Position numbers and translations under genes: made by a program
Notes under the pieces: generated by a model
The model's input: the letters and a program-made list of their open reading frames with translations, nothing else
Told to the model about the DNA's origin: nothing
Databases searched by the model: none
Source of the DNA: Sedimentibacter hydroxybenzoicus DSM 7310
GTDB lineage: Bacteria; Bacillota; Clostridia; Tissierellales; Sedimentibacteraceae
Direction of reading: 5' to 3'
NCBI RefSeq assembly: GCF_013403245.1
Contig: NZ_JACBNQ010000001.1
Coordinates: forward strand, 186,001-250,000
DNA length: 64,000 bases
In this document: positions 1 to 64,000 of the stretch, piece by piece
Position numbering within the stretch: the stretch's first letter is position 1
How the letters are laid out: every line of letters starts with the position of its first letter

Positions 1-1724
1 TAGTTTATATAGATGGAAATACAGGCGTTGTTACAATAGAAGAAGCCCCTCTTGAGGCTGTTGACGGACACGTATTAGGTGAACAGCTGACGGAAATGTA
101 TGCCGATAATGAGGCGGATAAAAGAAACGTTGCGGTTGTTACGGCAGGTACAGGTGCGGAGCATTCCCGCTTCGGACTGTTAAACTTTACATTTTATGAC
201 CCCCGAAGAAAAGTTACGAGATTAAAGCAAGCAGGAAGGGGCGGGATAGGAACAGTTTTCAGAGATAAAAAAATAAAGGCGTTGATTGTTAAATTCAGCA
301 ATGTAAAAGGCGATTTAAACAATCCTTTTGATCAAGCCATAATAAACAAGACAGGTATCAAGTATCATAAGGAAATACATGACCTTGACAGCAAGCAAAA
401 TAACATGAGAAAAATAGGGACAGCAAACATAATAGAAGTAATGGATGCGTATGATTTGCTTCCTGTCATGAACTATCAGTATGGTATGCACCCTGATACT
501 CAAAATATAAAATCAACTGTGTTTATAGAAAAATATATTACTCAAGGTGTTCAGGACGGATGCTGGTATGGATGCTCAATGGCATGTGCGAAGGCAGCTG
601 ATAACTTTGAATTAAAGACAGGTCCATATAAGGGTCAAAAGGTAACTGTTGACGGACCGGAGTATGAAAATGCAGCGGGACTCGGCTCAAATTGTGCAAT
701 ATTTGATCCTGAAGGAATTTTAGAGCTTAACTTTTATTGTGACACATATGCAATTGATACTATTTCATTTGGTACGGCAACGGCATTTGCAATGGAATGC
801 TACGAAAGAGGTATTATCAACAAGGAAATAACAGGCGGCATGGAACTAAACTTCGGAAACTTTGAAGCTGCGGCAGAATTGTTACATCAGATGTCGAGAG
901 GAGAAGGTTTCGGTGTTACGGTAGGGCAGGGAATTAATAGAATGAAAAAACTGTTCGCTGAAAAATACGGTGCGGATCCTGATTTCTTATTTGACATAGG
1001 TATGGAACAAAAAGGTTTGGAATATTCAGAATACGGTTCGAAAGAATCATTGGCACAGCAAGGAGGCTACGGTCTGACAAACAAAGGTCCCCAGCACGAT
1101 GAAGCGTGGCTGATATTCATGGATATGGTTAACAACCAGATTCCTACCTTTGAAGATAAGGCAGAAGCACTTCATTACTTCCCCATGTTCAGAACATGGT
1201 TCGGGCTGTATGGATTATGTAAGCTGCCTTGGAATGACATTGTTCCGGCTGACAATAAATATACTTCGGAGCCTGCAAAAGTTCCGGAACATGTTCAAAA
1301 CTATTTAGACGTTGTATACGGTGTTACGGGTAAAAAATTGAGTGTTTCCGATATGATTAAGGAATCCGAAAGAGTATATAACTTCCAGAAAATATTCTGT
1401 ATCAGAATGGGTAAGGGCTTAAGAGCCAATGACAGAACACCGTACCGCTCAATGGGTCCGGTTACAAAGGAAGAATATGAATCAAGACAGGAACGATATG
1501 ACAGCCAATTAAAAGAAAAAGTAGTATATGATCCGGAAGGCAAATCAACCGAAGAAAAAATAGCCGTTCTTAGAAAGTACAGAGAAAATCAATATGAATT
1601 GCTGATGGATGCCGTTTACAAAAGAAGAGGATGGAATTCCAATGCCGTACCTAAATTAGAACATTTAAAATATCTGGATATGGAATTACCTGAATTGATA
1701 GAAGTTATTAAAGATTTGCAGTAA
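1..1724 (+). CDS. Tungsten-dependent aldehyde:ferredoxin oxidoreductase family protein, 5'-truncated by window edge
   Basis: The frame is open from base 3, so the start lies outside the window and 573 residues are visible; roughly 100-150 N-terminal residues of the usual 600-700 are missing. AOR-family enzymes oxidise aldehydes (or related substrates) to acids with a tungsten bis-pyranopterin and one [4Fe-4S] cluster, passing electrons to ferredoxin in the cytoplasm. Seen here: the conserved stretch AGLGSNCAIFDPEGI, the cluster motif GCWYGCSMACAK and a later GLCKLPW that would supply the fourth Cys. The first Cys pair is spaced CX3C, not the CX2C of Pyrococcus AOR, so this is a divergent subfamily; the substrate cannot be read. 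A MoaD-type carrier follows 41 bases downstream, which fits cofactor synthesis. Confidence 0.9.
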   Translation, partial: VYIDGNTGVVTIEEAPLEAVDGHVLGEQLTEMYADNEADKRNVAVVTAGTGAEHSRFGLLNFTFYDPRRKVTRLKQAGRGGIGTVFRDKKIKALIVKFSNVKGDLNNPFDQAIINKTGIKYHKEIHDLDSKQNNMRKIGTANIIEVMDAYDLLPVMNYQYGMHPDTQNIKSTVFIEKYITQGVQDGCWYGCSMACAKAADNFELKTGPYKGQKVTVDGPEYENAAGLGSNCAIFDPEGILELNFYCDTYAIDTISFGTATAFAMECYERGIINKEITGGMELNFGNFEAAAELLHQMSRGEGFGVTVGQGINRMKKLFAEKYGADPDFLFDIGMEQKGLEYSEYGSKESLAQQGGYGLTNKGPQHDEAWLIFMDMVNNQIPTFEDKAEALHYFPMFRTWFGLYGLCKLPWNDIVPADNKYTSEPAKVPEHVQNYLDVVYGVTGKKLSVSDMIKESERVYNFQKIFCIRMGKGLRANDRTPYRSMGPVTKEEYESRQERYDSQLKEKVVYDPEGKSTEEKIAVLRKYRENQYELLMDAVYKRRGWNSNAVPKLEHLKYLDMELPELIEVIKDLQ

Positions 1725-1732
1725 GTAGTTGT

Positions 1733-1761
1733 CATCCTGAGCGATAGGGAAGGATCTCAAA
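1733..1761. repeat. Short dispersed intergenic motif (GTCATCCTGAGCGA type)
   Basis: The gap between the oxidoreductase and the MoaD-like gene contains GTCATCCTGAGCGA followed by AGGGAAGGATCTC. I recognise this from memory as a motif dispersed between genes of many bacteria (GTCATYCTGAGCGAAGCGAAGGATCTC type). A decayed relative (TTATTCTGAGCCGGAGGCGAA) lies near 16017-16037. Confidence 0.45.
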
Positions 1762-1765
1762 GGGA

Positions 1766-1972
1766 GTGATTTGTATCATTAAGTTAAACAACAGAGATTT
1801 TCAGTGGGAACAAGGAATGACTGTTGAAGATATCATGAAAATAAAGAAATTTTCATACTCAAGAATCATCGTTAAGGTTAATGACAAGCATATAGAGCAA
1901 GAAGATTATGCTGTGACCGTTGTTAATGACGGAGATGACGTTAAGATGATTCACCTGTTGGCAGGGGGTTAA
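1766..1972 (+). CDS. MoaD/ThiS-family sulfur carrier protein
   Basis: A 68-residue beta-grasp protein ending in LLAGG. The C-terminal Gly-Gly is the site that is adenylated and thiocarboxylated in MoaD and ThiS, so it probably donates sulfur to the pyranopterin dithiolene of the tungsten or molybdenum enzymes beside it. The motif GMTVEDIMK near residue 19 is typical of ThiS-like members. The start is uncertain. There is no ATG; GTG at 1766 lies inside the AAAGGGAGTGA ribosome binding site, so an ATT at 1778 (IKLNNRDF), about 8 bases after that site, may be the real start. No activating E1-like enzyme (MoeB/ThiF) is present in the window. Confidence 0.75.
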   Translation: MICIIKLNNRDFQWEQGMTVEDIMKIKKFSYSRIIVKVNDKHIEQEDYAVTVVNDGDDVKMIHLLAGG

Positions 1973-1978
1973 TGAAAA

Positions 1979-2024
1979 CAGTATAAGCGACCGGCACCAA
2001 ATCGTAAGATTAGGTGTCGGTCAT
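1979..2024. repeat. Palindromic intergenic repeat, copy A
   Basis: Begins CAGTATAAGCGACCGGCACC, has an AAATC..GATTAGGTG core and returns as GGTGTCGGTC. The two arms form a hairpin of about ten pairs. The same sequence family occurs at 5302-5353, 19730-19782 (inverted) and 27456-27510. This copy directly follows the MoaD-like gene and may also act as a transcript end. Confidence 0.75.
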
Positions 2025-2055
2025 TTCGTTATATTTATAAAAATACAACGAAATG
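2022..2055. promoter_or_regulatory. ModE-box-like palindrome upstream of the molybdenum aldehyde oxidoreductase
   Basis: The arms CATTTCGTT and AACGAAATG are perfectly complementary and the centre is AT-rich. The inner 24 bases (2027-2050) read CGTTATAT, 8 bases, ATACAACG. This is the 8+8+8 spacing and half-site shape of the E. coli ModE operator (CGTTATAT, 8 bases, ACATAACG). It lies about 270 bases before the mop-type gene. It could instead be only an mRNA hairpin, because it directly follows repeat copy A. Confidence 0.5.
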
Positions 2056-2322
2056 AGCGGATATGTAAAAAATAATAAAGTTGAAAGCCCATATTTTATA
2101 GTTATCCTACTTACAAATGTATAGGTAAAATTGGAACGAATTGACATTTAGAAAAAATATCAGCGGAAATAAGACGAATAGAAAACTATGTTAAACAATA
2201 AAAACTAATAAAAGTTGAAATGTTTTTTTTATTTATATATAATTATGTATAAATGTTTACGTTTTCTTATTATGAGAATAGGCGTTTTATTTTAACAAAT
2301 CTAAAAAAATATGGGGGTTCGT

Positions 2323-5247
2323 ATGAAACTAAGAAAAATGTGGTTAAACGTCAATGGTGCAAACAGGATGTTTATTTGCAATCCTGAAAAAGATTCATTA
2401 TCTACAGTTTTAAGAAGAATGGGGCTCACAGGCACAAAAGTAGGATGTGGTACAGGAGTGTGCGGGTCTTGTTCAATTGTTTTGGATGGGAAATTAATAC
2501 GTTCATGTACTAAAAAAATGAAGACTGTAAAAGAATACAGCAAGGTTATTACTATTGAAGGAATTGGAACTCCAAATAATCTTCACCCCATACAGGTTGC
2601 CTTTATGAATTGCGGTGCTGTACAGTGCGGCTTTTGTACTCCCGGTTTCATTGTTTCTTCATACGCATTATTATTAGAGAACAACAATCCAACACGTGAA
2701 GAAGTTCGTGACTGGTTCCAGAAACATAGAAATGTATGTCGTTGTACCGGATATGTACAAATAGTTAATGCGGTAATGGATGCTGCAAAAGTATTGAGGG
2801 GAGAAGCATCTATTGAAGATATAACGGTTCCGATGCCTAAGGACAATGAATATTACGGGAAACCTCTTGTTCGTCCTACCTCTTTGTCAAAGGTTTGTGG
2901 TGTTGCAGATTATGGCGATGATCAGGAACTTAAAATGCCGGAAGAATCTCTTCATGTAGCTATTGTACAACCTAAAGTTGCTCACCATGCTAAAATATTA
3001 AAAATAGACACTTCCGCAGCTGAAAAAATGCCCGGAGTAGTTAAGATTATTACTTCTAAAGAGCTGTTAGAAGCCGGTGGAACAAATATTATGGCTGAAG
3101 CACAGTTCCATGAAAGAACTACTGTTATGGTTCCGAGCCGTAAAATATTATGTGATGAAAAAATTTATCGTTATGGCGACGTTGTGGCTCTTGCAGTTGC
3201 AAAAACGAAAGAACAAGCACGTGCAGCAGCAGCCGAAGTAAAAGTTGAAATTGAAAAGCTTCCGGAATATTTAAATTATCTTGATGCGGTAATGCCGGAT
3301 TCAATCAGAGTCCATGAGGATACTCCAAATATTTTCTCGATGCAGCCGGTATTGAAAGGTGTTGGATTGGAAGAAGCACTAAATGTGAATGATGTTATTG
3401 ATAATTCGGCTTATAGTACTTCCGGTAGTTTTTATTCTTCTCGCCAGCCTCACCTGTCTATTGAAGGAACAACTGTACAGGCATATTTTGACGAAGAAGA
3501 TAACTTAGCTATTCAATGTAAGTCACAGGGGGTATATTCAACCATTGGTCGTATAGGAAATTCTGTAGGTGTACCTAAAGATAAAATACGTATAATAATG
3601 AATCCAACGGGTGCAAGCTTTGGATGGTCTACAAATGCCGGAGATGTTTGTCTTGCAGCGGCGGCAGCGGTTGTTACAAAAATGCCTGTTGCTTTATCAT
3701 TGACTTATGAAGAGCATCAGCATTTCTCAGGGAAGAGATGTCCATGCCATTCTAACGGACGCGTGGCTTGTGATGAAAACGGAAAAATTACAGCAGCAGA
3801 ATTTGAATTCGGGATGGATCACGGTGCATATTCGTGGGGAGGCGATGACATAATGACTAAGCCTGCACGTTTTGCATTCTTCCCGTACAATATTCCTAAT
3901 GTTGCCGGATTAGTCAGAATAGCAAATACAAATCACAATTTCGGAACTGCCTACAGAAGCTACGGTTCACCACAAGCATATACATTGTCAGAGGCATTGA
4001 TGGATATGCTTGCAGAAAAAGCAGGTATCGACCCATTTGAATTCAGATATAGAAATATCGCAAGAGAAGGGGAAACAAATATTAACAGCTATCCATTCCG
4101 TCAATACCCAATGGAAGAAATGATGAATATCATGAAACCTATTTATGAAAAGGCGGTTGAAGAAGCTAAAAAATATGATACTCCTGAAAAACGCAGAGGT
4201 GTTGGTCTTTCATGGGGAGGCTTTAACGTTACTGAAGGCGGAACTGACAGTGCATCTGTAGCAATTGAACTCAATAGTGACAATACATTTACAAAATATG
4301 ACACATATCAGGAATTAGGTCAGGGCGGTGATATCGGTTCATTAATGCTTACTCTTGAAGCTTTGAAGCCACTAAAAGTAACACCTGAACAAATCAAACT
4401 TGTACAAAACGATACTAAACTTTGTCCGGACAGCGGAATGTCCGGTGCAAGCAGGACTCACTATATGAGTGGTAAAGCAACTATAATAGCTGCTGAAAAA
4501 CTAATGAATGCAATGAGAAAAGAAGACGGCACTTATCGTACATACGACGAGATGGTTGCTGAAGGAATTGAAACTAAGCATTTTGGTAAGTATCAAAATA
4601 CTTCGGTAGAAGGACTTTGTCGTTTAGACCCTAACACAGGAATAGGCGATCCGACTCCGGCATTTACATATTGTTTAAATTTAGCTGAAGTTGAAGTTGA
4701 CACAGCTACAGGAAAAACAACAGTAATTCGCTTCACTTGTGTAGATGATGTTGGTAAGGTTGGAAATATAGCGGCAGTAAACGGTCAGGCATATGGAGGG
4801 ATTTCTCACAGCATAGGTTTTGCTTTAAGCGAAAATTATGATGATGTTGTTAAACATTCAAATATGTTAGGAGCAGGCGTTCCATACATAAAAGATGTAC
4901 CTGATGTAATAAATGTTATACATTATGAAAGACCTGATGAAATAGGACCATTCGGTTCATCCGGAGCTTCTGAAGCATTCCAGTCAGCAGGACATGTGGC
5001 TGTGCTTAATGCTATAAGCAATGCATGCGGAGTACGTATTTATGAAATGCCTGCAACAAAAGAAAAAGTTAAGGCAGGTCTTGATATAATTGCTGCAGGT
5101 GGGAAAGTTGAGCCACCGAAAAAATATTTCCTAGGTTCTGATTTATATGATGAACTTGAGAATATTAAAGCAAATCCTGTAAAATTTGGAGGAGACGATT
5201 TCTTCATTCCATTAGGTAATGATGCAAATGCGGAAAGATTTTTCTAA
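2323..5247 (+). CDS. mop: Mop-type molybdenum aldehyde oxidoreductase (xanthine oxidase family)
   Basis: A 974-residue single-chain molybdenum hydroxylase that closely follows Desulfovibrio gigas aldehyde oxidoreductase (about 907 residues). Order: plant-type [2Fe-2S] domain (GCGTGVCGSC, residues ~40-50), helical [2Fe-2S] domain (CGFCTPGF and RNVCRCTGY, ~105-145), hammerhead domain, then the two molybdopterin domains. The motif GPFGSSGASEAF near residue 885 holds the Glu expected to be the catalytic base. There is no FAD domain, so electrons must leave to another protein, probably the redox protein encoded next. The family uses molybdopterin cytosine dinucleotide, and a MocA-like enzyme is encoded nearby. 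I prefer ATG 2323, with GGGGG just upstream, over ATG 2311. The substrate is not known. Confidence 0.93.
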   Translation: MKLRKMWLNVNGANRMFICNPEKDSLSTVLRRMGLTGTKVGCGTGVCGSCSIVLDGKLIRSCTKKMKTVKEYSKVITIEGIGTPNNLHPIQVAFMNCGAVQCGFCTPGFIVSSYALLLENNNPTREEVRDWFQKHRNVCRCTGYVQIVNAVMDAAKVLRGEASIEDITVPMPKDNEYYGKPLVRPTSLSKVCGVADYGDDQELKMPEESLHVAIVQPKVAHHAKILKIDTSAAEKMPGVVKIITSKELLEAGGTNIMAEAQFHERTTVMVPSRKILCDEKIYRYGDVVALAVAKTKEQARAAAAEVKVEIEKLPEYLNYLDAVMPDSIRVHEDTPNIFSMQPVLKGVGLEEALNVNDVIDNSAYSTSGSFYSSRQPHLSIEGTTVQAYFDEEDNLAIQCKSQGVYSTIGRIGNSVGVPKDKIRIIMNPTGASFGWSTNAGDVCLAAAAAVVTKMPVALSLTYEEHQHFSGKRCPCHSNGRVACDENGKITAAEFEFGMDHGAYSWGGDDIMTKPARFAFFPYNIPNVAGLVRIANTNHNFGTAYRSYGSPQAYTLSEALMDMLAEKAGIDPFEFRYRNIAREGETNINSYPFRQYPMEEMMNIMKPIYEKAVEEAKKYDTPEKRRGVGLSWGGFNVTEGGTDSASVAIELNSDNTFTKYDTYQELGQGGDIGSLMLTLEALKPLKVTPEQIKLVQNDTKLCPDSGMSGASRTHYMSGKATIIAAEKLMNAMRKEDGTYRTYDEMVAEGIETKHFGKYQNTSVEGLCRLDPNTGIGDPTPAFTYCLNLAEVEVDTATGKTTVIRFTCVDDVGKVGNIAAVNGQAYGGISHSIGFALSENYDDVVKHSNMLGAGVPYIKDVPDVINVIHYERPDEIGPFGSSGASEAFQSAGHVAVLNAISNACGVRIYEMPATKEKVKAGLDIIAAGGKVEPPKKYFLGSDLYDELENIKANPVKFGGDDFFIPLGNDANAERFF

Positions 5248-5267
5248 AAATATTATTTAATTTTAAG

Positions 5268-5300
5268 TTCCCGGGCATATTAGCTCGGGAACAAAATTTC
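5268..5300 (+). terminator. Terminator-like hairpin after mop
   Basis: The arms GTTCCCG and CGGGAAC surround GGCATATTAGCT and are followed by AAAATTTC. The T-run is poor, so termination may be partial and the next gene could still be co-transcribed. Confidence 0.6.
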
Positions 5301-5301
5301 A

Positions 5302-5353
5302 CTTACAGTATAAGCGATTGACACCAAATCAGAGATTTTGGTCATCTGCTTAA
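5302..5353. repeat. Palindromic intergenic repeat, copy B
   Basis: CTTACAGTATAAGCGATTGA, then CACCAAATC, AGA, GATTTTGGTC and ATCTGCTTAATAGG. Same family as copies A, C and D. It ends right at the ribosome binding site of the next gene. Confidence 0.8.
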
Positions 5354-5367
5354 TAGGAGAGACATGT

Positions 5368-7623
5368 ATGGATATAAAAAAAGAAGATTTTAATGAAAAG
5401 ATTAAAACTTGTTTGCAGAACGAACCGTCTTTTTGTACAGCAGTCTGTCCATTTCATCTTGATATTCATGACTTTATTCCTAAAATGCAGCGTGGAAGAT
5501 TTAACGCGGCATACAGAACTTATCTGAATGCTGTTGTTTTTCCAAACATAGTATCAGAATTATGCCATGAACCATGCAAAAAGGTATGTCCGAGAAGTTC
5601 GAAAGATGAAGCAATAAATATGAAGCTGTTGGAAAAAGCAAGTATAAAATTTGCAAGAAATTTAGAGCCAAACAGCTATAATATGCCGCCAAAAAATAAA
5701 AAAGTTGCAATAGTAGGTGCAGGAATAAGTGGTTTAAGCTGCGCTTTACGTCTGGCTTCAAAAAAGTATGATGTTACTGTTTTTGAGAAATCCGGACGCA
5801 TTGGCGGACACCTTTGGGATTTATCAGAACCCGAAATATTTTTAAATGATATAGAGAGGCAGTTTAAAAACGAAAAATACACATTGTGTTTAAATAAAGA
5901 AGTTATAAACTTAGAAGAATTAAAAGAAAAGTATGATGCTGTTTATGTCGCCACAGGCAAAGATGGCAGTAATTTTGGATTAAAAAGAAATTTCAATGGA
6001 GCCTTTGCAAGCAACACACCCGGAATTTTTATGGGTGGCATGCTGTGCGGCAAAAACATAGTGGAGTCAATTGCAGATGGGATTTATGCTGTAAATGCTA
6101 TTGAAAGATATATTAAAACCGGCAATATGAACCAGGAAGAGGAGAAAAACGATACAAAGATAAAAATAAACGCAGATTTTATCACAGAGGTAGAGCCTGT
6201 CATGCCTTCCGATGACGGAACGTATACAAGCGAAAATGCGGTTGAAGAAGCTAAACGCTGTTTGAGGTGCTCCTGTGATGCATGTATAAGGCATTGTGAT
6301 TTGATGAAGTATTATGGAAAATATCCTAAAAGAATCGGCGAAGAGGTTCATATTACAGTCCATCCCGGAACGCTTGACGGTAATGGCACTGTGGCAACCC
6401 GCCTTATTTCCACATGCAATCAGTGCGGACTTTGTAAGGATGTTTGTCCTGAACGAATAGATACAGGCGAGTATCTTTTACAAAGCCACAGAGAGATGAG
6501 GGAAAAGGGAGCAATGCCATGGGCATTTCATGATTTCTGGCTCAGAGATATGGAGTTTGCTAATGGAGAAAAGACAGCTCTTTGTAAAATCCCAAAAGGC
6601 TTTGATAAAAGTAAGTATGCATTTTTCCCAGGGTGTCAGCTGGGTGCTTCAGACTATAGATACGTAATAAAAAGCTATGAATATTTGTTAAAACAAAACC
6701 CTGATACTGCTATTATGCTGAATTGCTGTGGTGCTCCGGCAGAATGGGCAGGGGATGAACCGATTCATAGAGGTGTGATAGAAACAATCAGAAACTGCTG
6801 GTTAAGCACGGGAAAACCTACCGTAATATTTGCTTGTACAACCTGCAGAAAAATGTTTAATAAATATTTACCTGAAATAAGCGGCATTTTTCTTTATGAA
6901 TTAATGGAAAAAGGAAATATTAATATCGATTGTGCAAATGCGAATGAAAAAGCTTCAGTGTTTGATCCCTGTACAAGCCGTGATGAGCCGGCACTTCAAA
7001 ATTCCGTAAGGGCATTGAGTTCTAAAGGTGGCTTTGAACTTGAACCTCTTTCACATGAAGGGAAATATGCAAAGTGCTGCAGCTGGGGAGGTCAGGTTTC
7101 GGTTGCAAATCCTTCGTATTCAAAAGAAGTAGTTAAAGCCAGATTGTCACAAAGTATCAACCCTTATATAGCATATTGCAGTAATTGCAGAGATATATTC
7201 GCTTTAACCGGCAAAAATGTTTATCATATTCTTGATATAGTTTTTAACTTAAATGACAGCAACAGAAAGCCACCCACATTTACGGAAAGAAGAAAAAACC
7301 GGGTACTGTTAAAGCAAAAAATCATAAAAGATATATTTAATGAGGAAATTATGGAACAAAAAGATAGTAAAACAAAGCTTATTATAGAAGAAGAATTAAA
7401 AGAGAAACTAAGCAGTGAAATGATACTTGAAACAGAAATTGAAGAAGTTATCGAGCATTGCGAAAGAGAAGGAAAAAAAGTGTTGGATGGTGGAAGCGGC
7501 CATTTTATCGGTCATCTCAAAATTGGTACTATGACATATTGGGTTGAGTATGATGTATGCGGAGACCACTGCTATACGCTTTATAACGCATATGCTCACA
7601 GAATGAGTATAGAGGAGAGTTAA
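5368..7623 (+). CDS. Multi-cluster Fe-S/FAD oxidoreductase with HdrB/D-like CCG domains
   Basis: A 751-residue cytoplasmic redox protein and the likely electron partner of the aldehyde oxidoreductase. Residues ~15-85 form a GltD-like N-terminal Fe-S domain (CTAVCPFHLD, CHEPCKKVCP). A Rossmann segment follows at ~110-140 (AIVGAGISGLSCALRL). Then come ferredoxin-type motifs (CLRCSCDACIRHCD; CNQCGLCKDVCPE) and two CCG-type domains as in heterodisulfide reductase (FFPGCQLG..NCCGAPAEWAG; DPCTSRDE..KCCSWGG). The last ~90 residues are a separate small domain. It corresponds to what I recall as the pyridine nucleotide-disulfide oxidoreductase/dicluster-binding family of the DVU_1551-1559 neighbourhood. 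ATG 5368 with AGGAG 8 bases upstream is chosen; an upstream TTG lies in the repeat. Confidence 0.8.
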   Translation: MDIKKEDFNEKIKTCLQNEPSFCTAVCPFHLDIHDFIPKMQRGRFNAAYRTYLNAVVFPNIVSELCHEPCKKVCPRSSKDEAINMKLLEKASIKFARNLEPNSYNMPPKNKKVAIVGAGISGLSCALRLASKKYDVTVFEKSGRIGGHLWDLSEPEIFLNDIERQFKNEKYTLCLNKEVINLEELKEKYDAVYVATGKDGSNFGLKRNFNGAFASNTPGIFMGGMLCGKNIVESIADGIYAVNAIERYIKTGNMNQEEEKNDTKIKINADFITEVEPVMPSDDGTYTSENAVEEAKRCLRCSCDACIRHCDLMKYYGKYPKRIGEEVHITVHPGTLDGNGTVATRLISTCNQCGLCKDVCPERIDTGEYLLQSHREMREKGAMPWAFHDFWLRDMEFANGEKTALCKIPKGFDKSKYAFFPGCQLGASDYRYVIKSYEYLLKQNPDTAIMLNCCGAPAEWAGDEPIHRGVIETIRNCWLSTGKPTVIFACTTCRKMFNKYLPEISGIFLYELMEKGNINIDCANANEKASVFDPCTSRDEPALQNSVRALSSKGGFELEPLSHEGKYAKCCSWGGQVSVANPSYSKEVVKARLSQSINPYIAYCSNCRDIFALTGKNVYHILDIVFNLNDSNRKPPTFTERRKNRVLLKQKIIKDIFNEEIMEQKDSKTKLIIEEELKEKLSSEMILETEIEEVIEHCEREGKKVLDGGSGHFIGHLKIGTMTYWVEYDVCGDHCYTLYNAYAHRMSIEES

Positions 7624-7624
7624 T

Positions 7625-7816
7625 ATGACTGAAAAAAAAATAATATGTTTTAAATGCAATAAGGAATTAGTGCCTAAAAAAACATATTTCAATTATCTTG
7701 AGCATAGTTTTTTTACTGATATTTTAAGTTGTCCTGACTGCGGAGAAGTATTTATTTCTGAGGAATTAGTTAAGGGACGTATTTCAGAAGTTGAAATGCA
7801 ATTAGAGGATAAATGA
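7625..7816 (+). CDS. Small zinc-ribbon/redox protein, DVU_1557-like
   Basis: A 63-residue protein with two CxxC knuckles, CFKC near residue 9 and CPDC near residue 37. These are spaced as in a YgiT/MqsA-type zinc ribbon or a small Fe-binding domain. The start ATG lies 1 base after the preceding stop and the next gene starts 6 bases downstream, so it is part of the operon. Its place beside the redox protein and the CoA ligase-like protein matches the small redox protein of the Desulfovibrio locus. Whether it binds zinc or iron cannot be told from the sequence. Confidence 0.65.
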   Translation: MTEKKIICFKCNKELVPKKTYFNYLEHSFFTDILSCPDCGEVFISEELVKGRISEVEMQLEDK

Positions 7817-7822
7817 TATTAT

Positions 7823-9121
7823 ATGAAAGATATTATAAAACAATCTCCGGTAGATTATTGGATTGCTAATAGACTTGGAATTGAAATAAAGAACCTTACA
7901 CAGGATAAATTGTTTAATATACAATTAGATGCTTTCAGGGAAACAGTAAAATATGTTAAAAGGGAAAGTAAATACTATAAAAAACTTTTTAGTAACATTG
8001 AGCCTGAAGATATTAAAACAAAAAAAGATATTCAAAACATGCCATTAACTTGTGAACAAGACTTCATGGGAAATGAAAAAGAGTTTTTATGTGTAAGTCA
8101 AAGAGAAATTAATAGAGTGGTAACTGTTCATACTACCGGAACAACAGGGAGACAAAAACGAATATATTTTTCTGAAAGGGATCAGCTCAGCACTATTGAA
8201 TTTATGCGTGTAGGATTCAGCACAATGATTAGGCCTAACGATGCTATGCTGGTTATGATGTCAGGAGGAACAGAAGGAAGCATAGGAAGATCCGTCGAAT
8301 ACGCATTGGACAAGTCAGGTATAAAAACAAATGTATACGGCTCAATAGTTAATGTGCGTGACGCTTATGAAAATTTGATAAGCTTTAAGCCTAATATCAT
8401 TGTTGGAATCCCTCACCAGATAAGAGCATTAAGCAAGTATGGCCAGAAATTTGATAACCCTGAAGCGAAATACATTAACAGTGTCTTATTGAGTGCGGAT
8501 GATATTCCGGAGTCCCTGAGGAAACGTATCAGCAGCCTGTGGGATTGTAAAGTATTCAATCATTATGGCATGACTGAATTTGGTATTGCAGGGGGAGTGG
8601 AATGTGAAGGATTTTCAGGTTACCACACCCGTGACTTGGATTTGTACTTTGAAATAATAAACGAAGATGAGAATGGTATAGGTGAAATAGTATTTACAAC
8701 TTTAAATCGTGAGGGAATGCCTTTAATTCGTTATAAAACAGGTGATGTAGGTAAATTTACAGAAACCGAATGTCCATGCGGCAGTAAGTTAAAGCGTATT
8801 GAAAGGGTATACGGCAGAAAAAGAAATATAATTAAATTGTTTGATGGAGGAGAACTACATCTTTCTGAAATAGGTAATGCTGTATTTTATGAAGATAATA
8901 TTGTTGATTATGAATGTACGGTAAGAAATTCGGAGTTAGTTATTGAAGTAAAAATTTTTCCGGAGGATGAAGTTGATATAAATACCATATTAAATAAATT
9001 AAAGCAAATCGATACTATAGATAATGCAATAAAAAATGGCCTAAAAATTGAAATCAAAATTTTGCATTCAATATACTTTCCAGAGGATGGTAACATTAAA
9101 AATACTGTAGTTTTTCAATAG
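7823..9121 (+). CDS. AMP-forming CoA ligase-like protein (PaaK superfamily), DVU_1553-like
   Basis: A 432-residue member of the adenylate-forming superfamily, of the length of phenylacetate-CoA ligase. The P-loop-like motif HTTGTTGRQKR lies near residue 102, the A5 motif NHYGMTEFG near 250, and RYKTGDVG near 300. Adenylation of a carboxylate is therefore likely; CoA as acceptor is an inference from the family. The metal-like motif ECPCGSKLKRIERVYGR follows. The gene sits inside the molybdenum operon, where a ligase could activate the acid made by the aldehyde oxidoreductase or a precursor of a modified cofactor. The substrate is unknown. Confidence 0.75.
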   Translation: MKDIIKQSPVDYWIANRLGIEIKNLTQDKLFNIQLDAFRETVKYVKRESKYYKKLFSNIEPEDIKTKKDIQNMPLTCEQDFMGNEKEFLCVSQREINRVVTVHTTGTTGRQKRIYFSERDQLSTIEFMRVGFSTMIRPNDAMLVMMSGGTEGSIGRSVEYALDKSGIKTNVYGSIVNVRDAYENLISFKPNIIVGIPHQIRALSKYGQKFDNPEAKYINSVLLSADDIPESLRKRISSLWDCKVFNHYGMTEFGIAGGVECEGFSGYHTRDLDLYFEIINEDENGIGEIVFTTLNREGMPLIRYKTGDVGKFTETECPCGSKLKRIERVYGRKRNIIKLFDGGELHLSEIGNAVFYEDNIVDYECTVRNSELVIEVKIFPEDEVDINTILNKLKQIDTIDNAIKNGLKIEIKILHSIYFPEDGNIKNTVVFQ

Positions 9122-9191
9122 ATGTATTGTCACAGAACATTTTTGATGGCTTAATGATTTTTATAAAGGTAATAACGAGGAGGGATAATGC

Positions 9192-9644
9192 ATGTTTAAT
9201 GATTTAGCAATGAAAATTTACAAACTTTCTACGCAAGGCTACTGCTGCACACAAATTATGTTAAAATTAGCGCTTGATGAAGAAAACAAGGGAAATCAAG
9301 ACTTAATTAAAAGTGCAAATGGATTTTGTAAAGGATTAGGAGGAAGACAGGGAATATGCGGAGTTCTTTCCGGAGGCATCATGATACTCAGCCTTTATGC
9401 AGGAAAGGGAAGTGATGGCGAATATAGTCATAACAATTACGGCAGTATGGTAAATGAATTCATTGATTGGTTTGAAGATGAATTTTGCAGCTTAGAATGC
9501 ATTGATATTATAGGAGTTAACAGCTTTGAAGAAAACAACAATAGTTATATGCTTAAGTGTGGGAACATATTAGTTAAAAGCTATGAAAAGGTTGTTGATA
9601 TATTAAATGAAAACGATTATGAATTTGGTTACAGAGAAGATTAA
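9192..9644 (+). CDS. C_GCAxxG_C_C family protein, DVU_1555-like
   Basis: A 150-residue Cys-rich protein of the C_GCAxxG_C_C family, whose members are thought to bind metal or Fe-S and often sit beside oxidoreductases. Visible Cys: GYCCTQ near residue 15, NGFCKGLGGRQGICGVLSGG near 43-60, DEFCSLEC near 97 and MLKCGN near 117. The start ATG 9192 follows a good GAGGAGGG site. The reading frame overlaps the next gene by 38 bases, which suggests translational coupling. Its precise function is not known. Confidence 0.75.
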   Translation: MFNDLAMKIYKLSTQGYCCTQIMLKLALDEENKGNQDLIKSANGFCKGLGGRQGICGVLSGGIMILSLYAGKGSDGEYSHNNYGSMVNEFIDWFEDEFCSLECIDIIGVNSFEENNNSYMLKCGNILVKSYEKVVDILNENDYEFGYRED

Positions 9645-10764
9645 TAAAACAGGTGCGGTTATAGTTGCAGCCGGTATGTCTTCACGTATGAAGGACTTTA
9701 AGCCATTAATGAAAATCGGCAAATATTCAATGATAGAAAACGCGGTGATTAATTATAAAAAGAGCGGAATAGATGAAATAATAATAGTTACAGGCTTTCG
9801 CGAGAATGACATTAAAGAAAAATTGACCGGTTATGATGTTAAATTTGTTCATAATAAAGATTATTCGAAAACACAGATGTTTGATTCCGTGTGCATTGGG
9901 CTAAAAGAATTTGCAGACAATGCAGATATGATATTTATAACACCGGCAGATTGCCCTTTTGTCCAAACGTATACACTCAAGAAAATGATGGAAGAAATGG
10001 ATAATAATGAACTTTATTATATAAGGCCGTACTATTTAGGAAAAAGCGGACATCCTCTCTTAGTAAGCAATAAATGTGCAGGAATAATTTTAGAACATGA
10101 TGGTGCAATGGGGTTGAAGGGTGCCGTTAATAAAATTTCAGAAAACTACAAAAACATGTCTTTTGTTGATCCAGGTATTTTATTGGATGCAGATAATCCA
10201 TCGGAATTTCAAAAATTACTGTCGTATAAAGAAAACAGCAAGTACCCATCAATGGATATTTGCAGACAGATATATGATAACTTTAATATAAGTAAAGAAA
10301 TAAAATTACACTCTGAAAAAGTAACTGAAGTTGCATTATCTATTTATAATATGATGTATAAGTGCGGAATAATTTTAAATAAGGATCTTATTGTTGCGGC
10401 AAGTATGCTTCATGATATTGCCAAGGGCGAGAAAAAACATAATATTGTAGCAGCACAATGGATAAGAGAAATGGGCTATAAGGAAGTTTCAGATATTATA
10501 GAAGAGCATATGCACCTCCGTGATTATAACGATGAAATAACTGAAAAGGAAGTTGTGTATTTAGCAGATAAGCTGGTCGCAGGTGATAGGTTAGTAACTA
10601 TTGAGCAAAAATTCGCAGCAAAAGAGCAACTATATGCTTATGATCTTAATGTGCTTAAAATCATAAAAGAAAGAAAAGAACAGGCAATGAAATGTTATAG
10701 CATGATATATAAGCAGGAAGAAAATAATATATGTGCAATAGAAACAAGTATGGAGGAAAAGTAA
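9607..10764 (+). CDS. MocA/MobA-like nucleotidyltransferase fused to an HD domain, DVU_1551-like
   Basis: A 385-residue two-domain protein. Residues ~13-200 are a molybdenum cofactor nucleotidyltransferase domain: AVIVAAGMSSRMKDFKPLM for nucleotide binding, then FITPADCPF for the metal site. MocA proteins of this type attach CMP to molybdopterin to give MCD, the cofactor of the xanthine oxidase family. Residues ~215-345 are an HD phosphohydrolase-like domain (LHSEKVTEVA, MLHDIAKGEKKH, IIEEHMHL). The fusion might couple cofactor synthesis with hydrolysis of a nucleotide or phosphoester, which is inferred. The start may be ATG 9607 or ATG 9619; neither has a clear ribosome binding site, fitting coupling to the overlapping upstream gene. 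Confidence 0.8.
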   Translation: MKTIMNLVTEKINKTGAVIVAAGMSSRMKDFKPLMKIGKYSMIENAVINYKKSGIDEIIIVTGFRENDIKEKLTGYDVKFVHNKDYSKTQMFDSVCIGLKEFADNADMIFITPADCPFVQTYTLKKMMEEMDNNELYYIRPYYLGKSGHPLLVSNKCAGIILEHDGAMGLKGAVNKISENYKNMSFVDPGILLDADNPSEFQKLLSYKENSKYPSMDICRQIYDNFNISKEIKLHSEKVTEVALSIYNMMYKCGIILNKDLIVAASMLHDIAKGEKKHNIVAAQWIREMGYKEVSDIIEEHMHLRDYNDEITEKEVVYLADKLVAGDRLVTIEQKFAAKEQLYAYDLNVLKIIKERKEQAMKCYSMIYKQEENNICAIETSMEEK

Positions 10765-12080
10765 TGACTGACAAAACTATTAGCCTTTGCCCGATATGTT
10801 TAAAACGCATAGAGGCAACATACATAAATAAAAATGACACTATATTTCTTTGTAAAAATTGTAAAGAACATGGGGATTTTTTTACTCCCGTATGGAGGGG
10901 GTATCCTTCGTTAGATAAGTGGGTTAAAAATTCACCGGAAATAGAAAATAATAATAATAATTGTCCTGATATGTGTGGATTGTGCGAATACCATGGAAAT
11001 AAAACCTGTTGCACAATACTTAATGTAACTGACAAATGCAATCTTAAATGCAATTTTTGTTTTGCAGGTGAATTAACTCAGAGGGAGCCATCTTATGATT
11101 ACATAAAAAAATGCTTAGATGATATGGCTGACAAAAAAATTACACATATTCATTTTAGCGGGGGAGAGCCTACAACCCGAAATGATATACCTGAATTGGC
11201 TAAATATGCAGTAAGTAAAGGATTTAAGTATATACAGCTTAATACTAACGGATTAAGAATAGCACGCGATGAATCATATGCTAAGGAGCTGGCTGATGCA
11301 GGCATAAGTGCTGTATTTCTTCAATTCGACTCAACAGATGATGACATTAATAAGACTATCAGAGGAGTTCCATTATTAGCTGAAAAGATTAAGGCTATAG
11401 AGAATTGTGATAAAGCATATCTTGGCGTCGTACTGGTACCTACGCTGATACCTGGTGTAAATACTGATAACATCGGTGATATAATAAAGTTTGGTATAGG
11501 CTATATTCCTGCAGTCAGAGGTATTCATTTTCAGCCGGTAACTTATGTCGGTAAATATCCGGAAGATCCCGAAAATTGTAATCGAATTACAATTCCGGAG
11601 GTTTTAAGAGCAATAGAAAAGCAAACAGAAGGAATGATAAAAACAGAACAGTTTACCCCTTCAAGCTGTTATCATCCTATGTGCAGCTTTCATGCCGAGT
11701 TTGTTTATGATAATGAAAGACTGATGCCACTGCTTAAAAAGCAATCGGGTAAAAAACAATCAGGAAGCTGTTGTTCAACAGATGATGTACCAAGTAACGC
11801 AGTAAGAAAAAACCAAAACTTTTTAAATCAAAAATGGACTCGTCCAGATAAATGTGAATGTTCAGAAGATAAAACGTCTATGGAAGGTTTCTTGAGCTAT
11901 ATGAAAAATAAAAGTTTTACAATCAGTTCAAAAGCTTTCCAAGATGAATACAACATAGATTTAAACAGATTAAAAAGATGTTCGCTGCATGTTTACGATA
12001 ATGGAAAGCTGATACCTTTTTGTGCAGAATATACATATCATAAGAATCAAAAATTATTTAACTTTCCTGACGGATGCTAG
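10764..12080 (+). CDS. Radical SAM protein with MJ0619/Tes-like N-terminus (TrsS-like)
   Basis: A 438-residue radical SAM enzyme. The cluster motif DKCNLKCNFCFA lies near residue 93, and HFSGGEPTTRND follows. Before it is a Cys-rich N-terminus: CPIC near residue 9, CKNCKEHGDF near 35 and CPDMCGLCEYHGNKTCC near 70. That layout is shared with MJ0619 (pterin methylation) and archaeal tetraether lipid synthase. The C-terminal part has SGSCCSTDD and a further Cys cluster (CECSEDK), likely auxiliary cluster ligands. I recall the family name TrsS for the (seleno)protein at this position in related loci; no in-frame UGA occurs here. ATG 10764 with GGAGG upstream overlaps the preceding stop by one base (TAATG). 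Its substrate is unknown. Confidence 0.82.
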   Translation: MTDKTISLCPICLKRIEATYINKNDTIFLCKNCKEHGDFFTPVWRGYPSLDKWVKNSPEIENNNNNCPDMCGLCEYHGNKTCCTILNVTDKCNLKCNFCFAGELTQREPSYDYIKKCLDDMADKKITHIHFSGGEPTTRNDIPELAKYAVSKGFKYIQLNTNGLRIARDESYAKELADAGISAVFLQFDSTDDDINKTIRGVPLLAEKIKAIENCDKAYLGVVLVPTLIPGVNTDNIGDIIKFGIGYIPAVRGIHFQPVTYVGKYPEDPENCNRITIPEVLRAIEKQTEGMIKTEQFTPSSCYHPMCSFHAEFVYDNERLMPLLKKQSGKKQSGSCCSTDDVPSNAVRKNQNFLNQKWTRPDKCECSEDKTSMEGFLSYMKNKSFTISSKAFQDEYNIDLNRLKRCSLHVYDNGKLIPFCAEYTYHKNQKLFNFPDGC

Positions 12081-12088
12081 GAGGTATT

Positions 12089-12775
12089 ATGAATTTATAT
12101 GAAAGTGATACTTTGAAAAATGCAATTGGAGATGCATTGAGACCGGGAGGATTTCAACTTACTGACAGAGCGTTGGATTTCTGTAAATTTCAGTCAGGAG
12201 ATATGTTGCTGGATTTAGGATGCGGAAGAGGAGCTACAATAAATTATATTAATAGCAATTATGACTATAAAATTTGCGGGTTAGATATTTCGGAGAAGTT
12301 AATTTCTTATGCAAGAAGTATTAATAAGGACAATGAAATTATATTATCATCTGCTGATAATATATTGTATGAAAATGAATTTTTTCATGGTGTGATAGCA
12401 GAATGCACATTATCATTGATGGAAGGTATTCAAGAAGTGTTTAAAGAAGTTAACAGGGTATTAAAAAATAATGGTTACTTTATAATTACTGACGTTTATG
12501 CAAAAAAAACAGAATACTTAGAAGAACTTAAAAAATTTGAACTAAATACATGTTTAAAAAACCCTCTTGACTTAATCATACTAAAGGAATTTCTTTCAAA
12601 CAGCGGGTTTAATGTTTTACTCGAGGAAAGACATGATAATATGATTATACAGCTTGTAGCGGATATTATTTTTAATGGATGCAGCACAACCAACCTTTGT
12701 ATTGACAGAAAAATGAAAGACCTGCTGATAAAATCTAAAATTGGATATATGTTAATGATTGCACAAAAGAGGTAA
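12089..12775 (+). CDS. Class I SAM-dependent methyltransferase, DVU_1556/TrsM-like
   Basis: A 228-residue Rossmann methyltransferase. Motif I is LLDLGCGRGATINYI near residue 41 and the acidic loop is CGLDISEKLI near 65. HGVIAECTLSLMEG near 105 replaces the usual post-motif IV NPP-type sequence. It is the last large gene of the aldehyde oxidoreductase operon, and the chosen ATG sits 5 bases after AGGAGG while the preceding ORF is ending, so the two are coupled. Being paired with the radical SAM enzyme suggests that both act on one product. The acceptor of the methyl group is not predictable. Confidence 0.75.
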   Translation: MNLYESDTLKNAIGDALRPGGFQLTDRALDFCKFQSGDMLLDLGCGRGATINYINSNYDYKICGLDISEKLISYARSINKDNEIILSSADNILYENEFFHGVIAECTLSLMEGIQEVFKEVNRVLKNNGYFIITDVYAKKTEYLEELKKFELNTCLKNPLDLIILKEFLSNSGFNVLLEERHDNMIIQLVADIIFNGCSTTNLCIDRKMKDLLIKSKIGYMLMIAQKR

Positions 12776-12841
12776 ACATTGTATAATAATATAAAAGAAA
12801 ATTTGGATTAAAAAAATGAGCTGCCGGATTCTTTCAGACAG

Positions 12842-12865
12842 CGTTATATTTTTAAAAAGACAATG
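12842..12865. promoter_or_regulatory. Second ModE-box-like sequence
   Basis: CGTTATAT, 8 bases, AGACAATG. By eye it matches the 2027-2050 site at 21 of 24 positions, including the AT-rich centre, though the right half-site is weaker. It lies 10 bases before the Cys-rich small ORF and about 170 bases before the strong ModE box of modA. Confidence 0.3.
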
Positions 12866-12875
12866 AATCGAAATA

Positions 12876-12989
12876 ATGGCAGATGAGGTTTTAATTTTAT
12901 CTGATATAAGTAAGCTTAGTCCGGGTGATTCGTGTTTAAATTGCAGCATTTGCACATTTCCTAACTGTGGATTTGGCAAAGGCTGCTAA
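12876..12989 (+). CDS. Putative 37-residue Cys-rich peptide
   Basis: ATG 12876 opens a 37-codon frame whose first 19 residues are ordinary (MADEVLILSDISKLSPGD) and whose end is packed with Cys: CLNCSICTFPNC and then GFGKGC. That gives six Cys in the last 18 residues, in CxxCxxC spacing like a cluster-binding tail. There is no clear ribosome binding site. The same frame runs back through one UGA (12864) to ATG 12816. It lies between the methyltransferase and modA. It may be a real metal-binding or substrate peptide of the upstream operon, or the surviving 3' end of a lost gene. I do not recognise the family. Confidence 0.4.
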   Translation: MADEVLILSDISKLSPGDSCLNCSICTFPNCGFGKGC

Positions 12990-13033
12990 ATATCAGAATA
13001 ACTCCACTTAACATGAGTTGAGTTTCGTTTACC

Positions 13034-13061
13034 AACGTTATACTTTAGTAAGTATAACGTT
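13034..13061. promoter_or_regulatory. ModE box of the modABC operon
   Basis: A perfect 28-base inverted repeat: AACGTTATACTT, TAGT, AAGTATAACGTT. The 24-base core (CGTTATAC, 8 bases, GTATAACG) has the half-sites and spacing of the E. coli ModE operator. It lies 31 bases before the modA start and overlaps a possible -10 (TATACT at 13039), so bound ModE would repress. A gene for a ModE-type DNA-binding domain is encoded at the other end of the operon. Confidence 0.8.
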
Positions 13062-13092
13062 AAAATAAAAAAATATTACGAGGAGATGTAAA

Positions 13093-13866
13093 ATGAAAAA
13101 AAATTTATGTTTATTTTTAGTTATTATTTCAACACTTTTTTTAATTAGCTGTAGTGACACACAAAAAGTGCAATCGGATACTACGATCCTTGTTTCAGCT
13201 GCTGCAAGCTTGAAAAATTGCATGGAAAATGATTTGATTCCCATGTTTGAACAAAAGAATCCCAATATAAAAATTAATGCTACATATGACAGTTCAGGCA
13301 AGCTTCAAGCACAAATCGAAGAAGGAGCAGATGTGGATGTATTTATGTCTGCTGCCGAAAAACAAATGAATGCATTAAATGAAAAAGGTTTGATCGTTGA
13401 GAACTCCATTGTACCTTTGTTGGAAAACGAGTTGGTACTTATAGTGCCTAAGGGAAATGAAAACAATATAAAAGATTTCGATGATATGCTGAATGCAGAA
13501 ATTATTGCTGTGGGCGATCCTGAAAGTGTTCCTGCAGGACAATATGCCAAGGAGTTATTAGAAAATTTAGACTTATGGGATGAGGTATCAGGCAAATCAA
13601 GCTTAGGAACCAATGTTACGGAGGTTTTGAACTGGGTAGCAGAAGGAAGTGCTGATACAGGAATTGTATATGCAACCGATGCAGCTTCTAATGATAAGGT
13701 TGAGGTGGTTTCGGCAGCACCTGAAGGTAGCGTATCAAAAGTAATTTATCCTGTAGGTATCATAAAAGCAACGACTAAATTGGACCCCTCGAAATCTTTC
13801 GTTGAATTTTTACAAACTGACGATGCAAAAGAAATCTTTGCAAAATATGGCTTTAAGCCGAATTAA
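13093..13866 (+). CDS. modA: Molybdate/tungstate ABC transporter, substrate-binding lipoprotein ModA
   Basis: A 257-residue periplasmic-type binding protein of the usual ModA length. The N-terminus is a lipoprotein signal with lipobox LISC near residue 19, so it is anchored outside the membrane. The mature part starts with the ModA hallmark TILVSAAASLKNCMEN, in which Ser residues contact the oxyanion, and continues with NATYDSSGKLQAQIEEGAD. The start follows CGAGGAG by about 8 bases. modB and modC follow within 10 bases and 0 bases. It captures molybdate, and possibly tungstate, for the enzymes encoded upstream; selectivity cannot be read from the sequence. Confidence 0.93.
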   Translation: MKKNLCLFLVIISTLFLISCSDTQKVQSDTTILVSAAASLKNCMENDLIPMFEQKNPNIKINATYDSSGKLQAQIEEGADVDVFMSAAEKQMNALNEKGLIVENSIVPLLENELVLIVPKGNENNIKDFDDMLNAEIIAVGDPESVPAGQYAKELLENLDLWDEVSGKSSLGTNVTEVLNWVAEGSADTGIVYATDAASNDKVEVVSAAPEGSVSKVIYPVGIIKATTKLDPSKSFVEFLQTDDAKEIFAKYGFKPN

Positions 13867-13875
13867 GGAATTTAT

Positions 13876-14556
13876 ATGAATTTATCTCCAATATTAATCT
13901 CAATAAAAACAGCTTCCGTATCAATAATTGTGACATTTTTTCTTGGAATTTTCATTGCAAGATCAATTGCTGATATGAAGTACGGAAAATTAAAAATTTT
14001 AATAGACGGAATTCTTACATTACCGTTGGTTTTGCCTCCGACAGTTGTCGGATTTTTCCTGCTGTTTATTTTTGGCGTCAAAAGACCTATAGGGATGTTT
14101 TTATTGGAATTTTTAAGTATTAAAATAGTGTTTTCATGGACCTCAACAGTTATTGCTGCTGTTATCGTTTCCTTTCCGTTGATGTACCGTTCTGCACGGG
14201 GAGCCTTTGAACAGGTGGATAAGGATTTAATATTGGCAGGGAGAACTCTGGGGATGTCTGAAAGAAAAATATTTTGGAGAGTTATAATGCCAAATGCTCT
14301 GCCGGGTGTGGCGTCCGGCGGCATTTTGGCATTTGCAAGAGGTCTCGGTGAATTTGGAGCAACAGCCATGATAGCCGGAAATATTGCAGATAAAACCAGG
14401 ACGTTGCCCCTTGCCATATATTCCGAGGTTGCCTCCGGTAACATGGAGGGTGCTTACTCGTATGTATTGGTGGTTATCATAGTGTCCTTTGTTGTGCTGT
14501 CTTTGATGAATTATTTTATTATGAAGCAAAATAAATATTCAAATAAAGGTGTATAG
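13876..14556 (+). CDS. modB: Molybdate ABC transporter permease ModB
   Basis: A 226-residue inner membrane permease with five to six predicted membrane segments, the usual ModB size. The EAA loop that contacts the ATPase reads AGRTLGMSERKIFWRVIMPNALPG around residues 120-145 (quoted here only as its family motif). ILTLPLVLPPTVVGFFLL near 46-63 is typical of ModB. It begins 10 bases after modA. The stop TAG is immediately followed by the ATG of modC. It forms the membrane channel of the molybdate transporter together with ModA and ModC. Confidence 0.93.
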   Translation: MNLSPILISIKTASVSIIVTFFLGIFIARSIADMKYGKLKILIDGILTLPLVLPPTVVGFFLLFIFGVKRPIGMFLLEFLSIKIVFSWTSTVIAAVIVSFPLMYRSARGAFEQVDKDLILAGRTLGMSERKIFWRVIMPNALPGVASGGILAFARGLGEFGATAMIAGNIADKTRTLPLAIYSEVASGNMEGAYSYVLVVIIVSFVVLSLMNYFIMKQNKYSNKGV

Positions 14557-15606
14557 ATGAGTTTATCAGTTTCAATAAAGAAAAAGTTCAAGGATTTTAA
14601 TTTAGATGTGAATTTTGAAAACGACGGTGATTATTTTGGTGTATTAGGTCCTTCGGGCAGCGGTAAAAGCATGACTTTAAAATGTATAGCCGGCTTGGAA
14701 ACTCCCGATGAAGGCCGTATTGTGTTCAATGACAGAGTTCTGTTTGATTCACAGCAAAATATTAATGTAAAGCCTCAGGACAGAAAAATAGGTTATCTGT
14801 TTCAGAGCTATGCATTGTTTCCAAATATGACTGCTGAACAAAATATAGGCTGCGGTTTAAAATGCTCTAAAGAAGATAGGAAAATAAAAACAGGTAAAAT
14901 GATCGAGTTGTTCCATCTTGAAGGATTAGAAAAGAAATATCCGTGGCAACTATCGGGGGGACAGCAGCAAAGGGTTGCCTTAGCCCGTATTTTTGCTTAT
15001 GAACCGGAAGCATTATTGCTTGATGAGCCGTTTTCCGCATTGGACTCGCACCTGAAGGAAGAGCTCCAAGCGGAGGTTTTTGAGTTTTTAAAGCTATACG
15101 AAGGGCAAGTGCTGATGGTTACACATCAAAGAGATGAAGTTTATAAATTCTGCAAAAATCTTGCAATTTTAAATAAAGGTAAATTAATTATATACGGAGA
15201 TACCAAGGTTATATTTAATGAACCAAGAACGGTTGAAGCGGCTAAAATAATCGGCTGTAATAATATTTCCCCATGCCGAATTATTTCTTCGGGACAAATT
15301 TTCGTTAATGATTGGGATATTGTACTGCAAACAGAAAAAAAGATACCTGAAAATATAACGTACATAGGTATCAGAGCTCATAGCTTTAAAATTGTAAATA
15401 ATAATCACGAACCAAATATTATGGATTGCGAAATTGTTAATATAACAGATGAACTGTTTGAATACAGCATAGTTTTTAAAAATAGAGCTTCGGAAAACAG
15501 TAAAAAATTAATTTATAAAATAAAAAAGAATGAGTGGGACAGCACAACAAATAAAAATAAGCTTTTTTTAAAAATTCCTGAGGAATCGATATTTATGCTG
15601 ACATAA
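14557..15606 (+). CDS. modC: Molybdate ABC transporter ATP-binding protein ModC
   Basis: A 349-residue ABC ATPase. Walker A is GPSGSGKS near residue 32, the signature is [14 protein letters not shown] near 130 and Walker B is ALLLDEPFSALD near 152. The region after residue ~230 corresponds in position to the MOP/TOBE regulatory domain of ModC but is poorly conserved. It drives molybdate import through ModB. It begins directly after the modB stop and is the last gene of the operon, ending 3 bases before the convergent ModE-like gene. Confidence 0.92.
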   Translation: MSLSVSIKKKFKDFNLDVNFENDGDYFGVLGPSGSGKSMTLKCIAGLETPDEGRIVFNDRVLFDSQQNINVKPQDRKIGYLFQSYALFPNMTAEQNIGCGLKCSKEDRKIKTGKMIELFHLEGLEKKYPWQLSGGQQQRVALARIFAYEPEALLLDEPFSALDSHLKEELQAEVFEFLKLYEGQVLMVTHQRDEVYKFCKNLAILNKGKLIIYGDTKVIFNEPRTVEAAKIIGCNNISPCRIISSGQIFVNDWDIVLQTEKKIPENITYIGIRAHSFKIVNNNHEPNIMDCEIVNITDELFEYSIVFKNRASENSKKLIYKIKKNEWDSTTNKNKLFLKIPEESIFMLT

Positions 15607-15609
15607 TCA

Positions 15610-15954
15610 TTAAAGGTATTCATTGAAATATTCATCGAATATTTCGGTGGCTTTATTTTTCAATTCATTTTCATATGCTTCATATTTCTCTAAAAATTCA
15701 ATACATTTTTGAGTTAAGCTCGAACCGCCTCCGCCCAAGCCGCCGATTTTTCTTTCCAAAAGCTTAAAGCCGAGGTTTTTTTCTGATCCCTTTATCATTC
15801 TCAACGCCTTTGTATATGATAAATTCATTTGCTTGCAGGCAGCATTCAACGAGTCATATTCATTTGTCAATTTAAGCAAGGTTCTGACTCCCGGTCCGAA
15901 AAATATTTCTTCCTTAGCTAACCGTATTTGTAATATATAATGTAAGTTATCCAT
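15610..15954 (-). CDS. ModE-type winged helix-turn-helix regulator (DNA-binding domain only)
   Basis: A 114-residue protein that matches the N-terminal DNA-binding domain of ModE: LAKEEIFFGPGVRTLL, the helix-turn-helix SLNAACKQMNLSYTKALRMI, and the ERKIGGLGGGGSSLT wing near residue 80. It lacks the two C-terminal MOP domains that bind molybdate in E. coli ModE, so metal sensing must work differently or through a partner. ATG 15954 is preceded by GGAGG at 6 bases. Its operator is probably the palindrome at 13034-13061. It is transcribed towards modC and ends 3 bases from it. Confidence 0.85.
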   Translation of the reverse strand: MDNLHYILQIRLAKEEIFFGPGVRTLLKLTNEYDSLNAACKQMNLSYTKALRMIKGSEKNLGFKLLERKIGGLGGGGSSLTQKCIEFLEKYEAYENELKNKATEIFDEYFNEYL

Positions 15955-16064
15955 AATCATCCTCCAATCAAATATATAATACCAAAAATTTCGGGAAAAT
16001 GATATAATAAAATTGTTATTCTGAGCCGGAGGCGAAAACTGACAAATCATAAAAAGGAGTTTTT

Positions 16065-16799
16065 ATGAACCCGTACATTTTACCATGCTCACCTCGCTTT
16101 GTAATTATTGATTACAGGGCAAGTGATGAAATAATAAATTATTTAAAAAAATTAAACATAATTCCTATCAAGACAATTAAATGTAATGAATTGCAGGAGC
16201 CCGTAAACGGACACCCCGATATGGTCATACACCCCATAGATTATGAAAATTTTGTAGTTGCGCCAAATGTATATGACTACTACAGAATTGCTTTAAAAAG
16301 TGCCGGAGTTAGACTAATTAAAGGCAGCACAACTCTAAGCATAAATTATCCCGGAGATATATCGTACAATGTAGCGAGAGTAGGTAGATATGCCATACAT
16401 AATTTGCACCACACCGATGAGGTATTGAAGCATTATTTAGAAAAATCAGGTATCGAATTTATCCATGTTCGACAGGGTTATTCAAAATGCTCAACAACAG
16501 CTCTAAACGGCAATACAGCCTTAACATCAGATACATCCATATATGAAAAACTTACATCATGCAACATAAATTGCTTGTATATAAATCCGGAGGTTGTCTT
16601 ATTAAACGGTTACAATCATGGATTTATCGGCGGATGTACCGGTTTGATTAACGATAAAACATTCTTATCAACAGGAAAAATATGCGATAAAAATATTGCA
16701 GACACAATAAAAGAATTTATCATGTCTGCAGGTTATACATATAATGAAGCGTCAAATGAGCAAATAACAGACTTAGGCACAATTATACCGATTGTTTAA
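16065..16799 (+). CDS. DUF6873 family protein (amidinotransferase-like GME fold, predicted)
   Basis: A 244-residue protein that I recognise as DUF6873, a family assigned to the guanidine-modifying enzyme fold; no activity is established. Conserved-looking segments are HPDMVIHPIDYENFVVAPNV near residue 50, NVARVGRYAIHNLHHTDEVL near 107 and GFIGGCTGLI near 188. It starts at ATG 16065 after AAAAGGAG. A decayed second copy lies at 18437-18869. The stretch before its start carries a decayed GTCATYCTGAGCGA-type motif. No pathway partner is obvious. Confidence 0.7.
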   Translation: MNPYILPCSPRFVIIDYRASDEIINYLKKLNIIPIKTIKCNELQEPVNGHPDMVIHPIDYENFVVAPNVYDYYRIALKSAGVRLIKGSTTLSINYPGDISYNVARVGRYAIHNLHHTDEVLKHYLEKSGIEFIHVRQGYSKCSTTALNGNTALTSDTSIYEKLTSCNINCLYINPEVVLLNGYNHGFIGGCTGLINDKTFLSTGKICDKNIADTIKEFIMSAGYTYNEASNEQITDLGTIIPIV

Positions 16800-16811
16800 G
16801 TCACACGTTTA

Positions 16812-17339
16812 TCATGCTATTTCATCAAGACGTGCTTTGATACGATTAACTTCGTTTTCAAGGATTGTTAACCTTATAAGTAATAATTCTTTTTCATTTT
16901 CAATTTTTAATGCATTGTCCAGTTTATTATTTAAATCACGATGTCCCTCGGCTATTATTCTGATATTTTTATTCGTCTCATTTTCCAGAGTCATTTTAAC
17001 GTCCTTAATATCAGATTTCATAATCGTGATTTCGGAATGTACTTCATCAAAACCATTTTGCATTTTACCGCTTATGTCATTCATATCTGATTTAATTACT
17101 TTGATTTCGGAATGTACTTCATCAAAACCATTCTGCATTTTACCGCTTATGTCATTCATATCTGATTTAATTACTTTGATTTCGGAATGTACTTCATCAA
17201 AACCATTTTGCATTTTACTGCTTATGTCATTCATATCAGACTTAATTTCTTTAATTTCAGAATGTACCGTTACGAAACCATTCTGCATTTTTTCATTCAT
17301 TTCGGTTATTGACTGAAGTATTTGTTTGCTGTTGTCCAT
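16812..17339 (-). CDS. Coiled-coil protein built of 25-residue tandem repeats
   Basis: A 175-residue, highly charged, Cys-free protein without signal peptide or membrane segment. Residues ~18-117 are four consecutive 25-residue units of the type MQNGFDEVHSEIKVIKSDMN plus DISGK. The middle two are identical in protein, while the outer two have drifted. The heptad-like spacing of I, V, M and L predicts a long coiled coil, continued in the C-terminal third (NNKLDNALKIENEKELLLIR). It starts after AGGAGATG and lies 14 bases downstream of an XRE regulator on the same strand, so the two probably form an operon. Its function is unknown; repeat number may vary between strains. Confidence 0.7.
   Translation of the reverse strand: MDNSKQILQSITEMNEKMQNGFVTVHSEIKEIKSDMNDISSKMQNGFDEVHSEIKVIKSDMNDISGKMQNGFDEVHSEIKVIKSDMNDISGKMQNGFDEVHSEITIMKSDIKDVKMTLENETNKNIRIIAEGHRDLNNKLDNALKIENEKELLLIRLTILENEVNRIKARLDEIA
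16989..17288 (-). repeat. Four 75-bp in-frame tandem repeats
   Basis: The DNA unit contains TTCGGAATGTACTTCATCAA and recurs every 75 bases; the central copies differ by only a base or two. They encode the 25-residue units of the coiled-coil protein. Near identity of the central units suggests recent expansion or gene conversion. Confidence 0.85.
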
Positions 17340-17353
17340 TTGTTTACATCTCC

Positions 17354-17725
17354 TTATTTAATAATAGTTCTGTCGGATTCATTGTATTCTGTCGGATTTT
17401 CAGCAACATTTTCAATAAGTTTTAAATTAAAGCCCAAGGTTAAACGCACTATGTTTTGTTTATTGAAATCTGCCTTGTCATATGCCTGAGCTATATTAAT
17501 AGCTTCAGGAGATAGAAAATCTTTTGGGTCTTTCGTCCCCAATAAATAATTTGCTGAAACATCAAGAACATTACATATCAATTCTATAGTGTCGGGGTCA
17601 GGCCTGTTCTTATCATTTTCCCAATCACTGACAGAATTATGCTTTGCTCCAATTGCATCTGCTAAATTCTTTTGAGTATAATTTTTATTTTTTCTTGCTA
17701 ATTTTAACTTTTGTCCAAAAGTCAT
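17354..17725 (-). CDS. XRE-family helix-turn-helix regulator
   Basis: A 123-residue Cro/C1-type regulator. The DNA-binding domain is residues ~1-65, with the helix-turn-helix YTQKNLADAIGAKHNSVSDW and the typical end DVSANYLLGT. The remaining ~55 residues are a short helical tail, probably for dimerisation. It begins after GAGGTAAAT and is followed after 14 bases by the coiled-coil gene. The targets are unknown; it may regulate its own operon. Confidence 0.85.
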   Translation of the reverse strand: MTFGQKLKLARKNKNYTQKNLADAIGAKHNSVSDWENDKNRPDPDTIELICNVLDVSANYLLGTKDPKDFLSPEAINIAQAYDKADFNKQNIVRLTLGFNLKLIENVAENPTEYNESDRTIIK

Positions 17726-17813
17726 TATATTTACCTCATAATTAATTATGAATATATAATACCACAGCGTATCGAATTTGTAAATAGGAAATTTCGGAAA
17801 AGTCGAAAATGCA

Positions 17814-18338
17814 TTAATTCGTCTTAAGGGAAGTTAATATAGTATTTATCAATGGCTTAAAAATTAAATATAATAAATACCCGATGATTCCGCCAACCGT
17901 ATTTGTAATTAGATCTGTTACATCAGAGGATCTAAAACCATTAATCAAAGGTTGAAACATTTCAATACTCAAGCTGAACAAAAATGTTTGTAATGCGCAG
18001 GAAAATATATTCTGCTTCTTTAAGATAGGAATTAAAAAGCCGAATGGTATCATTAAAATTATATTTAGCAAAATTTGTTGTCCCGCATATGCTCTGCCTG
18101 AAAAATAATCGTCAAAAGCCCGCATATTCATTGGTATATAAGCATGGTCAAAAACAAACGGAAGTGAAACAATCACAGGCATTAAGGTCACATAGAAAAC
18201 CAAAGCTATATAGATATACAAAAGTGTATTTACAAACAGTATGTCTTTCCCTTTGGATTTCCACTTCTTAAAAAATAAAACAGAATATATTATAATCAGT
18301 ACAATAATATCAATGAGGTATTTAATATAATTGTCCAT
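17814..18338 (-). CDS. VanZ-family membrane protein
   Basis: A 174-residue integral membrane protein with about four to five hydrophobic segments. The VanZ features are NILLMIPFGFLIP-like NIILMIPFGFLIPIL near residue 92, SLSIEMFQPLI near 125 and DVTDLITNTVGGIIGYLL near 140. VanZ proteins are linked to low-level teicoplanin resistance and cell envelope functions, but the activity is undefined. It starts at ATG 18338 after AGGAGCAAT. No resistance genes are near, so resistance should not be inferred. Confidence 0.85.
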   Translation of the reverse strand: MDNYIKYLIDIIVLIIIYSVLFFKKWKSKGKDILFVNTLLYIYIALVFYVTLMPVIVSLPFVFDHAYIPMNMRAFDDYFSGRAYAGQQILLNIILMIPFGFLIPILKKQNIFSCALQTFLFSLSIEMFQPLINGFRSSDVTDLITNTVGGIIGYLLYLIFKPLINTILTSLKTN

Positions 18339-18436
18339 TATTGCTCCTATAAAAATGTTACTTAACCATATATTAGGTTCATATTATGATATATGTATTA
18401 TACTACACATTTCATGATTATTACAGAAATGTTTTA

Positions 18437-18869
18437 ATGTTCTCTGGAATAAAACTTATTAAAGGTGGAAAAACTCTAAGTAGAAACTATCCCGAGGATA
18501 TAGCATATAATGTAAGCAAGAATAGGGAGATATGCTGTACATAGACTGCAGCATACAGACCAGGTTTTAAAATATTATTTGGAAGAAGCAGATATTGAAT
18601 TAGTTCATGTATATTGATATATGAAACATCATATAATATAACTTGTTTGTATATAAATCCGGAGTTGTTTTGATAAATTTTTCAGTCATGGATTTATTGG
18701 CGGATGTACAGATTTAATTAATGAAAAAAATATTCTTTATTCTTATCGAAGAAAATTCCTTGATAAGAATATTTTATACACATTAATAGCATTTATCCGA
18801 TCTACAGGGTATATTTATGATGAAGCTTCAAATGTGCAAATAATATATGGCATTTCCGATGCCGATTGA
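18437..18869 (+). pseudogene. Decayed second copy of the DUF6873 gene
   Basis: The frame from ATG 18437 reads GIKLIKGGKTLSRNYPEDIA and matches GVRLIKGSTTLSINYPGDIS of the intact gene at 16065. After a frameshift near 18520 it continues as IGRYAVHRLQHTDQVLKYYL, then meets a stop. Further on, the pieces YINPEL/GFIGGCTDLIN and STGYIYDEASNVQI are recognisable up to a stop at 18867-18869. The first ~95 codons are absent. It cannot make a full protein. Confidence 0.85.
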
Positions 18870-18895
18870 CCTCCCTTAAAGAGAGGAGTGACTTG

Positions 18896-19732
18896 ATGGA
18901 GCTTTTATCATTAGAGTTAAATGAAAATGAAAATCATGAAGTATTTAATAATATTAAAATAATAACCAATTTAGATGAAAGTGATATAAATATAGAAATA
19001 TCGTCAACTGACGAAGGAAACATAAGATTAAGGTATTTTACAGACAACAGAATAAATAAAAGGGAATACATTGAAAATATAATAGGAAAAGTAACTAAGT
19101 TGTTAATTGAATATACAAAGTTAGAAAGCATTAACATATTAAAAGAAAGCTATTTTTATTTTGATGAGGATGAAGTTGGCAATATTATTTCTGATATTGA
19201 AAATGAGATAGATAATGATGTAAAAATTAAGCTTATTATTAAAAATAAATTCAAAGAAATATTAGAGCGCTCGACTTTGATAAACTTAAACGGCTTCATA
19301 AACTTCAGATTAAAATTTATAAAGCTTTATGCTGCACAAGTGGTTGAAAGGTGCATTGACAGCTATCTTATGAAAAAGGAATATATGGATTTTATAAGCA
19401 TTATTAAATTGATTTCTGAGAAGGAAGAAGCAGAATATGATTTAGTAAATGTTATGTACACAAATAATAAGATTCAGGTGTACGATAAAAATATGAAAAA
19501 GTTGACTTATATAAGTAATATGGAATTATCAAGTGATTTGGTAAATAAGGTGGCATATGATGAATCAGTAATCAATATATTATTAAATGTATCACCTAAG
19601 AAAATAATACTTCATGAACAAAAATTAGATAAGGGAAATAAAGAAGCTGTAAATACAATAGAAATTATAAAAAAGATTTTTGAAGGTAAAATTGAAATGT
19701 GTAAGGGCTGCAAGTATTGCGACCTGCTTTAA
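18896..19732 (+). CDS. Protein of unknown function with C-terminal CxxCxxC
   Basis: A 278-residue cytoplasmic protein that I do not recognise. It is rich in Glu, Lys, Asn and Ile, has no signal peptide or membrane segment, and ends with CKGCKYCDLL, a CxxCxxC that could bind a metal or cluster. ATG 18896 follows AGAGAGGAGTGA; an upstream TTG at 18866 overlaps the DUF6873 remnant and is less likely. The stop codon is the first base of palindromic repeat copy C, and a strong terminator follows, so the gene is monocistronic. Confidence 0.6.
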   Translation: MELLSLELNENENHEVFNNIKIITNLDESDINIEISSTDEGNIRLRYFTDNRINKREYIENIIGKVTKLLIEYTKLESINILKESYFYFDEDEVGNIISDIENEIDNDVKIKLIIKNKFKEILERSTLINLNGFINFRLKFIKLYAAQVVERCIDSYLMKKEYMDFISIIKLISEKEEAEYDLVNVMYTNNKIQVYDKNMKKLTYISNMELSSDLVNKVAYDESVINILLNVSPKKIILHEQKLDKGNKEAVNTIEIIKKIFEGKIEMCKGCKYCDLL

Positions 19733-19782
19733 GCAGATGAGCCAAATCAATGATTTGGTGTCAGTCGCTTATACCGTAAGTA
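19730..19782. repeat. Palindromic intergenic repeat, copy C (inverted)
   Basis: TAAGCAGATGAGCCAAATC, then AATGATTTGGTGTCAGTCGC and TTATACCGTAAGT. This is the reverse complement of copy B with a few changes. It begins at the stop codon of the upstream gene, so the repeat inserted at or replaced the gene end. Confidence 0.8.
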
Positions 19783-19791
19783 TAAATATAA

Positions 19792-19815
19792 GGGTGTCTT
19801 CCGACACCCGTTTTA
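19792..19815 (+). terminator. Rho-independent terminator
   Basis: GGGTGTC, TTCC, GACACCC followed by GTTTTAAAAC. A seven-pair GC-rich stem and short T-run 60 bases after the unknown gene. Confidence 0.85.
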
Positions 19816-19919
19816 AAACACATAAATTGGGTATATAAACAGTATTAAGAAAACCATAAGGTTTATATTATAAAATATAAAAAAGGGGAAAGGGAATATA
19901 TATAAAGGGAGGAATACAT

Positions 19920-20024
19920 ATGTCATTTTTAATATTAGCAAGCTTAATAACTATAACTGTAATAGCTGCAATTCATTTGATAAATATAAAAGAAGCAGAA
20001 GCAAATAACGGGAATAATGAATAA
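19920..20024 (+). CDS. 34-residue single-span membrane peptide
   Basis: ATG 19920 follows a strong AAAGGGAGGAATACAT site. The peptide is MSFLILASLITITVIAAIHL, then INIKEAEANNGNNE: one hydrophobic helix and a short polar tail, predicted to sit in the cytoplasmic membrane. A dedicated terminator follows 10 bases later. The good ribosome binding site, complete frame and own terminator argue for a real gene. It is too short to assign to a family. Confidence 0.65.
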   Translation: MSFLILASLITITVIAAIHLINIKEAEANNGNNE

Positions 20025-20033
20025 TTAAAAAAT

Positions 20034-20067
20034 GAGAAAGTGTCGGATAAACACTTTCTCGTTTTTT
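20034..20067 (+). terminator. Rho-independent terminator
   Basis: GAGAAAGTGT, 7-base loop, ACACTTTCTC, then GTTTTTT. A ten-pair stem with a T-run. It also lies downstream of the convergent YfcC gene and may serve both strands. Confidence 0.9.
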
Positions 20068-20094
20068 AAATTGTGTTAACGAGATGGAAATTAT

Positions 20095-21504
20095 TTAGAA
20101 TGGTCCGTATCCTATCATTACAGAAACAGCCACAAGTATAGCACCTATTAAACTCCATATCAGTAATAGAGGAAGCATCCATTTTGCCCATTTTTCCCAT
20201 CTTATACCGCCTATTGCAATTGCAGCCATAAAATAACCTGAAGTAGGGTTTATAACATTTGAGAATCCGTCACCAAACTGAAATGCCAGAACTGCAGACT
20301 GCCTGGAGATGCCAACCAAATCTGCCATAGGAGCCATTATGGGCATTGAAGCTGCTGCCTGACCGCTTCCCGAAGGTATTATAAAATTGATAAAGCTTTG
20401 AACAATAAACATTGCAACACCGCTTAATGAAGGAGGTAACCCCTGAACCAGACCTGCCAGACTGTATATTATAGTGTCCATTATTTTTCCTTCTTGCATA
20501 ACAACCATTATTGAGGTTGCCAATCCTATTACAAGAGCACCGTAGACTAATTCCTTTGCTCCGTTTATGAATTCTTGTGCAATTTTATCTATTGATAAGC
20601 CTCCTGCTACACCGGATAAAATTCCTATAATCAGGAAAATTGCCGTTAATTCGGTAATGTAAAAGTTTAACTCAACAACACCGTATCCCAATATACACAG
20701 TCCGGAAATTAATATAAGCATTACAATTTTGTGTCTTGTTGTAAATTCAATATTATCATTGAATTCAAATTCTTTATGTCTTATCTTATCCTCTTCATAT
20801 GTAACGCTTAATTCTGGGTTTTTCTGAATTTTGCTTGCGTATCTATATACATATATAATAGTTATACTTAAGATTAATACGTATGCTATAAGGCGGAAGC
20901 CAATACCGGAAAACATCGGAAGACCGGCAATTCCCTGAGCTATGCCCACAGTGAATGGATTAAGGAAGGCGCCTGCAAAACCGGCACCTGCTCCCAGTAA
21001 TACCATTGCTGTACCTGTGAGAGTGTCAAATCCTAAAGCCAAGGCTAAAGAAATAACTATTGGATAGAACGGAAGCATTTCTTCTGCTGAACCAAGAATT
21101 GCTCCTGCCAAAGAAAAAATAAACATTACGATAGGGATAACCGCTTTTTCCTTACCCTTCATTCGTTTTACCACTTCTACAATTCCGGAATCTATGGCGC
21201 CGGTGGACTGGAGTATTCCGAAGGATCCTCCTATCATGAGAACAAAGAAAATTATATATCCGGAGTTTTCCATGCCTTTTGGGATAGCTTTAAAGACATC
21301 AAAGAATGACAGAGGATTGCTTTCAACACTATGATAAGTGTCAGGAACTACAAATATCCTGTCTGTTTCAGGATCTACTGCACGGTCAAATTCACCGGCC
21401 GGAATTACGTATGTAAGGACAGCGACTAGTACTATTACAAAGAATAGTAGTGCATATGTGTGTGGAATTCTAAACCTTTTCTTTTTTTCAATACTTTTTT
21501 CCAT
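20095..21504 (-). CDS. YfcC family carrier (first copy)
   Basis: A 469-residue polytopic membrane protein with about 11-13 hydrophobic segments. It belongs to the YfcC/arginine-ornithine antiporter-like branch of anaerobic dicarboxylate carriers, seen from YVIPAGEFDR near residue 30, GAGAGFAGAFLNPFTVGIAQ near 172, SGSGQAAASMPIMAPMADL near 382 and FQFGDGFSNVINPTSGYFMA near 412. It probably moves amino acids or acylated amino acids across the membrane. It lies 10 bases after an ArgE-like deacylase, suggesting that it imports the deacylase substrate. A paralogue is encoded at 23187. Confidence 0.85.
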   Translation of the reverse strand: MEKSIEKKKRFRIPHTYALLFFVIVLVAVLTYVIPAGEFDRAVDPETDRIFVVPDTYHSVESNPLSFFDVFKAIPKGMENSGYIIFFVLMIGGSFGILQSTGAIDSGIVEVVKRMKGKEKAVIPIVMFIFSLAGAILGSAEEMLPFYPIVISLALALGFDTLTGTAMVLLGAGAGFAGAFLNPFTVGIAQGIAGLPMFSGIGFRLIAYVLILSITIIYVYRYASKIQKNPELSVTYEEDKIRHKEFEFNDNIEFTTRHKIVMLILISGLCILGYGVVELNFYITELTAIFLIIGILSGVAGGLSIDKIAQEFINGAKELVYGALVIGLATSIMVVMQEGKIMDTIIYSLAGLVQGLPPSLSGVAMFIVQSFINFIIPSGSGQAAASMPIMAPMADLVGISRQSAVLAFQFGDGFSNVINPTSGYFMAAIAIGGIRWEKWAKWMLPLLLIWSLIGAILVAVSVMIGYGPF

Positions 21505-21514
21505 AATAATCTCC

Positions 21515-22693
21515 TTATAAACATAAAATTTTTATTAATTTGTAATAAATTTCTGAAGCTTTCAATATTTCATCTATTGAACAAAATTCATCATTTGCAT
21601 GAGCTTGAGTTATGCTGCCGGGACCGAGTATTATGCATTTAGCATTTGTGTGATTGGACAGTAATCCGGCATCACTCCATGCAGGAAAGTCTTTTGCAGG
21701 AAGGTTTTGACCTGTAACATCCGATGTAATATTAAGTGCTTTTTTTACAAGCTCATGATTTGGGTCAATACTGTAGGGTGCATTTATCATTGATGCGGTA
21801 AATTCACGCATTGCTTTAAGCTCATATTGTCCTTTGAATTTTTCGGCTGCTTTTGCAGCGTAGCTTTCAATTTCATTATGAATGAACTCCAAGGTTTCTC
21901 CGGGCAGCCATCTCCGGTCAATTTGAACGCTGCAAGTGTCAGGAACAATATTAGGGTCATCTCCTCCCTCGATACGTCCCACATTAATGCTCCCGCATCC
22001 AAGAAGTTCGTGTTTACGTTTTTCAATTATGAGCTCCAGCTCACTGTAAATCATTCTGCAAAATTCCGAAGCCATATAAATCGCGTTTTTTCCTTCTTTT
22101 GGACGGCTTCCATGAGTTGCTTCACCTCTGAACGTAACCTCAATCCATTCCATGCCCTTGTGTGCGGTGCACACTCTGAGGTTGGTAGGTTCGCCGATTA
22201 CAACATAATCAGAGACAATATTTTTTTTGATGAGATATTCAGTACCCTTTGACCTTTCCTCCTCATCAATTACTCCAGTAAATGCAACTGTTTTCTCCAA
22301 ATCGAGCCCCTGTCTTTTTATGGCAATCATTGCGGCTATCATGGCAGTTAAACCACCCTTCATATCCGCAGTGCCTCTTCCGTATATGATGCCGTCCCTT
22401 ATAAACGGCACAAATGGCTTGTACTTCATCGTAAATCCGGGAACTGTATCGATGTGGCCGTTAAACATTAAATGCACGGATTCATTTTTGCCGAATATTT
22501 TTCCCGTAACATTAGGTCTGTTTTTTTCAATCTCTGCACATTCTACATAAATGTCATTATTCTTAAAGATATTACTTATGCAGGCTGCGACCTCCGATTC
22601 TTTTTGATCAACATTTTTGTGGCTTTCAATTGATACCAGCTTTGTAACAATGTCAATAATTTCATTTTCGCTTATGAATCTTGTAATCTCCAA
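21515..22693 (-). CDS. M20 family metallodeacylase (ArgE/DapE-like)
   Basis: A 392-residue zinc peptidase/deacylase. Metal-binding motifs are FNGHIDTVPG near residue 78 and GRGTADMKGG near 107, the catalytic Glu pair lies in IDEEERSKGT near 143, and VIGEPTNLRVC near 170 and the HGSRP dimerisation motif near 203 follow. The family removes an acyl or aminoacyl group from N-acyl amino acids or dipeptides in the cytoplasm. It heads a two-gene unit with the YfcC carrier. Two operator-like sites resembling one in front of the ArsR transcription unit lie upstream, so control by that regulator is likely. Confidence 0.85.
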   Translation of the reverse strand: MEITRFISENEIIDIVTKLVSIESHKNVDQKESEVAACISNIFKNNDIYVECAEIEKNRPNVTGKIFGKNESVHLMFNGHIDTVPGFTMKYKPFVPFIRDGIIYGRGTADMKGGLTAMIAAMIAIKRQGLDLEKTVAFTGVIDEEERSKGTEYLIKKNIVSDYVVIGEPTNLRVCTAHKGMEWIEVTFRGEATHGSRPKEGKNAIYMASEFCRMIYSELELIIEKRKHELLGCGSINVGRIEGGDDPNIVPDTCSVQIDRRWLPGETLEFIHNEIESYAAKAAEKFKGQYELKAMREFTASMINAPYSIDPNHELVKKALNITSDVTGQNLPAKDFPAWSDAGLLSNHTNAKCIILGPGSITQAHANDEFCSIDEILKASEIYYKLIKILCL

Positions 22694-22754
22694 AAAAATA
22701 TCTCCTTCCTATTCAATAGATAGCCAAAAAATTCGGCTTTAAGTTATTGAGTTA

Positions 22755-22779
22755 ATATGTTTAAACATTTCAACATAAA
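22755..22779. promoter_or_regulatory. Putative ArsR operator, site 1
   Basis: ATATGTTTAAACATTTCAAC followed by ATAAA. It shares GTTTAAACAT-TTC-ACATA with the site at 22831. It is located 62 bases before the deacylase start. Confidence 0.5.
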
Positions 22780-22830
22780 GAATTAAAAAAATAGATGTTG
22801 CTTAAACTAAACCTCCCTTCAATAATAATT

Positions 22831-22856
22831 ATATGTTTAAACATATCGACATATAA
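22831..22856. promoter_or_regulatory. Putative ArsR operator, site 2
   Basis: The perfect palindrome ATATGTTTAAACATAT is followed by CGACATATAA. A third, weaker version (GCGTTTAAGTATATCGAAAT then ATAG) lies at 24566-24589 in front of the second YfcC gene. These shared sites suggest one regulator for both units. Confidence 0.6.
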
Positions 22857-22867
22857 CTCAAAAAAAT

Positions 22868-23161
22868 TTAGAAAAAGCCCATGCCGATAAATTTAAGCAA
22901 AGTTTGCGATAAACTTTTCAGCGTGTGCATATTCACAGAATAATATATTTCTTTTCCTTCTTTTCTTGCTTCAAGGATTCTTGCTCTTTTCAGGATTTGC
23001 AGATGATGTGATACCGTAGGACGGGATAAGGTGCACTTTGCAGCAATATCACTTGCGTTCAGTTCCTTTTTCCCGATGATATTAAGAATATCTATTCTGG
23101 CTTCATCACCTAATGCTTTTATTATTTCTATATCCATATCATTTTGATTAATTCCGGACAT
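22868..23161 (-). CDS. ArsR-family winged helix regulator
   Basis: A 97-residue regulator with a typical ArsR fold: IKALGDEARIDILNIIG near residue 13, recognition helix LSRPTVSHHLQILKRARIL near 45 and wing EARKEGKEIYYSV. It lacks the ELCVCDL metal site of arsenic or zinc sensors, so a metal ligand is not supported. I prefer the ATG at 23161, with GGTGG in front, to the ATG at 23176. It follows the second YfcC gene by 10 bases on the same strand, and its likely operators lie upstream of both carrier units. Confidence 0.88.
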   Translation of the reverse strand: MSGINQNDMDIEIIKALGDEARIDILNIIGKKELNASDIAAKCTLSRPTVSHHLQILKRARILEARKEGKEIYYSVNMHTLKSLSQTLLKFIGMGFF

Positions 23162-23186
23162 ACTCCCACCCACCATCTTTTGCTAT

Positions 23187-24539
23187 TTAAAACGGACCAT
23201 AGTTGATAACAGTTGATATTATAAGAATAATAAGGGCTTCTGCACATAATGCAATAAACAAAGGCATAAACCATTTTAACCAATCCTTCCACTCGATATC
23301 TCCAAGAGCCAAAGCAGCTATGAAATAGCCTGAGGTAGGACTTATTAGGTTTGTAAGACCGTCCCCGAACTGGAAGGCCAAAACGGCGGTTTGCCTTGTG
23401 ATACCCGACATATCAGCCAATGTTTTCATTATGGGCATGGATGCGGCTGCTTGTCCGCTTCCGGAAGAAATAAATATATTCAGTACACCATGCACAAATG
23501 ACATTCCCACGGCGCTCGCGACAGGGCTGAAGCCTTCAATAAGTTCTGCAAGGGCATGAATAATCGAATCCATAATATTTCCATATATCATAATTACGGA
23601 CACAGCTTTTGCAATTCCGATAATAAGTGCTCCGTAAGTCATGGCGGATGCACCCTTAACAAATTCTGCTGATATTCTGCCTGGAGTTAACCCTCCTGCG
23701 AGTCCGCTCGCTATGGCCATTATGAAAAATACTGTGGATATTTCCAAAATATAAAAACTGAATTTCAAAATTCCTGCAATCATGAATATAAATGACAGCA
23801 CAAGTACTGTCATAACCCGGTAGTGCTCCGTCTTCATAGCTTGGAAATCCTCAAAAGCTTTGCTGCTTGGAGTAAGGTCATTTTTTATATTATTAACATG
23901 CCTTATTACAAATACTATTGATGTTCCTAAAAATATAACATTGGTTATTACTCTTAAAACAATTCCCGAGTACAGAGGGAGTTCCGAAACATTCTGGGCT
24001 ATTCCCGTTGTAAAAGGATTAAGAAATCCTGCGGCAAAACCGGTCCCGGTTCCCAACAGCACCATGGCTACACCTGTAATTTTATCATAACCCATCGCTA
24101 AAGAAAAGCAAATTATTAAAGGATAAAAAGGAAGTGCTTCTTCCGCTGTCCCGAATAAAGCTCCTGACAGTGAGAAAAGAGTCATAATTATTGCTACAAT
24201 CGTTTTCTCATTGCCTGAGGATTTTCGTACTAAGTTTCCAATTAATGCGTCAGTTGTTCCGGTTGCTTGAATTACACCGAATGCGCCTCCTATAATAAGC
24301 ACAAAAATAATTATATCGCTCGCTTCCATCATTCCCTCAGGGATGGATTTAAAAATATCAAAAATAGAGACCGGTGTATTTTCTACTGATTTGTAACTGT
24401 GGGGTACCACATAGCTTATTCCTTTAGTGGTATCAATTTCTCTGTCATAGGTTCCGGCAGGAATAAAATATGAAGCAATTCCTAAAACAACTATTATGTA
24501 AAACAATAAAACATATGAACCGGGAATTTTTTTTAACAC
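23187..24539 (-). CDS. YfcC family carrier (second copy)
   Basis: A 450-residue polytopic carrier, clearly paralogous to the one at 20095: YFIPAGTYDREID near residue 25, GTGTGFAAGFLNPFTTGIAQ near 158, SGSGQAAASMPIMKTLADM near 358 and FQFGDGLTNLISPTSGYF near 390. It lacks most of the charged N-terminal extension of the first copy. It is the first gene of a unit with the ArsR regulator. It probably transports amino acids or their acyl derivatives; specificity is not readable. Confidence 0.85.
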   Translation of the reverse strand: MLKKIPGSYVLLFYIIVVLGIASYFIPAGTYDREIDTTKGISYVVPHSYKSVENTPVSIFDIFKSIPEGMMEASDIIIFVLIIGGAFGVIQATGTTDALIGNLVRKSSGNEKTIVAIIMTLFSLSGALFGTAEEALPFYPLIICFSLAMGYDKITGVAMVLLGTGTGFAAGFLNPFTTGIAQNVSELPLYSGIVLRVITNVIFLGTSIVFVIRHVNNIKNDLTPSSKAFEDFQAMKTEHYRVMTVLVLSFIFMIAGILKFSFYILEISTVFFIMAIASGLAGGLTPGRISAEFVKGASAMTYGALIIGIAKAVSVIMIYGNIMDSIIHALAELIEGFSPVASAVGMSFVHGVLNIFISSGSGQAAASMPIMKTLADMSGITRQTAVLAFQFGDGLTNLISPTSGYFIAALALGDIEWKDWLKWFMPLFIALCAEALIILIISTVINYGPF

Positions 24540-24565
24540 TGTGCTGCCTCCGCTAATATTTTGAT

Positions 24566-24589
24566 GCGTTTAAGTATATCGAAATATAG
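24566..24589. promoter_or_regulatory. Putative ArsR operator, site 3
   Basis: GCGTTTAAGTATATCGAAAT then ATAG, 26 bases before the second YfcC start. It aligns with the 22831 site over GTTTAA..ATATCGA.ATA. Confidence 0.45.
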
Positions 24590-24754
24590 TTTAAATTATT
24601 ATAACATATATTTTGAGTTCTGCAACAATAATATTTTTAAATTTGATTCATAAATAAATTTGCATAAAAAATTATAATAAAGATAAAGGTGTAAATTTCA
24701 ATAAATTTAAACATAACACTATATGATATATGATAATTAAGCTCGCTTACAATT

Positions 24755-24790
24755 ATGGGTGTCTAAACTTAAAATCGCTTAAACACCCAT
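24755..24790 (-). terminator. Hairpin between YfcC operon promoter and response regulator end
   Basis: ATGGGTGT, then CTAAACTTAAAATCGCTTAA, then ACACCCAT. It lies 12 bases beyond the response regulator stop. Flanking AT runs are present but a clean T-run is not. Confidence 0.6.
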
Positions 24791-24801
24791 TTTAATTATT
24801 T

Positions 24802-25494
24802 CTACTCAACTTCCAATTTGTATCCGACTCTTTGTATTGTAACAATTAAATTCTTATACTCACCTAAGTTGTTTCTGAGTCTTTTTATATGTGTATCAAC
24901 AGTCCTGTTATTTCCATAAAAGTCAAAGCCCCATACATCGGTTAATATTTGCTCCCTTGACAAAGCGATATTTTTGTTTCTGATGAAATATAAAAGTAAG
25001 TCATATTCCTTAGGCGTAAGGCTTACCTTAACCTTATCTACATAAACGGTTCGGCTGGACATATAAACTTCAATTCCTTTATATTTAAATTTATTGTTAT
25101 CCAAATAATTCACATAACCTACATTTTGAATATTATATTCCCTTCGTAAAATCACCTTTATTTTTGCAAAGAGTTCTTCTATAAAAAACGGCTTAACAAG
25201 ATAATCATTAATTCCGAGTTCAAAAGCCAAAAGCTTATAAATTTTATCACCGTTAGTAGAGGTTATTATAACCGGAATATTTTTCATTTTACAAATTTCT
25301 TTACATGTTGAGAATCCGTCCATACCGGGAAGAACTGCGTCCATAACAATAATATCAACTTTTTTATCTTTGCAGGTTTTAATTGCATCGATACCGTTGG
25401 TTACTTGTATTGTATGATACCCTTCAAGATCTGCATGATCTTTTATCTCTTTTTGTATTTCTTTATCATCATCAACTACTAAAATCGTTATCAT
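24802..25494 (-). CDS. OmpR-family response regulator, orphan
   Basis: A 230-residue two-domain regulator. The receiver domain has the acidic pair VVDDDKEIQ near residue 6, the phospho-acceptor Asp in VMDAVLPGMDG near 51, TSTNGD near 80 and the Lys in LVKPFF near 101. The C-terminal winged helix is residues ~135-228 (SLTPKEYDLLLYFIRNKNIA, NRTVDTHIKRLRNNLG). No histidine kinase gene is adjacent, so its partner is elsewhere. It is transcribed divergently from the first peptide ABC operon, whose upstream region holds a perfect 18-base palindrome, and might regulate that operon. Confidence 0.88.
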   Translation of the reverse strand: MITILVVDDDKEIQKEIKDHADLEGYHTIQVTNGIDAIKTCKDKKVDIIVMDAVLPGMDGFSTCKEICKMKNIPVIITSTNGDKIYKLLAFELGINDYLVKPFFIEELFAKIKVILRREYNIQNVGYVNYLDNNKFKYKGIEVYMSSRTVYVDKVKVSLTPKEYDLLLYFIRNKNIALSREQILTDVWGFDFYGNNRTVDTHIKRLRNNLGEYKNLIVTIQRVGYKLEVE

Positions 25495-25632
25495 GGGATT
25501 ACCTCTTTTAATAAGATGTTAACAATTCTAATGTTATTTTAGCATAAATATAAAAAAGAATCAATATCTCCAAAAAACATTTTCAATTCCATATCAGGTG
25601 TGCTGACAATGTGTTTCACTCAAATACATCAG

Positions 25633-25650
25633 TGTACAATGCATTGTACA
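25633..25650. promoter_or_regulatory. Perfect 18-base palindrome TGTACAATGCATTGTACA
   Basis: Lies between the divergent response regulator (start 25494) and the peptide-binding protein gene (start 25740). It is fully symmetric and looks like an operator for a dimeric repressor. Which regulator binds it is unknown; GntR-type and other dimers bind similar TGTAC-N-GTACA sites. Confidence 0.55.
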
Positions 25651-25739
25651 AATTTCACATTTCGGACACAAAAATATCATCGGATTGTTACTACTGTAAT
25701 ATATAATGAAAAAAATAAATAATTTAAGGAGGAAGTTTA

Positions 25740-27374
25740 ATGAGCAGGAAAACGTTAAGCATTATTTCATTATCTTTGATTATATTGATGATGTTTGTTA
25801 CGGCTTGTTCAAGCAATCAAACCGCTGCGCCGCCGCAGGATGGCAGCAGCAATGAGCAAGGACAGGAAACAAATAATAATGACAGTAAGGAAGAAACTGT
25901 GAAAAGAACTGATTTGGTATTCGGAATACCACAGGACCCGCAATTTTTAACTGCAGGAAGATCAAACGGGCAGATACCTAACATTATGCAAACTCAGCTT
26001 TATAACAATCTTCTACGCACGAATCCGGATGGATCTTATTCTCCTGAGTTAGCAAAAAACTGGGAGGTATCGGATGATAACCTGACATATACATTTTATC
26101 TCAGAGATGATGTTTTGTTCCATGATGGAAGTAAAATGACATCGAAGGATGTTGCATTTTCATTTGATTATCACGCAGGAAAGCTTGCGGATTATCCAAG
26201 TGGAACACAGGCCAGATCCTTTTTAAACTTCTATGAAGAAACTGAGATAATTGATGAGTACACTGTTAAAATTCATTATTCAAAAGTCTATGGTCCTACG
26301 CTGTCATGCCTTTCGGATATTATTTTGGGAATATTGCCTGAAGACGCTTTTTTATCAACAGGACAAGACGAATTTGAAAAGCATCCCATAGGAACGGGAC
26401 CTTATAAATTTATCAGCAAGGTGCCGGGTGAAACTATCAAAATGCAGGCAAACGAAGATTATTTTGACGGAATACCGAGTATAAAGGATTTAACATTCAG
26501 CATCAGGCTTGATACAGATGCTGCCGTTATAGCTCTTCAAACAGGTGAACTAGACTTTGTTACAAATATTGCTACAAGCTACAAGAATACTATTGACAGT
26601 GACAGCAACTTGAAATGGTTTATGACAGACTCTCCCGGTCAGGGGTGGGTTATATTTAATACCGGAATTAATACGGACAAGGTAGGCAGCAAATACTTTT
26701 CAGATGTACGTTTGCGTCAAGCTGTGGCATATGCTGTAGATAAAGAAGATATAAATATTGCATCAACAGATGGCTACGGAAAGATAATAAATTCTCCCAT
26801 ACCCAATACTTTTGCCGGCTATACGGATGTGCCGGACTATTATACGAGAGATTTGAATAAAGCGGAGGAGTTGCTGATAGATGCAGGTTATCCGAATGGT
26901 TTTTCGGTTAATTTGAGATGTATAACAACACCTACATACTATAAACCGGCCGAAACTTTGATAGGTCAGTTAGCGGAAATAGGTATAAACGCAACATTAG
27001 AGGTCCTGGAAAGCGGAGCATACTGGACATCAATTATGACAAATTATGATTATGATATAGCAATCGGAAACTATACGGCAACAACTCCTGACGCGGATAT
27101 TCCGCTTATGCAGCATTATTATACAGATGCAACCTTAAGATATACAAATCATAGCATTAAAGAACTGGATGATTTACTTGACAAAGCACGCAGCGAGCTT
27201 GACAAATCAAAGAGAGAGGAAGCTTATGCAAAAGCTGTAGAAGTAATACTTAAGGACAATTGCTTGGTAGTTCCTTTATACCAATTTGTTGTAACCGGAG
27301 CCGGAAATGCCAATTTGCAAAATGTAAATGCATCACCATACGTTGACTGGAAAATAAGCGACTGGTCATGGTAA
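25740..27374 (+). CDS. Peptide/nickel-type ABC transporter substrate-binding lipoprotein (first operon)
   Basis: A 544-residue family 5 solute-binding protein. The signal ends in lipobox VTAC near residue 22, followed by a Ser/Gln/Asn-rich linker. Family features include NLTYTFYLRDDVLFHDG near 112 and DVRLRQAVAYAVDKEDI near 325. It captures dipeptides, oligopeptides or related solutes outside the membrane. GGAGG lies 9 bases before the start. It heads a five-gene operon with two permeases and two ATPases, and a hairpin separates it from the permease genes. A paralogue is encoded at 31912. Confidence 0.9.
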   Translation: MSRKTLSIISLSLIILMMFVTACSSNQTAAPPQDGSSNEQGQETNNNDSKEETVKRTDLVFGIPQDPQFLTAGRSNGQIPNIMQTQLYNNLLRTNPDGSYSPELAKNWEVSDDNLTYTFYLRDDVLFHDGSKMTSKDVAFSFDYHAGKLADYPSGTQARSFLNFYEETEIIDEYTVKIHYSKVYGPTLSCLSDIILGILPEDAFLSTGQDEFEKHPIGTGPYKFISKVPGETIKMQANEDYFDGIPSIKDLTFSIRLDTDAAVIALQTGELDFVTNIATSYKNTIDSDSNLKWFMTDSPGQGWVIFNTGINTDKVGSKYFSDVRLRQAVAYAVDKEDINIASTDGYGKIINSPIPNTFAGYTDVPDYYTRDLNKAEELLIDAGYPNGFSVNLRCITTPTYYKPAETLIGQLAEIGINATLEVLESGAYWTSIMTNYDYDIAIGNYTATTPDADIPLMQHYYTDATLRYTNHSIKELDDLLDKARSELDKSKREEAYAKAVEVILKDNCLVVPLYQFVVTGAGNANLQNVNASPYVDWKISDWSW

Positions 27375-27416
27375 ATTGGAATATACATAACTACAAAATG
27401 AAATGTAAAATTTCAA

Positions 27417-27446
27417 AGAGTTATTCCTGATTTTTAGGAATAACTC
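27417..27446 (+). terminator. Hairpin between binding protein and permease genes
   Basis: GAGTTATTCCT, GATTTTT, AGGAATAACTC. The T-run is absent (GATTATTTC), so it probably acts as a 3' stabiliser or attenuator that raises the level of the binding protein over the permeases. Confidence 0.65.
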
Positions 27447-27455
27447 GATTATTTC

Positions 27456-27510
27456 ACTTACAGTATAAAAGACTGGCTCCAAATTAAGAATTTGGGTTAT
27501 CTTCTTAGGG
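27456..27510. repeat. Palindromic intergenic repeat, copy D
   Basis: CACTTACAGTATAAAAGACT, then GGCTCCAAATTAAGAATTTGG and GTTATCTTCTTAGG. It is the most diverged of the four copies and runs into the ribosome binding site of the permease gene. Confidence 0.7.
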
Positions 27511-27520
27511 AGGGTTAAAT

Positions 27521-28486
27521 TTGGTACGATATATTTTAAAAAGACTAATAATTATGATTCCTATTATCGTTGGCATTACCTTAATAGTATTCGCTATTTT
27601 AAACTATACGCCCGGTGACGCCGCGACCCTGATCTTAGGTTTTGATGCAACCGAAGCATCCCTCGACGCACTAAGGGCAAAGCTGAAGCTGGACGATCCA
27701 TTTATGGTACGCTATGTGAGATATCTTGTGGGCTTACTGAAGGGAGACCTTGGAATTAGTTGGCGTCACAATACACCTGTAGCTGCAGAGTTAATGAACA
27801 GAATACCGAATACATTGGGACTGGCAGCATATGCAGTTACGGTAATGCTCATTTTAGGTATTCCTATGGGTATTATATCTGCGGTACGTCAATACAGCCT
27901 CTTGGATCATACAACATTATTTATCGCTTTACTTATGACCTCAATACCTACATTTTGGTTAGCTCTTATGATGATGCTTAAGTTTTCTCTTGAATTGGGT
28001 ATTTTACCTGCTACAATGCCTACAAGTGCTGCAATAACCTGGAAGCACTGGGTACTGCCTACCTTTATGTGTTCTGCAAACCTTACGGCTTCAACGGTTC
28101 GTACAACCCGATCAAATATGTTGGAGGTTATCAGATCTGATTATATAAGAACAGCAAAATCAAAAGGTGCCGGACAATTCAGAGTAATAATGTATCATGC
28201 CTTAAGAAATGCGTTAATGCCGGTTGTAACAATTGTAGGAATTAATTTTAATGTACTTATGGGTGGAGCTGTAATTACTGAACAAGTATTTAACATAAGC
28301 GGAGTAGGTAATCTGCTTATTAGCTCGGTCAGAACTAAAGACGCTCCGATGGCAATGGGATGTATTATTTTTATCGCAACCGTTATAGGTATTGTAAATT
28401 TACTCGTTGATCTTTTGTACGTATTTATAAACCCAAGATTAAAATCAATGTACGTAAGGAATAATGCGGCAAAGGAGGAGTCGTGA
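27521..28486 (+). CDS. Dipeptide/oligopeptide ABC transporter permease, DppB-like (first operon)
   Basis: A 321-residue permease with about six membrane segments. The N-terminus MVRYILKRLIIMIPIIVGIT is typical of DppB/OppB, and the EAA loop (YIRTAKSKGAGQFRVIMYHA) is near residue 208. It starts at TTG 27521, 6-7 bases after AGGGAGG; the site is supplied at the border of repeat copy D. It overlaps the DppC-like gene by 4 bases (GTGA), so the two are coupled. Confidence 0.9.
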   Translation: MVRYILKRLIIMIPIIVGITLIVFAILNYTPGDAATLILGFDATEASLDALRAKLKLDDPFMVRYVRYLVGLLKGDLGISWRHNTPVAAELMNRIPNTLGLAAYAVTVMLILGIPMGIISAVRQYSLLDHTTLFIALLMTSIPTFWLALMMMLKFSLELGILPATMPTSAAITWKHWVLPTFMCSANLTASTVRTTRSNMLEVIRSDYIRTAKSKGAGQFRVIMYHALRNALMPVVTIVGINFNVLMGGAVITEQVFNISGVGNLLISSVRTKDAPMAMGCIIFIATVIGIVNLLVDLLYVFINPRLKSMYVRNNAAKEES

Positions 28487-29370
28487 TAATCGAAAAATCA
28501 AATCAAATAAAAAAGAAATATAAAAAAAGAAGCCAGATATATTCGATATGGCTTCGATTCAAAAGAAATAAAATGGCTGTGGCAGGGTTAATACTGTTAA
28601 GTATTTTATTAACTGTTGCAATATGTGCACCGCTTATTGTTAAATACGAACATGTAATAAAGCAAAATTTAAAAATCAGATTTTTACCTCCCGGAAGGGA
28701 TTATTGGTTCGGTACTGATGCGCTAGGAAGAGATATGTTTGCCAGAATTATTTGGGGAGCAAGATATTCGTTATCTCTTGGTATAGGTGCGGTATTCATA
28801 TCTATGTCAATAGGAGCAGTTATAGGGTCTGTTGCAGGATATTACGGAGGCAGGATAGACTCGTTAATTATGCGTATCATAGACGTTATTATGGCCATAC
28901 CGGGTACATTAATGGCAATTACAATAGTAGCAGCCTTAGGTGCAGGAACAGTCAAGCTTTTAATAGCTATGAGTATATCGCTGATTCCTACTTTTTCCCG
29001 TGTTGTGCGTTCAATTATACTAAGCATAAGGGAGGAGGAATATATAGAGGCAGCCCGCTCTTATGGATGTAAGGACAGAACGATTATTATGAGACATATC
29101 TGGCCTAATTCATTGGGACCGTTGATAGTCCAAGCAAGTCTCTCAATGGCACAGGCTGTTCTTACGATTTCTTCGTTGAGCTTTATAGGGTTAGGTGTTC
29201 CGGCACCCACACCAGAATGGGGAACCATTCTTTCTGAGAACAAAGTAAATATGCGTGATTATTCGTATCTTTGCACAATACCCGGTTTTGCTATATTACT
29301 TTCTGTTATAGCAATGAACCTAATCGGTGACGGGCTGCGTGATGCCTTGGATCCCAAACTTAAAAATTAG
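28483..29370 (+). CDS. Dipeptide/oligopeptide ABC transporter permease, DppC-like (first operon)
   Basis: A 295-residue second permease subunit. It has the DppC-type N-terminus with one helix after RFKRNKMAVAGLILLSIL, the FGTDALGRDMFARIIWGARYS motif near residue 78 (a family hallmark) and the EAA loop EAARSYGCKDRTIIMRHIWP near 188. The start is GTG 28483, inside the preceding stop and preceded by GGAGG. It pairs with the DppB-like subunit in the membrane. Confidence 0.9.
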   Translation: MIIEKSNQIKKKYKKRSQIYSIWLRFKRNKMAVAGLILLSILLTVAICAPLIVKYEHVIKQNLKIRFLPPGRDYWFGTDALGRDMFARIIWGARYSLSLGIGAVFISMSIGAVIGSVAGYYGGRIDSLIMRIIDVIMAIPGTLMAITIVAALGAGTVKLLIAMSISLIPTFSRVVRSIILSIREEEYIEAARSYGCKDRTIIMRHIWPNSLGPLIVQASLSMAQAVLTISSLSFIGLGVPAPTPEWGTILSENKVNMRDYSYLCTIPGFAILLSVIAMNLIGDGLRDALDPKLKN

Positions 29371-29386
29371 ACAGGGAGGCAGACAA

Positions 29387-30400
29387 ATGTATGATAAATT
29401 ACTTGAAATAAATAATCTGCACGTTAACTATAAAACTGCAGATGATGTGGTATATGCCGTAAACGGATTGAACCTATCCGTTCGAAAGGGTGAAACACTG
29501 GGTTTGGTCGGGGAGACCGGTTCAGGTAAGACGACGGTAGCATTGAGTATTTTAAAGTTATTGCCTGAAAAAATAGGCTTTATTTCGAACGGTAGAATTT
29601 GGTTTGAAAGTGTTGATATAACAAAAACTTCAGAAAAAGAAATGCGTCGTGTAAGGGGAGAACAAATTTCAATGATATTTCAGGACCCTATGACAAGCCT
29701 AAATCCTACCATCAGAGTCGGAGAGCAAATAGCGGAAAATTTATTGCTGCATAAAAAAGACATGACAAAAAAACAAATATCCGATCGCGTTGATGAAATT
29801 TTAAGGCTTGTAGGGCTGACTAAGGAAAAGAAGAATGATTTTCCGCATCAGCTGTCAGGTGGTATGAAGCAAAGAGTTGTTATTGCGTTAGCACTTGCGT
29901 GTGAACCAAAACTATTGCTGGCAGATGAGCCTACGACCGCACTCGATGTAACGATTCAGGCTCAGGTTCTGAGCATGATGCACAAGTTAAAGGAAAAACT
30001 TGATACATCAATGATATTGATTACTCATGACCTCGGTGTGGTCGCGAACAATTGTGATAGAGTAGCTATTATGTATGCAGGTCAGATAATAGAAGAAGGG
30101 AATATAAGGGATATATTTACCGCAAAGCATCATCATCCCTATACTCTGGGACTGTTTGGCTCAATCCCGGATATGTCTAAAAAAACAAGAAGGTTGGCAC
30201 CTATAGACGGAATGATGCCGGATCCTACGAACCTTCCTGACGGATGTCATTTCTGGCCACGTTGTACAGATCGCATGGATGTATGTAAAATGTGTGAACC
30301 GAATCCGTGTTATAAGGATACACATATGATAAAATGCCATTTATATAAGGATTTATACAATGAAAGAGGAAAAGATTATATTGTAGGAAAGGATGAATAG
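29387..30400 (+). CDS. Dipeptide/oligopeptide ABC transporter ATPase, DppD/OppD-like (first operon)
   Basis: A 337-residue ATPase. Walker A GETGSGKTT is near residue 42, the signature LSGGMKQRVVIALALA near 157 and Walker B LLLADEPTTALD near 178. The C-terminal oligopeptide-type region contains WPRCTDRMDVCKM, with Cys residues that in relatives can bind an Fe-S cluster. ATG 29387 with AGGGAGG 9 bases upstream is chosen; an in-frame TTG-type start at 29327 lies inside the permease gene. Confidence 0.9.
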   Translation: MYDKLLEINNLHVNYKTADDVVYAVNGLNLSVRKGETLGLVGETGSGKTTVALSILKLLPEKIGFISNGRIWFESVDITKTSEKEMRRVRGEQISMIFQDPMTSLNPTIRVGEQIAENLLLHKKDMTKKQISDRVDEILRLVGLTKEKKNDFPHQLSGGMKQRVVIALALACEPKLLLADEPTTALDVTIQAQVLSMMHKLKEKLDTSMILITHDLGVVANNCDRVAIMYAGQIIEEGNIRDIFTAKHHHPYTLGLFGSIPDMSKKTRRLAPIDGMMPDPTNLPDGCHFWPRCTDRMDVCKMCEPNPCYKDTHMIKCHLYKDLYNERGKDYIVGKDE

Positions 30401-30403
30401 TAA

Positions 30404-31357
30404 ATGAGCAAAACTTTAATTCAGACAAATAATCTTAAAAAATACTTCCAAACACCCATAGGGATGCTCCATGCGGTTGATGATGTAAATATTTCAATAA
30501 ATAAAGGAGAGACTCTCGGCGTAGTAGGAGAGTCAGGCTGCGGTAAATCTACCTTGGGAAGAACAATATTACGGCTGATAGAGGCGACCTCAGGGGAGGT
30601 TCTATATAATGGCGAGAATATTTTGAAATACGATAAGAACAGATTATTTGAAATAAGAAAAAGAATGCAGATAATTTTTCAGGATCCTTATGCATCCTTA
30701 AATCCTCGCATGACAGTGAGTGAAATTATAACAGACCCAATAAGAGTAAATAAAACTTTAAGCGATAAAAAAAGCATAAGTGATAAGGTTAGCGAATTAA
30801 TGGAGATTGTCGGATTAGCTGAACGATTTGTCAATACGTATCCCCATGAGCTGGACGGAGGCAGAAGACAGCGTATAGGTATAGCCAGAGCTTTAGCTTT
30901 AGGACCTGAATTTATCGTATGTGACGAACCTGTATCTGCTCTAGATGTTTCTATACAGGCGCAAATTCTTAACCTATTGATGGATTTACAAGAAAAGGAA
31001 GGGTTTACATATATGTTTATTACACATGACTTAAGTGTTGTTAAGCATATCAGCGATCAAATAGCCGTAATGTACTTGGGTCAATGCGTAGAAATAGCAA
31101 AGGCGGATGAACTGTTTATGAATCCTCTTCATCCTTATACTCAGGCATTATTAGATGCAATTCCCGTTCCAAATTTAAGCCTGTTGGGAAAGGAAAAGAA
31201 GTTAATAGAAGGTGAAGTTACGAGCCCTATAAATCCGATACAAGGATGCAGATTTTATGCAAGATGCCCTTTATCTAAAAAGGAATGCTTAGGCAGTCTG
31301 ATTCCTTTAAAAGAGGTGGCTCCAAGTCATTATGTGTCATGTGTTTTGTGTATTTGA
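30404..31357 (+). CDS. Dipeptide/oligopeptide ABC transporter ATPase, DppF/OppF-like (first operon)
   Basis: A 317-residue ATPase that pairs with the DppD-like subunit. Walker [14 protein letters not shown] is near residue 45, the region [15 protein letters not shown] near 155 replaces the usual LSGGQ by LDGGR, and Walker B is [13 protein letters not shown] near 178. The C-terminus has CRFYARCPLSKKEC. It begins 3 bases after the preceding stop. The LDGG change is also present in the paralogue at 36523, so it is ancestral and not a defect. Confidence 0.9.
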   Translation: MSKTLIQTNNLKKYFQTPIGMLHAVDDVNISINKGETLGVVGESGCGKSTLGRTILRLIEATSGEVLYNGENILKYDKNRLFEIRKRMQIIFQDPYASLNPRMTVSEIITDPIRVNKTLSDKKSISDKVSELMEIVGLAERFVNTYPHELDGGRRQRIGIARALALGPEFIVCDEPVSALDVSIQAQILNLLMDLQEKEGFTYMFITHDLSVVKHISDQIAVMYLGQCVEIAKADELFMNPLHPYTQALLDAIPVPNLSLLGKEKKLIEGEVTSPINPIQGCRFYARCPLSKKECLGSLIPLKEVAPSHYVSCVLCI

Positions 31358-31473
31358 CAGGAATACGATTATTTTAATTTAATGTTTTATTATATTTATA
31401 ATAAATGAAAACGTTAAAGATATTTATAAGCATTTTTACTTATGTACAAAAGTTTTATGTATGGAGAAATTGT

Positions 31474-31848
31474 ATGTTATTTAACAGGAACATGAAAATT
31501 GTCAGTTTAATTTTCTTTTGCTATATTTCTGTTTTAAGCCTGACAGCATTTTATATTTTTGATGTTACAAATAAATATTTCATAATTACTTATATATTTA
31601 CGTTTGTTTCTTTTGTGATTATTTATTTGGTGTCTATGTATTATTTGCTTCAGCATAGTAAGTATCCCTACAAAAAAGCAAGACGCATATATGCTGTAAT
31701 AGTCGGTCAATACGCAGTTTTACAGGTTGTATCGTCATTGTTAATTATAGGGATATATGAATATTTTGGTCTGATAACAGAATATTATTATTTTTTTATT
31801 GAATTGTTTTTGTTAATATTTTATCTGTTTAAGTTATACAAAGTTTAG
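31474..31848 (+). CDS. Small four-helix membrane protein of unknown function
   Basis: A 124-residue protein with about four hydrophobic segments and hardly any soluble part (VSLIFFCYISVLSLTAFYI; YIFTFVSFVIIYLVSMYYL; a third and a fourth to the C-terminus). ATG 31474 is chosen because GGAGAA lies 6 bases upstream; an earlier ATG at 31405 lacks a site. It lies between the two paralogous peptide ABC operons and has no counterpart after the second. No family is recognised. Confidence 0.55.
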   Translation: MLFNRNMKIVSLIFFCYISVLSLTAFYIFDVTNKYFIITYIFTFVSFVIIYLVSMYYLLQHSKYPYKKARRIYAVIVGQYAVLQVVSSLLIIGIYEYFGLITEYYYFFIELFLLIFYLFKLYKV

Positions 31849-31911
31849 CTTTATGCATAATTTGCTTATGGCAAATAAATATATAATTATGCAAAAGAGA
31901 GGAGAGTTAAA

Positions 31912-33537
31912 ATGAAAAAGAAATTATTATCAATATTTTCACTTATTATGGCTTGCTCAATGATAGTGTTAACAGCTTGTGCGCCTGCAAGTCAGTCTTC
32001 AGGCCCTGAACAACCGGAAAAACAGGATGAAAGATCTGCAGGTGATGAAAAGGCACCTTCTGCTTCTGCAAAAACTGAAATAATCATGGGATTGACAAGA
32101 GGTATATCAAGTATATGGCCCGGTGGAGAAAATGATCAGGGTACAGTAATCATGAACAACCAGTTCTGGAATAATCTTGTAAGAAAGAATTTTGAAACAG
32201 GCGAAATTGAACCTGAGCTTGCAAAAAGCTGGAATATTTCAGAAGATAACCTGACATATACATTTGAATTAAGAGACGATGTATATTTCCACAACGGTGT
32301 GAAGATGACTGCCGAAGACGTTGCGTGGTCACTGAATGAATGGCATAAGTATGAAACATACACTAAAGACTACTTGGTTTTCTTCAACAATGCAGAGGTA
32401 ATAGACGAATACACCGTAGCATTGCATTATGACAAAATATATGCTGCAGCATTGGAAGGTCTTTCGATGAATTTGGTTGGAATTATGAACAAGGAATATA
32501 CTTTGGAAAAAATGGGAACCAACTGGGATTCATCCGAAAATGCACAGAGCAGAGGCGTATACGGCGAAATCGATCCTATGGGAACAGGTCCATACAAATT
32601 TGCGAGCAAGGTCAGCGGTGAAAGCTACACAATGGAAGCAAATGAACAATATTTTGAAGGCGCACCTGCATTTAAAAAGGTTACAGTTAAAATCATGACT
32701 GATGCAAACGCGGCATTAATGGCCCTTGAATCAGGCGAAATAGATGCTTTATCACATGCACCTGCAAGCGATAAAATGGCTATAGAATCAAATCCGGATC
32801 TTGTATGGTATCAGAATTCAGATACTCCTATGCTGATCTGGCTGATGCTTAACAAAGACAACGAATACCTTAAAAATGATAAGGTTCGTCAGGCTATAGC
32901 ATATGCACTTGATAAGGAAGAAATAGCTATAGGTACAACTGACGGAGTTGGCGGTGTGTTACACTCTCCGATACCGACTGCAGCTACAGGCTATTCAGAC
33001 GCAGTTTCGGATTATGAGCAAGATTTAGAAAAAGCAAAGCAACTGCTTGCTGAAGCAGGTTATCCTAACGGATTTACTATTGAAATGAAAACATATAATT
33101 CTAACACATACAAAAAACCAAGTGAAATTATCCAGGCTCAATTGGCTAAAATAGGTATTGATATTAAGGTAGTAATCGTTGATACCTTTTGGTCAGACGT
33201 TGCAGCACATGATTTCAATCTGGGAGTTATGAATCTTTGTATTTATGTTCCTGATGCTGACCAAGCATTGTATCCTCTGTATTATTCAGGGCAGAAAAGA
33301 AATTACGTAAATGTCAGAAATCCTGAATTGGACAGGATGCTTGATGAAGCGCGAGGAGAAACAGACGTAGCTGTCAGAACTGAACTGTATGCACAGGCAC
33401 AACAGATTTTCCATGATGATTTATTTATGATTCCGTTATGTAATTATGTTTCTATTATAGCAGCTAACAAGAATGTTAAGAATGTAGTAGCAAGCCCTGT
33501 ATTTGCTTGGGATATCAAGGACTGGACTTGGGAGTAA
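31912..33537 (+). CDS. Peptide/nickel-type ABC transporter substrate-binding lipoprotein (second operon)
   Basis: A 541-residue family 5 solute-binding protein with lipobox LTAC near residue 23 and a charged linker. Segments such as NLTYTFELRDDVYFHNGVKM and NDKVRQAIAYALDKEEIAIG align with the first-operon protein. By eye it is related but clearly diverged, more so than the ATPases, so the two probably bind different peptides. It starts after GAGAGGAGAG and heads the second five-gene operon. A hairpin separates it from the permease genes. Confidence 0.9.
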   Translation: MKKKLLSIFSLIMACSMIVLTACAPASQSSGPEQPEKQDERSAGDEKAPSASAKTEIIMGLTRGISSIWPGGENDQGTVIMNNQFWNNLVRKNFETGEIEPELAKSWNISEDNLTYTFELRDDVYFHNGVKMTAEDVAWSLNEWHKYETYTKDYLVFFNNAEVIDEYTVALHYDKIYAAALEGLSMNLVGIMNKEYTLEKMGTNWDSSENAQSRGVYGEIDPMGTGPYKFASKVSGESYTMEANEQYFEGAPAFKKVTVKIMTDANAALMALESGEIDALSHAPASDKMAIESNPDLVWYQNSDTPMLIWLMLNKDNEYLKNDKVRQAIAYALDKEEIAIGTTDGVGGVLHSPIPTAATGYSDAVSDYEQDLEKAKQLLAEAGYPNGFTIEMKTYNSNTYKKPSEIIQAQLAKIGIDIKVVIVDTFWSDVAAHDFNLGVMNLCIYVPDADQALYPLYYSGQKRNYVNVRNPELDRMLDEARGETDVAVRTELYAQAQQIFHDDLFMIPLCNYVSIIAANKNVKNVVASPVFAWDIKDWTWE

Positions 33538-33568
33538 TAAATTAACCGGTTCAAAAGCAGAATTACCC

Positions 33569-33590
33569 GGGGCTGTCATGGTATAGCCCC
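33569..33590 (+). terminator. Hairpin between binding protein and permease genes (second operon)
   Basis: GGGGCT, 10-base loop, AGCCCC, then TTAGTT. It occupies the same place as the hairpin at 27417-27446 in the first operon, although the sequences differ. It fits differential expression within the operon. Confidence 0.65.
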
Positions 33591-33616
33591 TTAGTTAAGA
33601 AACACAGGAGGTAAGA

Positions 33617-34591
33617 ATGTTACGTTATATAGTTCGAAGGCTGTTAATTCTTATACCGATAGTAATTGGAATATCATTCATAGTATTTGCAATTTTATCT
33701 TTTACACCGGGAGATCCGGTTATGAACATCGTAGGAAACGGAGCGGATGAGGCAACATACGAGGCCAAAAGAGAAGAATTGGGCTTGAATGATCCGTTCT
33801 TAGTACGATACATTAATTACATGAAGAATGTATTTAAAGGTGATCTGGGTAAATCATGGAACTATGATACAAAGGTTTCGGGTGAGCTCGGAAGGACTAT
33901 TCCAAAGACGTTAATATTGGCAATCACATCTGTAGGATTAATGCTTCTTATTGGAATGCCTATAGGTATAATTTCTGCGGTTAAGCAGTACAGCATATGG
34001 GATAATTTAAGTATGGCAGCTATGCTTGTGTTAACATCAATGCCTTTATTCTGGCTGGGACTTATGCTCATGCTGCAATTTGCCGTTAATATTAAATGGT
34101 TTCCTGCTGCCTTTCCGACGGAAGGATTGGGTACAATAAAGCATTGGATTCTGCCTACAGTAACATGTATGGCAAGTATGATGGCAGCACTGGTCAGAAC
34201 AACACGTTCCACTATGTTAGAAGTTATTCGTTCGGATTATATCAGGACGGCACAAGCAAAAGGAGCCACAGAAAGAAGCGTTATTACGAGACATGCGCTT
34301 AGAAATGCCTTGTTACCTGTAGTTACATTAGTTGGTCTTAACTTTGGATTATTAATGGGAGGTGCTCTTGTTACCGAGAAGGTATTCGGTATTTACGGAG
34401 TAGGATATTTATTGGTTAATGCTGTTACAAGCAGGGATGTCCCCCTTGTTATGGGTTCTATATTGTTTGTTGCCACATGTATTGGTGTAGTTAATCTTTT
34501 TGTAGATGTTCTATACGTATATATTGACCCGAGATTGAGGTCGGAATATGTAAAAATAAAGATTAAAAGTTCTAAAAAGCTACAGATCTGA
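33617..34591 (+). CDS. Dipeptide/oligopeptide ABC transporter permease, DppB-like (second operon)
   Basis: A 324-residue permease with about six membrane segments, beginning MLRYIVRRLLILIPIVIGIS. The EAA loop YIRTAQAKGATERSVITRHA lies near residue 207. It is paralogous to 27521-28486 along its whole length. ATG 33617 follows AGGAGG at 8 bases. Confidence 0.9.
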   Translation: MLRYIVRRLLILIPIVIGISFIVFAILSFTPGDPVMNIVGNGADEATYEAKREELGLNDPFLVRYINYMKNVFKGDLGKSWNYDTKVSGELGRTIPKTLILAITSVGLMLLIGMPIGIISAVKQYSIWDNLSMAAMLVLTSMPLFWLGLMLMLQFAVNIKWFPAAFPTEGLGTIKHWILPTVTCMASMMAALVRTTRSTMLEVIRSDYIRTAQAKGATERSVITRHALRNALLPVVTLVGLNFGLLMGGALVTEKVFGIYGVGYLLVNAVTSRDVPLVMGSILFVATCIGVVNLFVDVLYVYIDPRLRSEYVKIKIKSSKKLQI

Positions 34592-34615
34592 CAGGAAGAG
34601 GGAGGAATCAAATTA

Positions 34616-35506
34616 ATGACTGATATTGCAAACAGCAAAGTTAACAAAGTGGAAATTAAAAAGAGAAGTCAATTAAAATCAGTTTGGTTTCGATATAAAA
34701 AAAATAAAATGGCGGTAGCTGGATTAATACTATTAATTATCCTGTTTATAATTGCGGTTTCCGCACCTCTCATAGTTCCTTATGAAAAGGTTGTGGAGCA
34801 AAGCATGAAACATAGATTTATAAAACCAAGTTCAGAGTATTGGTTCGGGACAGACGAATATGGAAGAGACATGTTTGCAAGAATTATCTGGGGAGCAAGA
34901 TATTCTCTTTCATTGGGAGTAGGTTCAATTATAATATCACTGATTTTTGGTGCTCTTGTAGGAGCTGTCTCAGGTTATTACGGCGGAAGGATAGATAGTA
35001 CAATAATGCGTCTTATGGATGTCTTGCTTGCGATACCGCAAACATTGATGGCTATTTGTATAGTGGCTGCACTTGGACAGGGTGTTTTCAATCTGCTTGT
35101 TGCAATGAGTGCTTCAACGGTACCCAAGTTTGTAAGAATAGTTCGTTCGTCAGTAATTTCTCTCAAAGGTGAAGAATATATAGAAGCTGCCAGAGCGTGC
35201 GGTACAGGTGATTTCAGGATAATATACAAGCATGTACTTCCAAATGTAATCGGACCGATTATTGTTCAGGCGACCATTACTATGGCATTAACAGTTTTAA
35301 CAATTTCATCACTAAGCTTTATAGGTCTTGGAGTACCTACTCCACAACCGGAATGGGGCACAATTCTTTCGGATAACAAGGCTCAGATGAGATACTACCC
35401 TTATTTGACAACTATCCCCGGTATTGCGATTCTAATATCTGTTATAGCTATGAATCTAATTGGAGACGGACTTAGGGATGCGTTAGATCCAAAGTTGAAA
35501 AATTAG
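34616..35506 (+). CDS. Dipeptide/oligopeptide ABC transporter permease, DppC-like (second operon)
   Basis: A 296-residue permease with the DppC hallmarks RYKKNKMAVAGLILL near residue 27 and WFGTDEYGRDMFARIIWGAR near 76. The EAA loop EAARACGTGDFRIIYKHVLP is near 190. It is paralogous to 28483-29370. GGGAGGAA lies 8 bases before ATG 34616. Confidence 0.9.
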   Translation: MTDIANSKVNKVEIKKRSQLKSVWFRYKKNKMAVAGLILLIILFIIAVSAPLIVPYEKVVEQSMKHRFIKPSSEYWFGTDEYGRDMFARIIWGARYSLSLGVGSIIISLIFGALVGAVSGYYGGRIDSTIMRLMDVLLAIPQTLMAICIVAALGQGVFNLLVAMSASTVPKFVRIVRSSVISLKGEEYIEAARACGTGDFRIIYKHVLPNVIGPIIVQATITMALTVLTISSLSFIGLGVPTPQPEWGTILSDNKAQMRYYPYLTTIPGIAILISVIAMNLIGDGLRDALDPKLKN

Positions 35507-35518
35507 GGAGGAATCAAC

Positions 35519-36511
35519 ATGGGTGAAAAAATACTAGAAATTGAAAATCTGCATGTTAAGTATAAAACAGATGAATCAGATATATATGCAGTTAACGGAT
35601 TAAATCTATGTTTAAATAAAGGCGAAACCCTGGGACTTGTCGGAGAAACAGGCGCAGGAAAAACTACTGCGGCATTAAGTATTTTGAAACTGTTGCCTAA
35701 AAAAATTGGTTTTATAACGGAAGGTTCTGTTAAATTAGGAGATATAGATATTATAAACGCAACGGACGCAGATATGAGACTCATCAGAGGAGATATGGTT
35801 TCCATGATTTTTCAGGACCCTATGACAAGCCTTAATCCGATTCTCAGGATAGGTGAGCAGATTGCGGAAGTTCTTCAGATACACAAAAAAGATATGTCAA
35901 AACAACAAATAGAAGAACGTGTGGACGAAATATTAAATTTAGTTGGTATCAGTAAAGATAGAAAGAATGATTATCCTCATCAGTTTTCAGGCGGTATGAA
36001 GCAAAGAGTTATCATAGCAATTGGTTTGGCATGTGAGCCGGATTTGTTGTTAGCTGATGAGCCTACAACGGCACTTGATGTTACAATTCAGGCACAGGTT
36101 TTGGAAATGATGCAGGAGCTTAAAGATAAATTGAATACATCCATGATTTTAATAACACATGACCTAGGTGTAGTTGCTCAGATATGCGACAGAGTAGCAA
36201 TCATGTACGCAGGCCAGATTATCGAAATAGGCAATATAGAAGATATATTTGAGGGAGAACATCACCATCCTTATACAATCGGACTTTTTGGCTCCATACC
36301 AAACATGAATGAAGAATCAAAAAGACTAAAGCCTATTGCAGGTATGATGCCTGATCCTTCAGAGCTTCCCGTAGGATGTTCGTTTAAGGAAAGGTGCGCA
36401 AGCTGCATGGAAATATGTAAAGCAGAAAATCCCGAAGAAGCTTATTTAGACACACACATGATTAAATGTCATTTATTTGATAGAAAAAATGAATCAAAGA
36501 CAATGAGTTAA
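35519..36511 (+). CDS. Dipeptide/oligopeptide ABC transporter ATPase, DppD/OppD-like (second operon)
   Basis: A 330-residue ATPase. Walker A GETGAGKTT is near residue 43, the signature FSGGMKQRVIIAIGLA near 156 and Walker B LLLADEPTTALD near 178. The C-terminal region carries CSFKERCASCMEICK, a Cys-rich segment typical of OppD/DppD. It starts after AGGGAGGAATC, 13 bases after the permease stop. Paralogous to 29387-30400. Confidence 0.9.
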   Translation: MGEKILEIENLHVKYKTDESDIYAVNGLNLCLNKGETLGLVGETGAGKTTAALSILKLLPKKIGFITEGSVKLGDIDIINATDADMRLIRGDMVSMIFQDPMTSLNPILRIGEQIAEVLQIHKKDMSKQQIEERVDEILNLVGISKDRKNDYPHQFSGGMKQRVIIAIGLACEPDLLLADEPTTALDVTIQAQVLEMMQELKDKLNTSMILITHDLGVVAQICDRVAIMYAGQIIEIGNIEDIFEGEHHHPYTIGLFGSIPNMNEESKRLKPIAGMMPDPSELPVGCSFKERCASCMEICKAENPEEAYLDTHMIKCHLFDRKNESKTMS

Positions 36512-36522
36512 GGAGGAATATT

Positions 36523-37476
36523 GTGAGCACACCATTAATTCAGACAGTCGGTTTAAAAAAATATTTCAAAACGCCAAAAGGAGACCTCCATGCAGTTGAT
36601 GATGTAAATCTTACGGTGGAGAGAGGTAAAACATTAGGCGTTGTAGGAGAGTCAGGCTGCGGTAAGTCAACATTGGGAAGGTCTATATTAAGACTTCTGG
36701 AACCTACAAGTGGTCAAGTATTATATAAAGGTGAAGATATATTGAAGTATGATAAGCTTAAAATGCATGAAATGAGAAAGAATATGCAGATAATATTCCA
36801 GGATCCTTATGCATCTTTAAATCCGAGAATGACTGTAAGTGAAATTATTGCCGAGCCTATGAGGGTATGTAAGACGATTACTGATAAGAAAGAGCTGGAT
36901 GACAAAGTAAATGAATTAATGAATACAGTAGGATTGGCCAATAGATTTGTAAACACGTATCCCCACGAACTTGACGGAGGCAGAAGGCAGCGTATAGGCG
37001 TAGCCAGAGCGTTAGCGCTTGAGCCGGAGTTTATTGTATGTGATGAACCTGTTTCGGCTCTGGATGTGTCGATACAAGCACAAATCTTAAACCTTATGAT
37101 GGATCTTCAGGATGAACATGGATTTTCTTACATGTTCATTACACATGACCTTAGCGTGGTGAAGCATATTAGTACAGAAATTGCTGTTATGTACTTAGGA
37201 CAGTGTGTAGAAGTGGCATCGACAAAAGAATTGTTCAGTAACCCGTTACATCCGTATACGCAAGCCCTATTGGATGCCATCCCCATTCCCAGCTTAAAAT
37301 ACAGGAATAAAAAGAGGACAGTTATTAAGGGTGAGGTTACAAGTCCTATAAATCCCAAACCAGGCTGCAGATTTGCATCAAGGTGTAAATATGCAAAATC
37401 GGAATGCGTATCACCTGATAGAAGCTTGAAAGAAGTAAATGCAAATCATTTTGTTTCGTGCATCTTATATAAATAA
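36523..37476 (+). CDS. Dipeptide/oligopeptide ABC transporter ATPase, DppF/OppF-like (second operon)
   Basis: A 317-residue ATPase of exactly the same length as its paralogue at 30404. Walker [14 protein letters not shown] is near residue 45, [16 protein letters not shown] near 155 and Walker [14 protein letters not shown] near 178. The C-terminus has [14 protein letters not shown]. The start is GTG 36523, 7 bases after AAGGAGG. It ends the operon, with a terminator-like hairpin 50 bases later. Confidence 0.9.
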
Positions 37477-37525
37477 AATTTGATACACGGTATTAATTAT
37501 TTTACAAAATCATTATATCCCTCCA

Positions 37526-37566
37526 ATGTCTTCGGATACGATTTACTCTATCCGGAGACATATATT
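37526..37566 (+). terminator. Terminator-like hairpin after the second peptide ABC operon
   Basis: ATGTCTTCGGATA, 10-base loop, TATCCGGAGACAT: thirteen pairs with one T-G pair, followed by ATATTTTG. It falls inside a spurious 66-codon frame at 37480-37680, which it argues against. Confidence 0.75.
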
Positions 37567-37704
37567 TTGAATATAAAGTTTAAATTTACTTTTGACAGTA
37601 AATTCATAAAACTTTCACAGATTGGACAAATGTTAGATTTTGGATGGTCACATGCAAATGATATAGTAAGCTTAGCTTAAATATAATAATAGGAGGTAGA
37701 CAAT

Positions 37705-38217
37705 ATGTCTAAGGTTTATTACTTCGGTTGGTGTACCTGGATGAATCCGGATGAATTACATCGTTATTGGCCTGAAGCAAAAATAATTACTACCGGTTAT
37801 GTGGACAACTTCGCTATGGAATGGAGAGATGCGAGTAAAAGAGGGGATAGAGGATGGTGTCATTTAGATAACACTTCAAACTCATGGGGGAAAAGATGCT
37901 TAGGTATAATAGTTGAAATTCCTGCAGAACTATATGATGAAGATTTCGATGATTTTGTCAGAATGTCGTTCACTGCTCATGGAGATGATGGCAATATTTA
38001 TAATTGCTGGACATATACTTTGTCTGACCCTGGTAATTCAATGAAAGCCCCTTATTTCTATTGGGACAACGTTGTTACGGGATTAAATATACAAGGATTT
38101 CCGTTCGAATATATTAAACAGGTTATGGGTGTTTACAATGTTGCCGGTGATTGTCCAAGGGTGGATCGTCCTAATCCAAATCCGGGAAGACCCGGTAAAT
38201 CTGCTGCGGAAAGATAA
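37705..38217 (+). CDS. Gamma-glutamylcyclotransferase-fold-like protein
   Basis: A 170-residue soluble protein. The N-terminus KVYYFGWCTWMNPDELHRYW and the following TGYVDNFAMEWR resemble the start of gamma-glutamylcyclotransferase/AIG2-like proteins (YFAYGSN..; GY.L.F), but the YGSN signature is replaced by WCTW, so catalysis as a cyclotransferase is doubtful. It is rich in Trp and Tyr and ends in a Pro/Gly/Asn tail (RPNPNPGRPGK). A good GGAGG site precedes it. The next gene is a diverged partner of the same type, which suggests a heterodimer or a two-step enzyme. Confidence 0.5.
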   Translation: MSKVYYFGWCTWMNPDELHRYWPEAKIITTGYVDNFAMEWRDASKRGDRGWCHLDNTSNSWGKRCLGIIVEIPAELYDEDFDDFVRMSFTAHGDDGNIYNCWTYTLSDPGNSMKAPYFYWDNVVTGLNIQGFPFEYIKQVMGVYNVAGDCPRVDRPNPNPGRPGKSAAER

Positions 38218-38231
38218 GAGGAGGTATTAGA

Positions 38232-38714
38232 ATGGCTAGGTTAAATTATTTATACATTTATTGTGAATGGTTGGATTCATCATTAGTAAAAAAATGGATT
38301 CCTGATGCGAAGCTTGTTACAACAGCTGTATGTCCTGATCATAAAGTCAGCTTCGTTTCATATAAGGATGATAAAGGTGAAGAATTTGAAGGAGGCTGCT
38401 GCTTAACAGATGCTCAGGGAGAAACTTTATATGGAGTTGTTTGGGAGGTATCGGAAGAGGCACTTTTAAGCCTTGATAAATTAGTTAAAATTAATGAAGG
38501 AAAATATACCAGAGAATATAGAGCGGTTAAGGGCAATGATGGTGTGGCATATGCCACAGTATCACATTCTATAAAAAATCCTACGGGTATTTCTCTGCCA
38601 AGTAAAGAATATTTATCACACATGGTGGAAGGTGCTAAAGAGTTTAATTTCCCGGCAGAGTATGTCGAAAAATTGGAAGCTTTGGGACAAAAAGAGGCAG
38701 AGAGCTTAGCTTAG
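38232..38714 (+). CDS. Second gamma-glutamylcyclotransferase-fold-like protein
   Basis: A 160-residue soluble protein that shares its plan with the gene before it: NYLYIYCEWLDSSLVKKWIP, then DAKLVTTAVCPDHKVSFVSY, YGVVWEVSEEAL and, near the end, FPAEYVEKL, which matches FPFEYIKQV of the partner. The YGSN loop of true cyclotransferases is absent here too. It starts 14 bases after its partner, behind AGAGGAGG. A strong hairpin then separates it from the lipoyl-domain gene. The function is unknown. Confidence 0.5.
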   Translation: MARLNYLYIYCEWLDSSLVKKWIPDAKLVTTAVCPDHKVSFVSYKDDKGEEFEGGCCLTDAQGETLYGVVWEVSEEALLSLDKLVKINEGKYTREYRAVKGNDGVAYATVSHSIKNPTGISLPSKEYLSHMVEGAKEFNFPAEYVEKLEALGQKEAESLA

Positions 38715-38730
38715 AAGTAAATTCTCATAT

Positions 38731-38772
38731 AAGCTGAAAGCATCGTTTAAACAGGCGGTGCTTTCAGCTTTT
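38731..38772 (+). terminator. Terminator or attenuator hairpin
   Basis: AAGCTGAAAGCA, 16-base loop, TGCTTTCAGCTT, then TT. A perfect 12-pair stem that ends only 2-3 bases before the GGAGG of the next gene, so it may also affect translation. Confidence 0.75.
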
Positions 38773-38782
38773 GGAGGTAAAA

Positions 38783-39010
38783 ATGAATGTAAAACTAAAG
38801 CATCTGTCAGCTCCCGTAGTAGAAGAAGCGTACATGGTAAAATGGCTGAAACGGGAAGGCGAATATGTAAAAAAGGGTGAACCTATAGCAACGGTAGAAA
38901 CAAGTAAGGTTTTTACAGATGTAAAGGCCCCTTGCGAGGGGATATTATGCATTTTATGTGAAGAGTATTCACACGTAAATATACATGCTGATATTGCAAC
39001 AATAGAATAA
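38783..39010 (+). CDS. Stand-alone lipoyl/biotinyl domain protein (first)
   Basis: A 75-residue protein consisting only of a lipoyl/biotinyl beta-barrel domain. The Lys to be modified is in VETSKVFTDVKAP near residue 43, matching the E-T-x-K-x lipoyl pattern; WLKREGEYVKKGEPIA precedes it and CEGILCILC follows. No dehydrogenase, carboxylase or transferase domain is attached or nearby, so it would be a free carrier. ATG 38783 follows GGAGG at 7 bases. It forms a unit with an MFS transporter and a second such protein. Confidence 0.75.
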   Translation: MNVKLKHLSAPVVEEAYMVKWLKREGEYVKKGEPIATVETSKVFTDVKAPCEGILCILCEEYSHVNIHADIATIE

Positions 39011-39044
39011 TTAAAGGATTGTCAACGTGACAAGAAAGGTTATT

Positions 39045-40235
39045 ATGAAAAAGGTATCCGTTTTAAGATTTTATATTATGATATTGCTGATAAATGCAAT
39101 GAACTGCGTTATACTGCCCATACTGCCAACCATTTATAAAAATTTAAATCTTCCGGACTATATGTTCGGTATTGCATTTGGATTTGTGGCGGCAGGAATG
39201 TTTTTGTTTTCTCCATTTTGGGGAAGAGTCGGAGACAAGCTGGGACATACAAACACTCTAATCATTACTTCCTTAGGTTATGCTGCAGCCCAGTTGATGC
39301 TTTTTTACGCAAGAGGTACATTTACAACACTGGTGGCAAGATTTTTAGGAGGATCCTTTGCCGGAGGAATAATGGTTGCATTTTTAGCATATGTAACTAA
39401 TTCAAGTGCAGGAGGGACTTTGAGAACGAAGCATATGTCCTATTATGCCGCAATTCTGTCTCTGTCCAACTCTTTGGGATACTTCATAGGAGGAGTTATG
39501 GGCAGCTATTCAATTGCACTTGTGTTTGCTTTCCAGATCGTTGTATTGATTCTGTGCTGCCTGTATCTTTATTTCTTTGTGGGAGAGCCTGAAACTAAAT
39601 GCAGTCATGTAAATACTGTCAAATCCATAAATCCCTTCGTTGCTCTCATAGGTATAAGAGAGGTGGCCACTAAAACCTTTATAGTGTTTCTTATAGCTGT
39701 ATTCCTGACAACCTTTGCAACTATTTCATTTGATAACGTATTGAATTATTTCATAAAGGATGAATTTAATTTTCCTTCTTCTTACAACGGATATATAAAG
39801 GCTGCAGTCGGAATTATCGGATTAGTATCAAATATAACAATAAATGTATTTATTGCTGAAAAAACCAACATACGTACATCTATCGTATATATATTGGTTT
39901 TATGCGGAATATCAGCAGGAGCTTTGTGTTTTATACAAGATATACCTATATTTATAGCCGTTACTTTAATTCATTTTACTGTTAATGCTATATATCTTCC
40001 TATTTTACAGGTTATGGCAACTGAAAGCAATGATAAATCAAATACGGGAACCATCAGCGGAACATTCAATGCAATCAGATCCTTAGGTATGTTCGTAGGC
40101 TCAATGATTATAGGCTTCATCTATGCTTTTGATAAGAGAATAACCTTTGCATTCATTGGACTTATTTTCCTGATAGGTGCAGTTACGTGCATGATATATA
40201 GGCAGATTAAAGCAAAAATGATAAATGAAGGTTAG
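39045..40235 (+). CDS. MFS transporter
   Basis: A 396-residue membrane protein with about twelve predicted helices. The MFS loop motif between helices 2 and 3 is FWGRVGDKLGHTNTL near residue 66. NTGTISGTFNAIRSLG near 340 is typical of drug or metabolite exporters. ATG 39045, 5 bases after AAAGG, is preferred to GTG 39027. It sits between the two lipoyl-domain genes, so the transported compound may be the substrate or product of the same unknown pathway. Confidence 0.85.
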   Translation: MKKVSVLRFYIMILLINAMNCVILPILPTIYKNLNLPDYMFGIAFGFVAAGMFLFSPFWGRVGDKLGHTNTLIITSLGYAAAQLMLFYARGTFTTLVARFLGGSFAGGIMVAFLAYVTNSSAGGTLRTKHMSYYAAILSLSNSLGYFIGGVMGSYSIALVFAFQIVVLILCCLYLYFFVGEPETKCSHVNTVKSINPFVALIGIREVATKTFIVFLIAVFLTTFATISFDNVLNYFIKDEFNFPSSYNGYIKAAVGIIGLVSNITINVFIAEKTNIRTSIVYILVLCGISAGALCFIQDIPIFIAVTLIHFTVNAIYLPILQVMATESNDKSNTGTISGTFNAIRSLGMFVGSMIIGFIYAFDKRITFAFIGLIFLIGAVTCMIYRQIKAKMINEG

Positions 40236-40253
40236 AGAAAGGTTGGTATAATA

Positions 40254-40502
40254 ATGAATATGAAGGTAGATTTACAACTTTTAAAAGGTCAGAGAGCGGA
40301 AAATGCCATAGTGGTTGAATGGTATAAAAAAGAAGGAGACTATGTCAAAAAGGATGAACCCTTGGTACAGATAGAAACCTTTAAAATAACTACAGATATT
40401 TTGGCGCCATGCGAAGGAATATTAAATAAGATTTTATATAAAGGATTTGAACATTGCAGTATTAATGATATTATTGCAATTATTAGCTGCATAAATAAAT
40501 AA
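40254..40502 (+). CDS. Stand-alone lipoyl/biotinyl domain protein (second)
   Basis: An 82-residue single-domain protein similar to the one at 38783: VEWYKKEGDYVKKDEPLVQI, then IETFKITTDILAP with the acceptor Lys near residue 46, then CEGILNKILY. The acceptor context (ETFKI) departs slightly from lipoyl consensus (ETDKA), so modification is likely but not certain. It begins 18 bases after the MFS gene. A strong terminator follows. Confidence 0.72.
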   Translation: MNMKVDLQLLKGQRAENAIVVEWYKKEGDYVKKDEPLVQIETFKITTDILAPCEGILNKILYKGFEHCSINDIIAIISCINK

Positions 40503-40540
40503 ACAGTATCCGGAATTTGTTTTCGGATACTGTCTTATTT
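40503..40540. terminator. Bidirectional terminator
   Basis: ACAGTATCCG, 11-base loop, CGGATACTGT, then CTTATTT. A perfect ten-pair stem between the convergent lipoyl-domain gene and potD. Confidence 0.85.
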
Positions 40541-40542
40541 AC

Positions 40543-41583
40543 TTATTCTGCTGTCATTTCAGTCCATCTTTCAGTGTATAAATCTATAAATTCTTTTGGA
40601 TCTCTGAACATTTCCATCTTTTCGATATCTTCTTCAGGAATGTTAAAAGCAGGATTGTTCAGAAGCTCTTCATCAACCTCGTTGATTGCTTCTGTATGGA
40701 CTGTTGAGTACCATACTTCATCGATATTTCTCAGGGTTGCTTCTGTTGTGCAAAGGAAATCAATGAATTTTTCAGCTAATTCCTGATTTTTGGTTGTAGC
40801 CGGAATAAACATTGCATCAATCCAGATATTGCTTCCTTCCTTAGGGATAACAAAATCTAAATTTTCGTTTTCAGCCATTGCAGAAACTGCTTCACCGGAC
40901 CATACCAATGCCATGTCAGCTTCTTCGTTTACCATGATATCCGGTGCTCCATCAGTGATATAAGTCATAATCAGGGGTCTTTGTTTAATTAATAATTCTT
41001 TAGCTTCATCTAATTCTTTTTCATCCACCGTATTCATAGAATAACCTAATAATTTAAGAGCCGCTCCGAATGAATCTCTTTGGGAATCCATCATTATAAT
41101 CCTTTGGCTGTGATTTTCATCCCAAAGCATTGCCCAACTGTCAGATGATGCATCAACATTGTTCTTGTTGTATAAAATTCCTAATGTTCCCCAGAAATAT
41201 GGCACCGCATATTCGTTATTCGGATCATAAGGTTGATTCTTAAAGGTTTCATCAATATATTTATAATTAGGTATGTTATCAAAGTTTAATTTATTGATCA
41301 TTCCTTCGTTAATCATACGTTCAATCATATACTCGCTTGAAATTATCAAATCATAATTTGAAGCTCCCGCTTTTGCTTTGATATACATTTCTTCAGGTGT
41401 TGAATATGTGTCGTACTTAATTTTAACACCATATTTTAATTCAAATTCGTTAAGCAAGCTTTTGTCCATATAAATGTCATAATTTAAAATGCTTAATGTC
41501 TGAGTTTGATCCTTGCTGCATCCGGTTAATGCAATTAATACAATGCAAAGCACGGCTGCAATCAATATTAATTTTCTTTTCAT
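40543..41583 (-). CDS. potD: Spermidine/putrescine-binding lipoprotein PotD
   Basis: A 346-residue binding protein of PotD size. The signal ends in lipobox LTGC near residue 22. SILNYDIYMDKSLLNEFELK near 34 and VKIKYDTYSTPEEMYIKAKA near 55 are typical of PotD-like proteins, and NKNNVDASSDSWAMLWDE matches the polyamine-binding region. It captures polyamines outside the membrane for PotABC. It is the last gene of the operon and overlaps potC by 4 bases. Confidence 0.9.
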   Translation of the reverse strand: MKRKLILIAAVLCIVLIALTGCSKDQTQTLSILNYDIYMDKSLLNEFELKYGVKIKYDTYSTPEEMYIKAKAGASNYDLIISSEYMIERMINEGMINKLNFDNIPNYKYIDETFKNQPYDPNNEYAVPYFWGTLGILYNKNNVDASSDSWAMLWDENHSQRIIMMDSQRDSFGAALKLLGYSMNTVDEKELDEAKELLIKQRPLIMTYITDGAPDIMVNEEADMALVWSGEAVSAMAENENLDFVIPKEGSNIWIDAMFIPATTKNQELAEKFIDFLCTTEATLRNIDEVWYSTVHTEAINEVDEELLNNPAFNIPEEDIEKMEMFRDPKEFIDLYTERWTEMTAE

Positions 41584-42386
41584 TTAAATACCTCGCTCTT
41601 GTTAATTTTCTTTCGGCTTTCGACCCCGTTAGATCTTTTATTTATTAATATCATTAACAATAAAACTACTACAAGCATTATTGTTGATAACGCATTGATT
41701 GTCGGACGCACACCTCTTCTTGCCATTGAGTAAATAACTATGGAAAGATTTGTAACGCCTTCGCCCTTAGTGAAATAGCTTATGATAAAATCGTCTATAG
41801 ATAATGTGAATGCCATTAAAAATCCGGTGATGATTCCCGGCTTAATCTCAGGAATTATAACCTTTCTCAAAGCATACATGGGTGTTGCACCCAAGTCCAT
41901 AGCCGCCTCCGTCATGTGGACATCAAGCTGTCTCAGTTTCGGCAGTATTGAAAGTATTACATAAGGAGTATTAAACACTATGTGGGAAATAAGCATAGTG
42001 TTAAAACCAAAGCTGATGCTAAATGATATATACAATATCATTAATGAAATACCTGTTACTATATCAGGATTAACGACAGGAAGATAATTTATATTCAATA
42101 TAATTGATTTAATTTTTCCCTTCATGCTGTTTATACCGATTGCGGCAACAGTTCCCAGAATAGTTGCAATTATGGCTGATACTATCGCTATAGTTATCGT
42201 ATAATAAAATGCATTTCTTATATCCACATCTTGAAACAGTTCGATATACCATTTCAATGAAAATCCTGTCCAGTTTCCTCTTGACTTTGATTCGTTAAAG
42301 GAAAAAACAGCAAGGACTATTATGGGAGCATACAGGAAAATAAAGATTAATCCCATATAAATTTTAGTAAGATACTTCTTTACCAT
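41580..42386 (-). CDS. potC: Polyamine ABC transporter permease PotC
   Basis: A 268-residue permease with about six membrane segments. The EAA loop EAAMDLGATPMYALRKVIIP lies near residue 165. YAPIIVLAVFSFNESKSRGN near 20 is a PotC hallmark. The start overlaps potB by 7 bases and the end overlaps potD by 4, so translation is coupled. Confidence 0.92.
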   Translation of the reverse strand: MVKKYLTKIYMGLIFIFLYAPIIVLAVFSFNESKSRGNWTGFSLKWYIELFQDVDIRNAFYYTITIAIVSAIIATILGTVAAIGINSMKGKIKSIILNINYLPVVNPDIVTGISLMILYISFSISFGFNTMLISHIVFNTPYVILSILPKLRQLDVHMTEAAMDLGATPMYALRKVIIPEIKPGIITGFLMAFTLSIDDFIISYFTKGEGVTNLSIVIYSMARRGVRPTINALSTIMLVVVLLLMILINKRSNGVESRKKINKSEVFK

Positions 42387-43222
42387 AATCTTGCTCCTCC
42401 TTCCTTGTCGACGTCAAACTTGTTCATTATTGACATCGCAATCAAAATAATAATCATCATTATTATTGAAATAGAAGAGCCAAAGTTCCAATCACCGTTC
42501 AATATAAACAGCTTTTCTATTAAATTACCAATCATCATATTTTTATTGCCACCTAAAAGCTGCGGTATAATAAATGTGCTTACGGCAGGCATGAAAACCA
42601 TAATTATTCCGGATATAACTCCGGGCATGCTGAGAGGTAATATTATTTTTCTGAATTTAACATATTTATTTGCACCTAAATCATCTGCCGCCTCCAATAT
42701 GCCGATATCCATTTTGCTTAAGGCAGTATAAACAGGAAGTATCATGAACGGTAAAAAGTTATAAACCATACCCATTACCGTAGCTCCTCTGGTGTAAAGC
42801 ATATTAAATGTGGGAAGACCCAGAAAGCTTAACAGATTATTTATAATACCGTTATTTCCAAGTATTGTCATCCACGCATAGGTTCTTAAAAGCATGTTCA
42901 TCCACATAGGCAGTATACATAAAAACAATAATGTATTCCTTTTAGACAAATGAGCCTTTGATATAATGTAAGCCGCAGGATATCCTAATAAAAGACATAT
43001 AACGGTCGAAATTGCTGCCAAATATATTGAATCCCACAATATGTTTATATACAGGGGGTTAAAAAATTTTTTAAAATTTTCCAACGTAAATTGTATTGTT
43101 GTAAGTCCGTTGGATTCCTTTGTTGTCATACTGTATAAAAGAACTAAGAATGACGGAAAAACAATAAATATTATTATCCACAATACATAGGGATAAGCAA
43201 AATACTTTGTTCTGTCTTTCAA
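42380..43222 (-). CDS. potB: Polyamine ABC transporter permease PotB
   Basis: A 280-residue permease with about six membrane segments and the EAA loop EAADDLGANKYVKFRKIILP near residue 192. The N-terminal YPYVLWIIIFIVFPSFLVLL is typical of PotB. It starts 1 base after potA. With PotC it forms the channel for spermidine or putrescine. Confidence 0.92.
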   Translation of the reverse strand: MKDRTKYFAYPYVLWIIIFIVFPSFLVLLYSMTTKESNGLTTIQFTLENFKKFFNPLYINILWDSIYLAAISTVICLLLGYPAAYIISKAHLSKRNTLLFLCILPMWMNMLLRTYAWMTILGNNGIINNLLSFLGLPTFNMLYTRGATVMGMVYNFLPFMILPVYTALSKMDIGILEAADDLGANKYVKFRKIILPLSMPGVISGIIMVFMPAVSTFIIPQLLGGNKNMMIGNLIEKLFILNGDWNFGSSISIIMMIIILIAMSIMNKFDVDKEGGARLW

Positions 43223-43223
43223 G

Positions 43224-44264
43224 TTAATCCCCCTTTTCCATTATGTGTATATCGTCGGGAGTAAGAGTCAGGCCCACGGTTTCACCTACAGGAGCCATAT
43301 CCGTCGAATGAACCAGAAACTCATAATCATTCACCATTATGTCCATTTCGTAATGAACACCCTTGAATGTAACAGATTTTACAACTCCCTCAAGCTTACC
43401 CTCTCCTTTTGGAGTCAGGTCCAGATCCTCAGGTCGTATTACAACATCAACCTCTTCGCCTCTGCCAAAGCCTATGTCAACGCAGTCAAATTTTTTGCCC
43501 AAAAACTCTACAAGGTAATCATCGTGCATAACACCATTCAATATGTTGCTTTCTCCTATGAAGTCAGCAACAAATGCATTTTCAGGCTCATTGTAGATAT
43601 CTATGGGTGTTCCCATCTGTTGTATGATTCCGTCATTCATAACGACGATTGTGTCCGACATTGTCAAAGCCTCTTCCTGGTCGTGAGTAACGTATATGAA
43701 TGTGATTCCTATTTGCTTCTGCATTGCCTTCAGCTCATGCTGCATTTCTTTTCTCAGCTTTAAATCAAGCGCTCCCAAAGGTTCATCCAGCAAAAGAACC
43801 TTCGGCTCATTTACCAATGCCCTTGCGATTGCAATACGCTGCTGCTGACCGCCCGAAAGCTGATCGATTCTTCTCTTACCGTAATTTTTCAGATTAAAAA
43901 GCTCAAGCATTTTTTCAACCTTATTTGTTATAAGCTTTTCATCCATTTTATTTATTCTCAGCCCGAAAGCAATGTTTTCAAAAACGTTCATATGAGGAAA
44001 AAGAGCATATTTTTGAAACACAGTATTTAATTGTCTTTTGAAAGGAGGCACATCGTTGATTAAATTTCCGTCAAAATATACTTCACCCTCGTCGGGAGTT
44101 TCAAATCCGCCTATTATTCTCAGTGTCGTTGTTTTACCACAGCCGCTGGGACCTAAAAGCGTGACAAATTCGTTCTTTTTTACAGATAAATTAATGTCAT
44201 CAAGAACTATTTCACCATCAAATTTTTTAGTTATATTATTTAACTGGATTATTGCATTGTCCAT
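43224..44264 (-). CDS. potA: Polyamine ABC transporter ATPase PotA
   Basis: A 346-residue ATPase. Walker [13 protein letters not shown] is near residue 38, the signature [15 protein letters not shown] near 136 and Walker [13 protein letters not shown] near 158. [12 protein letters not shown] near 235 starts the C-terminal TOBE domain. It energises polyamine uptake. It is separated by 13 bases from the regulator gene that precedes it. Confidence 0.93.
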
Positions 44265-44277
44265 TTTTTACTCCTCT

Positions 44278-44814
44278 TTAAAAATTTGGCGGAGTAGAGA
44301 CCCATATTACACGCGCAGGGTTTTTACTCGTATTTTCTATAAAATGAGTTTTGTTTGCTTTAATATAAAAGGATTCTCCTTTTTTTACTTTGTAAATCTG
44401 ATTGCCGTAATTTAACATGATGGTTCCTGAAAGCACATAGCCAAATTCCTCACCCTCGTGGGGCTCATCTTCTTTCGTTTTGCTGTTGGCTCCAAGCTCA
44501 ACCAATATGGGCTCCATCTTGTTTTTCTGTGCATTGGGGACAATCCAATTTATCTTATAATTGTCGTCAGATTCCTTTACAAACACATCTTCTTCCTTAA
44601 ACACTATCTTGATGTCAACAGCCTCATTGAAGAAGCTTCCTAAATCGGTGCCTAAGCATTCCAATATGTCAGTAAGCGTTGCGATGGAAGGTGATGTCAG
44701 ATCTCTTTCCAATTGTGATATATATCCCTTCGTTAACTCACATCTGTCCGCTAATTCTTGCTGAGTCAAAGAATTGGCAATTCTTAACCTTTTTAAATTC
44801 TCACCGATATTCAT
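44278..44814 (-). CDS. XRE-cupin transcriptional regulator of the polyamine operon (PuuR-like)
   Basis: A 178-residue regulator. Residues ~1-65 are an XRE DNA-binding domain (LTQQELADRCELTKGYISQL), and residues ~105-175 a cupin with HEGEEFGYVLSGTIML and YIKANKTHFIENTSKNPARV. This layout is the standard regulator at the head of pot operons in Firmicutes and resembles E. coli PuuR, so it probably senses a polyamine. It is the first gene of the operon. Palindromes in the upstream 240 bases are candidate operators. Confidence 0.88.
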   Translation of the reverse strand: MNIGENLKRLRIANSLTQQELADRCELTKGYISQLERDLTSPSIATLTDILECLGTDLGSFFNEAVDIKIVFKEEDVFVKESDDNYKINWIVPNAQKNKMEPILVELGANSKTKEDEPHEGEEFGYVLSGTIMLNYGNQIYKVKKGESFYIKANKTHFIENTSKNPARVIWVSTPPNF

Positions 44815-44852
44815 AAGTACCTCTGTATTTTGTTTATATTATTAAACCCAAA

Positions 44853-44877
44853 GTTTAAAGTTAGTAAACATTTAAAC
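44853..44877. promoter_or_regulatory. Putative operator upstream of the polyamine regulator
   Basis: GTTTAAA, 11 bases (GTTAGTAAACA), TTTAAAC. A related GTTTAAATATACTAAAC lies at 44977-44993. Two similar inverted repeats in front of the autonomous regulator fit autoregulation by the XRE-cupin protein. Confidence 0.5.
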
Positions 44878-45062
44878 CGAATTTTATTATACACACTCGT
44901 AAATACTATGTCAACATCAAAATCAATTAAAATTGTGAAATTTATTTAACAAGGGTGCTTAATATAATATTTTTTGTTTAAATATACTAAACTTATTTGA
45001 AATTATTGACTTATGCAATTCAATGTTATAAACTTAATATTATCAATAAAAGTAGGTGAACT

Positions 45063-46421
45063 ATGGCGAAAATAAAAACTAAGTTCGTGTGCCAGGAATG
45101 CGGTTATGAAACCGCTAAATGGCTGGGTAAATGTCCTTCCTGTGGTGAGTGGAACTCATTTGTGGAAGAAATAGAGGCAAAAGCAAATGACGCTAAAAGC
45201 CAAAGGGGTATCAGCAAGGGTAAAATAGAAAAAATACAGGATATAAGCACTGCAAAGCAGAAAAGATATTCAACAGGCAGCAGGGAAATGGACAGAGTTT
45301 TAGGCGGAGGGATAGTAAAAAGCTCCTTAGTATTAGTTGGAGGCGACCCAGGCATAGGAAAATCCACGCTGCTTTTACAGGTTGCCGATTACATTTCGAA
45401 GCAAAGCTTAAAGGTTTTATATATTTCCGGAGAAGAGTCGGGAGAGCAAATAAAAATACGTGCCGATCGTTTGAACATAGGAGACGGTGAGCTTTACATA
45501 TTAGCAGAAACAAACATAGATATAATAAAGGAATATGTGGAAAAGGAAGAACCGGATTTATTGATACTCGATTCAATACAAACCATTTATTCACCTGATA
45601 TAGTGTCGGCTCCGGGAAGTGTAAGCCAGGTCAGAGAGATAACCGCAATGGTAATGCGAATGACGAAGGTAAGAAACATGGCATCCTTTATTGTGGGGCA
45701 TGTAACCAAGTCAGGAGCTATAGCTGGACCGAGAGTGCTGGAGCATATGGTTGATACAGTGCTTTATTTCGAGGGAGAGAGGCATTTTTCCTACAGGATA
45801 CTTCGATCGGTTAAAAATCGTTTTGGCTCAACCAACGAAATAGGTATTTTTGAAATGCGTGACAAAGGACTTATAGAAGTAGAAAATCCTTCGGAAGTAT
45901 TTTTAAAGGGCAGACCGGTTGATGCATATGGAACTGTGGTAACGGCGGCAATGGAAGGTACAAGACCTGTACTGATTGAAATACAGGCTCTTGTTACATA
46001 CTCGCCGGCGGGCTTTGCCAACAGAGTTACAACAGGTATCGATAAAAACAGGGCGGCGATGCTTATTGCGGTTTTAGAGAAAAAGGCGGGTCTTGCAATT
46101 CAAAGCTCGGATACTTTTATCAATGTTACAGGAGGGCTTCAGTTAAGGGAGCCTGCGGCAGACTTGGCAGTATTATGTGCCATTGCATCCAGCTTCAAGG
46201 AAATTCCCGTGGACTTTAAAACAATTTTAATTGGCGAGGTAGGATTAACGGGGGAAATAAGAGGGGTTAATTCCATAGAAAAAAGATTGATGGAAGCACA
46301 GAAAATGGGATTTAAAAGAGCTGTGATAGCAGAGTCAAACGAGAACATATCCAAAGAATTAAAGGATATTGAAATAATACCTGTAAATAATATCAGACAG
46401 GTGATGGATTTGTTATTTTAG
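45063..46421 (+). CDS. radA: DNA repair protein RadA
   Basis: A 452-residue protein of normal RadA length. Order: zinc finger CQECGYETAKWLGKCPSCGE (residues ~10-29), RecA-like ATPase with Walker A GGDPGIGKSTLL near 94, the RadA signature KNRFGSTNEIGIF near 256, and a Lon-protease-like C-terminal domain. It promotes branch migration in homologous recombination. Start ATG 45063 follows AGTAGGTGAACT. It is divergent from the pot operon and has no obvious operon partner. Confidence 0.96.
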   Translation: MAKIKTKFVCQECGYETAKWLGKCPSCGEWNSFVEEIEAKANDAKSQRGISKGKIEKIQDISTAKQKRYSTGSREMDRVLGGGIVKSSLVLVGGDPGIGKSTLLLQVADYISKQSLKVLYISGEESGEQIKIRADRLNIGDGELYILAETNIDIIKEYVEKEEPDLLILDSIQTIYSPDIVSAPGSVSQVREITAMVMRMTKVRNMASFIVGHVTKSGAIAGPRVLEHMVDTVLYFEGERHFSYRILRSVKNRFGSTNEIGIFEMRDKGLIEVENPSEVFLKGRPVDAYGTVVTAAMEGTRPVLIEIQALVTYSPAGFANRVTTGIDKNRAAMLIAVLEKKAGLAIQSSDTFINVTGGLQLREPAADLAVLCAIASSFKEIPVDFKTILIGEVGLTGEIRGVNSIEKRLMEAQKMGFKRAVIAESNENISKELKDIEIIPVNNIRQVMDLLF

Positions 46422-46423
46422 GT

Positions 46424-46467
46424 CAACCCAAAGGGGATCAACCCAAAGGGGACGGTTCTCTTTGGCA
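46424..46467. repeat. GGGGACGGTTC-type intergenic repeat
   Basis: CAACCCAAAGGGGATCAACC then CAAAGGGGACGGTTCTCTTTGG. It is composed of the same units as the block at 47731-47809. It lies directly after radA. Confidence 0.75.
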
Positions 46468-46498
46468 TAGTTATGCATAAAGGAAGTGAGTAGCAAGT

Positions 46499-47728
46499 AT
46501 GGATAGAATTTACAACTCTTTATTAATTTACGGACTTAATGAATCAACAGCAAAGTATTTATATTATTTTATTGTAATACTTATTATTGTTGTCACATCA
46601 GTGACTGTTACTTTAATAATTAATAAAATTGTATTGAGGTTTCTGGCTAAACGAATCAAAAACAATAAATATAAATGGGACGATGTTCTGTTAAACAACA
46701 AAGTTTTTCAGAAAATTTCAATGATAATTCCCGGTATTGCAGTGTATACGGGTGTAGGAGCTTTTGAAGAAATTTCAGCCTTAATTTCCAAGCTTTCAAC
46801 CGTTTATATTTTATCCATAGTAATTATAACGGCAAAAAGTCTGATAAATTCTGCGGATGATATATACAGACAATTTCCTATTTCAAGAGACAGACCTATA
46901 AAAGGCTTGCTTCAGGTAATAGAAATTATACTATATATAATATTCGGAATTATGATAGTTTCTATTTTAATTGACAAAAATCCCGTAGCATTAATAAGCG
47001 GAATAGGTGCCTTGACTGCAATTACAACACTGATATTTAAGGATTCCATAGTCGGCTTTATAGCAGGAATTCAATTGACATGGAATGATATGCTCAGGAT
47101 AGACGATTGGATTGAAATGCCTAAGTACGGGGCAGACGGTGATGTTATAGAAATAACCCTAACAACCGTAAAGGTTAGAAATTTTGATAAGACTATAGTT
47201 ACTTTGCCGACCTATGCGCTGATTTCAGATTCGTTTAAAAACTGGAGAGGTATGCAGGAAACCGGAGGAAGACGTATCAAAAGAGCAATTAATATAGATT
47301 TAACCAGTATTAAATTTTGTACGGAGGAAATGCTTGAGAAATATAAAAAGGTAAATTTCCTGAAAAGGTATATTGAAGAAAAAGAAAAAGAATTGGAAGT
47401 ATACAATGAAAGAATTGAAAACACCGATGTTTTAGTAAACGGGAGAAATCTGACTAATGTAGGTATTTTCAGAATTTACGCCCAGAACTATATAAACAAT
47501 CATCCCAAGGTGCATACAGGTATGACTTGTATGGTCAGACAATTGGCTCCTACTGAAAATGGCTTACCCTTAGAGGTGTATGTTTTTATAAATGATATAA
47601 ACTGGACTACATATGAGGCGGCACAGTCAGATATATTTGACCATTTGCTTGCTGTGGCTGAATTCTTTGACTTAAGGATTTTCCAAAATCCTTCAAGCTT
47701 TGATTTTAATAAATTGGCTGAAAAATAA
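46499..47728 (+). CDS. MscS-family mechanosensitive channel (YbdG/YnaI-like)
   Basis: A 409-residue membrane protein. Hydrophobic segments lie near residues 15-42, 95-112 and 135-160, and the pore helix with the MscS core is near 165-200 (LISGIGALTAITTLIFKDSI, then VGFIAGIQL). The conserved DWIEMP follows near 205, then a long cytoplasmic domain (~210-409). It would act as an osmotic release valve. ATG 46499 follows AGGAAGTGAG. Its flanks are GGGGACGGTTC repeats. A decayed copy of its C-terminal part is found at 52350-52555. Confidence 0.88.
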   Translation: MDRIYNSLLIYGLNESTAKYLYYFIVILIIVVTSVTVTLIINKIVLRFLAKRIKNNKYKWDDVLLNNKVFQKISMIIPGIAVYTGVGAFEEISALISKLSTVYILSIVIITAKSLINSADDIYRQFPISRDRPIKGLLQVIEIILYIIFGIMIVSILIDKNPVALISGIGALTAITTLIFKDSIVGFIAGIQLTWNDMLRIDDWIEMPKYGADGDVIEITLTTVKVRNFDKTIVTLPTYALISDSFKNWRGMQETGGRRIKRAINIDLTSIKFCTEEMLEKYKKVNFLKRYIEEKEKELEVYNERIENTDVLVNGRNLTNVGIFRIYAQNYINNHPKVHTGMTCMVRQLAPTENGLPLEVYVFINDINWTTYEAAQSDIFDHLLAVAEFFDLRIFQNPSSFDFNKLAEK

Positions 47729-47730
47729 TA

Positions 47731-47809
47731 ACCCAGAGGGGACGTAACCCAGAGGGGACGGTTCTTTTTGGGTCACTTTTCGCCAAAGGGGACGGTCATT
47801 TTTGGGTTG
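47731..47809. repeat. GGGGACGGTTC-type intergenic repeat, compound
   Basis: Four tandem variants: ACCCAGAGGGGACGT, ACCCAGAGGGGACGGTTCTT, CCAAAGGGGACGGTCATTTT and inverted TTTTTGGGT ends, which can pair with ACCCAAA-type arms. It lies between mscS and the Rpn-like fragment. This type is common between genes in clostridial genomes, from memory. Confidence 0.75.
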
Positions 47810-47824
47810 CGACAATCGCTCCAA

Positions 47825-48238
47825 ATGTATTTAAGATTGTCAGAACGGATAAAAAATGATATAATTGAAATAGTAAGACTAACGGATGAATTAATGAATA
47901 AAGACGAAATAACGGAAGAAGACTATACAAAAATAACAGAGGCAACAATGTATTTACTGACTTATTTTTCTGAGAATTATGCGGACTTGAAATTATCCAA
48001 GGAGGTGTCCGAAATGACAGAATACATTTATACAAGAGGCAAGGCCGAAGGCGTAAGAGAAGGAAAGGCAGAAGGCGTAAGAGAAGGTGTGACCAAAGGT
48101 AAAATGGAAGGTAAGATTGAGACAGCTATAGAAATGCTTAAAAGAGGCTTAGACATAGAGTTAGTCAGCGAGGTAACAAAACTTTCAAAGGAAGAAATAA
48201 AAAAACTGTTCGATAAAATCAACGGTCAAAACAATTAA
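47825..48238 (+). pseudogene. Truncated Rpn/PD-(D/E)XK-type nuclease gene, C-terminal part
   Basis: 137 codons from ATG 47825. The C-terminal half, TRGKAEGVREGKAEGVREGV, then TKGKMEGKIETAIEMLKRGL and VTKLSKEEIKKLFD, is the typical charged tail of Rpn-family recombination-promoting nucleases/putative transposases. The N-terminal nuclease domain (usually ~200 residues) is absent and the frame runs back into the GGGGACGGTTC repeat. There is no clear ribosome binding site. The last ~150 bases recur at 57222-57367. Probably not functional as a nuclease. Confidence 0.6.
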
Positions 48239-48271
48239 ATAATACGAGCCGATTGTTTTTCATAAAATGCG

Positions 48272-48310
48272 GGATATAATTATCAATATGTTAATTATAT
48301 CCTTTTTTTG
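48272..48310 (+). terminator. Rho-independent terminator
   Basis: GGATATAATTA, 9-base loop, TAATTATATCC, then TTTTTTTG. An eleven-pair stem with seven T residues, 34 bases after the Rpn fragment. Confidence 0.85.
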
Positions 48311-48398
48311 TTAATGCTATATATAATACACTGCCAAAGGTTCTTGAAGAAAGCACCTTTGCAGACGATCCTTTTTAAAGGCTAGCCAACTTAGTTAG

Positions 48399-48512
48399 CT
48401 AAATTCCTTCAAGAATTGCTCCAAGTCGTAAACAAGGGGCATTTCGTATTGGATATTGCATTATATCATTGTATTCTTCAAAGTCAAATTCCGGGAACAG
48501 AAGCCGTATACT
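48399..48512 (-). other. In-frame open stretch beyond the anti-sigma factor stop
   Basis: On the minus strand the frame continues past the TGA stop of the anti-sigma factor gene for 37 codons (FPEFDFEEYNDIMQYPIRN, then APCLRLGAILEGI) and ends at TAG. It may be a read-through tail, a lost C-terminus or the remnant of another gene. I cannot assign it. The rest of 48310-48512 shows nothing I can support. Confidence 0.3.
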
Positions 48513-49961
48513 TCAGAAATTAATTTTTATTTTTTCTTCCTCGTTTATTTCAACTTCAGGCATCTCTACGAACCAGAATCCGCCAAGATTGTTATGCAGC
48601 CTTTCAATATCTTCGTTTGGTAATAAGCGCGATATAATTATATTTCCGTTGTTTTTATCATACTCCTGAAGGACAACTCCGCCAATGTTTAACTTTGAGC
48701 CTTCTTTATCCAAGAAGCCAAAGGCACCATTGATAATGCTCCTGTATTGCAGCACTGCTCCGTAGGGCTTTAAAATAATTTTCGCCCTTTCACTTCCAAA
48801 CTCAATGCTTTCAACCATGTATCCTCCGACGCTGCTGATTTTTATATCTGTATTTTCTATATTTTCTGAAAGCATAACTGATTTTTCTTTATAATCACTG
48901 TTTAATAATATCGGAATCAGCTCCAGATCGTTTATACTTTCAATTTCGGAGCTGTCCACAACAAATTCAAAAATATTTGAAACCCTGCTTCCGTCAATTT
49001 TACTGGAAACTGATTCGTTAAATACAAAATGGTAATTACCGAGATTGTCTTTTAATACAAAATCCCTGAATATATCATGACCCTCCTGACTGATTACTAT
49101 TTTGCCTCCTAGGGGAGACATTGAAACCATGTCAATTGTTATCTCATGCTCTGTTTTTCTGCCATAATCTGAAGATGTGACGTTCCTTGTTACATCGGGA
49201 TATACTGTCTTGCTTTTTAAATTAGCTTCACTTTTGTCTATGAGAATGTCAAAGGACCAGTCTCCGTTAACAAAAGCAACTGCCTGAACGCAATAGGTAT
49301 GCAAATTAAAGATATCAGGGGTTTCCTCGGATATAATATATTTCTTTATACTTACCAGAGTGTACTCATCCTTTAAATAGCTTGAAGAGTCTGACAATTC
49401 AAAACTAATATCTTCTCCGTTAACTTCAAATAAAAAATCAGGAGATAGATAATTATAAAAATGTTCGTAGTATTTTATTCCGGACATTTTTAAAAAGTCT
49501 TTGAAAAAAGTTGTATCATCAATAATGTCATTTATCGGAGTTTGTGTTTCTACAATTGAAGTTACAACAATAAAATTATCATCCATAGCTATGTTGTTGA
49601 TGGTCAGTTTAACTCCGTCAATTTCTTTTGAATACTCTATATAGGTATTGTTTTTTTCTATTTCTTTTTTCTTTGATTCAAGATTTGGGTTATTGATACC
49701 TGAAAATTCATCTATAACATTTTTAGTTATTTTAAACATACTAGTAGAGGCAATAGCAGTTGCCATAAGCAGCACTGTTATTATGGCTGCAATCAAAAAG
49801 ACTTTATTCTTAGGCTTGCCGGACTTATTTATATGGAGTCCTGTGTCATTTTCGGGTAATTCTTCAAGTATTTTATCTATTTTTTCTATACATGCTACTG
49901 GTATAAAATCAGGCTCTTTATTTATCATAGATTTCACTATTTCATCAAAATCTTTATTCAT
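48513..49961 (-). CDS. Membrane-anchored anti-sigma factor, DUF4179-like
   Basis: A 482-residue protein with one membrane segment. Residues ~1-50 are the cytoplasmic sigma-binding part (NKDFDEIVKSMINKE), the helix is KVFLIAAIITVLLMATAIAS at ~53-72, and the rest is exposed. The exposed domain resembles the DUF4179 domain found in proteins encoded after ECF sigma genes in Clostridia. Its start overlaps the sigma gene by 8 bases, the standard arrangement for coupled sigma/anti-sigma synthesis. It presumably holds the sigma factor until an envelope signal arrives. Confidence 0.8.
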   Translation of the reverse strand: MNKDFDEIVKSMINKEPDFIPVACIEKIDKILEELPENDTGLHINKSGKPKNKVFLIAAIITVLLMATAIASTSMFKITKNVIDEFSGINNPNLESKKKEIEKNNTYIEYSKEIDGVKLTINNIAMDDNFIVVTSIVETQTPINDIIDDTTFFKDFLKMSGIKYYEHFYNYLSPDFLFEVNGEDISFELSDSSSYLKDEYTLVSIKKYIISEETPDIFNLHTYCVQAVAFVNGDWSFDILIDKSEANLKSKTVYPDVTRNVTSSDYGRKTEHEITIDMVSMSPLGGKIVISQEGHDIFRDFVLKDNLGNYHFVFNESVSSKIDGSRVSNIFEFVVDSSEIESINDLELIPILLNSDYKEKSVMLSENIENTDIKISSVGGYMVESIEFGSERAKIILKPYGAVLQYRSIINGAFGFLDKEGSKLNIGGVVLQEYDKNNGNIIISRLLPNEDIERLHNNLGGFWFVEMPEVEINEEEKIKINF

Positions 49962-50478
49962 TTATATAACCCTCCTGATTTAATAATTCTGTTTTTAATT
50001 TCTGTCGCGCTCTTAAAAGTCTGGTTTTTACGGTGTTCTGCGGTATGCTTAATATTTCGCTTATGTGTTTAATGCTAAAATCATCATAATAAAATAGAAC
50101 TATAATAGCTCTGTATTTTTCGTCTAATTTTTCCACGGCATCCCAAACATCATAAGGCACTTCGGACTCGTAGGTGTCGGAAGTGCTTTCCGAAACCGTA
50201 TCCACATAAACAACATTCTTTTTGTTTCTGAGTATTGTATAAGCTTCATTAGATACTATTTTAAGTATCCAGCTTTTAAAACTATTTATTTTTCTTATTG
50301 TGTTTCTGCTTATGTAAGCCTTGTATATAGCTGAACATACAGCATCCTCAGTATCATGCTCGTTCAGAAGAATACTTTTTGCAAGGCGATACAGGCTTGT
50401 TTGATACTCTTTAATAAGCCTGCAGAATTCTTCTTTGCTTATTACTTGCTGTTCTTTATCATTATATTCATTTGCCAT
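49954..50478 (-). CDS. ECF-type RNA polymerase sigma factor
   Basis: A 174-residue sigma-70 family protein with only regions 2 and 4. Region 2: YRLAKSILLNEHDTEDAVCS, then INSFKSWILKIVSNEAYTIL near residues 30-85. Region 4: LDEKYRAIIVLFYYDDFSIK near 120, then ISEILSIPQNTVKTRLLRAR. It directs transcription of an envelope or stress regulon, probably including its own operon. The start ATG follows GAGGTTTTAAAT. The anti-sigma gene overlaps its end. Confidence 0.92.
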   Translation of the reverse strand: MANEYNDKEQQVISKEEFCRLIKEYQTSLYRLAKSILLNEHDTEDAVCSAIYKAYISRNTIRKINSFKSWILKIVSNEAYTILRNKKNVVYVDTVSESTSDTYESEVPYDVWDAVEKLDEKYRAIIVLFYYDDFSIKHISEILSIPQNTVKTRLLRARQKLKTELLNQEGYINE

Positions 50479-50621
50479 TTAAAACCTCTTATTAACATTG
50501 ATTTCAATTAAAGTCCACCGCTAGTGTAGTTTAAAACAAATACAGAGTCAATTCTTTTTACATGCATGTATTGTTTTCAAATGTAAGACTCATTCAGGAA
50601 CAAAAAAGTTTCATTATATAA

Positions 50622-50657
50622 AAAAAGCATTTAGATTTTATGTTCTAAATGCTTTTT
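50622..50657 (-). terminator. Terminator
   Basis: AAAAAGCATTTAGA, 8-base loop, TCTAAATGCTTTTT. On the minus strand the stem ends in a T-run, so it terminates the secreted-protein gene at 50691-52235. Confidence 0.88.
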
Positions 50658-50690
50658 ACCTTCAAATTTAAGGAAGGAAAGATTTTTAAT

Positions 50691-52235
50691 TTATCTTATA
50701 TAAAAAAATCTTTCTTCATTGATGCTCACATGCTTAATATTTTTATCAGTTTTGAAAACATTGTTTCCGTCTTCGTCAAAGACCATCATTTTATAAATTG
50801 AAGTACTGTCTTTATCAAAAATAATGCAAAGATATCCGTGATTGTTGATGATGCGTTTTACTTGTCCGCCGGGATTTAAGGAGTCGTTCTCTCCTAATTT
50901 AAACAGCTCAAGACCTTTTGATTCTTCTGTAGTATAATAAACTATGTTATTAAGAACCGTAAAGTCACTGACCTTAAAATCAGTCAGTCTTTCTGCAGCA
51001 CTTCCCTCAACATGGGTATTAGATTGATATAAATAGCCATCTATATCCATAAAATAAATAATGTCATAGTTATATATAAACTTCTTTGCTGATTCTTCAC
51101 ATAATCTGACAGTTTCACCTGTATTAATATTGACTTTATATATTCCACTTGTTGAATTTTTATTTTCAAACTCATATGCCATAATATATATGGTATCGCC
51201 TGTCAATACGAGGTATTCATTGGGACTTATGGCCCCTGAACTGTACTTGAAGGTTCCGTAATGATACTTAGGGTCGCCTATTGGTCGGTACGCCTCCTCA
51301 CCGCTGAGTTTTATCGCTAAATTGTTAGGGAAGGGAGGAGCCCATTGGTCAATCCGAACGGCAGCGTAGCCCATATCTATTTTGTGAGAATAGCCCTGAT
51401 CGAAAATTTCATTTGTACCGTCCTCGTTAATAATTATTTCATAATCAGTACCCATAGAAGCGCCGCCTTGATGATATGACAGCCTTACTTTTTCATCGAT
51501 TGTTGTAAGATTTGCCATTACATAAGTTTCACCGTCACCATAGGTCCATAACGGCAATTCATATACAGCTTTTCTTTGAGAAGGATTGCTGGTGGGTGAT
51601 TGATAAATAACTCCTTTTTCACCTTCATAATAGAAATAGTCTCCGGAAACGGTAAAAGCACTGTCGTAAAAGCTGTCTCTTTCGACCACAGGCAATTTTA
51701 CCTCTTTAATATTTACTTTTCGGGTGTAGGTATTGCTTATTTCAAGACCGTCACTTTTTGAAAAATTGTAATTCCATTCAAATTCGTCAACTGCAAATCT
51801 CCATGTTAAAGGGAAATAAGTGACGTTTCTGAACAATAACAGCGGATACTGCTCCTTGCTGTTGTCTATAACCTTGCCGTTGACCTCAACCTTAAAGCTT
51901 GGAATAGAAGCGGTATATTTTTCTTTGTTGACTGCAGAATATGTATCCATATAGGTGCCAATTTCACTACTTCTGTTAATTTTTAGACCACTGATATTAT
52001 CCCACTTCGTCTCAAGACCTAAAAATCTGCTGTCGTGATACGTCATGGGGAAATATGTAATGTTCTTGTAAACTATTAAAGGATATTCCTTGTTCTTGTT
52101 GTCAATTTCAATGCCATTTATTCTGACGTCAAATTCAGGCAGTGTTACATTTACAGATTCAGCGCCAAAAGCATTAATCGATAAAAGTACTGATAATATT
52201 AAAACTATAAATAATATTCTCACCTTGTTTTTCAT
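50691..52235 (-). CDS. Secreted protein with two copper amine oxidase N-like modules and a DUF5050-like region
   Basis: A 514-residue exported protein. The signal peptide is residues ~1-24 (ILFIVLILSVLLSINAFGAE). Two similar modules follow near 32-75 and 105-150: FDVRINGIEIDNKNKEYPLI with KNITYFPMTY, and FKVEVNGKVIDNSKEQYPLL with RNVTYFPLTW. They resemble the wall-binding-type domain called copper amine oxidase N in Firmicutes. The C-terminal half has short beta repeats (YKVNINTGETVRL, YFMDIDGYLYQS) like the DUF5050 propeller. ATG 52235 is preferred to GTG 52241 because of GGAGG at 8 bases. Probably extracellular or wall-attached; role unknown. Confidence 0.65.
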   Translation of the reverse strand: MKNKVRILFIVLILSVLLSINAFGAESVNVTLPEFDVRINGIEIDNKNKEYPLIVYKNITYFPMTYHDSRFLGLETKWDNISGLKINRSSEIGTYMDTYSAVNKEKYTASIPSFKVEVNGKVIDNSKEQYPLLLFRNVTYFPLTWRFAVDEFEWNYNFSKSDGLEISNTYTRKVNIKEVKLPVVERDSFYDSAFTVSGDYFYYEGEKGVIYQSPTSNPSQRKAVYELPLWTYGDGETYVMANLTTIDEKVRLSYHQGGASMGTDYEIIINEDGTNEIFDQGYSHKIDMGYAAVRIDQWAPPFPNNLAIKLSGEEAYRPIGDPKYHYGTFKYSSGAISPNEYLVLTGDTIYIMAYEFENKNSTSGIYKVNINTGETVRLCEESAKKFIYNYDIIYFMDIDGYLYQSNTHVEGSAAERLTDFKVSDFTVLNNIVYYTTEESKGLELFKLGENDSLNPGGQVKRIINNHGYLCIIFDKDSTSIYKMMVFDEDGNNVFKTDKNIKHVSINEERFFYIR

Positions 52236-52349
52236 ACTCACAACCTCCGTTTTTATATAAATAATTAGACGTTTTTATTGCATGGATTGTTTCAGTATTT
52301 TATATTTTTTGTTACATTTTATAATAGATTTGGTATTAGAGCAAGATTA

Positions 52350-52555
52350 GGCATATCGCTTCCCATGATTCCAAAAGGTATATCGAAGAAAAAACGAATT
52401 GCATGTATATAATTAAAGGGTTGAAAATACGGATATCTAAACGGAAGAAACCTGACAATACAGATTTTTTTAGAAGTGTATGTTTTGTTAATGATGTTGT
52501 TTAGACTACTGATGACGCTGCACAATCCGATATAATTGATCATTTAAGTAAATAA
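52350..52555 (+). pseudogene. Remnant of an mscS-like gene (C-terminal part)
   Basis: Three-frame reading gives pieces that match the cytoplasmic end of the MscS protein at 46499: ISKKKRIACI (GRRIKRAINI), PDNTDF..LEVYV (PTENGLPLEVYV), VND then TTDDAAQSDIIDHL (IND..TTYEAAQSDIFDHL). Frameshifts and stops separate them. The final piece ends at TAA 52553-52555. The remainder of 52236-52619 shows nothing else I can support. Confidence 0.7.
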
Positions 52556-52619
52556 AATTACTAAATTTTTTTACTGTTGAGATTCTGCAATAAACCTTTT
52601 CTCAACAGTTTTAATTGTC

Positions 52620-52952
52620 CTACTCTGATGTCAACGACATTTTATCTTTATTCCTATCGTTTGCATCCTTAATTTTCAAAAGCTCAATATATTTTTCAAG
52701 TTGTTTTTTACTTTCCTCACTAAGTGAGTTATAATCATTTAATAATTTCTCAGGATTTCGTATATTACTTTTACATAAAAGATAGTCAATTGACACATTA
52801 AAATAACCTGACAAAATATCTAATGTTTTTGTGTCAGGATCTCTTTTTCCCGTCTCATAAAAGCTTATTGATTGTTGGGATGTATTTAGAAGCTTTGCCA
52901 AATCATTTTGTGAAATATTTTTTTCTAATCTTAATTCTTTAATCCTGTTCAA
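52620..52952 (-). CDS. XRE-family helix-turn-helix regulator
   Basis: A 110-residue Cro/C1-type regulator with the DNA-binding domain at residues ~1-62 (KNISQNDLAKLLNTSQQSIS, then FNVSIDYLL) and a charged helical tail. It starts after AGGGGGTG at 7 bases. It is divergent from the S-layer gene region; ACAAC/GTTGT inverted repeats in the intervening 313 bases are its probable operators. Confidence 0.85.
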   Translation of the reverse strand: MNRIKELRLEKNISQNDLAKLLNTSQQSISFYETGKRDPDTKTLDILSGYFNVSIDYLLCKSNIRNPEKLLNDYNSLSEESKKQLEKYIELLKIKDANDRNKDKMSLTSE

Positions 52953-53023
52953 AAAAACACCCCCTTGTTACATTATAGTTAAATAGTATTATTTTTCATA
53001 ACAAAATAATGTTTTAACAACAA

Positions 53024-53072
53024 CTTGACATACAACTTATTGTAGTATAAAATTAATACAACCTAATGTTGT
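53024..53072 (+). promoter_or_regulatory. Promoter with ACAAC/GTTGT operators
   Basis: TTGACA at 53025-53030, 17 bases, TAAAAT. The spacer holds ACAACTTATTGT and the region just downstream holds the palindrome ACAAC, CTAAT, GTTGT. The placement suggests repression by the divergent XRE regulator. Confidence 0.55.
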
Positions 53073-53097
53073 AAATGAAGACGAATTATGGTTAAAA

Positions 53098-53193
53098 ATG
53101 AATAATGGTATTGAAAAAATCGCTCTTTCATTATTTGAAATAGAAGTAGAAAACAAATGTATGATAAATAACATTTGGGTATTGTTTAAATAA
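53098..53193 (+). CDS. Possible 31-residue ORF downstream of the XRE-controlled promoter
   Basis: MNNGIEKIALSLFEIEVENK, then CMINNIWVLFK. It is the first complete frame after the promoter at 53024, but no ribosome binding site is visible and no family is recognised. It could be a small regulated peptide or chance. Confidence 0.25.
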   Translation: MNNGIEKIALSLFEIEVENKCMINNIWVLFK

Positions 53194-53265
53194 TATCAAC
53201 TCCGATGTTATTATCAAATATAAAGGATTTATGTAAAGAGAATACAATACTATGGAGGTAAGACA

Positions 53266-56200
53266 ATGATAAGAAAATCATTATCGTTATTGTTAATATT
53301 CGCAATGATATTTTCAATAGCGATGCCTGTAAATGCTTTTGCGATAACTAAAGATTATGCAGGACATTGGGCGGAGGAAACAATTAATACATGGCTGAAT
53401 AAGGGATATGTATCAGGGTATCCTGACGGCTCGTTTAAGCCGGAAGGTTCAGTGACAAGGGCTGAATTTATAACGATGGTGAATAAGCTGTTCAGTTATA
53501 GCGAAATATCAGATATCAGCTTTACAGATGTAAACTTAGAAGATTGGTATTATAAAGAGGTTCAAAAATCAGTCAAAGCTGGATATATATCGGGATTGTC
53601 GGAAACAAAATTTGCTCCTGATGAAAAATTAACAAGAGAGCAGGCAGCTGTGATAATTTCAAAAATAATGGAGCTTCAAGGCAAAAGTGCCGGAGCTGAT
53701 ATATTTACCGATAAAAATGAGATATCAGGCTGGGCTCTTGAATATGTGGGGGCTTCAGCAAATGCCCAGATAATCAAGGGATATGATGCGGACAATACAT
53801 TCAGACCGCAAAATCCAATAAAGAGGGCAGAAGCTATATCAATGTTAGACCGAATTGTGGAAAGTACGGAATCAGCAGATTTAATAATTGATAAAGCAGG
53901 AACAGTTGTAGAAAATAAAACCTACAACAATATCCATATAACAAATAAGGTTGGAAATGGTGAAGTTACGCTTAAAAATGTAACCGTAACAGGTGAACTG
54001 CTTGTTGAAGGCGGAGGAGAAAACTCAATAATTATTGAAAATTCAACAATAAATGTATTGGTAACAAACAAGAAAGACGGGAAGGTAAGAATATTAGCAA
54101 CAGGTAGTACCGAGGTTTACTATACCTCTGTTTTATCAGGAGTGACATTAGAACAGGACGAATTGACAGGAAAAGGTTTTGAACAGGTGGTAGTAGATGA
54201 GGACGCAAATGAAAATCAGACAATAACCGTAAATGCTGATTTGGGTGAATTATCAATAAATGCTAAGGTTAAAATTAACATTAAATCAGGTGAAATAGAA
54301 GAAATAGTTATTGCTAAAGATGCTGAAGGTGCGTCAATAAACCTTGGGAACAGTGCAAAGGCTTTATTGATAACAGTGAATGCGAAGGTATCATTTACAG
54401 GAGTAGGAACGATAATAACTGCAGAAATAAATGCCAGTGAAGTTACATTCGAAAAGAAGCCTGAAAATACAGACGTAGCTCCCGGTGTAAAGGCACCTGA
54501 GATTAAGACTCCGTCATCCGGCGGCGGTGGTTCAAGTGGTCCAAGCGGTCCATCACAGCAAGTTCTAAATATAGAAATAACACTAAGTGACAGTTTAGTA
54601 CACGCAAATGAAACAGATTTTTATCCATATATTCAGACAATCAGCCTCAACAATCAGACAATATATAATGATAAAGAAGGAAGACAAGATCTCGATGAAA
54701 TTATATCTATGCTTAAGGAGCAGGGTATAACATTAAAATTCAAATCTGATGATACAAGTATTGTTTCAATAGATGAAACAACAGGAAAGATGACAGGTAA
54801 AGCTGTAGGAGAAACAATTATTACAGTTACAGCTTCAAAATCCGGATATAATAATAAAGCATTTGATTTTGATGTGGAAGTAATAATTCCGGTTAATGAG
54901 GTTGAGATTTCAGCAACAACAACTTCAACGGGAATAGGTGGAAAAGTGCAATTAGAAGCAGTTATTTCTCCGAAAGACGCCACATACAAGGATGTTGCTT
55001 GGGAATCAAGTGATGATAAGATAGCAGCTGTAGATGCTAAGGGCTTAGTAACTGGTGTATCAACAGGTTCAGCCATTATCACGGTTACTACAAAAGAAGG
55101 AAGAAAGACAGATTCAGTTGTAATTGAAGTAAAAGAATCTAAAGAACCAGAAACGCCGGATATACCAGTTAGTGGTATTACTATAAATGAGGCTGACCAG
55201 GAATTAGAAGTTGGAGAAAAGCTTCAATTAACAATCAAGATTGAACCTGAAGACGCTACAAATCAAGATGTAACCTGGGAATCAAGTGATGATACTATAG
55301 CAACAGTGAGTGCAAATGGATTAGTAACAGCAGTTACTGAAGGTGAAGCTACTATTACTGTAACTACAGAGGATGGTAATAAGATGTATAGTGTTGTTAT
55401 TGCTGTGGTAGTAGAAGAGCCGCAAGACCCAGAAGAACTAACAGCAACTATTGACGAAATTACTGGTGATAGCAATACATTAAGCGGAACATTCAATAAG
55501 CCAGTATTTGTTGATGGAGTAGCATTAGGCTCAGTAAATGTATCTAACGATACAGGAAAAATAGCATTTATAGATAAGCTATTTAATGCACCAACTGATT
55601 TATCAACTTACATGGATGCTGACAAGGTAGAAATAGTCTTAACCGATACCAGTGTAAGTGTAACAATTAAAGATGGTGCAATAAGCGAAGAATTATTTAA
55701 AACTCTTGACGGAGATGGCAACGGTATTTGGAGAATGGATATAGAACTAAACAAAGACAATTTTATAGATGCTGATAATCAAACAGTGGTAGAAGTACCA
55801 GAAGCTTTCAAGATTAAGTTCTTTGTACCATCTGCTAATGGTATAGCTGATTATTCAGTTCCAGTAAAAGCAGTATTCCAAACCCAAGACCAAAGAGATG
55901 CTGAAGGAGATGGCGTAGTAGCTCCAGAAGCACTAACAGTAGCTATTGATGAAGTTACTGGAAGTAGCAACACACTAAAAGGCATATTTAATAAATCAGT
56001 ATTTGTTGATGGAGTGGCATTAGATTTAATAAATGTTGAGACATCAGAAGATAAAATAGCATTCTTAGACCAGCTATTCAATGCACCAGTTGATTTAACT
56101 GAGGTTGTGAATGCAGATAACATAACAATCAATCTTACAGATAGAAGTGTAGAAGTAATTGTTAACGACGATGTGATTAAACGAGACTTGTTTAAGGCTT

Positions 56201-57060
56201 TAGACACTTCTACAACTGGTGGAACTGATATCTGGTCAGGCAATGACGATGGCATCTATAGAATGGATATAGAACTTGAAGAGGGTAACTTTAAAGATAT
56301 TCATGGTAATTATATTGAGGCAATAGAAGGAGAAGAACAATTTAAACTAAAATTCTCTTCATTATCGTCTGGTATGGTCAATTATGATGCACCAATAAAG
56401 GCAGTATTCCAAACTCAAGCGCAAAGAGATGCAGAAGTTGCGGTGGACACAGGTATTTCAATTTCTGTAGATAGAGAAAAAGCTACTGCAGAAAAAGCAA
56501 CAATTGAATTTTCATCGACAAGAACATTTGGAACATCAGAAACTAAGTATACAAGTGATATGTATACTAAAAATGGAACCTATATGCTTTTAAGACTTTA
56601 CAAAGTTGATGGAGAAAGTGAAGAGGCAGTATTTTTCAATACAGTATATGACGGTCTTACAATAAGCAGTGGATTAGGCGCTGGCTTGAAGTTTGGAGAT
56701 CATGGAACTGGCACGGGGAGATTAGGCGCTGATTTTGGACTTGGTACACATAGCGGGACAAAATTGTTCAGTGATGCAAGCATAAAGAATTCAACTGTTA
56801 AAGGGGCTCTTATCTATGATGTGAAAACTTCTGATGATGATGTATTCGGTTTATGGCTACCTGCAGGGTCGATTAATCTTACAGTAGAAGCTAACTTGAA
56901 AACAACTGAAAAAGTAGCAGGAAACTATAAGATGGTATTAGAAGCATATGAATCAGCATATAAATTGAATGAAGAAGGAAATCAATGGGTAAAATATTCT
57001 GATACAGAAGAGTTGCCATTACTTGAAAGTGTGGATATCATTACATTCACTGTAGAATAG
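53266..57060 (+). CDS. S-layer homology protein with BIG2-type Ig domains
   Basis: A 1264-residue surface protein. Signal peptide ~1-27 (MIFSIAMPVNAFA). Three SLH domains at ~28-78 (DYAGHWAEETINTWLNKGYV), ~85-138 and ~145-195 should bind wall polysaccharide. A beta-rich region and a Gly/Ser/Pro linker (SSGGGGSSGPSGPS, ~420) follow. BIG2-like domains then lie at ~440-545, 548-625 and 630-715 (WESSDDKIAAVDAKGLVTGV). Two long repeats of ~160 residues follow, at ~725-890 and 895-1065, each with FVDGVAL and IYRMDIEL and ending KAVFQTQ-QRDAE, then a unique C-terminal domain. ATG 53266 follows GGAGG. Probably an S-layer or adhesive surface protein. Confidence 0.88.
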   Translation: MIRKSLSLLLIFAMIFSIAMPVNAFAITKDYAGHWAEETINTWLNKGYVSGYPDGSFKPEGSVTRAEFITMVNKLFSYSEISDISFTDVNLEDWYYKEVQKSVKAGYISGLSETKFAPDEKLTREQAAVIISKIMELQGKSAGADIFTDKNEISGWALEYVGASANAQIIKGYDADNTFRPQNPIKRAEAISMLDRIVESTESADLIIDKAGTVVENKTYNNIHITNKVGNGEVTLKNVTVTGELLVEGGGENSIIIENSTINVLVTNKKDGKVRILATGSTEVYYTSVLSGVTLEQDELTGKGFEQVVVDEDANENQTITVNADLGELSINAKVKINIKSGEIEEIVIAKDAEGASINLGNSAKALLITVNAKVSFTGVGTIITAEINASEVTFEKKPENTDVAPGVKAPEIKTPSSGGGGSSGPSGPSQQVLNIEITLSDSLVHANETDFYPYIQTISLNNQTIYNDKEGRQDLDEIISMLKEQGITLKFKSDDTSIVSIDETTGKMTGKAVGETIITVTASKSGYNNKAFDFDVEVIIPVNEVEISATTTSTGIGGKVQLEAVISPKDATYKDVAWESSDDKIAAVDAKGLVTGVSTGSAIITVTTKEGRKTDSVVIEVKESKEPETPDIPVSGITINEADQELEVGEKLQLTIKIEPEDATNQDVTWESSDDTIATVSANGLVTAVTEGEATITVTTEDGNKMYSVVIAVVVEEPQDPEELTATIDEITGDSNTLSGTFNKPVFVDGVALGSVNVSNDTGKIAFIDKLFNAPTDLSTYMDADKVEIVLTDTSVSVTIKDGAISEELFKTLDGDGNGIWRMDIELNKDNFIDADNQTVVEVPEAFKIKFFVPSANGIADYSVPVKAVFQTQDQRDAEGDGVVAPEALTVAIDEVTGSSNTLKGIFNKSVFVDGVALDLINVETSEDKIAFLDQLFNAPVDLTEVVNADNITINLTDRSVEVIVNDDVIKRDLFKALDTSTTGGTDIWSGNDDGIYRMDIELEEGNFKDIHGNYIEAIEGEEQFKLKFSSLSSGMVNYDAPIKAVFQTQAQRDAEVAVDTGISISVDREKATAEKATIEFSSTRTFGTSETKYTSDMYTKNGTYMLLRLYKVDGESEEAVFFNTVYDGLTISSGLGAGLKFGDHGTGTGRLGADFGLGTHSGTKLFSDASIKNSTVKGALIYDVKTSDDDVFGLWLPAGSINLTVEANLKTTEKVAGNYKMVLEAYESAYKLNEEGNQWVKYSDTEELPLLESVDIITFTVE

Positions 57061-57146
57061 TAAGTTGTAGTAGAGGTAATTTAATAATACGAGTATGCGC
57101 CAGACCTTTAATTTATTAATAGACATCCTATTATGAGCATTAAAAC

Positions 57147-57197
57147 AAAGTCCTCGTGGGAAGTCAAGTAATAAAGCTTTCTCGCGAGGACTTTTCT
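57147..57197 (+). terminator. Terminator of the S-layer gene
   Basis: AAAGTCCTCG, 28-base loop, CGAGGACTTT, then TCTTT. A ten-pair GC-rich stem 90 bases after the stop. Confidence 0.8.
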
Positions 57198-57221
57198 TTA
57201 TAGCCGGCAAAAACTTATTAA

Positions 57222-57367
57222 GAGAAGGTGTGACAAAAAATAGAATCGAGACAGCTATGGAAATGCTCAAAAGAGGCTTAGACATAGAGTTAGTCAGCGA
57301 GGTAACAAAACTTTCAAAAGAAGAAATAAAAAAACTGCTTGATAGAATCAACGGTCAAAACAAGTAA
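57222..57367 (+). pseudogene. Second Rpn-type gene remnant (C-terminal tail)
   Basis: GAGAAGGTGTGACAAAAAAT then codons for RIETAMEMLKRGLDIELVSE-like sequence and VTKLSKEEIKKLLDRINGQN, ending at TAA. The last ~130 bases differ from 48105-48238 at only a few positions. No start, so it cannot be expressed as a protein. The rest of 57061-57562 holds only terminators. Confidence 0.85.
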
Positions 57368-57374
57368 AACATGA

Positions 57375-57413
57375 GCCGGTTTTGGAGAATAGATCTAAAA
57401 CCGGCGCTTTTTC
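57375..57413 (+). terminator. Rho-independent terminator
   Basis: GCCGGTTTT, 13-base loop, AAAACCGGC, then GCTTTTTCT. A nine-pair stem just after the Rpn remnant. Confidence 0.8.
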
Positions 57414-57562
57414 TCTCAGGTCGCCTTTTATATCAAATGCATCTGCAGCAATTATATCATCCATTATATCTTTAATTTAAACATGTTGATTTGGAGTGTT
57501 TTCTCTGTTAATATATATTAAATAAAGATGCTATCAATTTTTACTGATCGAAAGGTGACGAA

Positions 57563-58477
57563 ATGCTAAATTTTTTAAGGCAAGAAGGAATCAGCGAGAA
57601 GCTGATTAAGGAAATTGAAGATTTCAGAAAACAATACGAGGTTAATCCGGGTTACGATTACAGGATTCCAAAACCAAAATATAATTACTACGGAAAAGAA
57701 ATATGGGAGCAGGCAATAACTGCTATACTTTGCGGAGAAAATTTGCTGCTTGTAGGTTCTAAGGCAACCGGAAAAAATGTCCTTGCAGAAAATCTTGCCT
57801 GTGTTTTCGGCAGACCAAGCTGGGATATATCATTTCATATAAATACCGATTCAACCTCCTTAATAGGTACGGATACCTTTGAAAACGGACAGGTTGTATT
57901 CAGAAACGGTCCGATTTATGAATGTGCTAAATACGGTGGATTTGGTATATTGGATGAAATAAATATGGCTAAAAATGATTCGGTGGCAGTGCTTCATGCA
58001 ACACTTGATTACAGAAGAATTATTGATGTGCCGGGATATGATAAAATCAGATTAAATGATGCGGTAAGATTTATTGCAACAATGAATTACGGCTATGCCG
58101 GCACCAGAGAATTGAATGAGGCTCTGACATCAAGGTTTATGGTTATTGCCATGCCAAATGTTACATCTGAAAATTTAATGAAAATTTTGACTAAGGAATT
58201 TCCTGGACTTAATGAAAAATATCTTGAACAGTTCACGGAATTTTTCCAGGAGCTGAAGCTGAAAAGCGATAATTCGGAAATATCAACTAAATCAGTTGAT
58301 TTAAGGGGACTGTTGTCTTCCATACATTTGATGGAAAAGGGACTTGAGCCCGTCAGAGCTTTACAGATGGGTATAGTAAACAAATCCTTTGATGAATTTG
58401 AGCGCAAATTAGTTGAGGATGTTATAAAGCTGAGAATACCTGATAATATAGACAGAGGAGAAATTTTTACTTACTAA
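57563..58477 (+). CDS. MoxR-type AAA ATPase
   Basis: A 304-residue AAA+ ATPase. Walker A is GSKATGKNVLAENL near residue 65, Walker B GGFGILDEINMAK near 132 and sensor 1 FIATMNYGYAGTREL near 170. Relatives such as MoxR, CbbQ and NorQ pair with VWA-domain proteins and act as chaperones that insert cofactors or remodel metalloenzymes. The gene overlaps the VWA gene by one base, so the pair is clear. ATG 57563 follows GAAAGGTGACGA. The client protein is not evident in the window. Confidence 0.85.
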   Translation: MLNFLRQEGISEKLIKEIEDFRKQYEVNPGYDYRIPKPKYNYYGKEIWEQAITAILCGENLLLVGSKATGKNVLAENLACVFGRPSWDISFHINTDSTSLIGTDTFENGQVVFRNGPIYECAKYGGFGILDEINMAKNDSVAVLHATLDYRRIIDVPGYDKIRLNDAVRFIATMNYGYAGTRELNEALTSRFMVIAMPNVTSENLMKILTKEFPGLNEKYLEQFTEFFQELKLKSDNSEISTKSVDLRGLLSSIHLMEKGLEPVRALQMGIVNKSFDEFERKLVEDVIKLRIPDNIDRGEIFTY

Positions 58478-60225
58478 TGGCACATCAAATCAATGAGAAA
58501 AAGAGAGCCCATAATATAATTTGGAATGCTTCCGAGGATTATTCCTTTGAACCGGACTACAAGGTATTTAACGAAGAAGGTAAAGCTGATATATATTCAA
58601 ATTATATTATTGGAGCAGTAAGAAAATATTATGATTATTATAAGCTCCGGGAATTCTTTAAACACTTGAGAATTGATTCAGATTATGAATTTTATGAGGA
58701 GCTTTTTTGGCTTGGATTAGAAAATTCTACATTTGAAAAAGGGAAAATTGAACGACCGGCTTTATTAAATTTGAGAGAAAACTATGCGAGAAAAGTCTTG
58801 TTGAGGGAAGTACCGGATATTACAGATGCGATTTTAAAAGAAATTAAAAAAGCGCATTACCAAAAAGTTATTGGAGAGATACCAAAAACAGAGGACAGGC
58901 TTTTAAGGATACTGGGTGAGCTTGAATTTGATGCATATATGGATACTGACGAAATTATATCCAAGATGAAGGAAATATTAGAAAATTATTTTAGATTCAA
59001 TTACGGTCAATATGAAAAATCATTTAAAAAACATGTGGAAAGTAAAGATGAAGCTAAGAATATACTTAACCATTACGAAAAGATGACAGAAAAATCAGAC
59101 GACGGCAACCCATTAATGAAAGATATGGAGATCGAATCGGCTGAAACGACTAGATACGTCTATTTCGAGCAGGATGAAGACAAAAAGGATATTAAAATAA
59201 AGTTATATAATCTGAACAACAGAAAGGTCGATACGGACAGAAGATATATAGAAAAATATTATGGGAGTTCAGCCTTACCCGAGCACAAAACCATTGCCTT
59301 TGAAAAAGCCTTATGTACAGGTAATCATAAAAATAATCACCTTCACTTTACACGCGGAGAGTATGATTCTGCGATAGTTGATGCAGATACCGAATATATA
59401 AAAAGAGTTGCTTTGGAGAAAAGAGAAGCAAATATTACCTTTTATCACGATAATTATGCAAGAAATCTGCAAAGTATAATAAAATTAACAAATAAAATCA
59501 GAAATACGATGATGATGAATTTTGAGCAATCTGTTTTAAAATCGAAGGAAGGCAAACTGGTTCCAAATAAAATCTGGAGAAATATTTATGTAAATGACAA
59601 CAATATTTTTTCCAGAGAGCTGAAAAATGACTTAGGAAATATATCTGTGGATATTCTGCTTGACGCATCTGCTTCTCAAGGTGAGAGACAGGAGATAATT
59701 GCATCACAGGGATTTATTATTGCTGAAAGCTTAACCCGCTGTCAAATACCGGTGAAGGTGTATTCCTTCAGCAGCTTAAGAACCTATACGGTTATAAATT
59801 TACTTCGTGATTATGAAGAAAATGACAGGAATGATAAAATATTTAATTACAGAACCTCCGGGTGTAATCGTGACGGATTAGCTGTAAGGACGGCTCTTCA
59901 TATGATGGAAAACAATCAAAGTGAACATAAAATACTCATAGTTCTTTCGGACTGCAAGCCAAATGACATTGAAGCTAATCCGGGAACAGGAATAATCCCG
60001 TCCCATATTGAATATTCAGGTGTTAAGGGTGTAAGCGATACCGCAATGGAGGTTAAAAAGGGCATATTCAAAGGAAATACTGTTCTTTGTGTTTTCACCG
60101 GTGATGATGATGATTTGCTTTCCGCAAAAAAAATTTACGGTCATAATTTTGTCAGAATTAACTCGTTAAACAGATTTGCGGATATGGTGGGATTGCTGTT
60201 GCAAAATCAGCTTAAGAATTTATAA
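58477..60225 (+). CDS. VWA-domain protein, partner of the MoxR-type ATPase
   Basis: A 582-residue protein. The C-terminal von Willebrand factor A domain (~390-580) has the metal-ion-dependent adhesion site DASAS in ISVDILLDASASQGERQ near 393, the Thr/Ser region RTSGCNRDGLAVRTAL near 460 and VLSDCKPND near 490. The N-terminal ~380 residues are charged and helical without a recognised fold, as in NorD/CbbO-type partners. It starts at ATG 58477 inside the preceding stop (TAATG). It probably forms an ATPase/VWA remodelling complex. Confidence 0.85.
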   Translation: MAHQINEKKRAHNIIWNASEDYSFEPDYKVFNEEGKADIYSNYIIGAVRKYYDYYKLREFFKHLRIDSDYEFYEELFWLGLENSTFEKGKIERPALLNLRENYARKVLLREVPDITDAILKEIKKAHYQKVIGEIPKTEDRLLRILGELEFDAYMDTDEIISKMKEILENYFRFNYGQYEKSFKKHVESKDEAKNILNHYEKMTEKSDDGNPLMKDMEIESAETTRYVYFEQDEDKKDIKIKLYNLNNRKVDTDRRYIEKYYGSSALPEHKTIAFEKALCTGNHKNNHLHFTRGEYDSAIVDADTEYIKRVALEKREANITFYHDNYARNLQSIIKLTNKIRNTMMMNFEQSVLKSKEGKLVPNKIWRNIYVNDNNIFSRELKNDLGNISVDILLDASASQGERQEIIASQGFIIAESLTRCQIPVKVYSFSSLRTYTVINLLRDYEENDRNDKIFNYRTSGCNRDGLAVRTALHMMENNQSEHKILIVLSDCKPNDIEANPGTGIIPSHIEYSGVKGVSDTAMEVKKGIFKGNTVLCVFTGDDDDLLSAKKIYGHNFVRINSLNRFADMVGLLLQNQLKNL

Positions 60226-60343
60226 TATAAATATTTCACCAGAACATTGTAAATACTTTATCGAATTATTGATTGACAAATATATTTAGTCAAGATAAAC
60301 TAATCAATGTGTTTTATTAAATATTTTTGAAAGGTGTGATTAA

Positions 60344-60772
60344 ATGAGAGATTGTGACTTGGCTATGGAACTTTTAGAGAAGGAAAAACTTACATTGGCA
60401 ATAGTCAAGGATGGTAAATTAATTTTTAAAAGTTATGAAAAAGGGATTAAGCCCTTATATACAGCTTATGAAGAGCTTGTAGAACTAAACGGATCAAGTG
60501 TAGCAGACAGAGTTACAGGAAGAGCAGCTGCCATGCTTTGCATACATGCAGGTATAAAAGAATTAAAGACTAAACTTATATCTGATAATGCTATAAATGT
60601 ATTAAAGGAATCAAATATAAAATTTGAGTATGATGAATGTACTCCATATATAAAAAACCGTGACAAAACGGGGATGTGCCCTGTTGAAACACTATCATTA
60701 AAGGCTCATAACATTAATGACTTGATACATATGATAAAAAGCTTTTTAGAAAGTATAAAAAAAGGAAATTGA
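60344..60772 (+). CDS. DUF1893 family protein
   Basis: A 142-residue protein that I recognise as DUF1893: LAIVKDGKLIFKSYEKGIKP near residue 19, VTGRAAAMLCIHAGIKEL near 58, and NRDKTGMCPVETLSL near 104. The fold has been linked to cytidine deaminase-like proteins, but no activity is proven; a conserved Cys is at MCPVE. It starts after GAAAGGTGTG and precedes DUF3842 by two bases, with an ECF transporter gene next, so a nucleobase- or vitamin-like substrate is possible. Confidence 0.75.
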   Translation: MRDCDLAMELLEKEKLTLAIVKDGKLIFKSYEKGIKPLYTAYEELVELNGSSVADRVTGRAAAMLCIHAGIKELKTKLISDNAINVLKESNIKFEYDECTPYIKNRDKTGMCPVETLSLKAHNINDLIHMIKSFLESIKKGN

Positions 60773-60774
60773 AT

Positions 60775-61191
60775 ATGAAAATAGCTGTAGTAGATGGAAT
60801 GGGCGGAGGAATCGGATGTCAAGCAATTGAAAGACTGAAGTCTTTGAATAACAATAATATAGAAATTGTTGCGCTTGGAACGAATTCACAAGCTACTTCC
60901 AATATGTTAAAATCCGGAGCCCATGAAGGAGCCACCGGAGAAAATGCAATTGTATGGATGAGCAAAAAGGTAGATATAATAATTGGACCATTAGCAATTA
61001 TTGCAGCAAATTCCATGATGGGAGAGATTAGCCCCAAAATGTCAGAAGCAATTGCAAGCAGTCATGCAAGGAAGCTGTTACTCCCGGTAAGCAAATGCAA
61101 TATTGAAGTAATAGGACTTGAACAGCTGCAATTTAAAATAATATTTAATGAACTTACCAATACAATTAAAAGAATATTAGATGAACAATAA
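60775..61191 (+). CDS. DUF3842 family protein
   Basis: A 138-residue protein of the DUF3842 family. The N-terminus IAVVDGMGGGIGCQAIERLK is a Gly-rich nucleotide-binding-like loop, followed by ALGTNSQATSNMLKSGAHEG near residue 38 and IIGPLAIIAANSMMGEISPK near 66. Its function is unknown. ATG 60775, behind GGAAATTG, is preferred to the earlier in-frame TTG at 60769. It lies between DUF1893 and an ECF-type substrate-binding protein. Confidence 0.75.
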   Translation: MKIAVVDGMGGGIGCQAIERLKSLNNNNIEIVALGTNSQATSNMLKSGAHEGATGENAIVWMSKKVDIIIGPLAIIAANSMMGEISPKMSEAIASSHARKLLLPVSKCNIEVIGLEQLQFKIIFNELTNTIKRILDEQ

Positions 61192-61238
61192 CCATGAAGG
61201 TTTACTTAAAACAAAAGCTTTATGGTTATTTATTTTTA
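61187..61238 (+). terminator. Hairpin before the ECF transporter gene
   Basis: AATAACCAT, then GAAGGTTT..AAAGCTTT, then ATGGTTATT followed by TATTTTTATC. It starts at the DUF3842 stop codon. It may terminate the first two genes or attenuate the third; no riboswitch family was recognised. Confidence 0.5.
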
Positions 61239-61263
61239 TCAAAATCAGGAGGAATAATAAATA

Positions 61264-61797
61264 ATGAAAAATAAAATAACAACAAGAGAAATAATTTTAA
61301 GCGGTTTATTATTAGCCACGGGTATATTATTGCCAATGGTATTTCATATATTTAGTTTGACAGGTCCAATAGCTTTGCCCATGCATATTCCTGTATTAAT
61401 CGGTGGATTTTTGTTGTCACCGCAATTAGCATTGCTGTTAGGAGTTATGACACCAGTTATCAGCGGGCTTCTGACAGGAATGCCTGTAATGTTTCCGATG
61501 TCTATAATAATGGCATTCGAATTAGGGACTTACGGATTAGTAATTGCTATAGCTACAAGAAAATTTAAGTTATCAATTATTCCGTCGCTAATTATTGCTA
61601 TGATATCAGGACGTATAATGGCAGGATTGACAGTTGCTGCATTAGTACAGTTGTTTGCAGTTAAAATGAATCCTGTAATGTTTGTAAAAGGTGCAATAAT
61701 TACAGGTATTCCGGGTATTATTATCCAACTTATCTTTATCCCATCTTTAATATATGCATTAAAAGCATATTTGAAAAAAACATCAGCAAATGCTTAA
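61264..61797 (+). CDS. ECF transporter S component (substrate-binding membrane protein)
   Basis: A 177-residue membrane protein with about five to six hydrophobic segments, the size and pattern of ECF S components (TREIILSGLLLATGILLPMV near residue 7, LTGPIALPMHIPVLIGGFLL near 28, GVMTPVISGLLTGMPVMFP near 60). ECF S components capture vitamins, cofactor precursors or metals and share an EcfAA'T module, which is not encoded here. GGAGGAATAATAAATA precedes the start. The substrate is unknown; the DUF1893/DUF3842 neighbours may process it. Confidence 0.8.
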   Translation: MKNKITTREIILSGLLLATGILLPMVFHIFSLTGPIALPMHIPVLIGGFLLSPQLALLLGVMTPVISGLLTGMPVMFPMSIIMAFELGTYGLVIAIATRKFKLSIIPSLIIAMISGRIMAGLTVAALVQLFAVKMNPVMFVKGAIITGIPGIIIQLIFIPSLIYALKAYLKKTSANA

Positions 61798-61817
61798 CTA
61801 AAAAAATAAATTAACGC

Positions 61818-61855
61818 GCCTATAGAGAACCTTGTTCTTTATAGGCATTTTTTAA
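61818..61855 (+). terminator. Rho-independent terminator
   Basis: GCCTATAGAGAAC, CTT, GTTCTTTATAGGC, then ATTTTTTAAT. A strong stem and T-run after the ECF gene. Confidence 0.9.
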
Positions 61856-61864
61856 TAAAACGCC

Positions 61865-61893
61865 TTGACAAAATTGTATACAATTAGTATTAT
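61865..61893 (+). promoter_or_regulatory. Promoter with embedded palindromic operator
   Basis: TTGACA at 61865-61870, exactly 17 bases, TATTAT at 61888-61893. The spacer contains the perfect palindrome AATTGTATACAATT (61872-61885), a GntR/FadR-type operator shape. A half-site-like GTGTACAAT follows at 61897. It would drive the TRAP remnant and SDR genes under control of the GntR regulator at 63157. Confidence 0.65.
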
Positions 61894-61980
61894 TGGTGTA
61901 CAATGATATATTTGCGAATAAGTAAAGATGCTGAAATTATATTCAATTATACTATGTTTAGGGAATGATAAAATAATAAA

Positions 61981-62121
61981 GTAATTGTAGATGTACCGGA
62001 AGAAACTCTGACACAAATGAAAGAAATTGCAGCTCCTGTTTATAATAGTATAAAAGAAACTTGTGCACCATCTGTTTATGAAGCATTCTTTAATGCAGTT
62101 GAAAAACATAAAGCTAATTAA
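61981..62121 (+). pseudogene. Remnant of a TRAP transporter solute receptor (DctP type), C-terminal part
   Basis: 46 codons without a start: VDVPEETLTQMKEIAAPVYN, then SIKETCAPSVYEAF and NAVEKHKAN, ending at TAA 62119-62121. The pattern matches the last helix of DctP-family receptors. It follows a strong promoter and precedes the SDR gene, so a TRAP transporter was probably lost by deletion here. The rest of 61894-61980 shows nothing else. Confidence 0.6.
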
Positions 62122-62159
62122 TAAATAAATAAATTATAATAAAAATCAGGAGGAGTATA

Positions 62160-62924
62160 ATGGATATATTTTCTTTAAAAGGTAAAACAGCAATTGTTGT
62201 TGGTGGAAGTAAAGGACTATGTAAAGGAATTGCAACCGGATTTTCACAAGCAGGTGCTGATGTAGTTCTTGTCAGCAGAAAGCAAAACGAGCTTGATGCA
62301 GCAGCTATTGATATATCTAATAAGACAGGAGGAGTTGTTAAAGGTATATCTGCTGACATTACTTCCGTTGAAGGCTGCAAAGAACTTGTTGACAAGGTAG
62401 CAGAAGAATTCGGACATGTTGATATCTTGCTTAACGGTGCGGGTTTAAATATTAGAAAGCCTATTATTGAATATTTAGAAGAGGATTGGGACAAGGTGAT
62501 GGATGTCCAGCTTAAATATGTATTCTTTATGGGTCAGGCAGTTGCTAAACATATGATAGAAAAAAATATCAAAGGAAAAATTATCAACATCGGTTCTTTA
62601 AATAGTGAATTGGGATTAAAGAATATGGTTGCATATGTAGCTGCTAAAGGCGGAATAAAGCAAATGACTAAAGCCATGGCTCATGAATTAGCACAATACG
62701 GAATCAGTGTAAATGCTATAGGACCAGGTTATTTTGAAACAGAAATGACAAAACCTATATTTGAAAATCCTGATAATATAAGAAGATTTAAAGAGAGAAT
62801 ACCGTTTGGAAGAACAGGATTTCCCGAAGATTTAATAGGTACTGCAGTATTTTTGGCATCAACGGCTTCTGATTATATAGTCGGACAAACAATTTATGTA
62901 GATGGTGGATACTTAATAAATTAA
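62160..62924 (+). CDS. SDR-family dehydrogenase, gluconate 5-dehydrogenase-like
   Basis: A 254-residue short-chain dehydrogenase. The cofactor loop is VVGGSKGLCKGIA near residue 14, the catalytic Ser lies in IINIGSLNSE near 140 and the Tyr-Lys pair in AYVAAKGGIKQ near 155-163. GPGYFETEM and the end GQTIYVDGGYLI are standard. The family reduces or oxidises sugars, sugar acids or similar alcohols with NAD(P). GGAGGAGT precedes ATG 62160. The neighbouring GntR regulator and TRAP remnant suggest sugar-acid catabolism. Confidence 0.88.
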   Translation: MDIFSLKGKTAIVVGGSKGLCKGIATGFSQAGADVVLVSRKQNELDAAAIDISNKTGGVVKGISADITSVEGCKELVDKVAEEFGHVDILLNGAGLNIRKPIIEYLEEDWDKVMDVQLKYVFFMGQAVAKHMIEKNIKGKIINIGSLNSELGLKNMVAYVAAKGGIKQMTKAMAHELAQYGISVNAIGPGYFETEMTKPIFENPDNIRRFKERIPFGRTGFPEDLIGTAVFLASTASDYIVGQTIYVDGGYLIN

Positions 62925-62953
62925 TATTATGATAAAACAATATTAATAAATGT

Positions 62954-62985
62954 GCTTATAGAGAGTTCTCTATAAGCTTTTTTTA
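62954..62985 (+). terminator. Rho-independent terminator
   Basis: GCTTATAGAGA, GT, TCTCTATAAGC, then TTTTTTT. Immediately after the SDR gene. Confidence 0.9.
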
Positions 62986-63156
62986 TGACAGGACTAAAAA
63001 ATCGCAATATTTCGTTTGTAAATTATGAATATTGACTTTAGTATTTAAGGGCAATATAATATATATGGTGTATTGTTTTCTTTACGCATTGATACGGTAA
63101 ATATAGTTCATTTTGTGTATTTGATATTATAGAAATTAAGAAAGGGGTGATTTTAA

Positions 63157-63873
63157 TTGTATATAAATAAAAATTTACAAGAAATAGCATATAACTATTT
63201 AATGGAAAAAATAATGGAAGAAGTTTTCGATAATGATGAAATTTATTCAGAAGAAAAAATAGCTCAGGAACTGGGTATCTCAAGAACACCTGTCAGGGCT
63301 GCACTTCAAAGGCTTAATCATGATAATTACATAGATATTATTCCGTATAGAGGTTTTAAGCTTCATCAGACTACTATTAGTGATATAATTCAATCCTTTC
63401 AATTAAGATGTGCCATCGAAGGATATTGCTGCTCATACATAGCCAAAAAATACAATACAGAAAAAGCATCAAGAACATTAAATGAACTGACAGAAATATT
63501 AAACAAACAAAAAAATATATTAGAAAATAACAGAAGCTTGTATGAAAAGGATGGAGCGTATACCGGTAAAAGGGAAGATATTAATTTAAATGAATTCTTG
63601 GAATTTGATGTATTATTTCATAAAACTATAGTTGAATTTGCTGAAAATCAAGTGTTTAATTCAACATTTAACAGCTATGTAAGTACAATAAAATTTCTTG
63701 CTCGTTCGTATTATAAGTCAGTTATACCAATAACTATAGACGAGCATTACAATATTCTTTCATCAATGTTAAAGGGTGATGTTAATAATAGCTACAATTC
63801 CTTGGTAAACCATATGATTACACCTACAAAGTTATATTTAAAGAAGTTTAATGCGGATTTAGACTTTTTCTAA
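63157..63873 (+). CDS. GntR-family regulator, FCD type
   Basis: A 238-residue regulator. The N-terminal winged helix (~15-72) has EEKIAQELGISRTPVRAALQ, the GntR signature, and PYRGFKL. The C-terminal helical domain (~80-230) is an FCD-type ligand-binding domain (RCAIEGYCCSYIAKKYN; FDVLFHKTIVEFAENQVF) that usually senses sugar acids or carboxylates. The start is TTG 63157, 7 bases after AAAGGGGTGA. It probably controls the SDR gene through the palindrome at 61872-61885. Confidence 0.88.
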   Translation: MYINKNLQEIAYNYLMEKIMEEVFDNDEIYSEEKIAQELGISRTPVRAALQRLNHDNYIDIIPYRGFKLHQTTISDIIQSFQLRCAIEGYCCSYIAKKYNTEKASRTLNELTEILNKQKNILENNRSLYEKDGAYTGKREDINLNEFLEFDVLFHKTIVEFAENQVFNSTFNSYVSTIKFLARSYYKSVIPITIDEHYNILSSMLKGDVNNSYNSLVNHMITPTKLYLKKFNADLDFF

Positions 63874-64000
63874 TACTGCATAATTCATGTTATTTTCGTA
63901 CAAGCAGTATCACACTTTACTGCATAGCTTAGTTTTCGTAAGCAAAATTCAAAAATACCAGTAAGGTCATGCAGTTGCAGGACTTCACTGGTTTATTATT

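Follow-up and report, generated by a model that had tools for sequence, protein, structure and literature searches.

The window, the 64,000-nucleotide stretch of Sedimentibacter hydroxybenzoicus DNA analysed here, contains eight neighbouring genes for a predicted molybdenum-dependent aldehyde oxidoreductase (Mop), an Fe-S/FAD protein (the diclust protein), a zinc ribbon, a ligase, a C_GCAxxG_C_C protein, an NTP transferase, the radical SAM protein TrsS and a methyltransferase. The linkage of these genes across genomes is not due to chance. Based on their composition, linkage, co-occurrence and domain layout, and on the absence of six of them near a sister Mop clade, we tentatively propose that the whole locus is one functional unit, built around an aldehyde-oxidising molybdenum enzyme with a dedicated acceptor branch. 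The aldehyde oxidoreductase (AOR) of Desulfovibrio gigas is a textbook example of a xanthine oxidase family structure, and its physiological electron acceptor is still termed putative. What we find here points to an Fe-S/FAD partner dedicated to Mop, along with five more genes that are usual with this type of Mop and missing beside a sister type, and it gives a bacterial branch within the radical SAM family of tetraether synthases a biological setting.

Layout of the locus and its molybdenum supply

All eight genes lie on the forward strand between positions 2311 and 12775, where neighbours overlap or are separated by short gaps, and each product exceeds the curated cut-off of its own NCBIfam model. 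The array begins with mop (2311–5247), which encodes a Mop of type C (1152.9 bits against NF045668, cut-off 1100), and continues with the gene for the diclust protein (5368–7623, alternative TTG start at 5338; 806.2 bits against NF045663, cut-off 530). The next gene, for a 63-residue zinc-ribbon/redox protein of the DVU_1557 family (7625–7816; 73.6 bits against NF045645, cut-off 60), is too short to appear in the list of open reading frames used for the analysis. It is followed by the genes for a PaaK-like AMP-forming ligase of the DVU_1553 family, with an AMP-binding domain (PF00501) and a conserved core (7823–9121; 395.7 bits against NF045666, cut-off 300), and for a C_GCAxxG_C_C redox protein of the DVU_1555 family (9192–9644; 161.4 bits against NF045669, cut-off 103). 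The last three encode a fusion of a MocA-like NTP transferase (NTP_transf_3) and an HD domain, of the DVU_1551 family (9607–10764; 395.7 bits against NF045665, cut-off 315), TrsS, a relative of tetraether/macrocyclic archaeol synthases (10731–12080; 504 bits against NF045646, cut-off 490), and a SAM methyltransferase of the DVU_1556 family (12074–12775; Methyltransf_11; 208.6 bits against NF045667, cut-off 155).

Open reading frame positions and family matches thus confirm the order and common direction that the sequence-only reading had given for the array, as well as its likeness to the DVU_1551–1559 neighbourhood. That reading had also held that the families are named but of no described function; NCBIfam catalogues them, and we found no description of their function. 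The cited source of TrsS is reportedly an article by Haft and Tolstoy in mSystems (2025), in which the neighbourhood may already be described, and we therefore make no claim of priority for the gene linkage. No RiPP precursor peptide was recognised among the genes of the window, where intergenic gaps are short. The 63-residue zinc ribbon offers one idea for such a precursor.

Downstream of the eight genes, a solute-binding protein, a permease and an ABC ATPase (13093–15606, forward strand; Pfam SBP_bac_11, BPD_transp_1 and ABC_tran) are followed by a ModE-domain gene on the reverse strand (15610–16050; TIGR00637, 52 bits, below the cut-off of 98.5). Judging by gene make-up and the ModE neighbour, the transporter would be modABC; ModC-like matches occur in 10 of the 80 TrsS loci described below. 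Inverted repeats of the form CGTTAT-N12-ATAACG precede both mop (2027–2050, forward strand, one mismatch, within an inverted repeat at 2018–2059) and modA (13036–13059, forward strand, perfect), in keeping with the earlier claim that modABC and ModE-like sites are attached to the locus. At least two such sites were also found in 2 of 100 shuffled sequences. A longer pattern, which is partly circular in being derived from the repeat at 13036, occurs at four places with up to three mismatches, against 0.17 expected, and none of 100 shuffles reaches four. One of these places, at 63830, lies far from the locus. Rfam gave no match to a Moco riboswitch in the window at gathering thresholds.

Against the MocA model TIGR03310, the NTP transferase scores 116.8 bits, under the cut-off of 186.45; it belongs to its own family, NF045665, and is a probable MCD cytidylyltransferase. 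The locus would probably divide into cofactor supply, served by the NTP transferase, and the diclust protein, to which the other six genes would belong.

Co-occurrence across genomes and the Mop types

We compared 80 loci that were chosen by TrsS similarity and therefore measure linkage to TrsS rather than an unbiased rate. In the 46 loci with at least 7 kb before and at least 4 kb after TrsS, Mop, the diclust protein and the zinc ribbon are found 35 times each, the ligase and the methyltransferase 30 times each, the C_GCAxxG_C_C protein 29 times and the NTP transferase 23 times. Across genomes, TrsS and Mop exceed their cut-offs in the identical 11 of 291 members of the class Clostridia. Both are present in 125 of the 199 genomes from a Desulfovibrio family, in which, at the thresholds used, eight have only Mop and four only TrsS (Fisher 2e-37), nine of these 12 being split matches or contig ends; 125 of this family's 133 genomes with Mop also have the ligase. 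Even unlinked members tend to be present: of 25 genomes in which no Mop was seen at the TrsS locus, 23 carry it elsewhere, and the ligase likewise lies elsewhere in 10 of 11. This genome-wide comparison covers Mop, TrsS, the ligase and the diclust protein, and the other four families were followed by neighbourhood. Given module loci titled Bacillota, Bacteroidales, Synergistaceae, Desulfobulbaceae and Holophagaceae, and co-occurrence even without linkage, the earlier suggestion of a transferable functional module holds up; its members travel together, and independent occurrence in most genomes was not observed.

The set is not strictly indivisible, as three genomes illustrate. One (G649) has Mop, the diclust protein, the zinc ribbon, the C_GCAxxG_C_C protein and the ligase, with no genomic TrsS at threshold and no methyltransferase in the fetched stretch; another (G589) retains only a TrsS remnant; the third (G372) carries two Mops, with no match to TrsS or the ligase above threshold. 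Three Clostridia with two Mops (G111, G157 and G179) carry one set beside each, and the 15 Desulfovibrio-family genomes with at least two Mop matches have exactly one TrsS (13 genomes) or none (two). The composition also varies around TrsS: two loci (L181 and L183) carry a TrsS–TrsS–ligase module without Mop, in a third (L182) just a C-terminal fragment of diclust accompanies TrsS, ligase and methyltransferase, and ligase and TrsS also adjoin 2-hydroxyacyl-CoA dehydratase-like proteins. XdhC-like genes lie near TrsS in 15 of the 80 loci and MoeA-like genes in seven. Three lone TrsS-like genes under the cut-off (G004, G132 and G226) have no partner genes within the fetched stretches.

The Synergistota provide a natural experiment, in which Mops were assigned to types A, B and C by score bands fixed after viewing the list. 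Among 130 genomes, the 23 with a Mop of type A or C include 22 with TrsS, 22 with the diclust protein and 19 with the ligase, versus one, three and one, respectively, of the 26 genomes with type B and neither A nor C. Type B Mops form their own branch, the sister clade mentioned above (12 rows, SH-aLRT 100), have none of the six accessory genes nearby, and keep the same named Mo-site residues. In this comparison, the presence of the accessory genes tracks that of the diclust protein. At 31 positions, type C, the type in the window, differs from both A and B, and those adjoining Mo-site residues include 423, 424, 427, 532 and 868.

Domain architecture of Mop, the diclust protein and TrsS

The Mop in the window has two [2Fe-2S] domains and MoCoBD domains, and Pfam detects no FAD domain. 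It matches the 1SIJ/1VLB chain with a phmmer E-value of 3e-239 and has the Mo-site residues of D. gigas AOR; accordingly, it is predicted to be an MCD-type aldehyde oxidoreductase. In crystals diffracting to 1.28 A, the native D. gigas enzyme is reported to contain ordinary pyranopterin cytidine dinucleotide (MCD/PCD) (PMC3877041, PMC10223205). It is further described as lacking a flavin domain, its putative partner being a flavodoxin that was proposed and modelled (PMC10223205). In the genome that we identified by the D. gigas Mop sequence, mop is accompanied by the genes for the diclust protein, zinc ribbon, methyltransferase, C_GCAxxG_C_C protein, TrsS and ligase in a row.

The diclust gene lies within 700 bases of mop, as the first recognised gene on its downstream side, in 55 of 81 cases; in another 12 of the 81, no gene was recognised downstream. 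The diclust protein consists of an N-terminal 4Fe-4S and FAD domain, a dicluster ferredoxin and two HdrB-type CCG cysteine sets (Pfam matches Fer4_20, Fer4_17 and CCG), and its C-terminal domain has no family match. The cysteine sets (C423, C453/454, C490/493 and C535, C570/571, C604/607) are invariant in 29 aligned sequences and form two C-X~30-CC-X~35-CXXC motifs, as in heterodisulfide reductases; Pfam CCG detects only the first. CCG domains are also found outside the disulfide-reducing enzymes, which speaks against the acceptor role proposed below. The FAD domain aligns to GltD/NfnA-type proteins without their NAD(P)H-binding domain, the alignment to 8oh5 chain C skipping from residue 291 to residue 454 and the next two matches behaving alike. 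Of the small proteins, the zinc ribbon conserves a CxxC...CPxC motif and a C-terminal E..LEDK in 85 aligned sequences, and the C_GCAxxG_C_C protein has four cysteines that are invariant across 25 sequences. A single superfamily of C_GCAxxG and DUF5714 proteins was considered and is not claimed (profile comparison probability 0.1 percent, 18 columns).

A profile of 14 TrsS sequences matches the 7TOL chain of the archaeal synthase Tes with an E-value of 9e-126. The rubredoxin-site motif is found in 105, the N-terminal cluster in 101 and the radical SAM cluster in 103 of 108 TrsS; at the C-terminal cluster of Tes, where the comparison was confined to the methionine, the Met439 equivalent is retained in 101 of the 108. 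Tyr459, the proposed catalytic residue of Tes, is reported as conserved in 1,000 archaeal homologues (PMC9433317). At this position, the 102 readable TrsS have valine (96), isoleucine (five) or threonine (one), never tyrosine, and the window protein scores 330 bits against the NCBIfam Tes model, below the cut-off of 450. The tie of TrsS to Mop, its lack of Tyr459 and its shorter sequence at the second half of the archaeal lipid site led us to reject, as a main reading, that it is an enzyme of membrane-spanning lipids. The segment that separates the two aligned parts holds a cysteine or, in some copies, UGA. UGA occurs in Synergistota TrsS, and in two loci (L225 and L226) it corresponds to the cysteine five residues ahead of a conserved C-S/G-F/W motif. 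The window TrsS has no internal stop and hence no in-frame UGA, and no selenocysteine was seen at the TrsS CC motif. Most TGA matches resemble ordinary stops or precede the start.

The proposed acceptor branch, its alternatives and known systems

In the functional unit that we propose, Mop would oxidise aldehydes using an ordinary MCD cofactor, with the MocA-like NTP transferase and modABC presumably providing cofactor and metal. The diclust protein would replace Mop's missing FAD domain as a dedicated acceptor: electrons would pass from the [2Fe-2S] clusters of Mop via 4Fe-4S and FAD to the two HdrB-like cluster sites, which would reduce a thiol/disulfide-type acceptor rather than NAD(P). The zinc ribbon and the C_GCAxxG_C_C protein may be small redox partners of this branch, and the ligase, TrsS and methyltransferase could jointly make or mature its acceptor, by activating a carboxylate, by radical chemistry and by addition of a methyl group, respectively. 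That Mop hands its electrons to the diclust protein, and that the acceptor is a small molecule, is what we infer, and the flavodoxin proposed and modelled for D. gigas AOR (PMC10223205) counts against the diclust protein in this role. A bolder version appears unlikely: the three enzymes would produce a small redox cofactor not described before, such as a thiol or an aromatic redox carrier, that serves as the specific acceptor of Mop and diclust and, together with 2-hydroxyacyl-CoA dehydratase-like and lipoamide dehydrogenase-like partners, takes part in further redox reactions of anaerobes. If this is true, anaerobes would have their own counterpart of mycofactocin, and it would have gone unnoticed next to an enzyme with almost 40 years of study behind it. 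The sets beside each Mop in G111, G157 and G179 argue against one shared cofactor pool.

These same two-Mop genomes weaken our preferred reading and raise the standing of another, in which the genes would serve to modify the Mo cofactor (e.g. to methylated MCD) or Mop itself. The near-obligate co-occurrence with Mop types A and C, the XdhC-like 'aldehyde oxidoreductase maturation factor' and MoeA-like genes that recur nearby, which would fit Mop maturation, and the differences of type C close to the Mo site speak for it, and the published mass comparison covers only active versus inactive forms. Pterin methylation was the activity originally reported for MJ0619, a homologue of TrsS, but this claim could not be corroborated (PMC9433317). 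Modification of MCD, which the sequence-only reading had offered, is weakened because the D. gigas-Mop genome carries mop and six accessory genes, yet the native AOR is described with ordinary MCD/PCD (PMC3877041, PMC10223205), and because the type B clade has identical named Mo-site residues without these genes nearby; we regard it as distinctly improbable. That the genes instead mature the diclust or C_GCAxxG_C_C protein, through special Fe-S sites or post-translational modification and with no free molecule, would agree with their tracking of the diclust protein in Synergistota and with the conserved C-terminus of the zinc ribbon, as in a docking or carrier peptide. It is nevertheless improbable: HdrB-type clusters assemble elsewhere without such accessory genes, an AMP-forming ligase has no obvious place in protein maturation, and in L182 the three enzymes lie beside a mere diclust fragment.

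As its other option, the sequence-only reading had the enzymes process the product of Mop. A catabolic pathway of this kind is a somewhat unlikely explanation. Here, Mop would turn an aldehyde into an acid, which the ligase would activate as a CoA or AMP ester and TrsS and the methyltransferase convert, with the diclust protein disposing of the electrons. The PaaK-like ligase with its AMP-binding domain suits this, as do the iron alcohol dehydrogenase and short-chain dehydrogenase between mop and diclust in G649, an aldehyde dehydrogenase-like gene that recurs in 6 of the 80 loci, and the 2-hydroxyacyl-CoA dehydratase-like neighbours of ligase and TrsS. However, Mop paralogues with different substrates would hardly share a product pathway, and multi-Mop Desulfovibrio-family genomes mostly have a single TrsS, although the three Clostridia have a set per Mop. 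Moreover, no CoA enzyme was found among nine recurrent unlabelled clusters, whose representatives were scanned, and a Tes-type radical enzyme together with methylation would be unusual in catabolism.

Among known systems, the window set is closest to that of DVU_1551–1559 type (NF045645, NF045646, NF045663 and NF045665–NF045669), for which all eight proteins qualify; it differs in its type C Mop, at 1153 bits versus about 1600 in the D. gigas-like band, and in the order of TrsS, methyltransferase, C_GCAxxG_C_C protein and ligase, which is not that of the D. gigas genome. Its Mop aligns with D. gigas AOR (1VLB/1SIJ) over almost the entire chain and has the named Mo-site residues in common, but comprises 978 rather than 907 residues, with about 55 past the aligned C-terminus. 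TrsS shares the rubredoxin, N-terminal and radical SAM cluster motifs with Tes (GDGT/macrocyclic archaeol synthase, MJ0619, 7TOL), but has 63 profile positions instead of 102 residues between the two aligned parts. Likewise, the diclust protein resembles GltD/NfnA-type proteins in its FAD unit, yet without the NAD(P)H domain, and the heterodisulfide reductase HdrABC in its HdrB-type CCG sets, yet in one chain. Finally, the mycofactocin system is described as a radical SAM-dependent set that is linked to oxidoreductases by phylogenetic profile (PMC3023750), as is the set studied here; in contrast to it, the window set has no recognised precursor peptide and accompanies a molybdenum enzyme rather than nicotinoproteins.

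The locus and its catalogued gene set

In the window (C1:186001-250000; the genome comprises 3.81 Mb in 71 contigs), eight genes lie on the plus strand at 2311-12775, each scoring above the cut-off of its own NCBIfam equivalog (8/8): the MCD-type aldehyde oxidoreductase (Mop), an Fe-S/FAD/CCG redox protein (referred to as diclust in the following), a zinc ribbon protein, a ligase, a C_GCAxxG_C_C protein (CGC), an NTP transferase-HD protein, the radical SAM protein TrsS and a methyltransferase (MT). Downstream, they are followed by a modABC-type transporter (13093-15606; Pfam) and a ModE-like gene on the minus strand (15610-16050), and ModE-like inverted repeats are found 5' of mop (2027-2050) and 5' of modA (13036-13059). 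The NCBIfam matches and inverted repeats thus bear out the sequence-only reading in its description of the locus, including the gene order and the ModE-like sites.

Directly upstream of mop, at 96-1972, are genes for a ferredoxin, an aldehyde ferredoxin oxidoreductase (AOR), which we take to be of the tungsten type, and a ThiS/MoaD-like protein. The same trio directly precedes mop in locus L025 (9112-11724) and is also found ahead of mop in L067, one of the 80 loci examined (best 80 of 556) and the one among them counted as having an AOR match. Elsewhere in the window, two similar tandem peptide-type ABC transporter operons (25740-37476; solute-binding proteins recognized by Pfam, the remainder by eye) look like a duplication.

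Given that an NCBIfam model exists for every gene and that several models are named after DVU_1551-1557, the set is known to the NCBIfam curators, and the window locus belongs to this catalogued set. Excerpts of the literature list DVU1559 as an ethanol-related Aor (PMC10920352) and tabulate TrsS in a 2026 review citing Haft and Tolstoy 2025 (PMC13188914); no described function for the set was found in the literature searched, the scope of which excluded Haft and Tolstoy 2025. What we add to the literature searched is a natural experiment in the Synergistota, an argument from D. gigas and the missing NAD(P)H domain of diclust.

Co-occurrence of Mop and the accessory genes

Genome contigs were scanned with a TrsS alignment, the best 80 of 556 confirmed loci were kept, and their neighbourhoods were annotated by phmmer and HMM. 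All eight genes are present in 22 of these best 80 of 556 loci and at least six in 42; among the 47 that bear Mop, diclust is found in 45, the zinc ribbon in 44, MT in 36, the ligase and CGC in 35 each and the NTP transferase in 24. As this sample was selected by TrsS, genome-wide tests were added. Among 291 genomes of the window's class, Clostridia, TrsS and Mop each exceed their cut-off in 11, and these are the identical 11 genomes (Fisher 5e-19 when G101, whose Mop is partial, is scored as a counterexample). In three more, whose TrsS-like matches fall short of the cut-off, Mop is absent at threshold, as are the partners within the stretch fetched. Of 30 genomes with named loci, 28 contain Mop at E <= 1e-150; in 25 of the 30 the fetched stretch lacked Mop, and 23 of these have one elsewhere in the genome. 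The ligase exceeds its cut-off in 13 of 14 genomes, including 10 of the 11 whose fetched locus had shown none.

In 199 genomes of a Desulfovibrio family, searched with the 304-aa D. gigas Mop and with TrsS, both at E <= 1e-80, Mop is found in 133, TrsS in 129 and both in 125 (p 2e-37). At these thresholds, G347, G372, G420, G432, G444, G456, G501 and G509 have Mop only, and G321, G483, G495 and G517 TrsS only. On inspection, TrsS is present after all in G420 and G432, and a piece of Mop lies at the end of a contig in both G483 and G517. For G347, G444, G456, G495 and G509, the contigs stop too early to judge the pairing, while G501 carries a solitary Mop as well as a second one that is paired with diclust where a contig ends. 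The remaining exceptions are G372, with two Mops and without TrsS, and G321, with a TrsS pair and without Mop. The ligase exceeds its cut-off in 130 of the 199 genomes by tally; of the 129 that are named, all but four (G321, G495, G511 and G517) belong to the 133 with Mop, which makes 125. Furthermore, 15 genomes have at least two Mop matches, up to four in G508; that 13 of them have exactly one TrsS (G372 and G501 have none) suggests that a single accessory set serves several Mops in this family. Evidence against this comes from the Clostridia, where G111, G157 and G179 each have two Mops with a set beside each of them.

The 130 Synergistota genomes contain, at the thresholds used, Mop in 53, diclust in 27, TrsS in 25 and the ligase in 21 cases, and TrsS occurs without Mop in one genome, G650, on a short contig. 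Their Mops were sorted into score bands drawn after the list had been seen: A (at least 1580 bits, D. gigas-like), B (1310-1500 bits) and C (1100-1160 bits, window-like), with the Mop genomes G536, G609, G611 and G615 outside all bands. Of 23 genomes with A or C, TrsS is found in 22 (not G589), diclust in 22 (not G644) and the ligase in 19 (not G570, G572, G584 and G612). This absence of the ligase may be a threshold effect, since the two such cases inspected, L225 and L226, have a ligase piece at the TrsS end (204-240 bits). By comparison, the 26 genomes with B and neither A nor C contain TrsS once (G529, a fragmentary genome; Fisher 1e-11 for TrsS), diclust three times (G529, G649, G658) and the ligase once (G649); the Mop that adjoins diclust is not the B copy but another one, of 1206 bits in G649 and cut off by the end of the contig in G658.

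A rapid maximum-likelihood analysis of 81 Mops groups 12 B sequences in one branch (SH-aLRT 100), and none of the six accessory genes (diclust, zinc ribbon, ligase, CGC, TrsS, MT) is found near these 12; six other tree rows are likewise without them nearby, some for lack of contig. The 11 loci holding branch-B genes include mod-type transporters in three cases and an NTP transferase in two. In 72 Mops drawn from all three types (nine rows were excluded beforehand), 149 positions are conserved in at least 97 percent, including F421, G422, R533, Q807, E869, Q99 and C139, whose functions are presumed here. A and C together differ from B at eight positions, mostly conservatively. Type B thus keeps the Mo-site residues without having the six genes nearby, which means that these genes track diclust more than the cofactor-binding residues of Mop. 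Type C differs from A and B at 31 positions, and as 423, 424, 427, 532 and 868 adjoin Mo-site residues, its substrate or cofactor surroundings may differ.

Two loci have unusual layouts. L212 (2861-5002) has a TrsS remnant, from decay or misassembly, between CGC and ligase and retains mop, diclust, zinc ribbon and ligase. In L223 (5452-7626), genes for an iron alcohol dehydrogenase and a short-chain dehydrogenase (Pfam) separate mop from diclust, and the genome yielded no TrsS at threshold.

Proposed roles: cofactor modification or synthesis of a redox molecule

The sequence-only reading had proposed that the accessory genes build a modified cofactor or peptide for Mop, or process its product. 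For the first option, D. gigas is informative. We take genome G335 to be D. gigas because it matches the 304-aa query, a sequence common to PDB 1SIJ, 1VLB and 4C7Y, at 100 percent. Directly downstream of its mop are diclust, zinc ribbon, MT, CGC, TrsS and ligase; an NTP transferase was not detected in the 36 kb fetched around it. According to excerpts of two papers (PMC3877041, PMC10223205), its Mop (DgAOR), isolated from cells of D. gigas, has a 1.28 A structure with pyranopterin cytidine dinucleotide as cofactor, and occurs in active and inactive forms of equal mass, a comparison between these two forms and not with the bare-sequence mass; activation concerns the oxidation state of the dithiolene. 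Provided that the cells used for that work expressed the genes, a stable modification of MCD or protein should have shown in the crystals described there. The set in G335, together with the ordinary cofactor of the structure as excerpted, is therefore our main argument against a modified cofactor or Mop. In favour of Mo-cofactor maturation, two neighbour families agree with it. When the remaining ORFs of the best 80 of 556 loci were clustered and nine representatives scanned, an XdhC-like 'aldehyde oxidoreductase maturation factor' was found in 15 of the 80 loci (its representative scores 316 bits against a cut-off of 350; for example L070 14586-15626, near TrsS) and a MoeA-like protein in seven. 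The same best 80 of 556 loci also contain an MbdU-like protein and a 149-aa protein without match in eight each, and an aldehyde dehydrogenase-like protein and a CobW-like GTPase in six each; the window's set has none of these six families. The CobW-like GTPase lies directly 5' of TrsS, with no Mop nearby, in L048 (8213-9337), L078 (362-1507) and L080 (146-1255), and L032 (6651-7442) encodes, between zinc ribbon and TrsS, a protein that partly matches MbdU, a metal-binding double selenoprotein.

Synthesis of a redox molecule suits the distribution of TrsS and ligase better than modification of a single enzyme, as this portable core also occurs without Mop, beside varied redox enzymes, although this better fit falls short of proof. 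A Mop-less module (L181 5641-11349; L183 3-7199) comprises two tandem TrsS, a DVU_1553-type ligase and DUF5714, flanked by 2-hydroxyacyl-CoA dehydratase-like protein(s), and a hybrid module (L182 3506-12279) combines CGC, a lone C-terminal diclust domain, zinc ribbon and MT with a lipoamide-dehydrogenase-like protein, two TrsS and ligase. The CGC of L182 has an in-frame TGA at an apparently conserved Cys.

TrsS, ligase, METHYLTRANSFERASE and diclust compared with known enzymes

A profile of 14 TrsS matches the tetraether-lipid synthase GDGT-MAS (7TOL) in two parts over most of its length (E 9e-126). Judged by the motifs and residues given for GDGT-MAS in excerpts of PMC9433317, 108 distinct TrsS have the rubredoxin motif in 105, the N-terminal cluster motif in 101 and the radical SAM motif in 103 cases. 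Met439, a labile cluster ligand in GDGT-MAS, has an equivalent in 101 of the 108; six are unreadable, and the TrsS of the window (10731-12080) has Lys instead. By contrast, Tyr459 corresponds to Val in 96, Ile in five and Thr in one of the readable TrsS. An extra Cys in 89 of the 108, absent from GDGT-MAS in this alignment, corresponds to an in-frame TGA in L225 (11654-11656) and L226 (8241-8243), probably encoding selenocysteine, in agreement with the NCBIfam name (seleno)protein; five further Synergistota copies have one TGA each. The ligase retains an adenylation core, and MT retains a SAM fold and a conserved E-C.

Diclust comprises an N-terminal 4Fe-4S domain, an FAD domain, a dicluster ferredoxin and two CCG-type cysteine sets. 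Against solved structures, its profile matches the GltD-like part of 8oh5 chain C as far as residue 291 and picks up again at 454, a jump which shows that diclust lacks the NAD(P)H domain. For 55 of 81 mop genes, a total that covers type B and truncated contigs, the first recognized gene downstream, at a distance of no more than 700 bases, is that of diclust. A flavodoxin has been proposed as putative partner of DgAOR (excerpt of PMC10223205). Unlike xanthine oxidase, Mop has no FAD domain of its own; on the simplest reading, diclust would receive the electrons of Mop, a transfer that we infer, and pass them to a disulfide-like acceptor, a role in which it would resemble HdrABC, which hands electrons to a disulfide-type acceptor.
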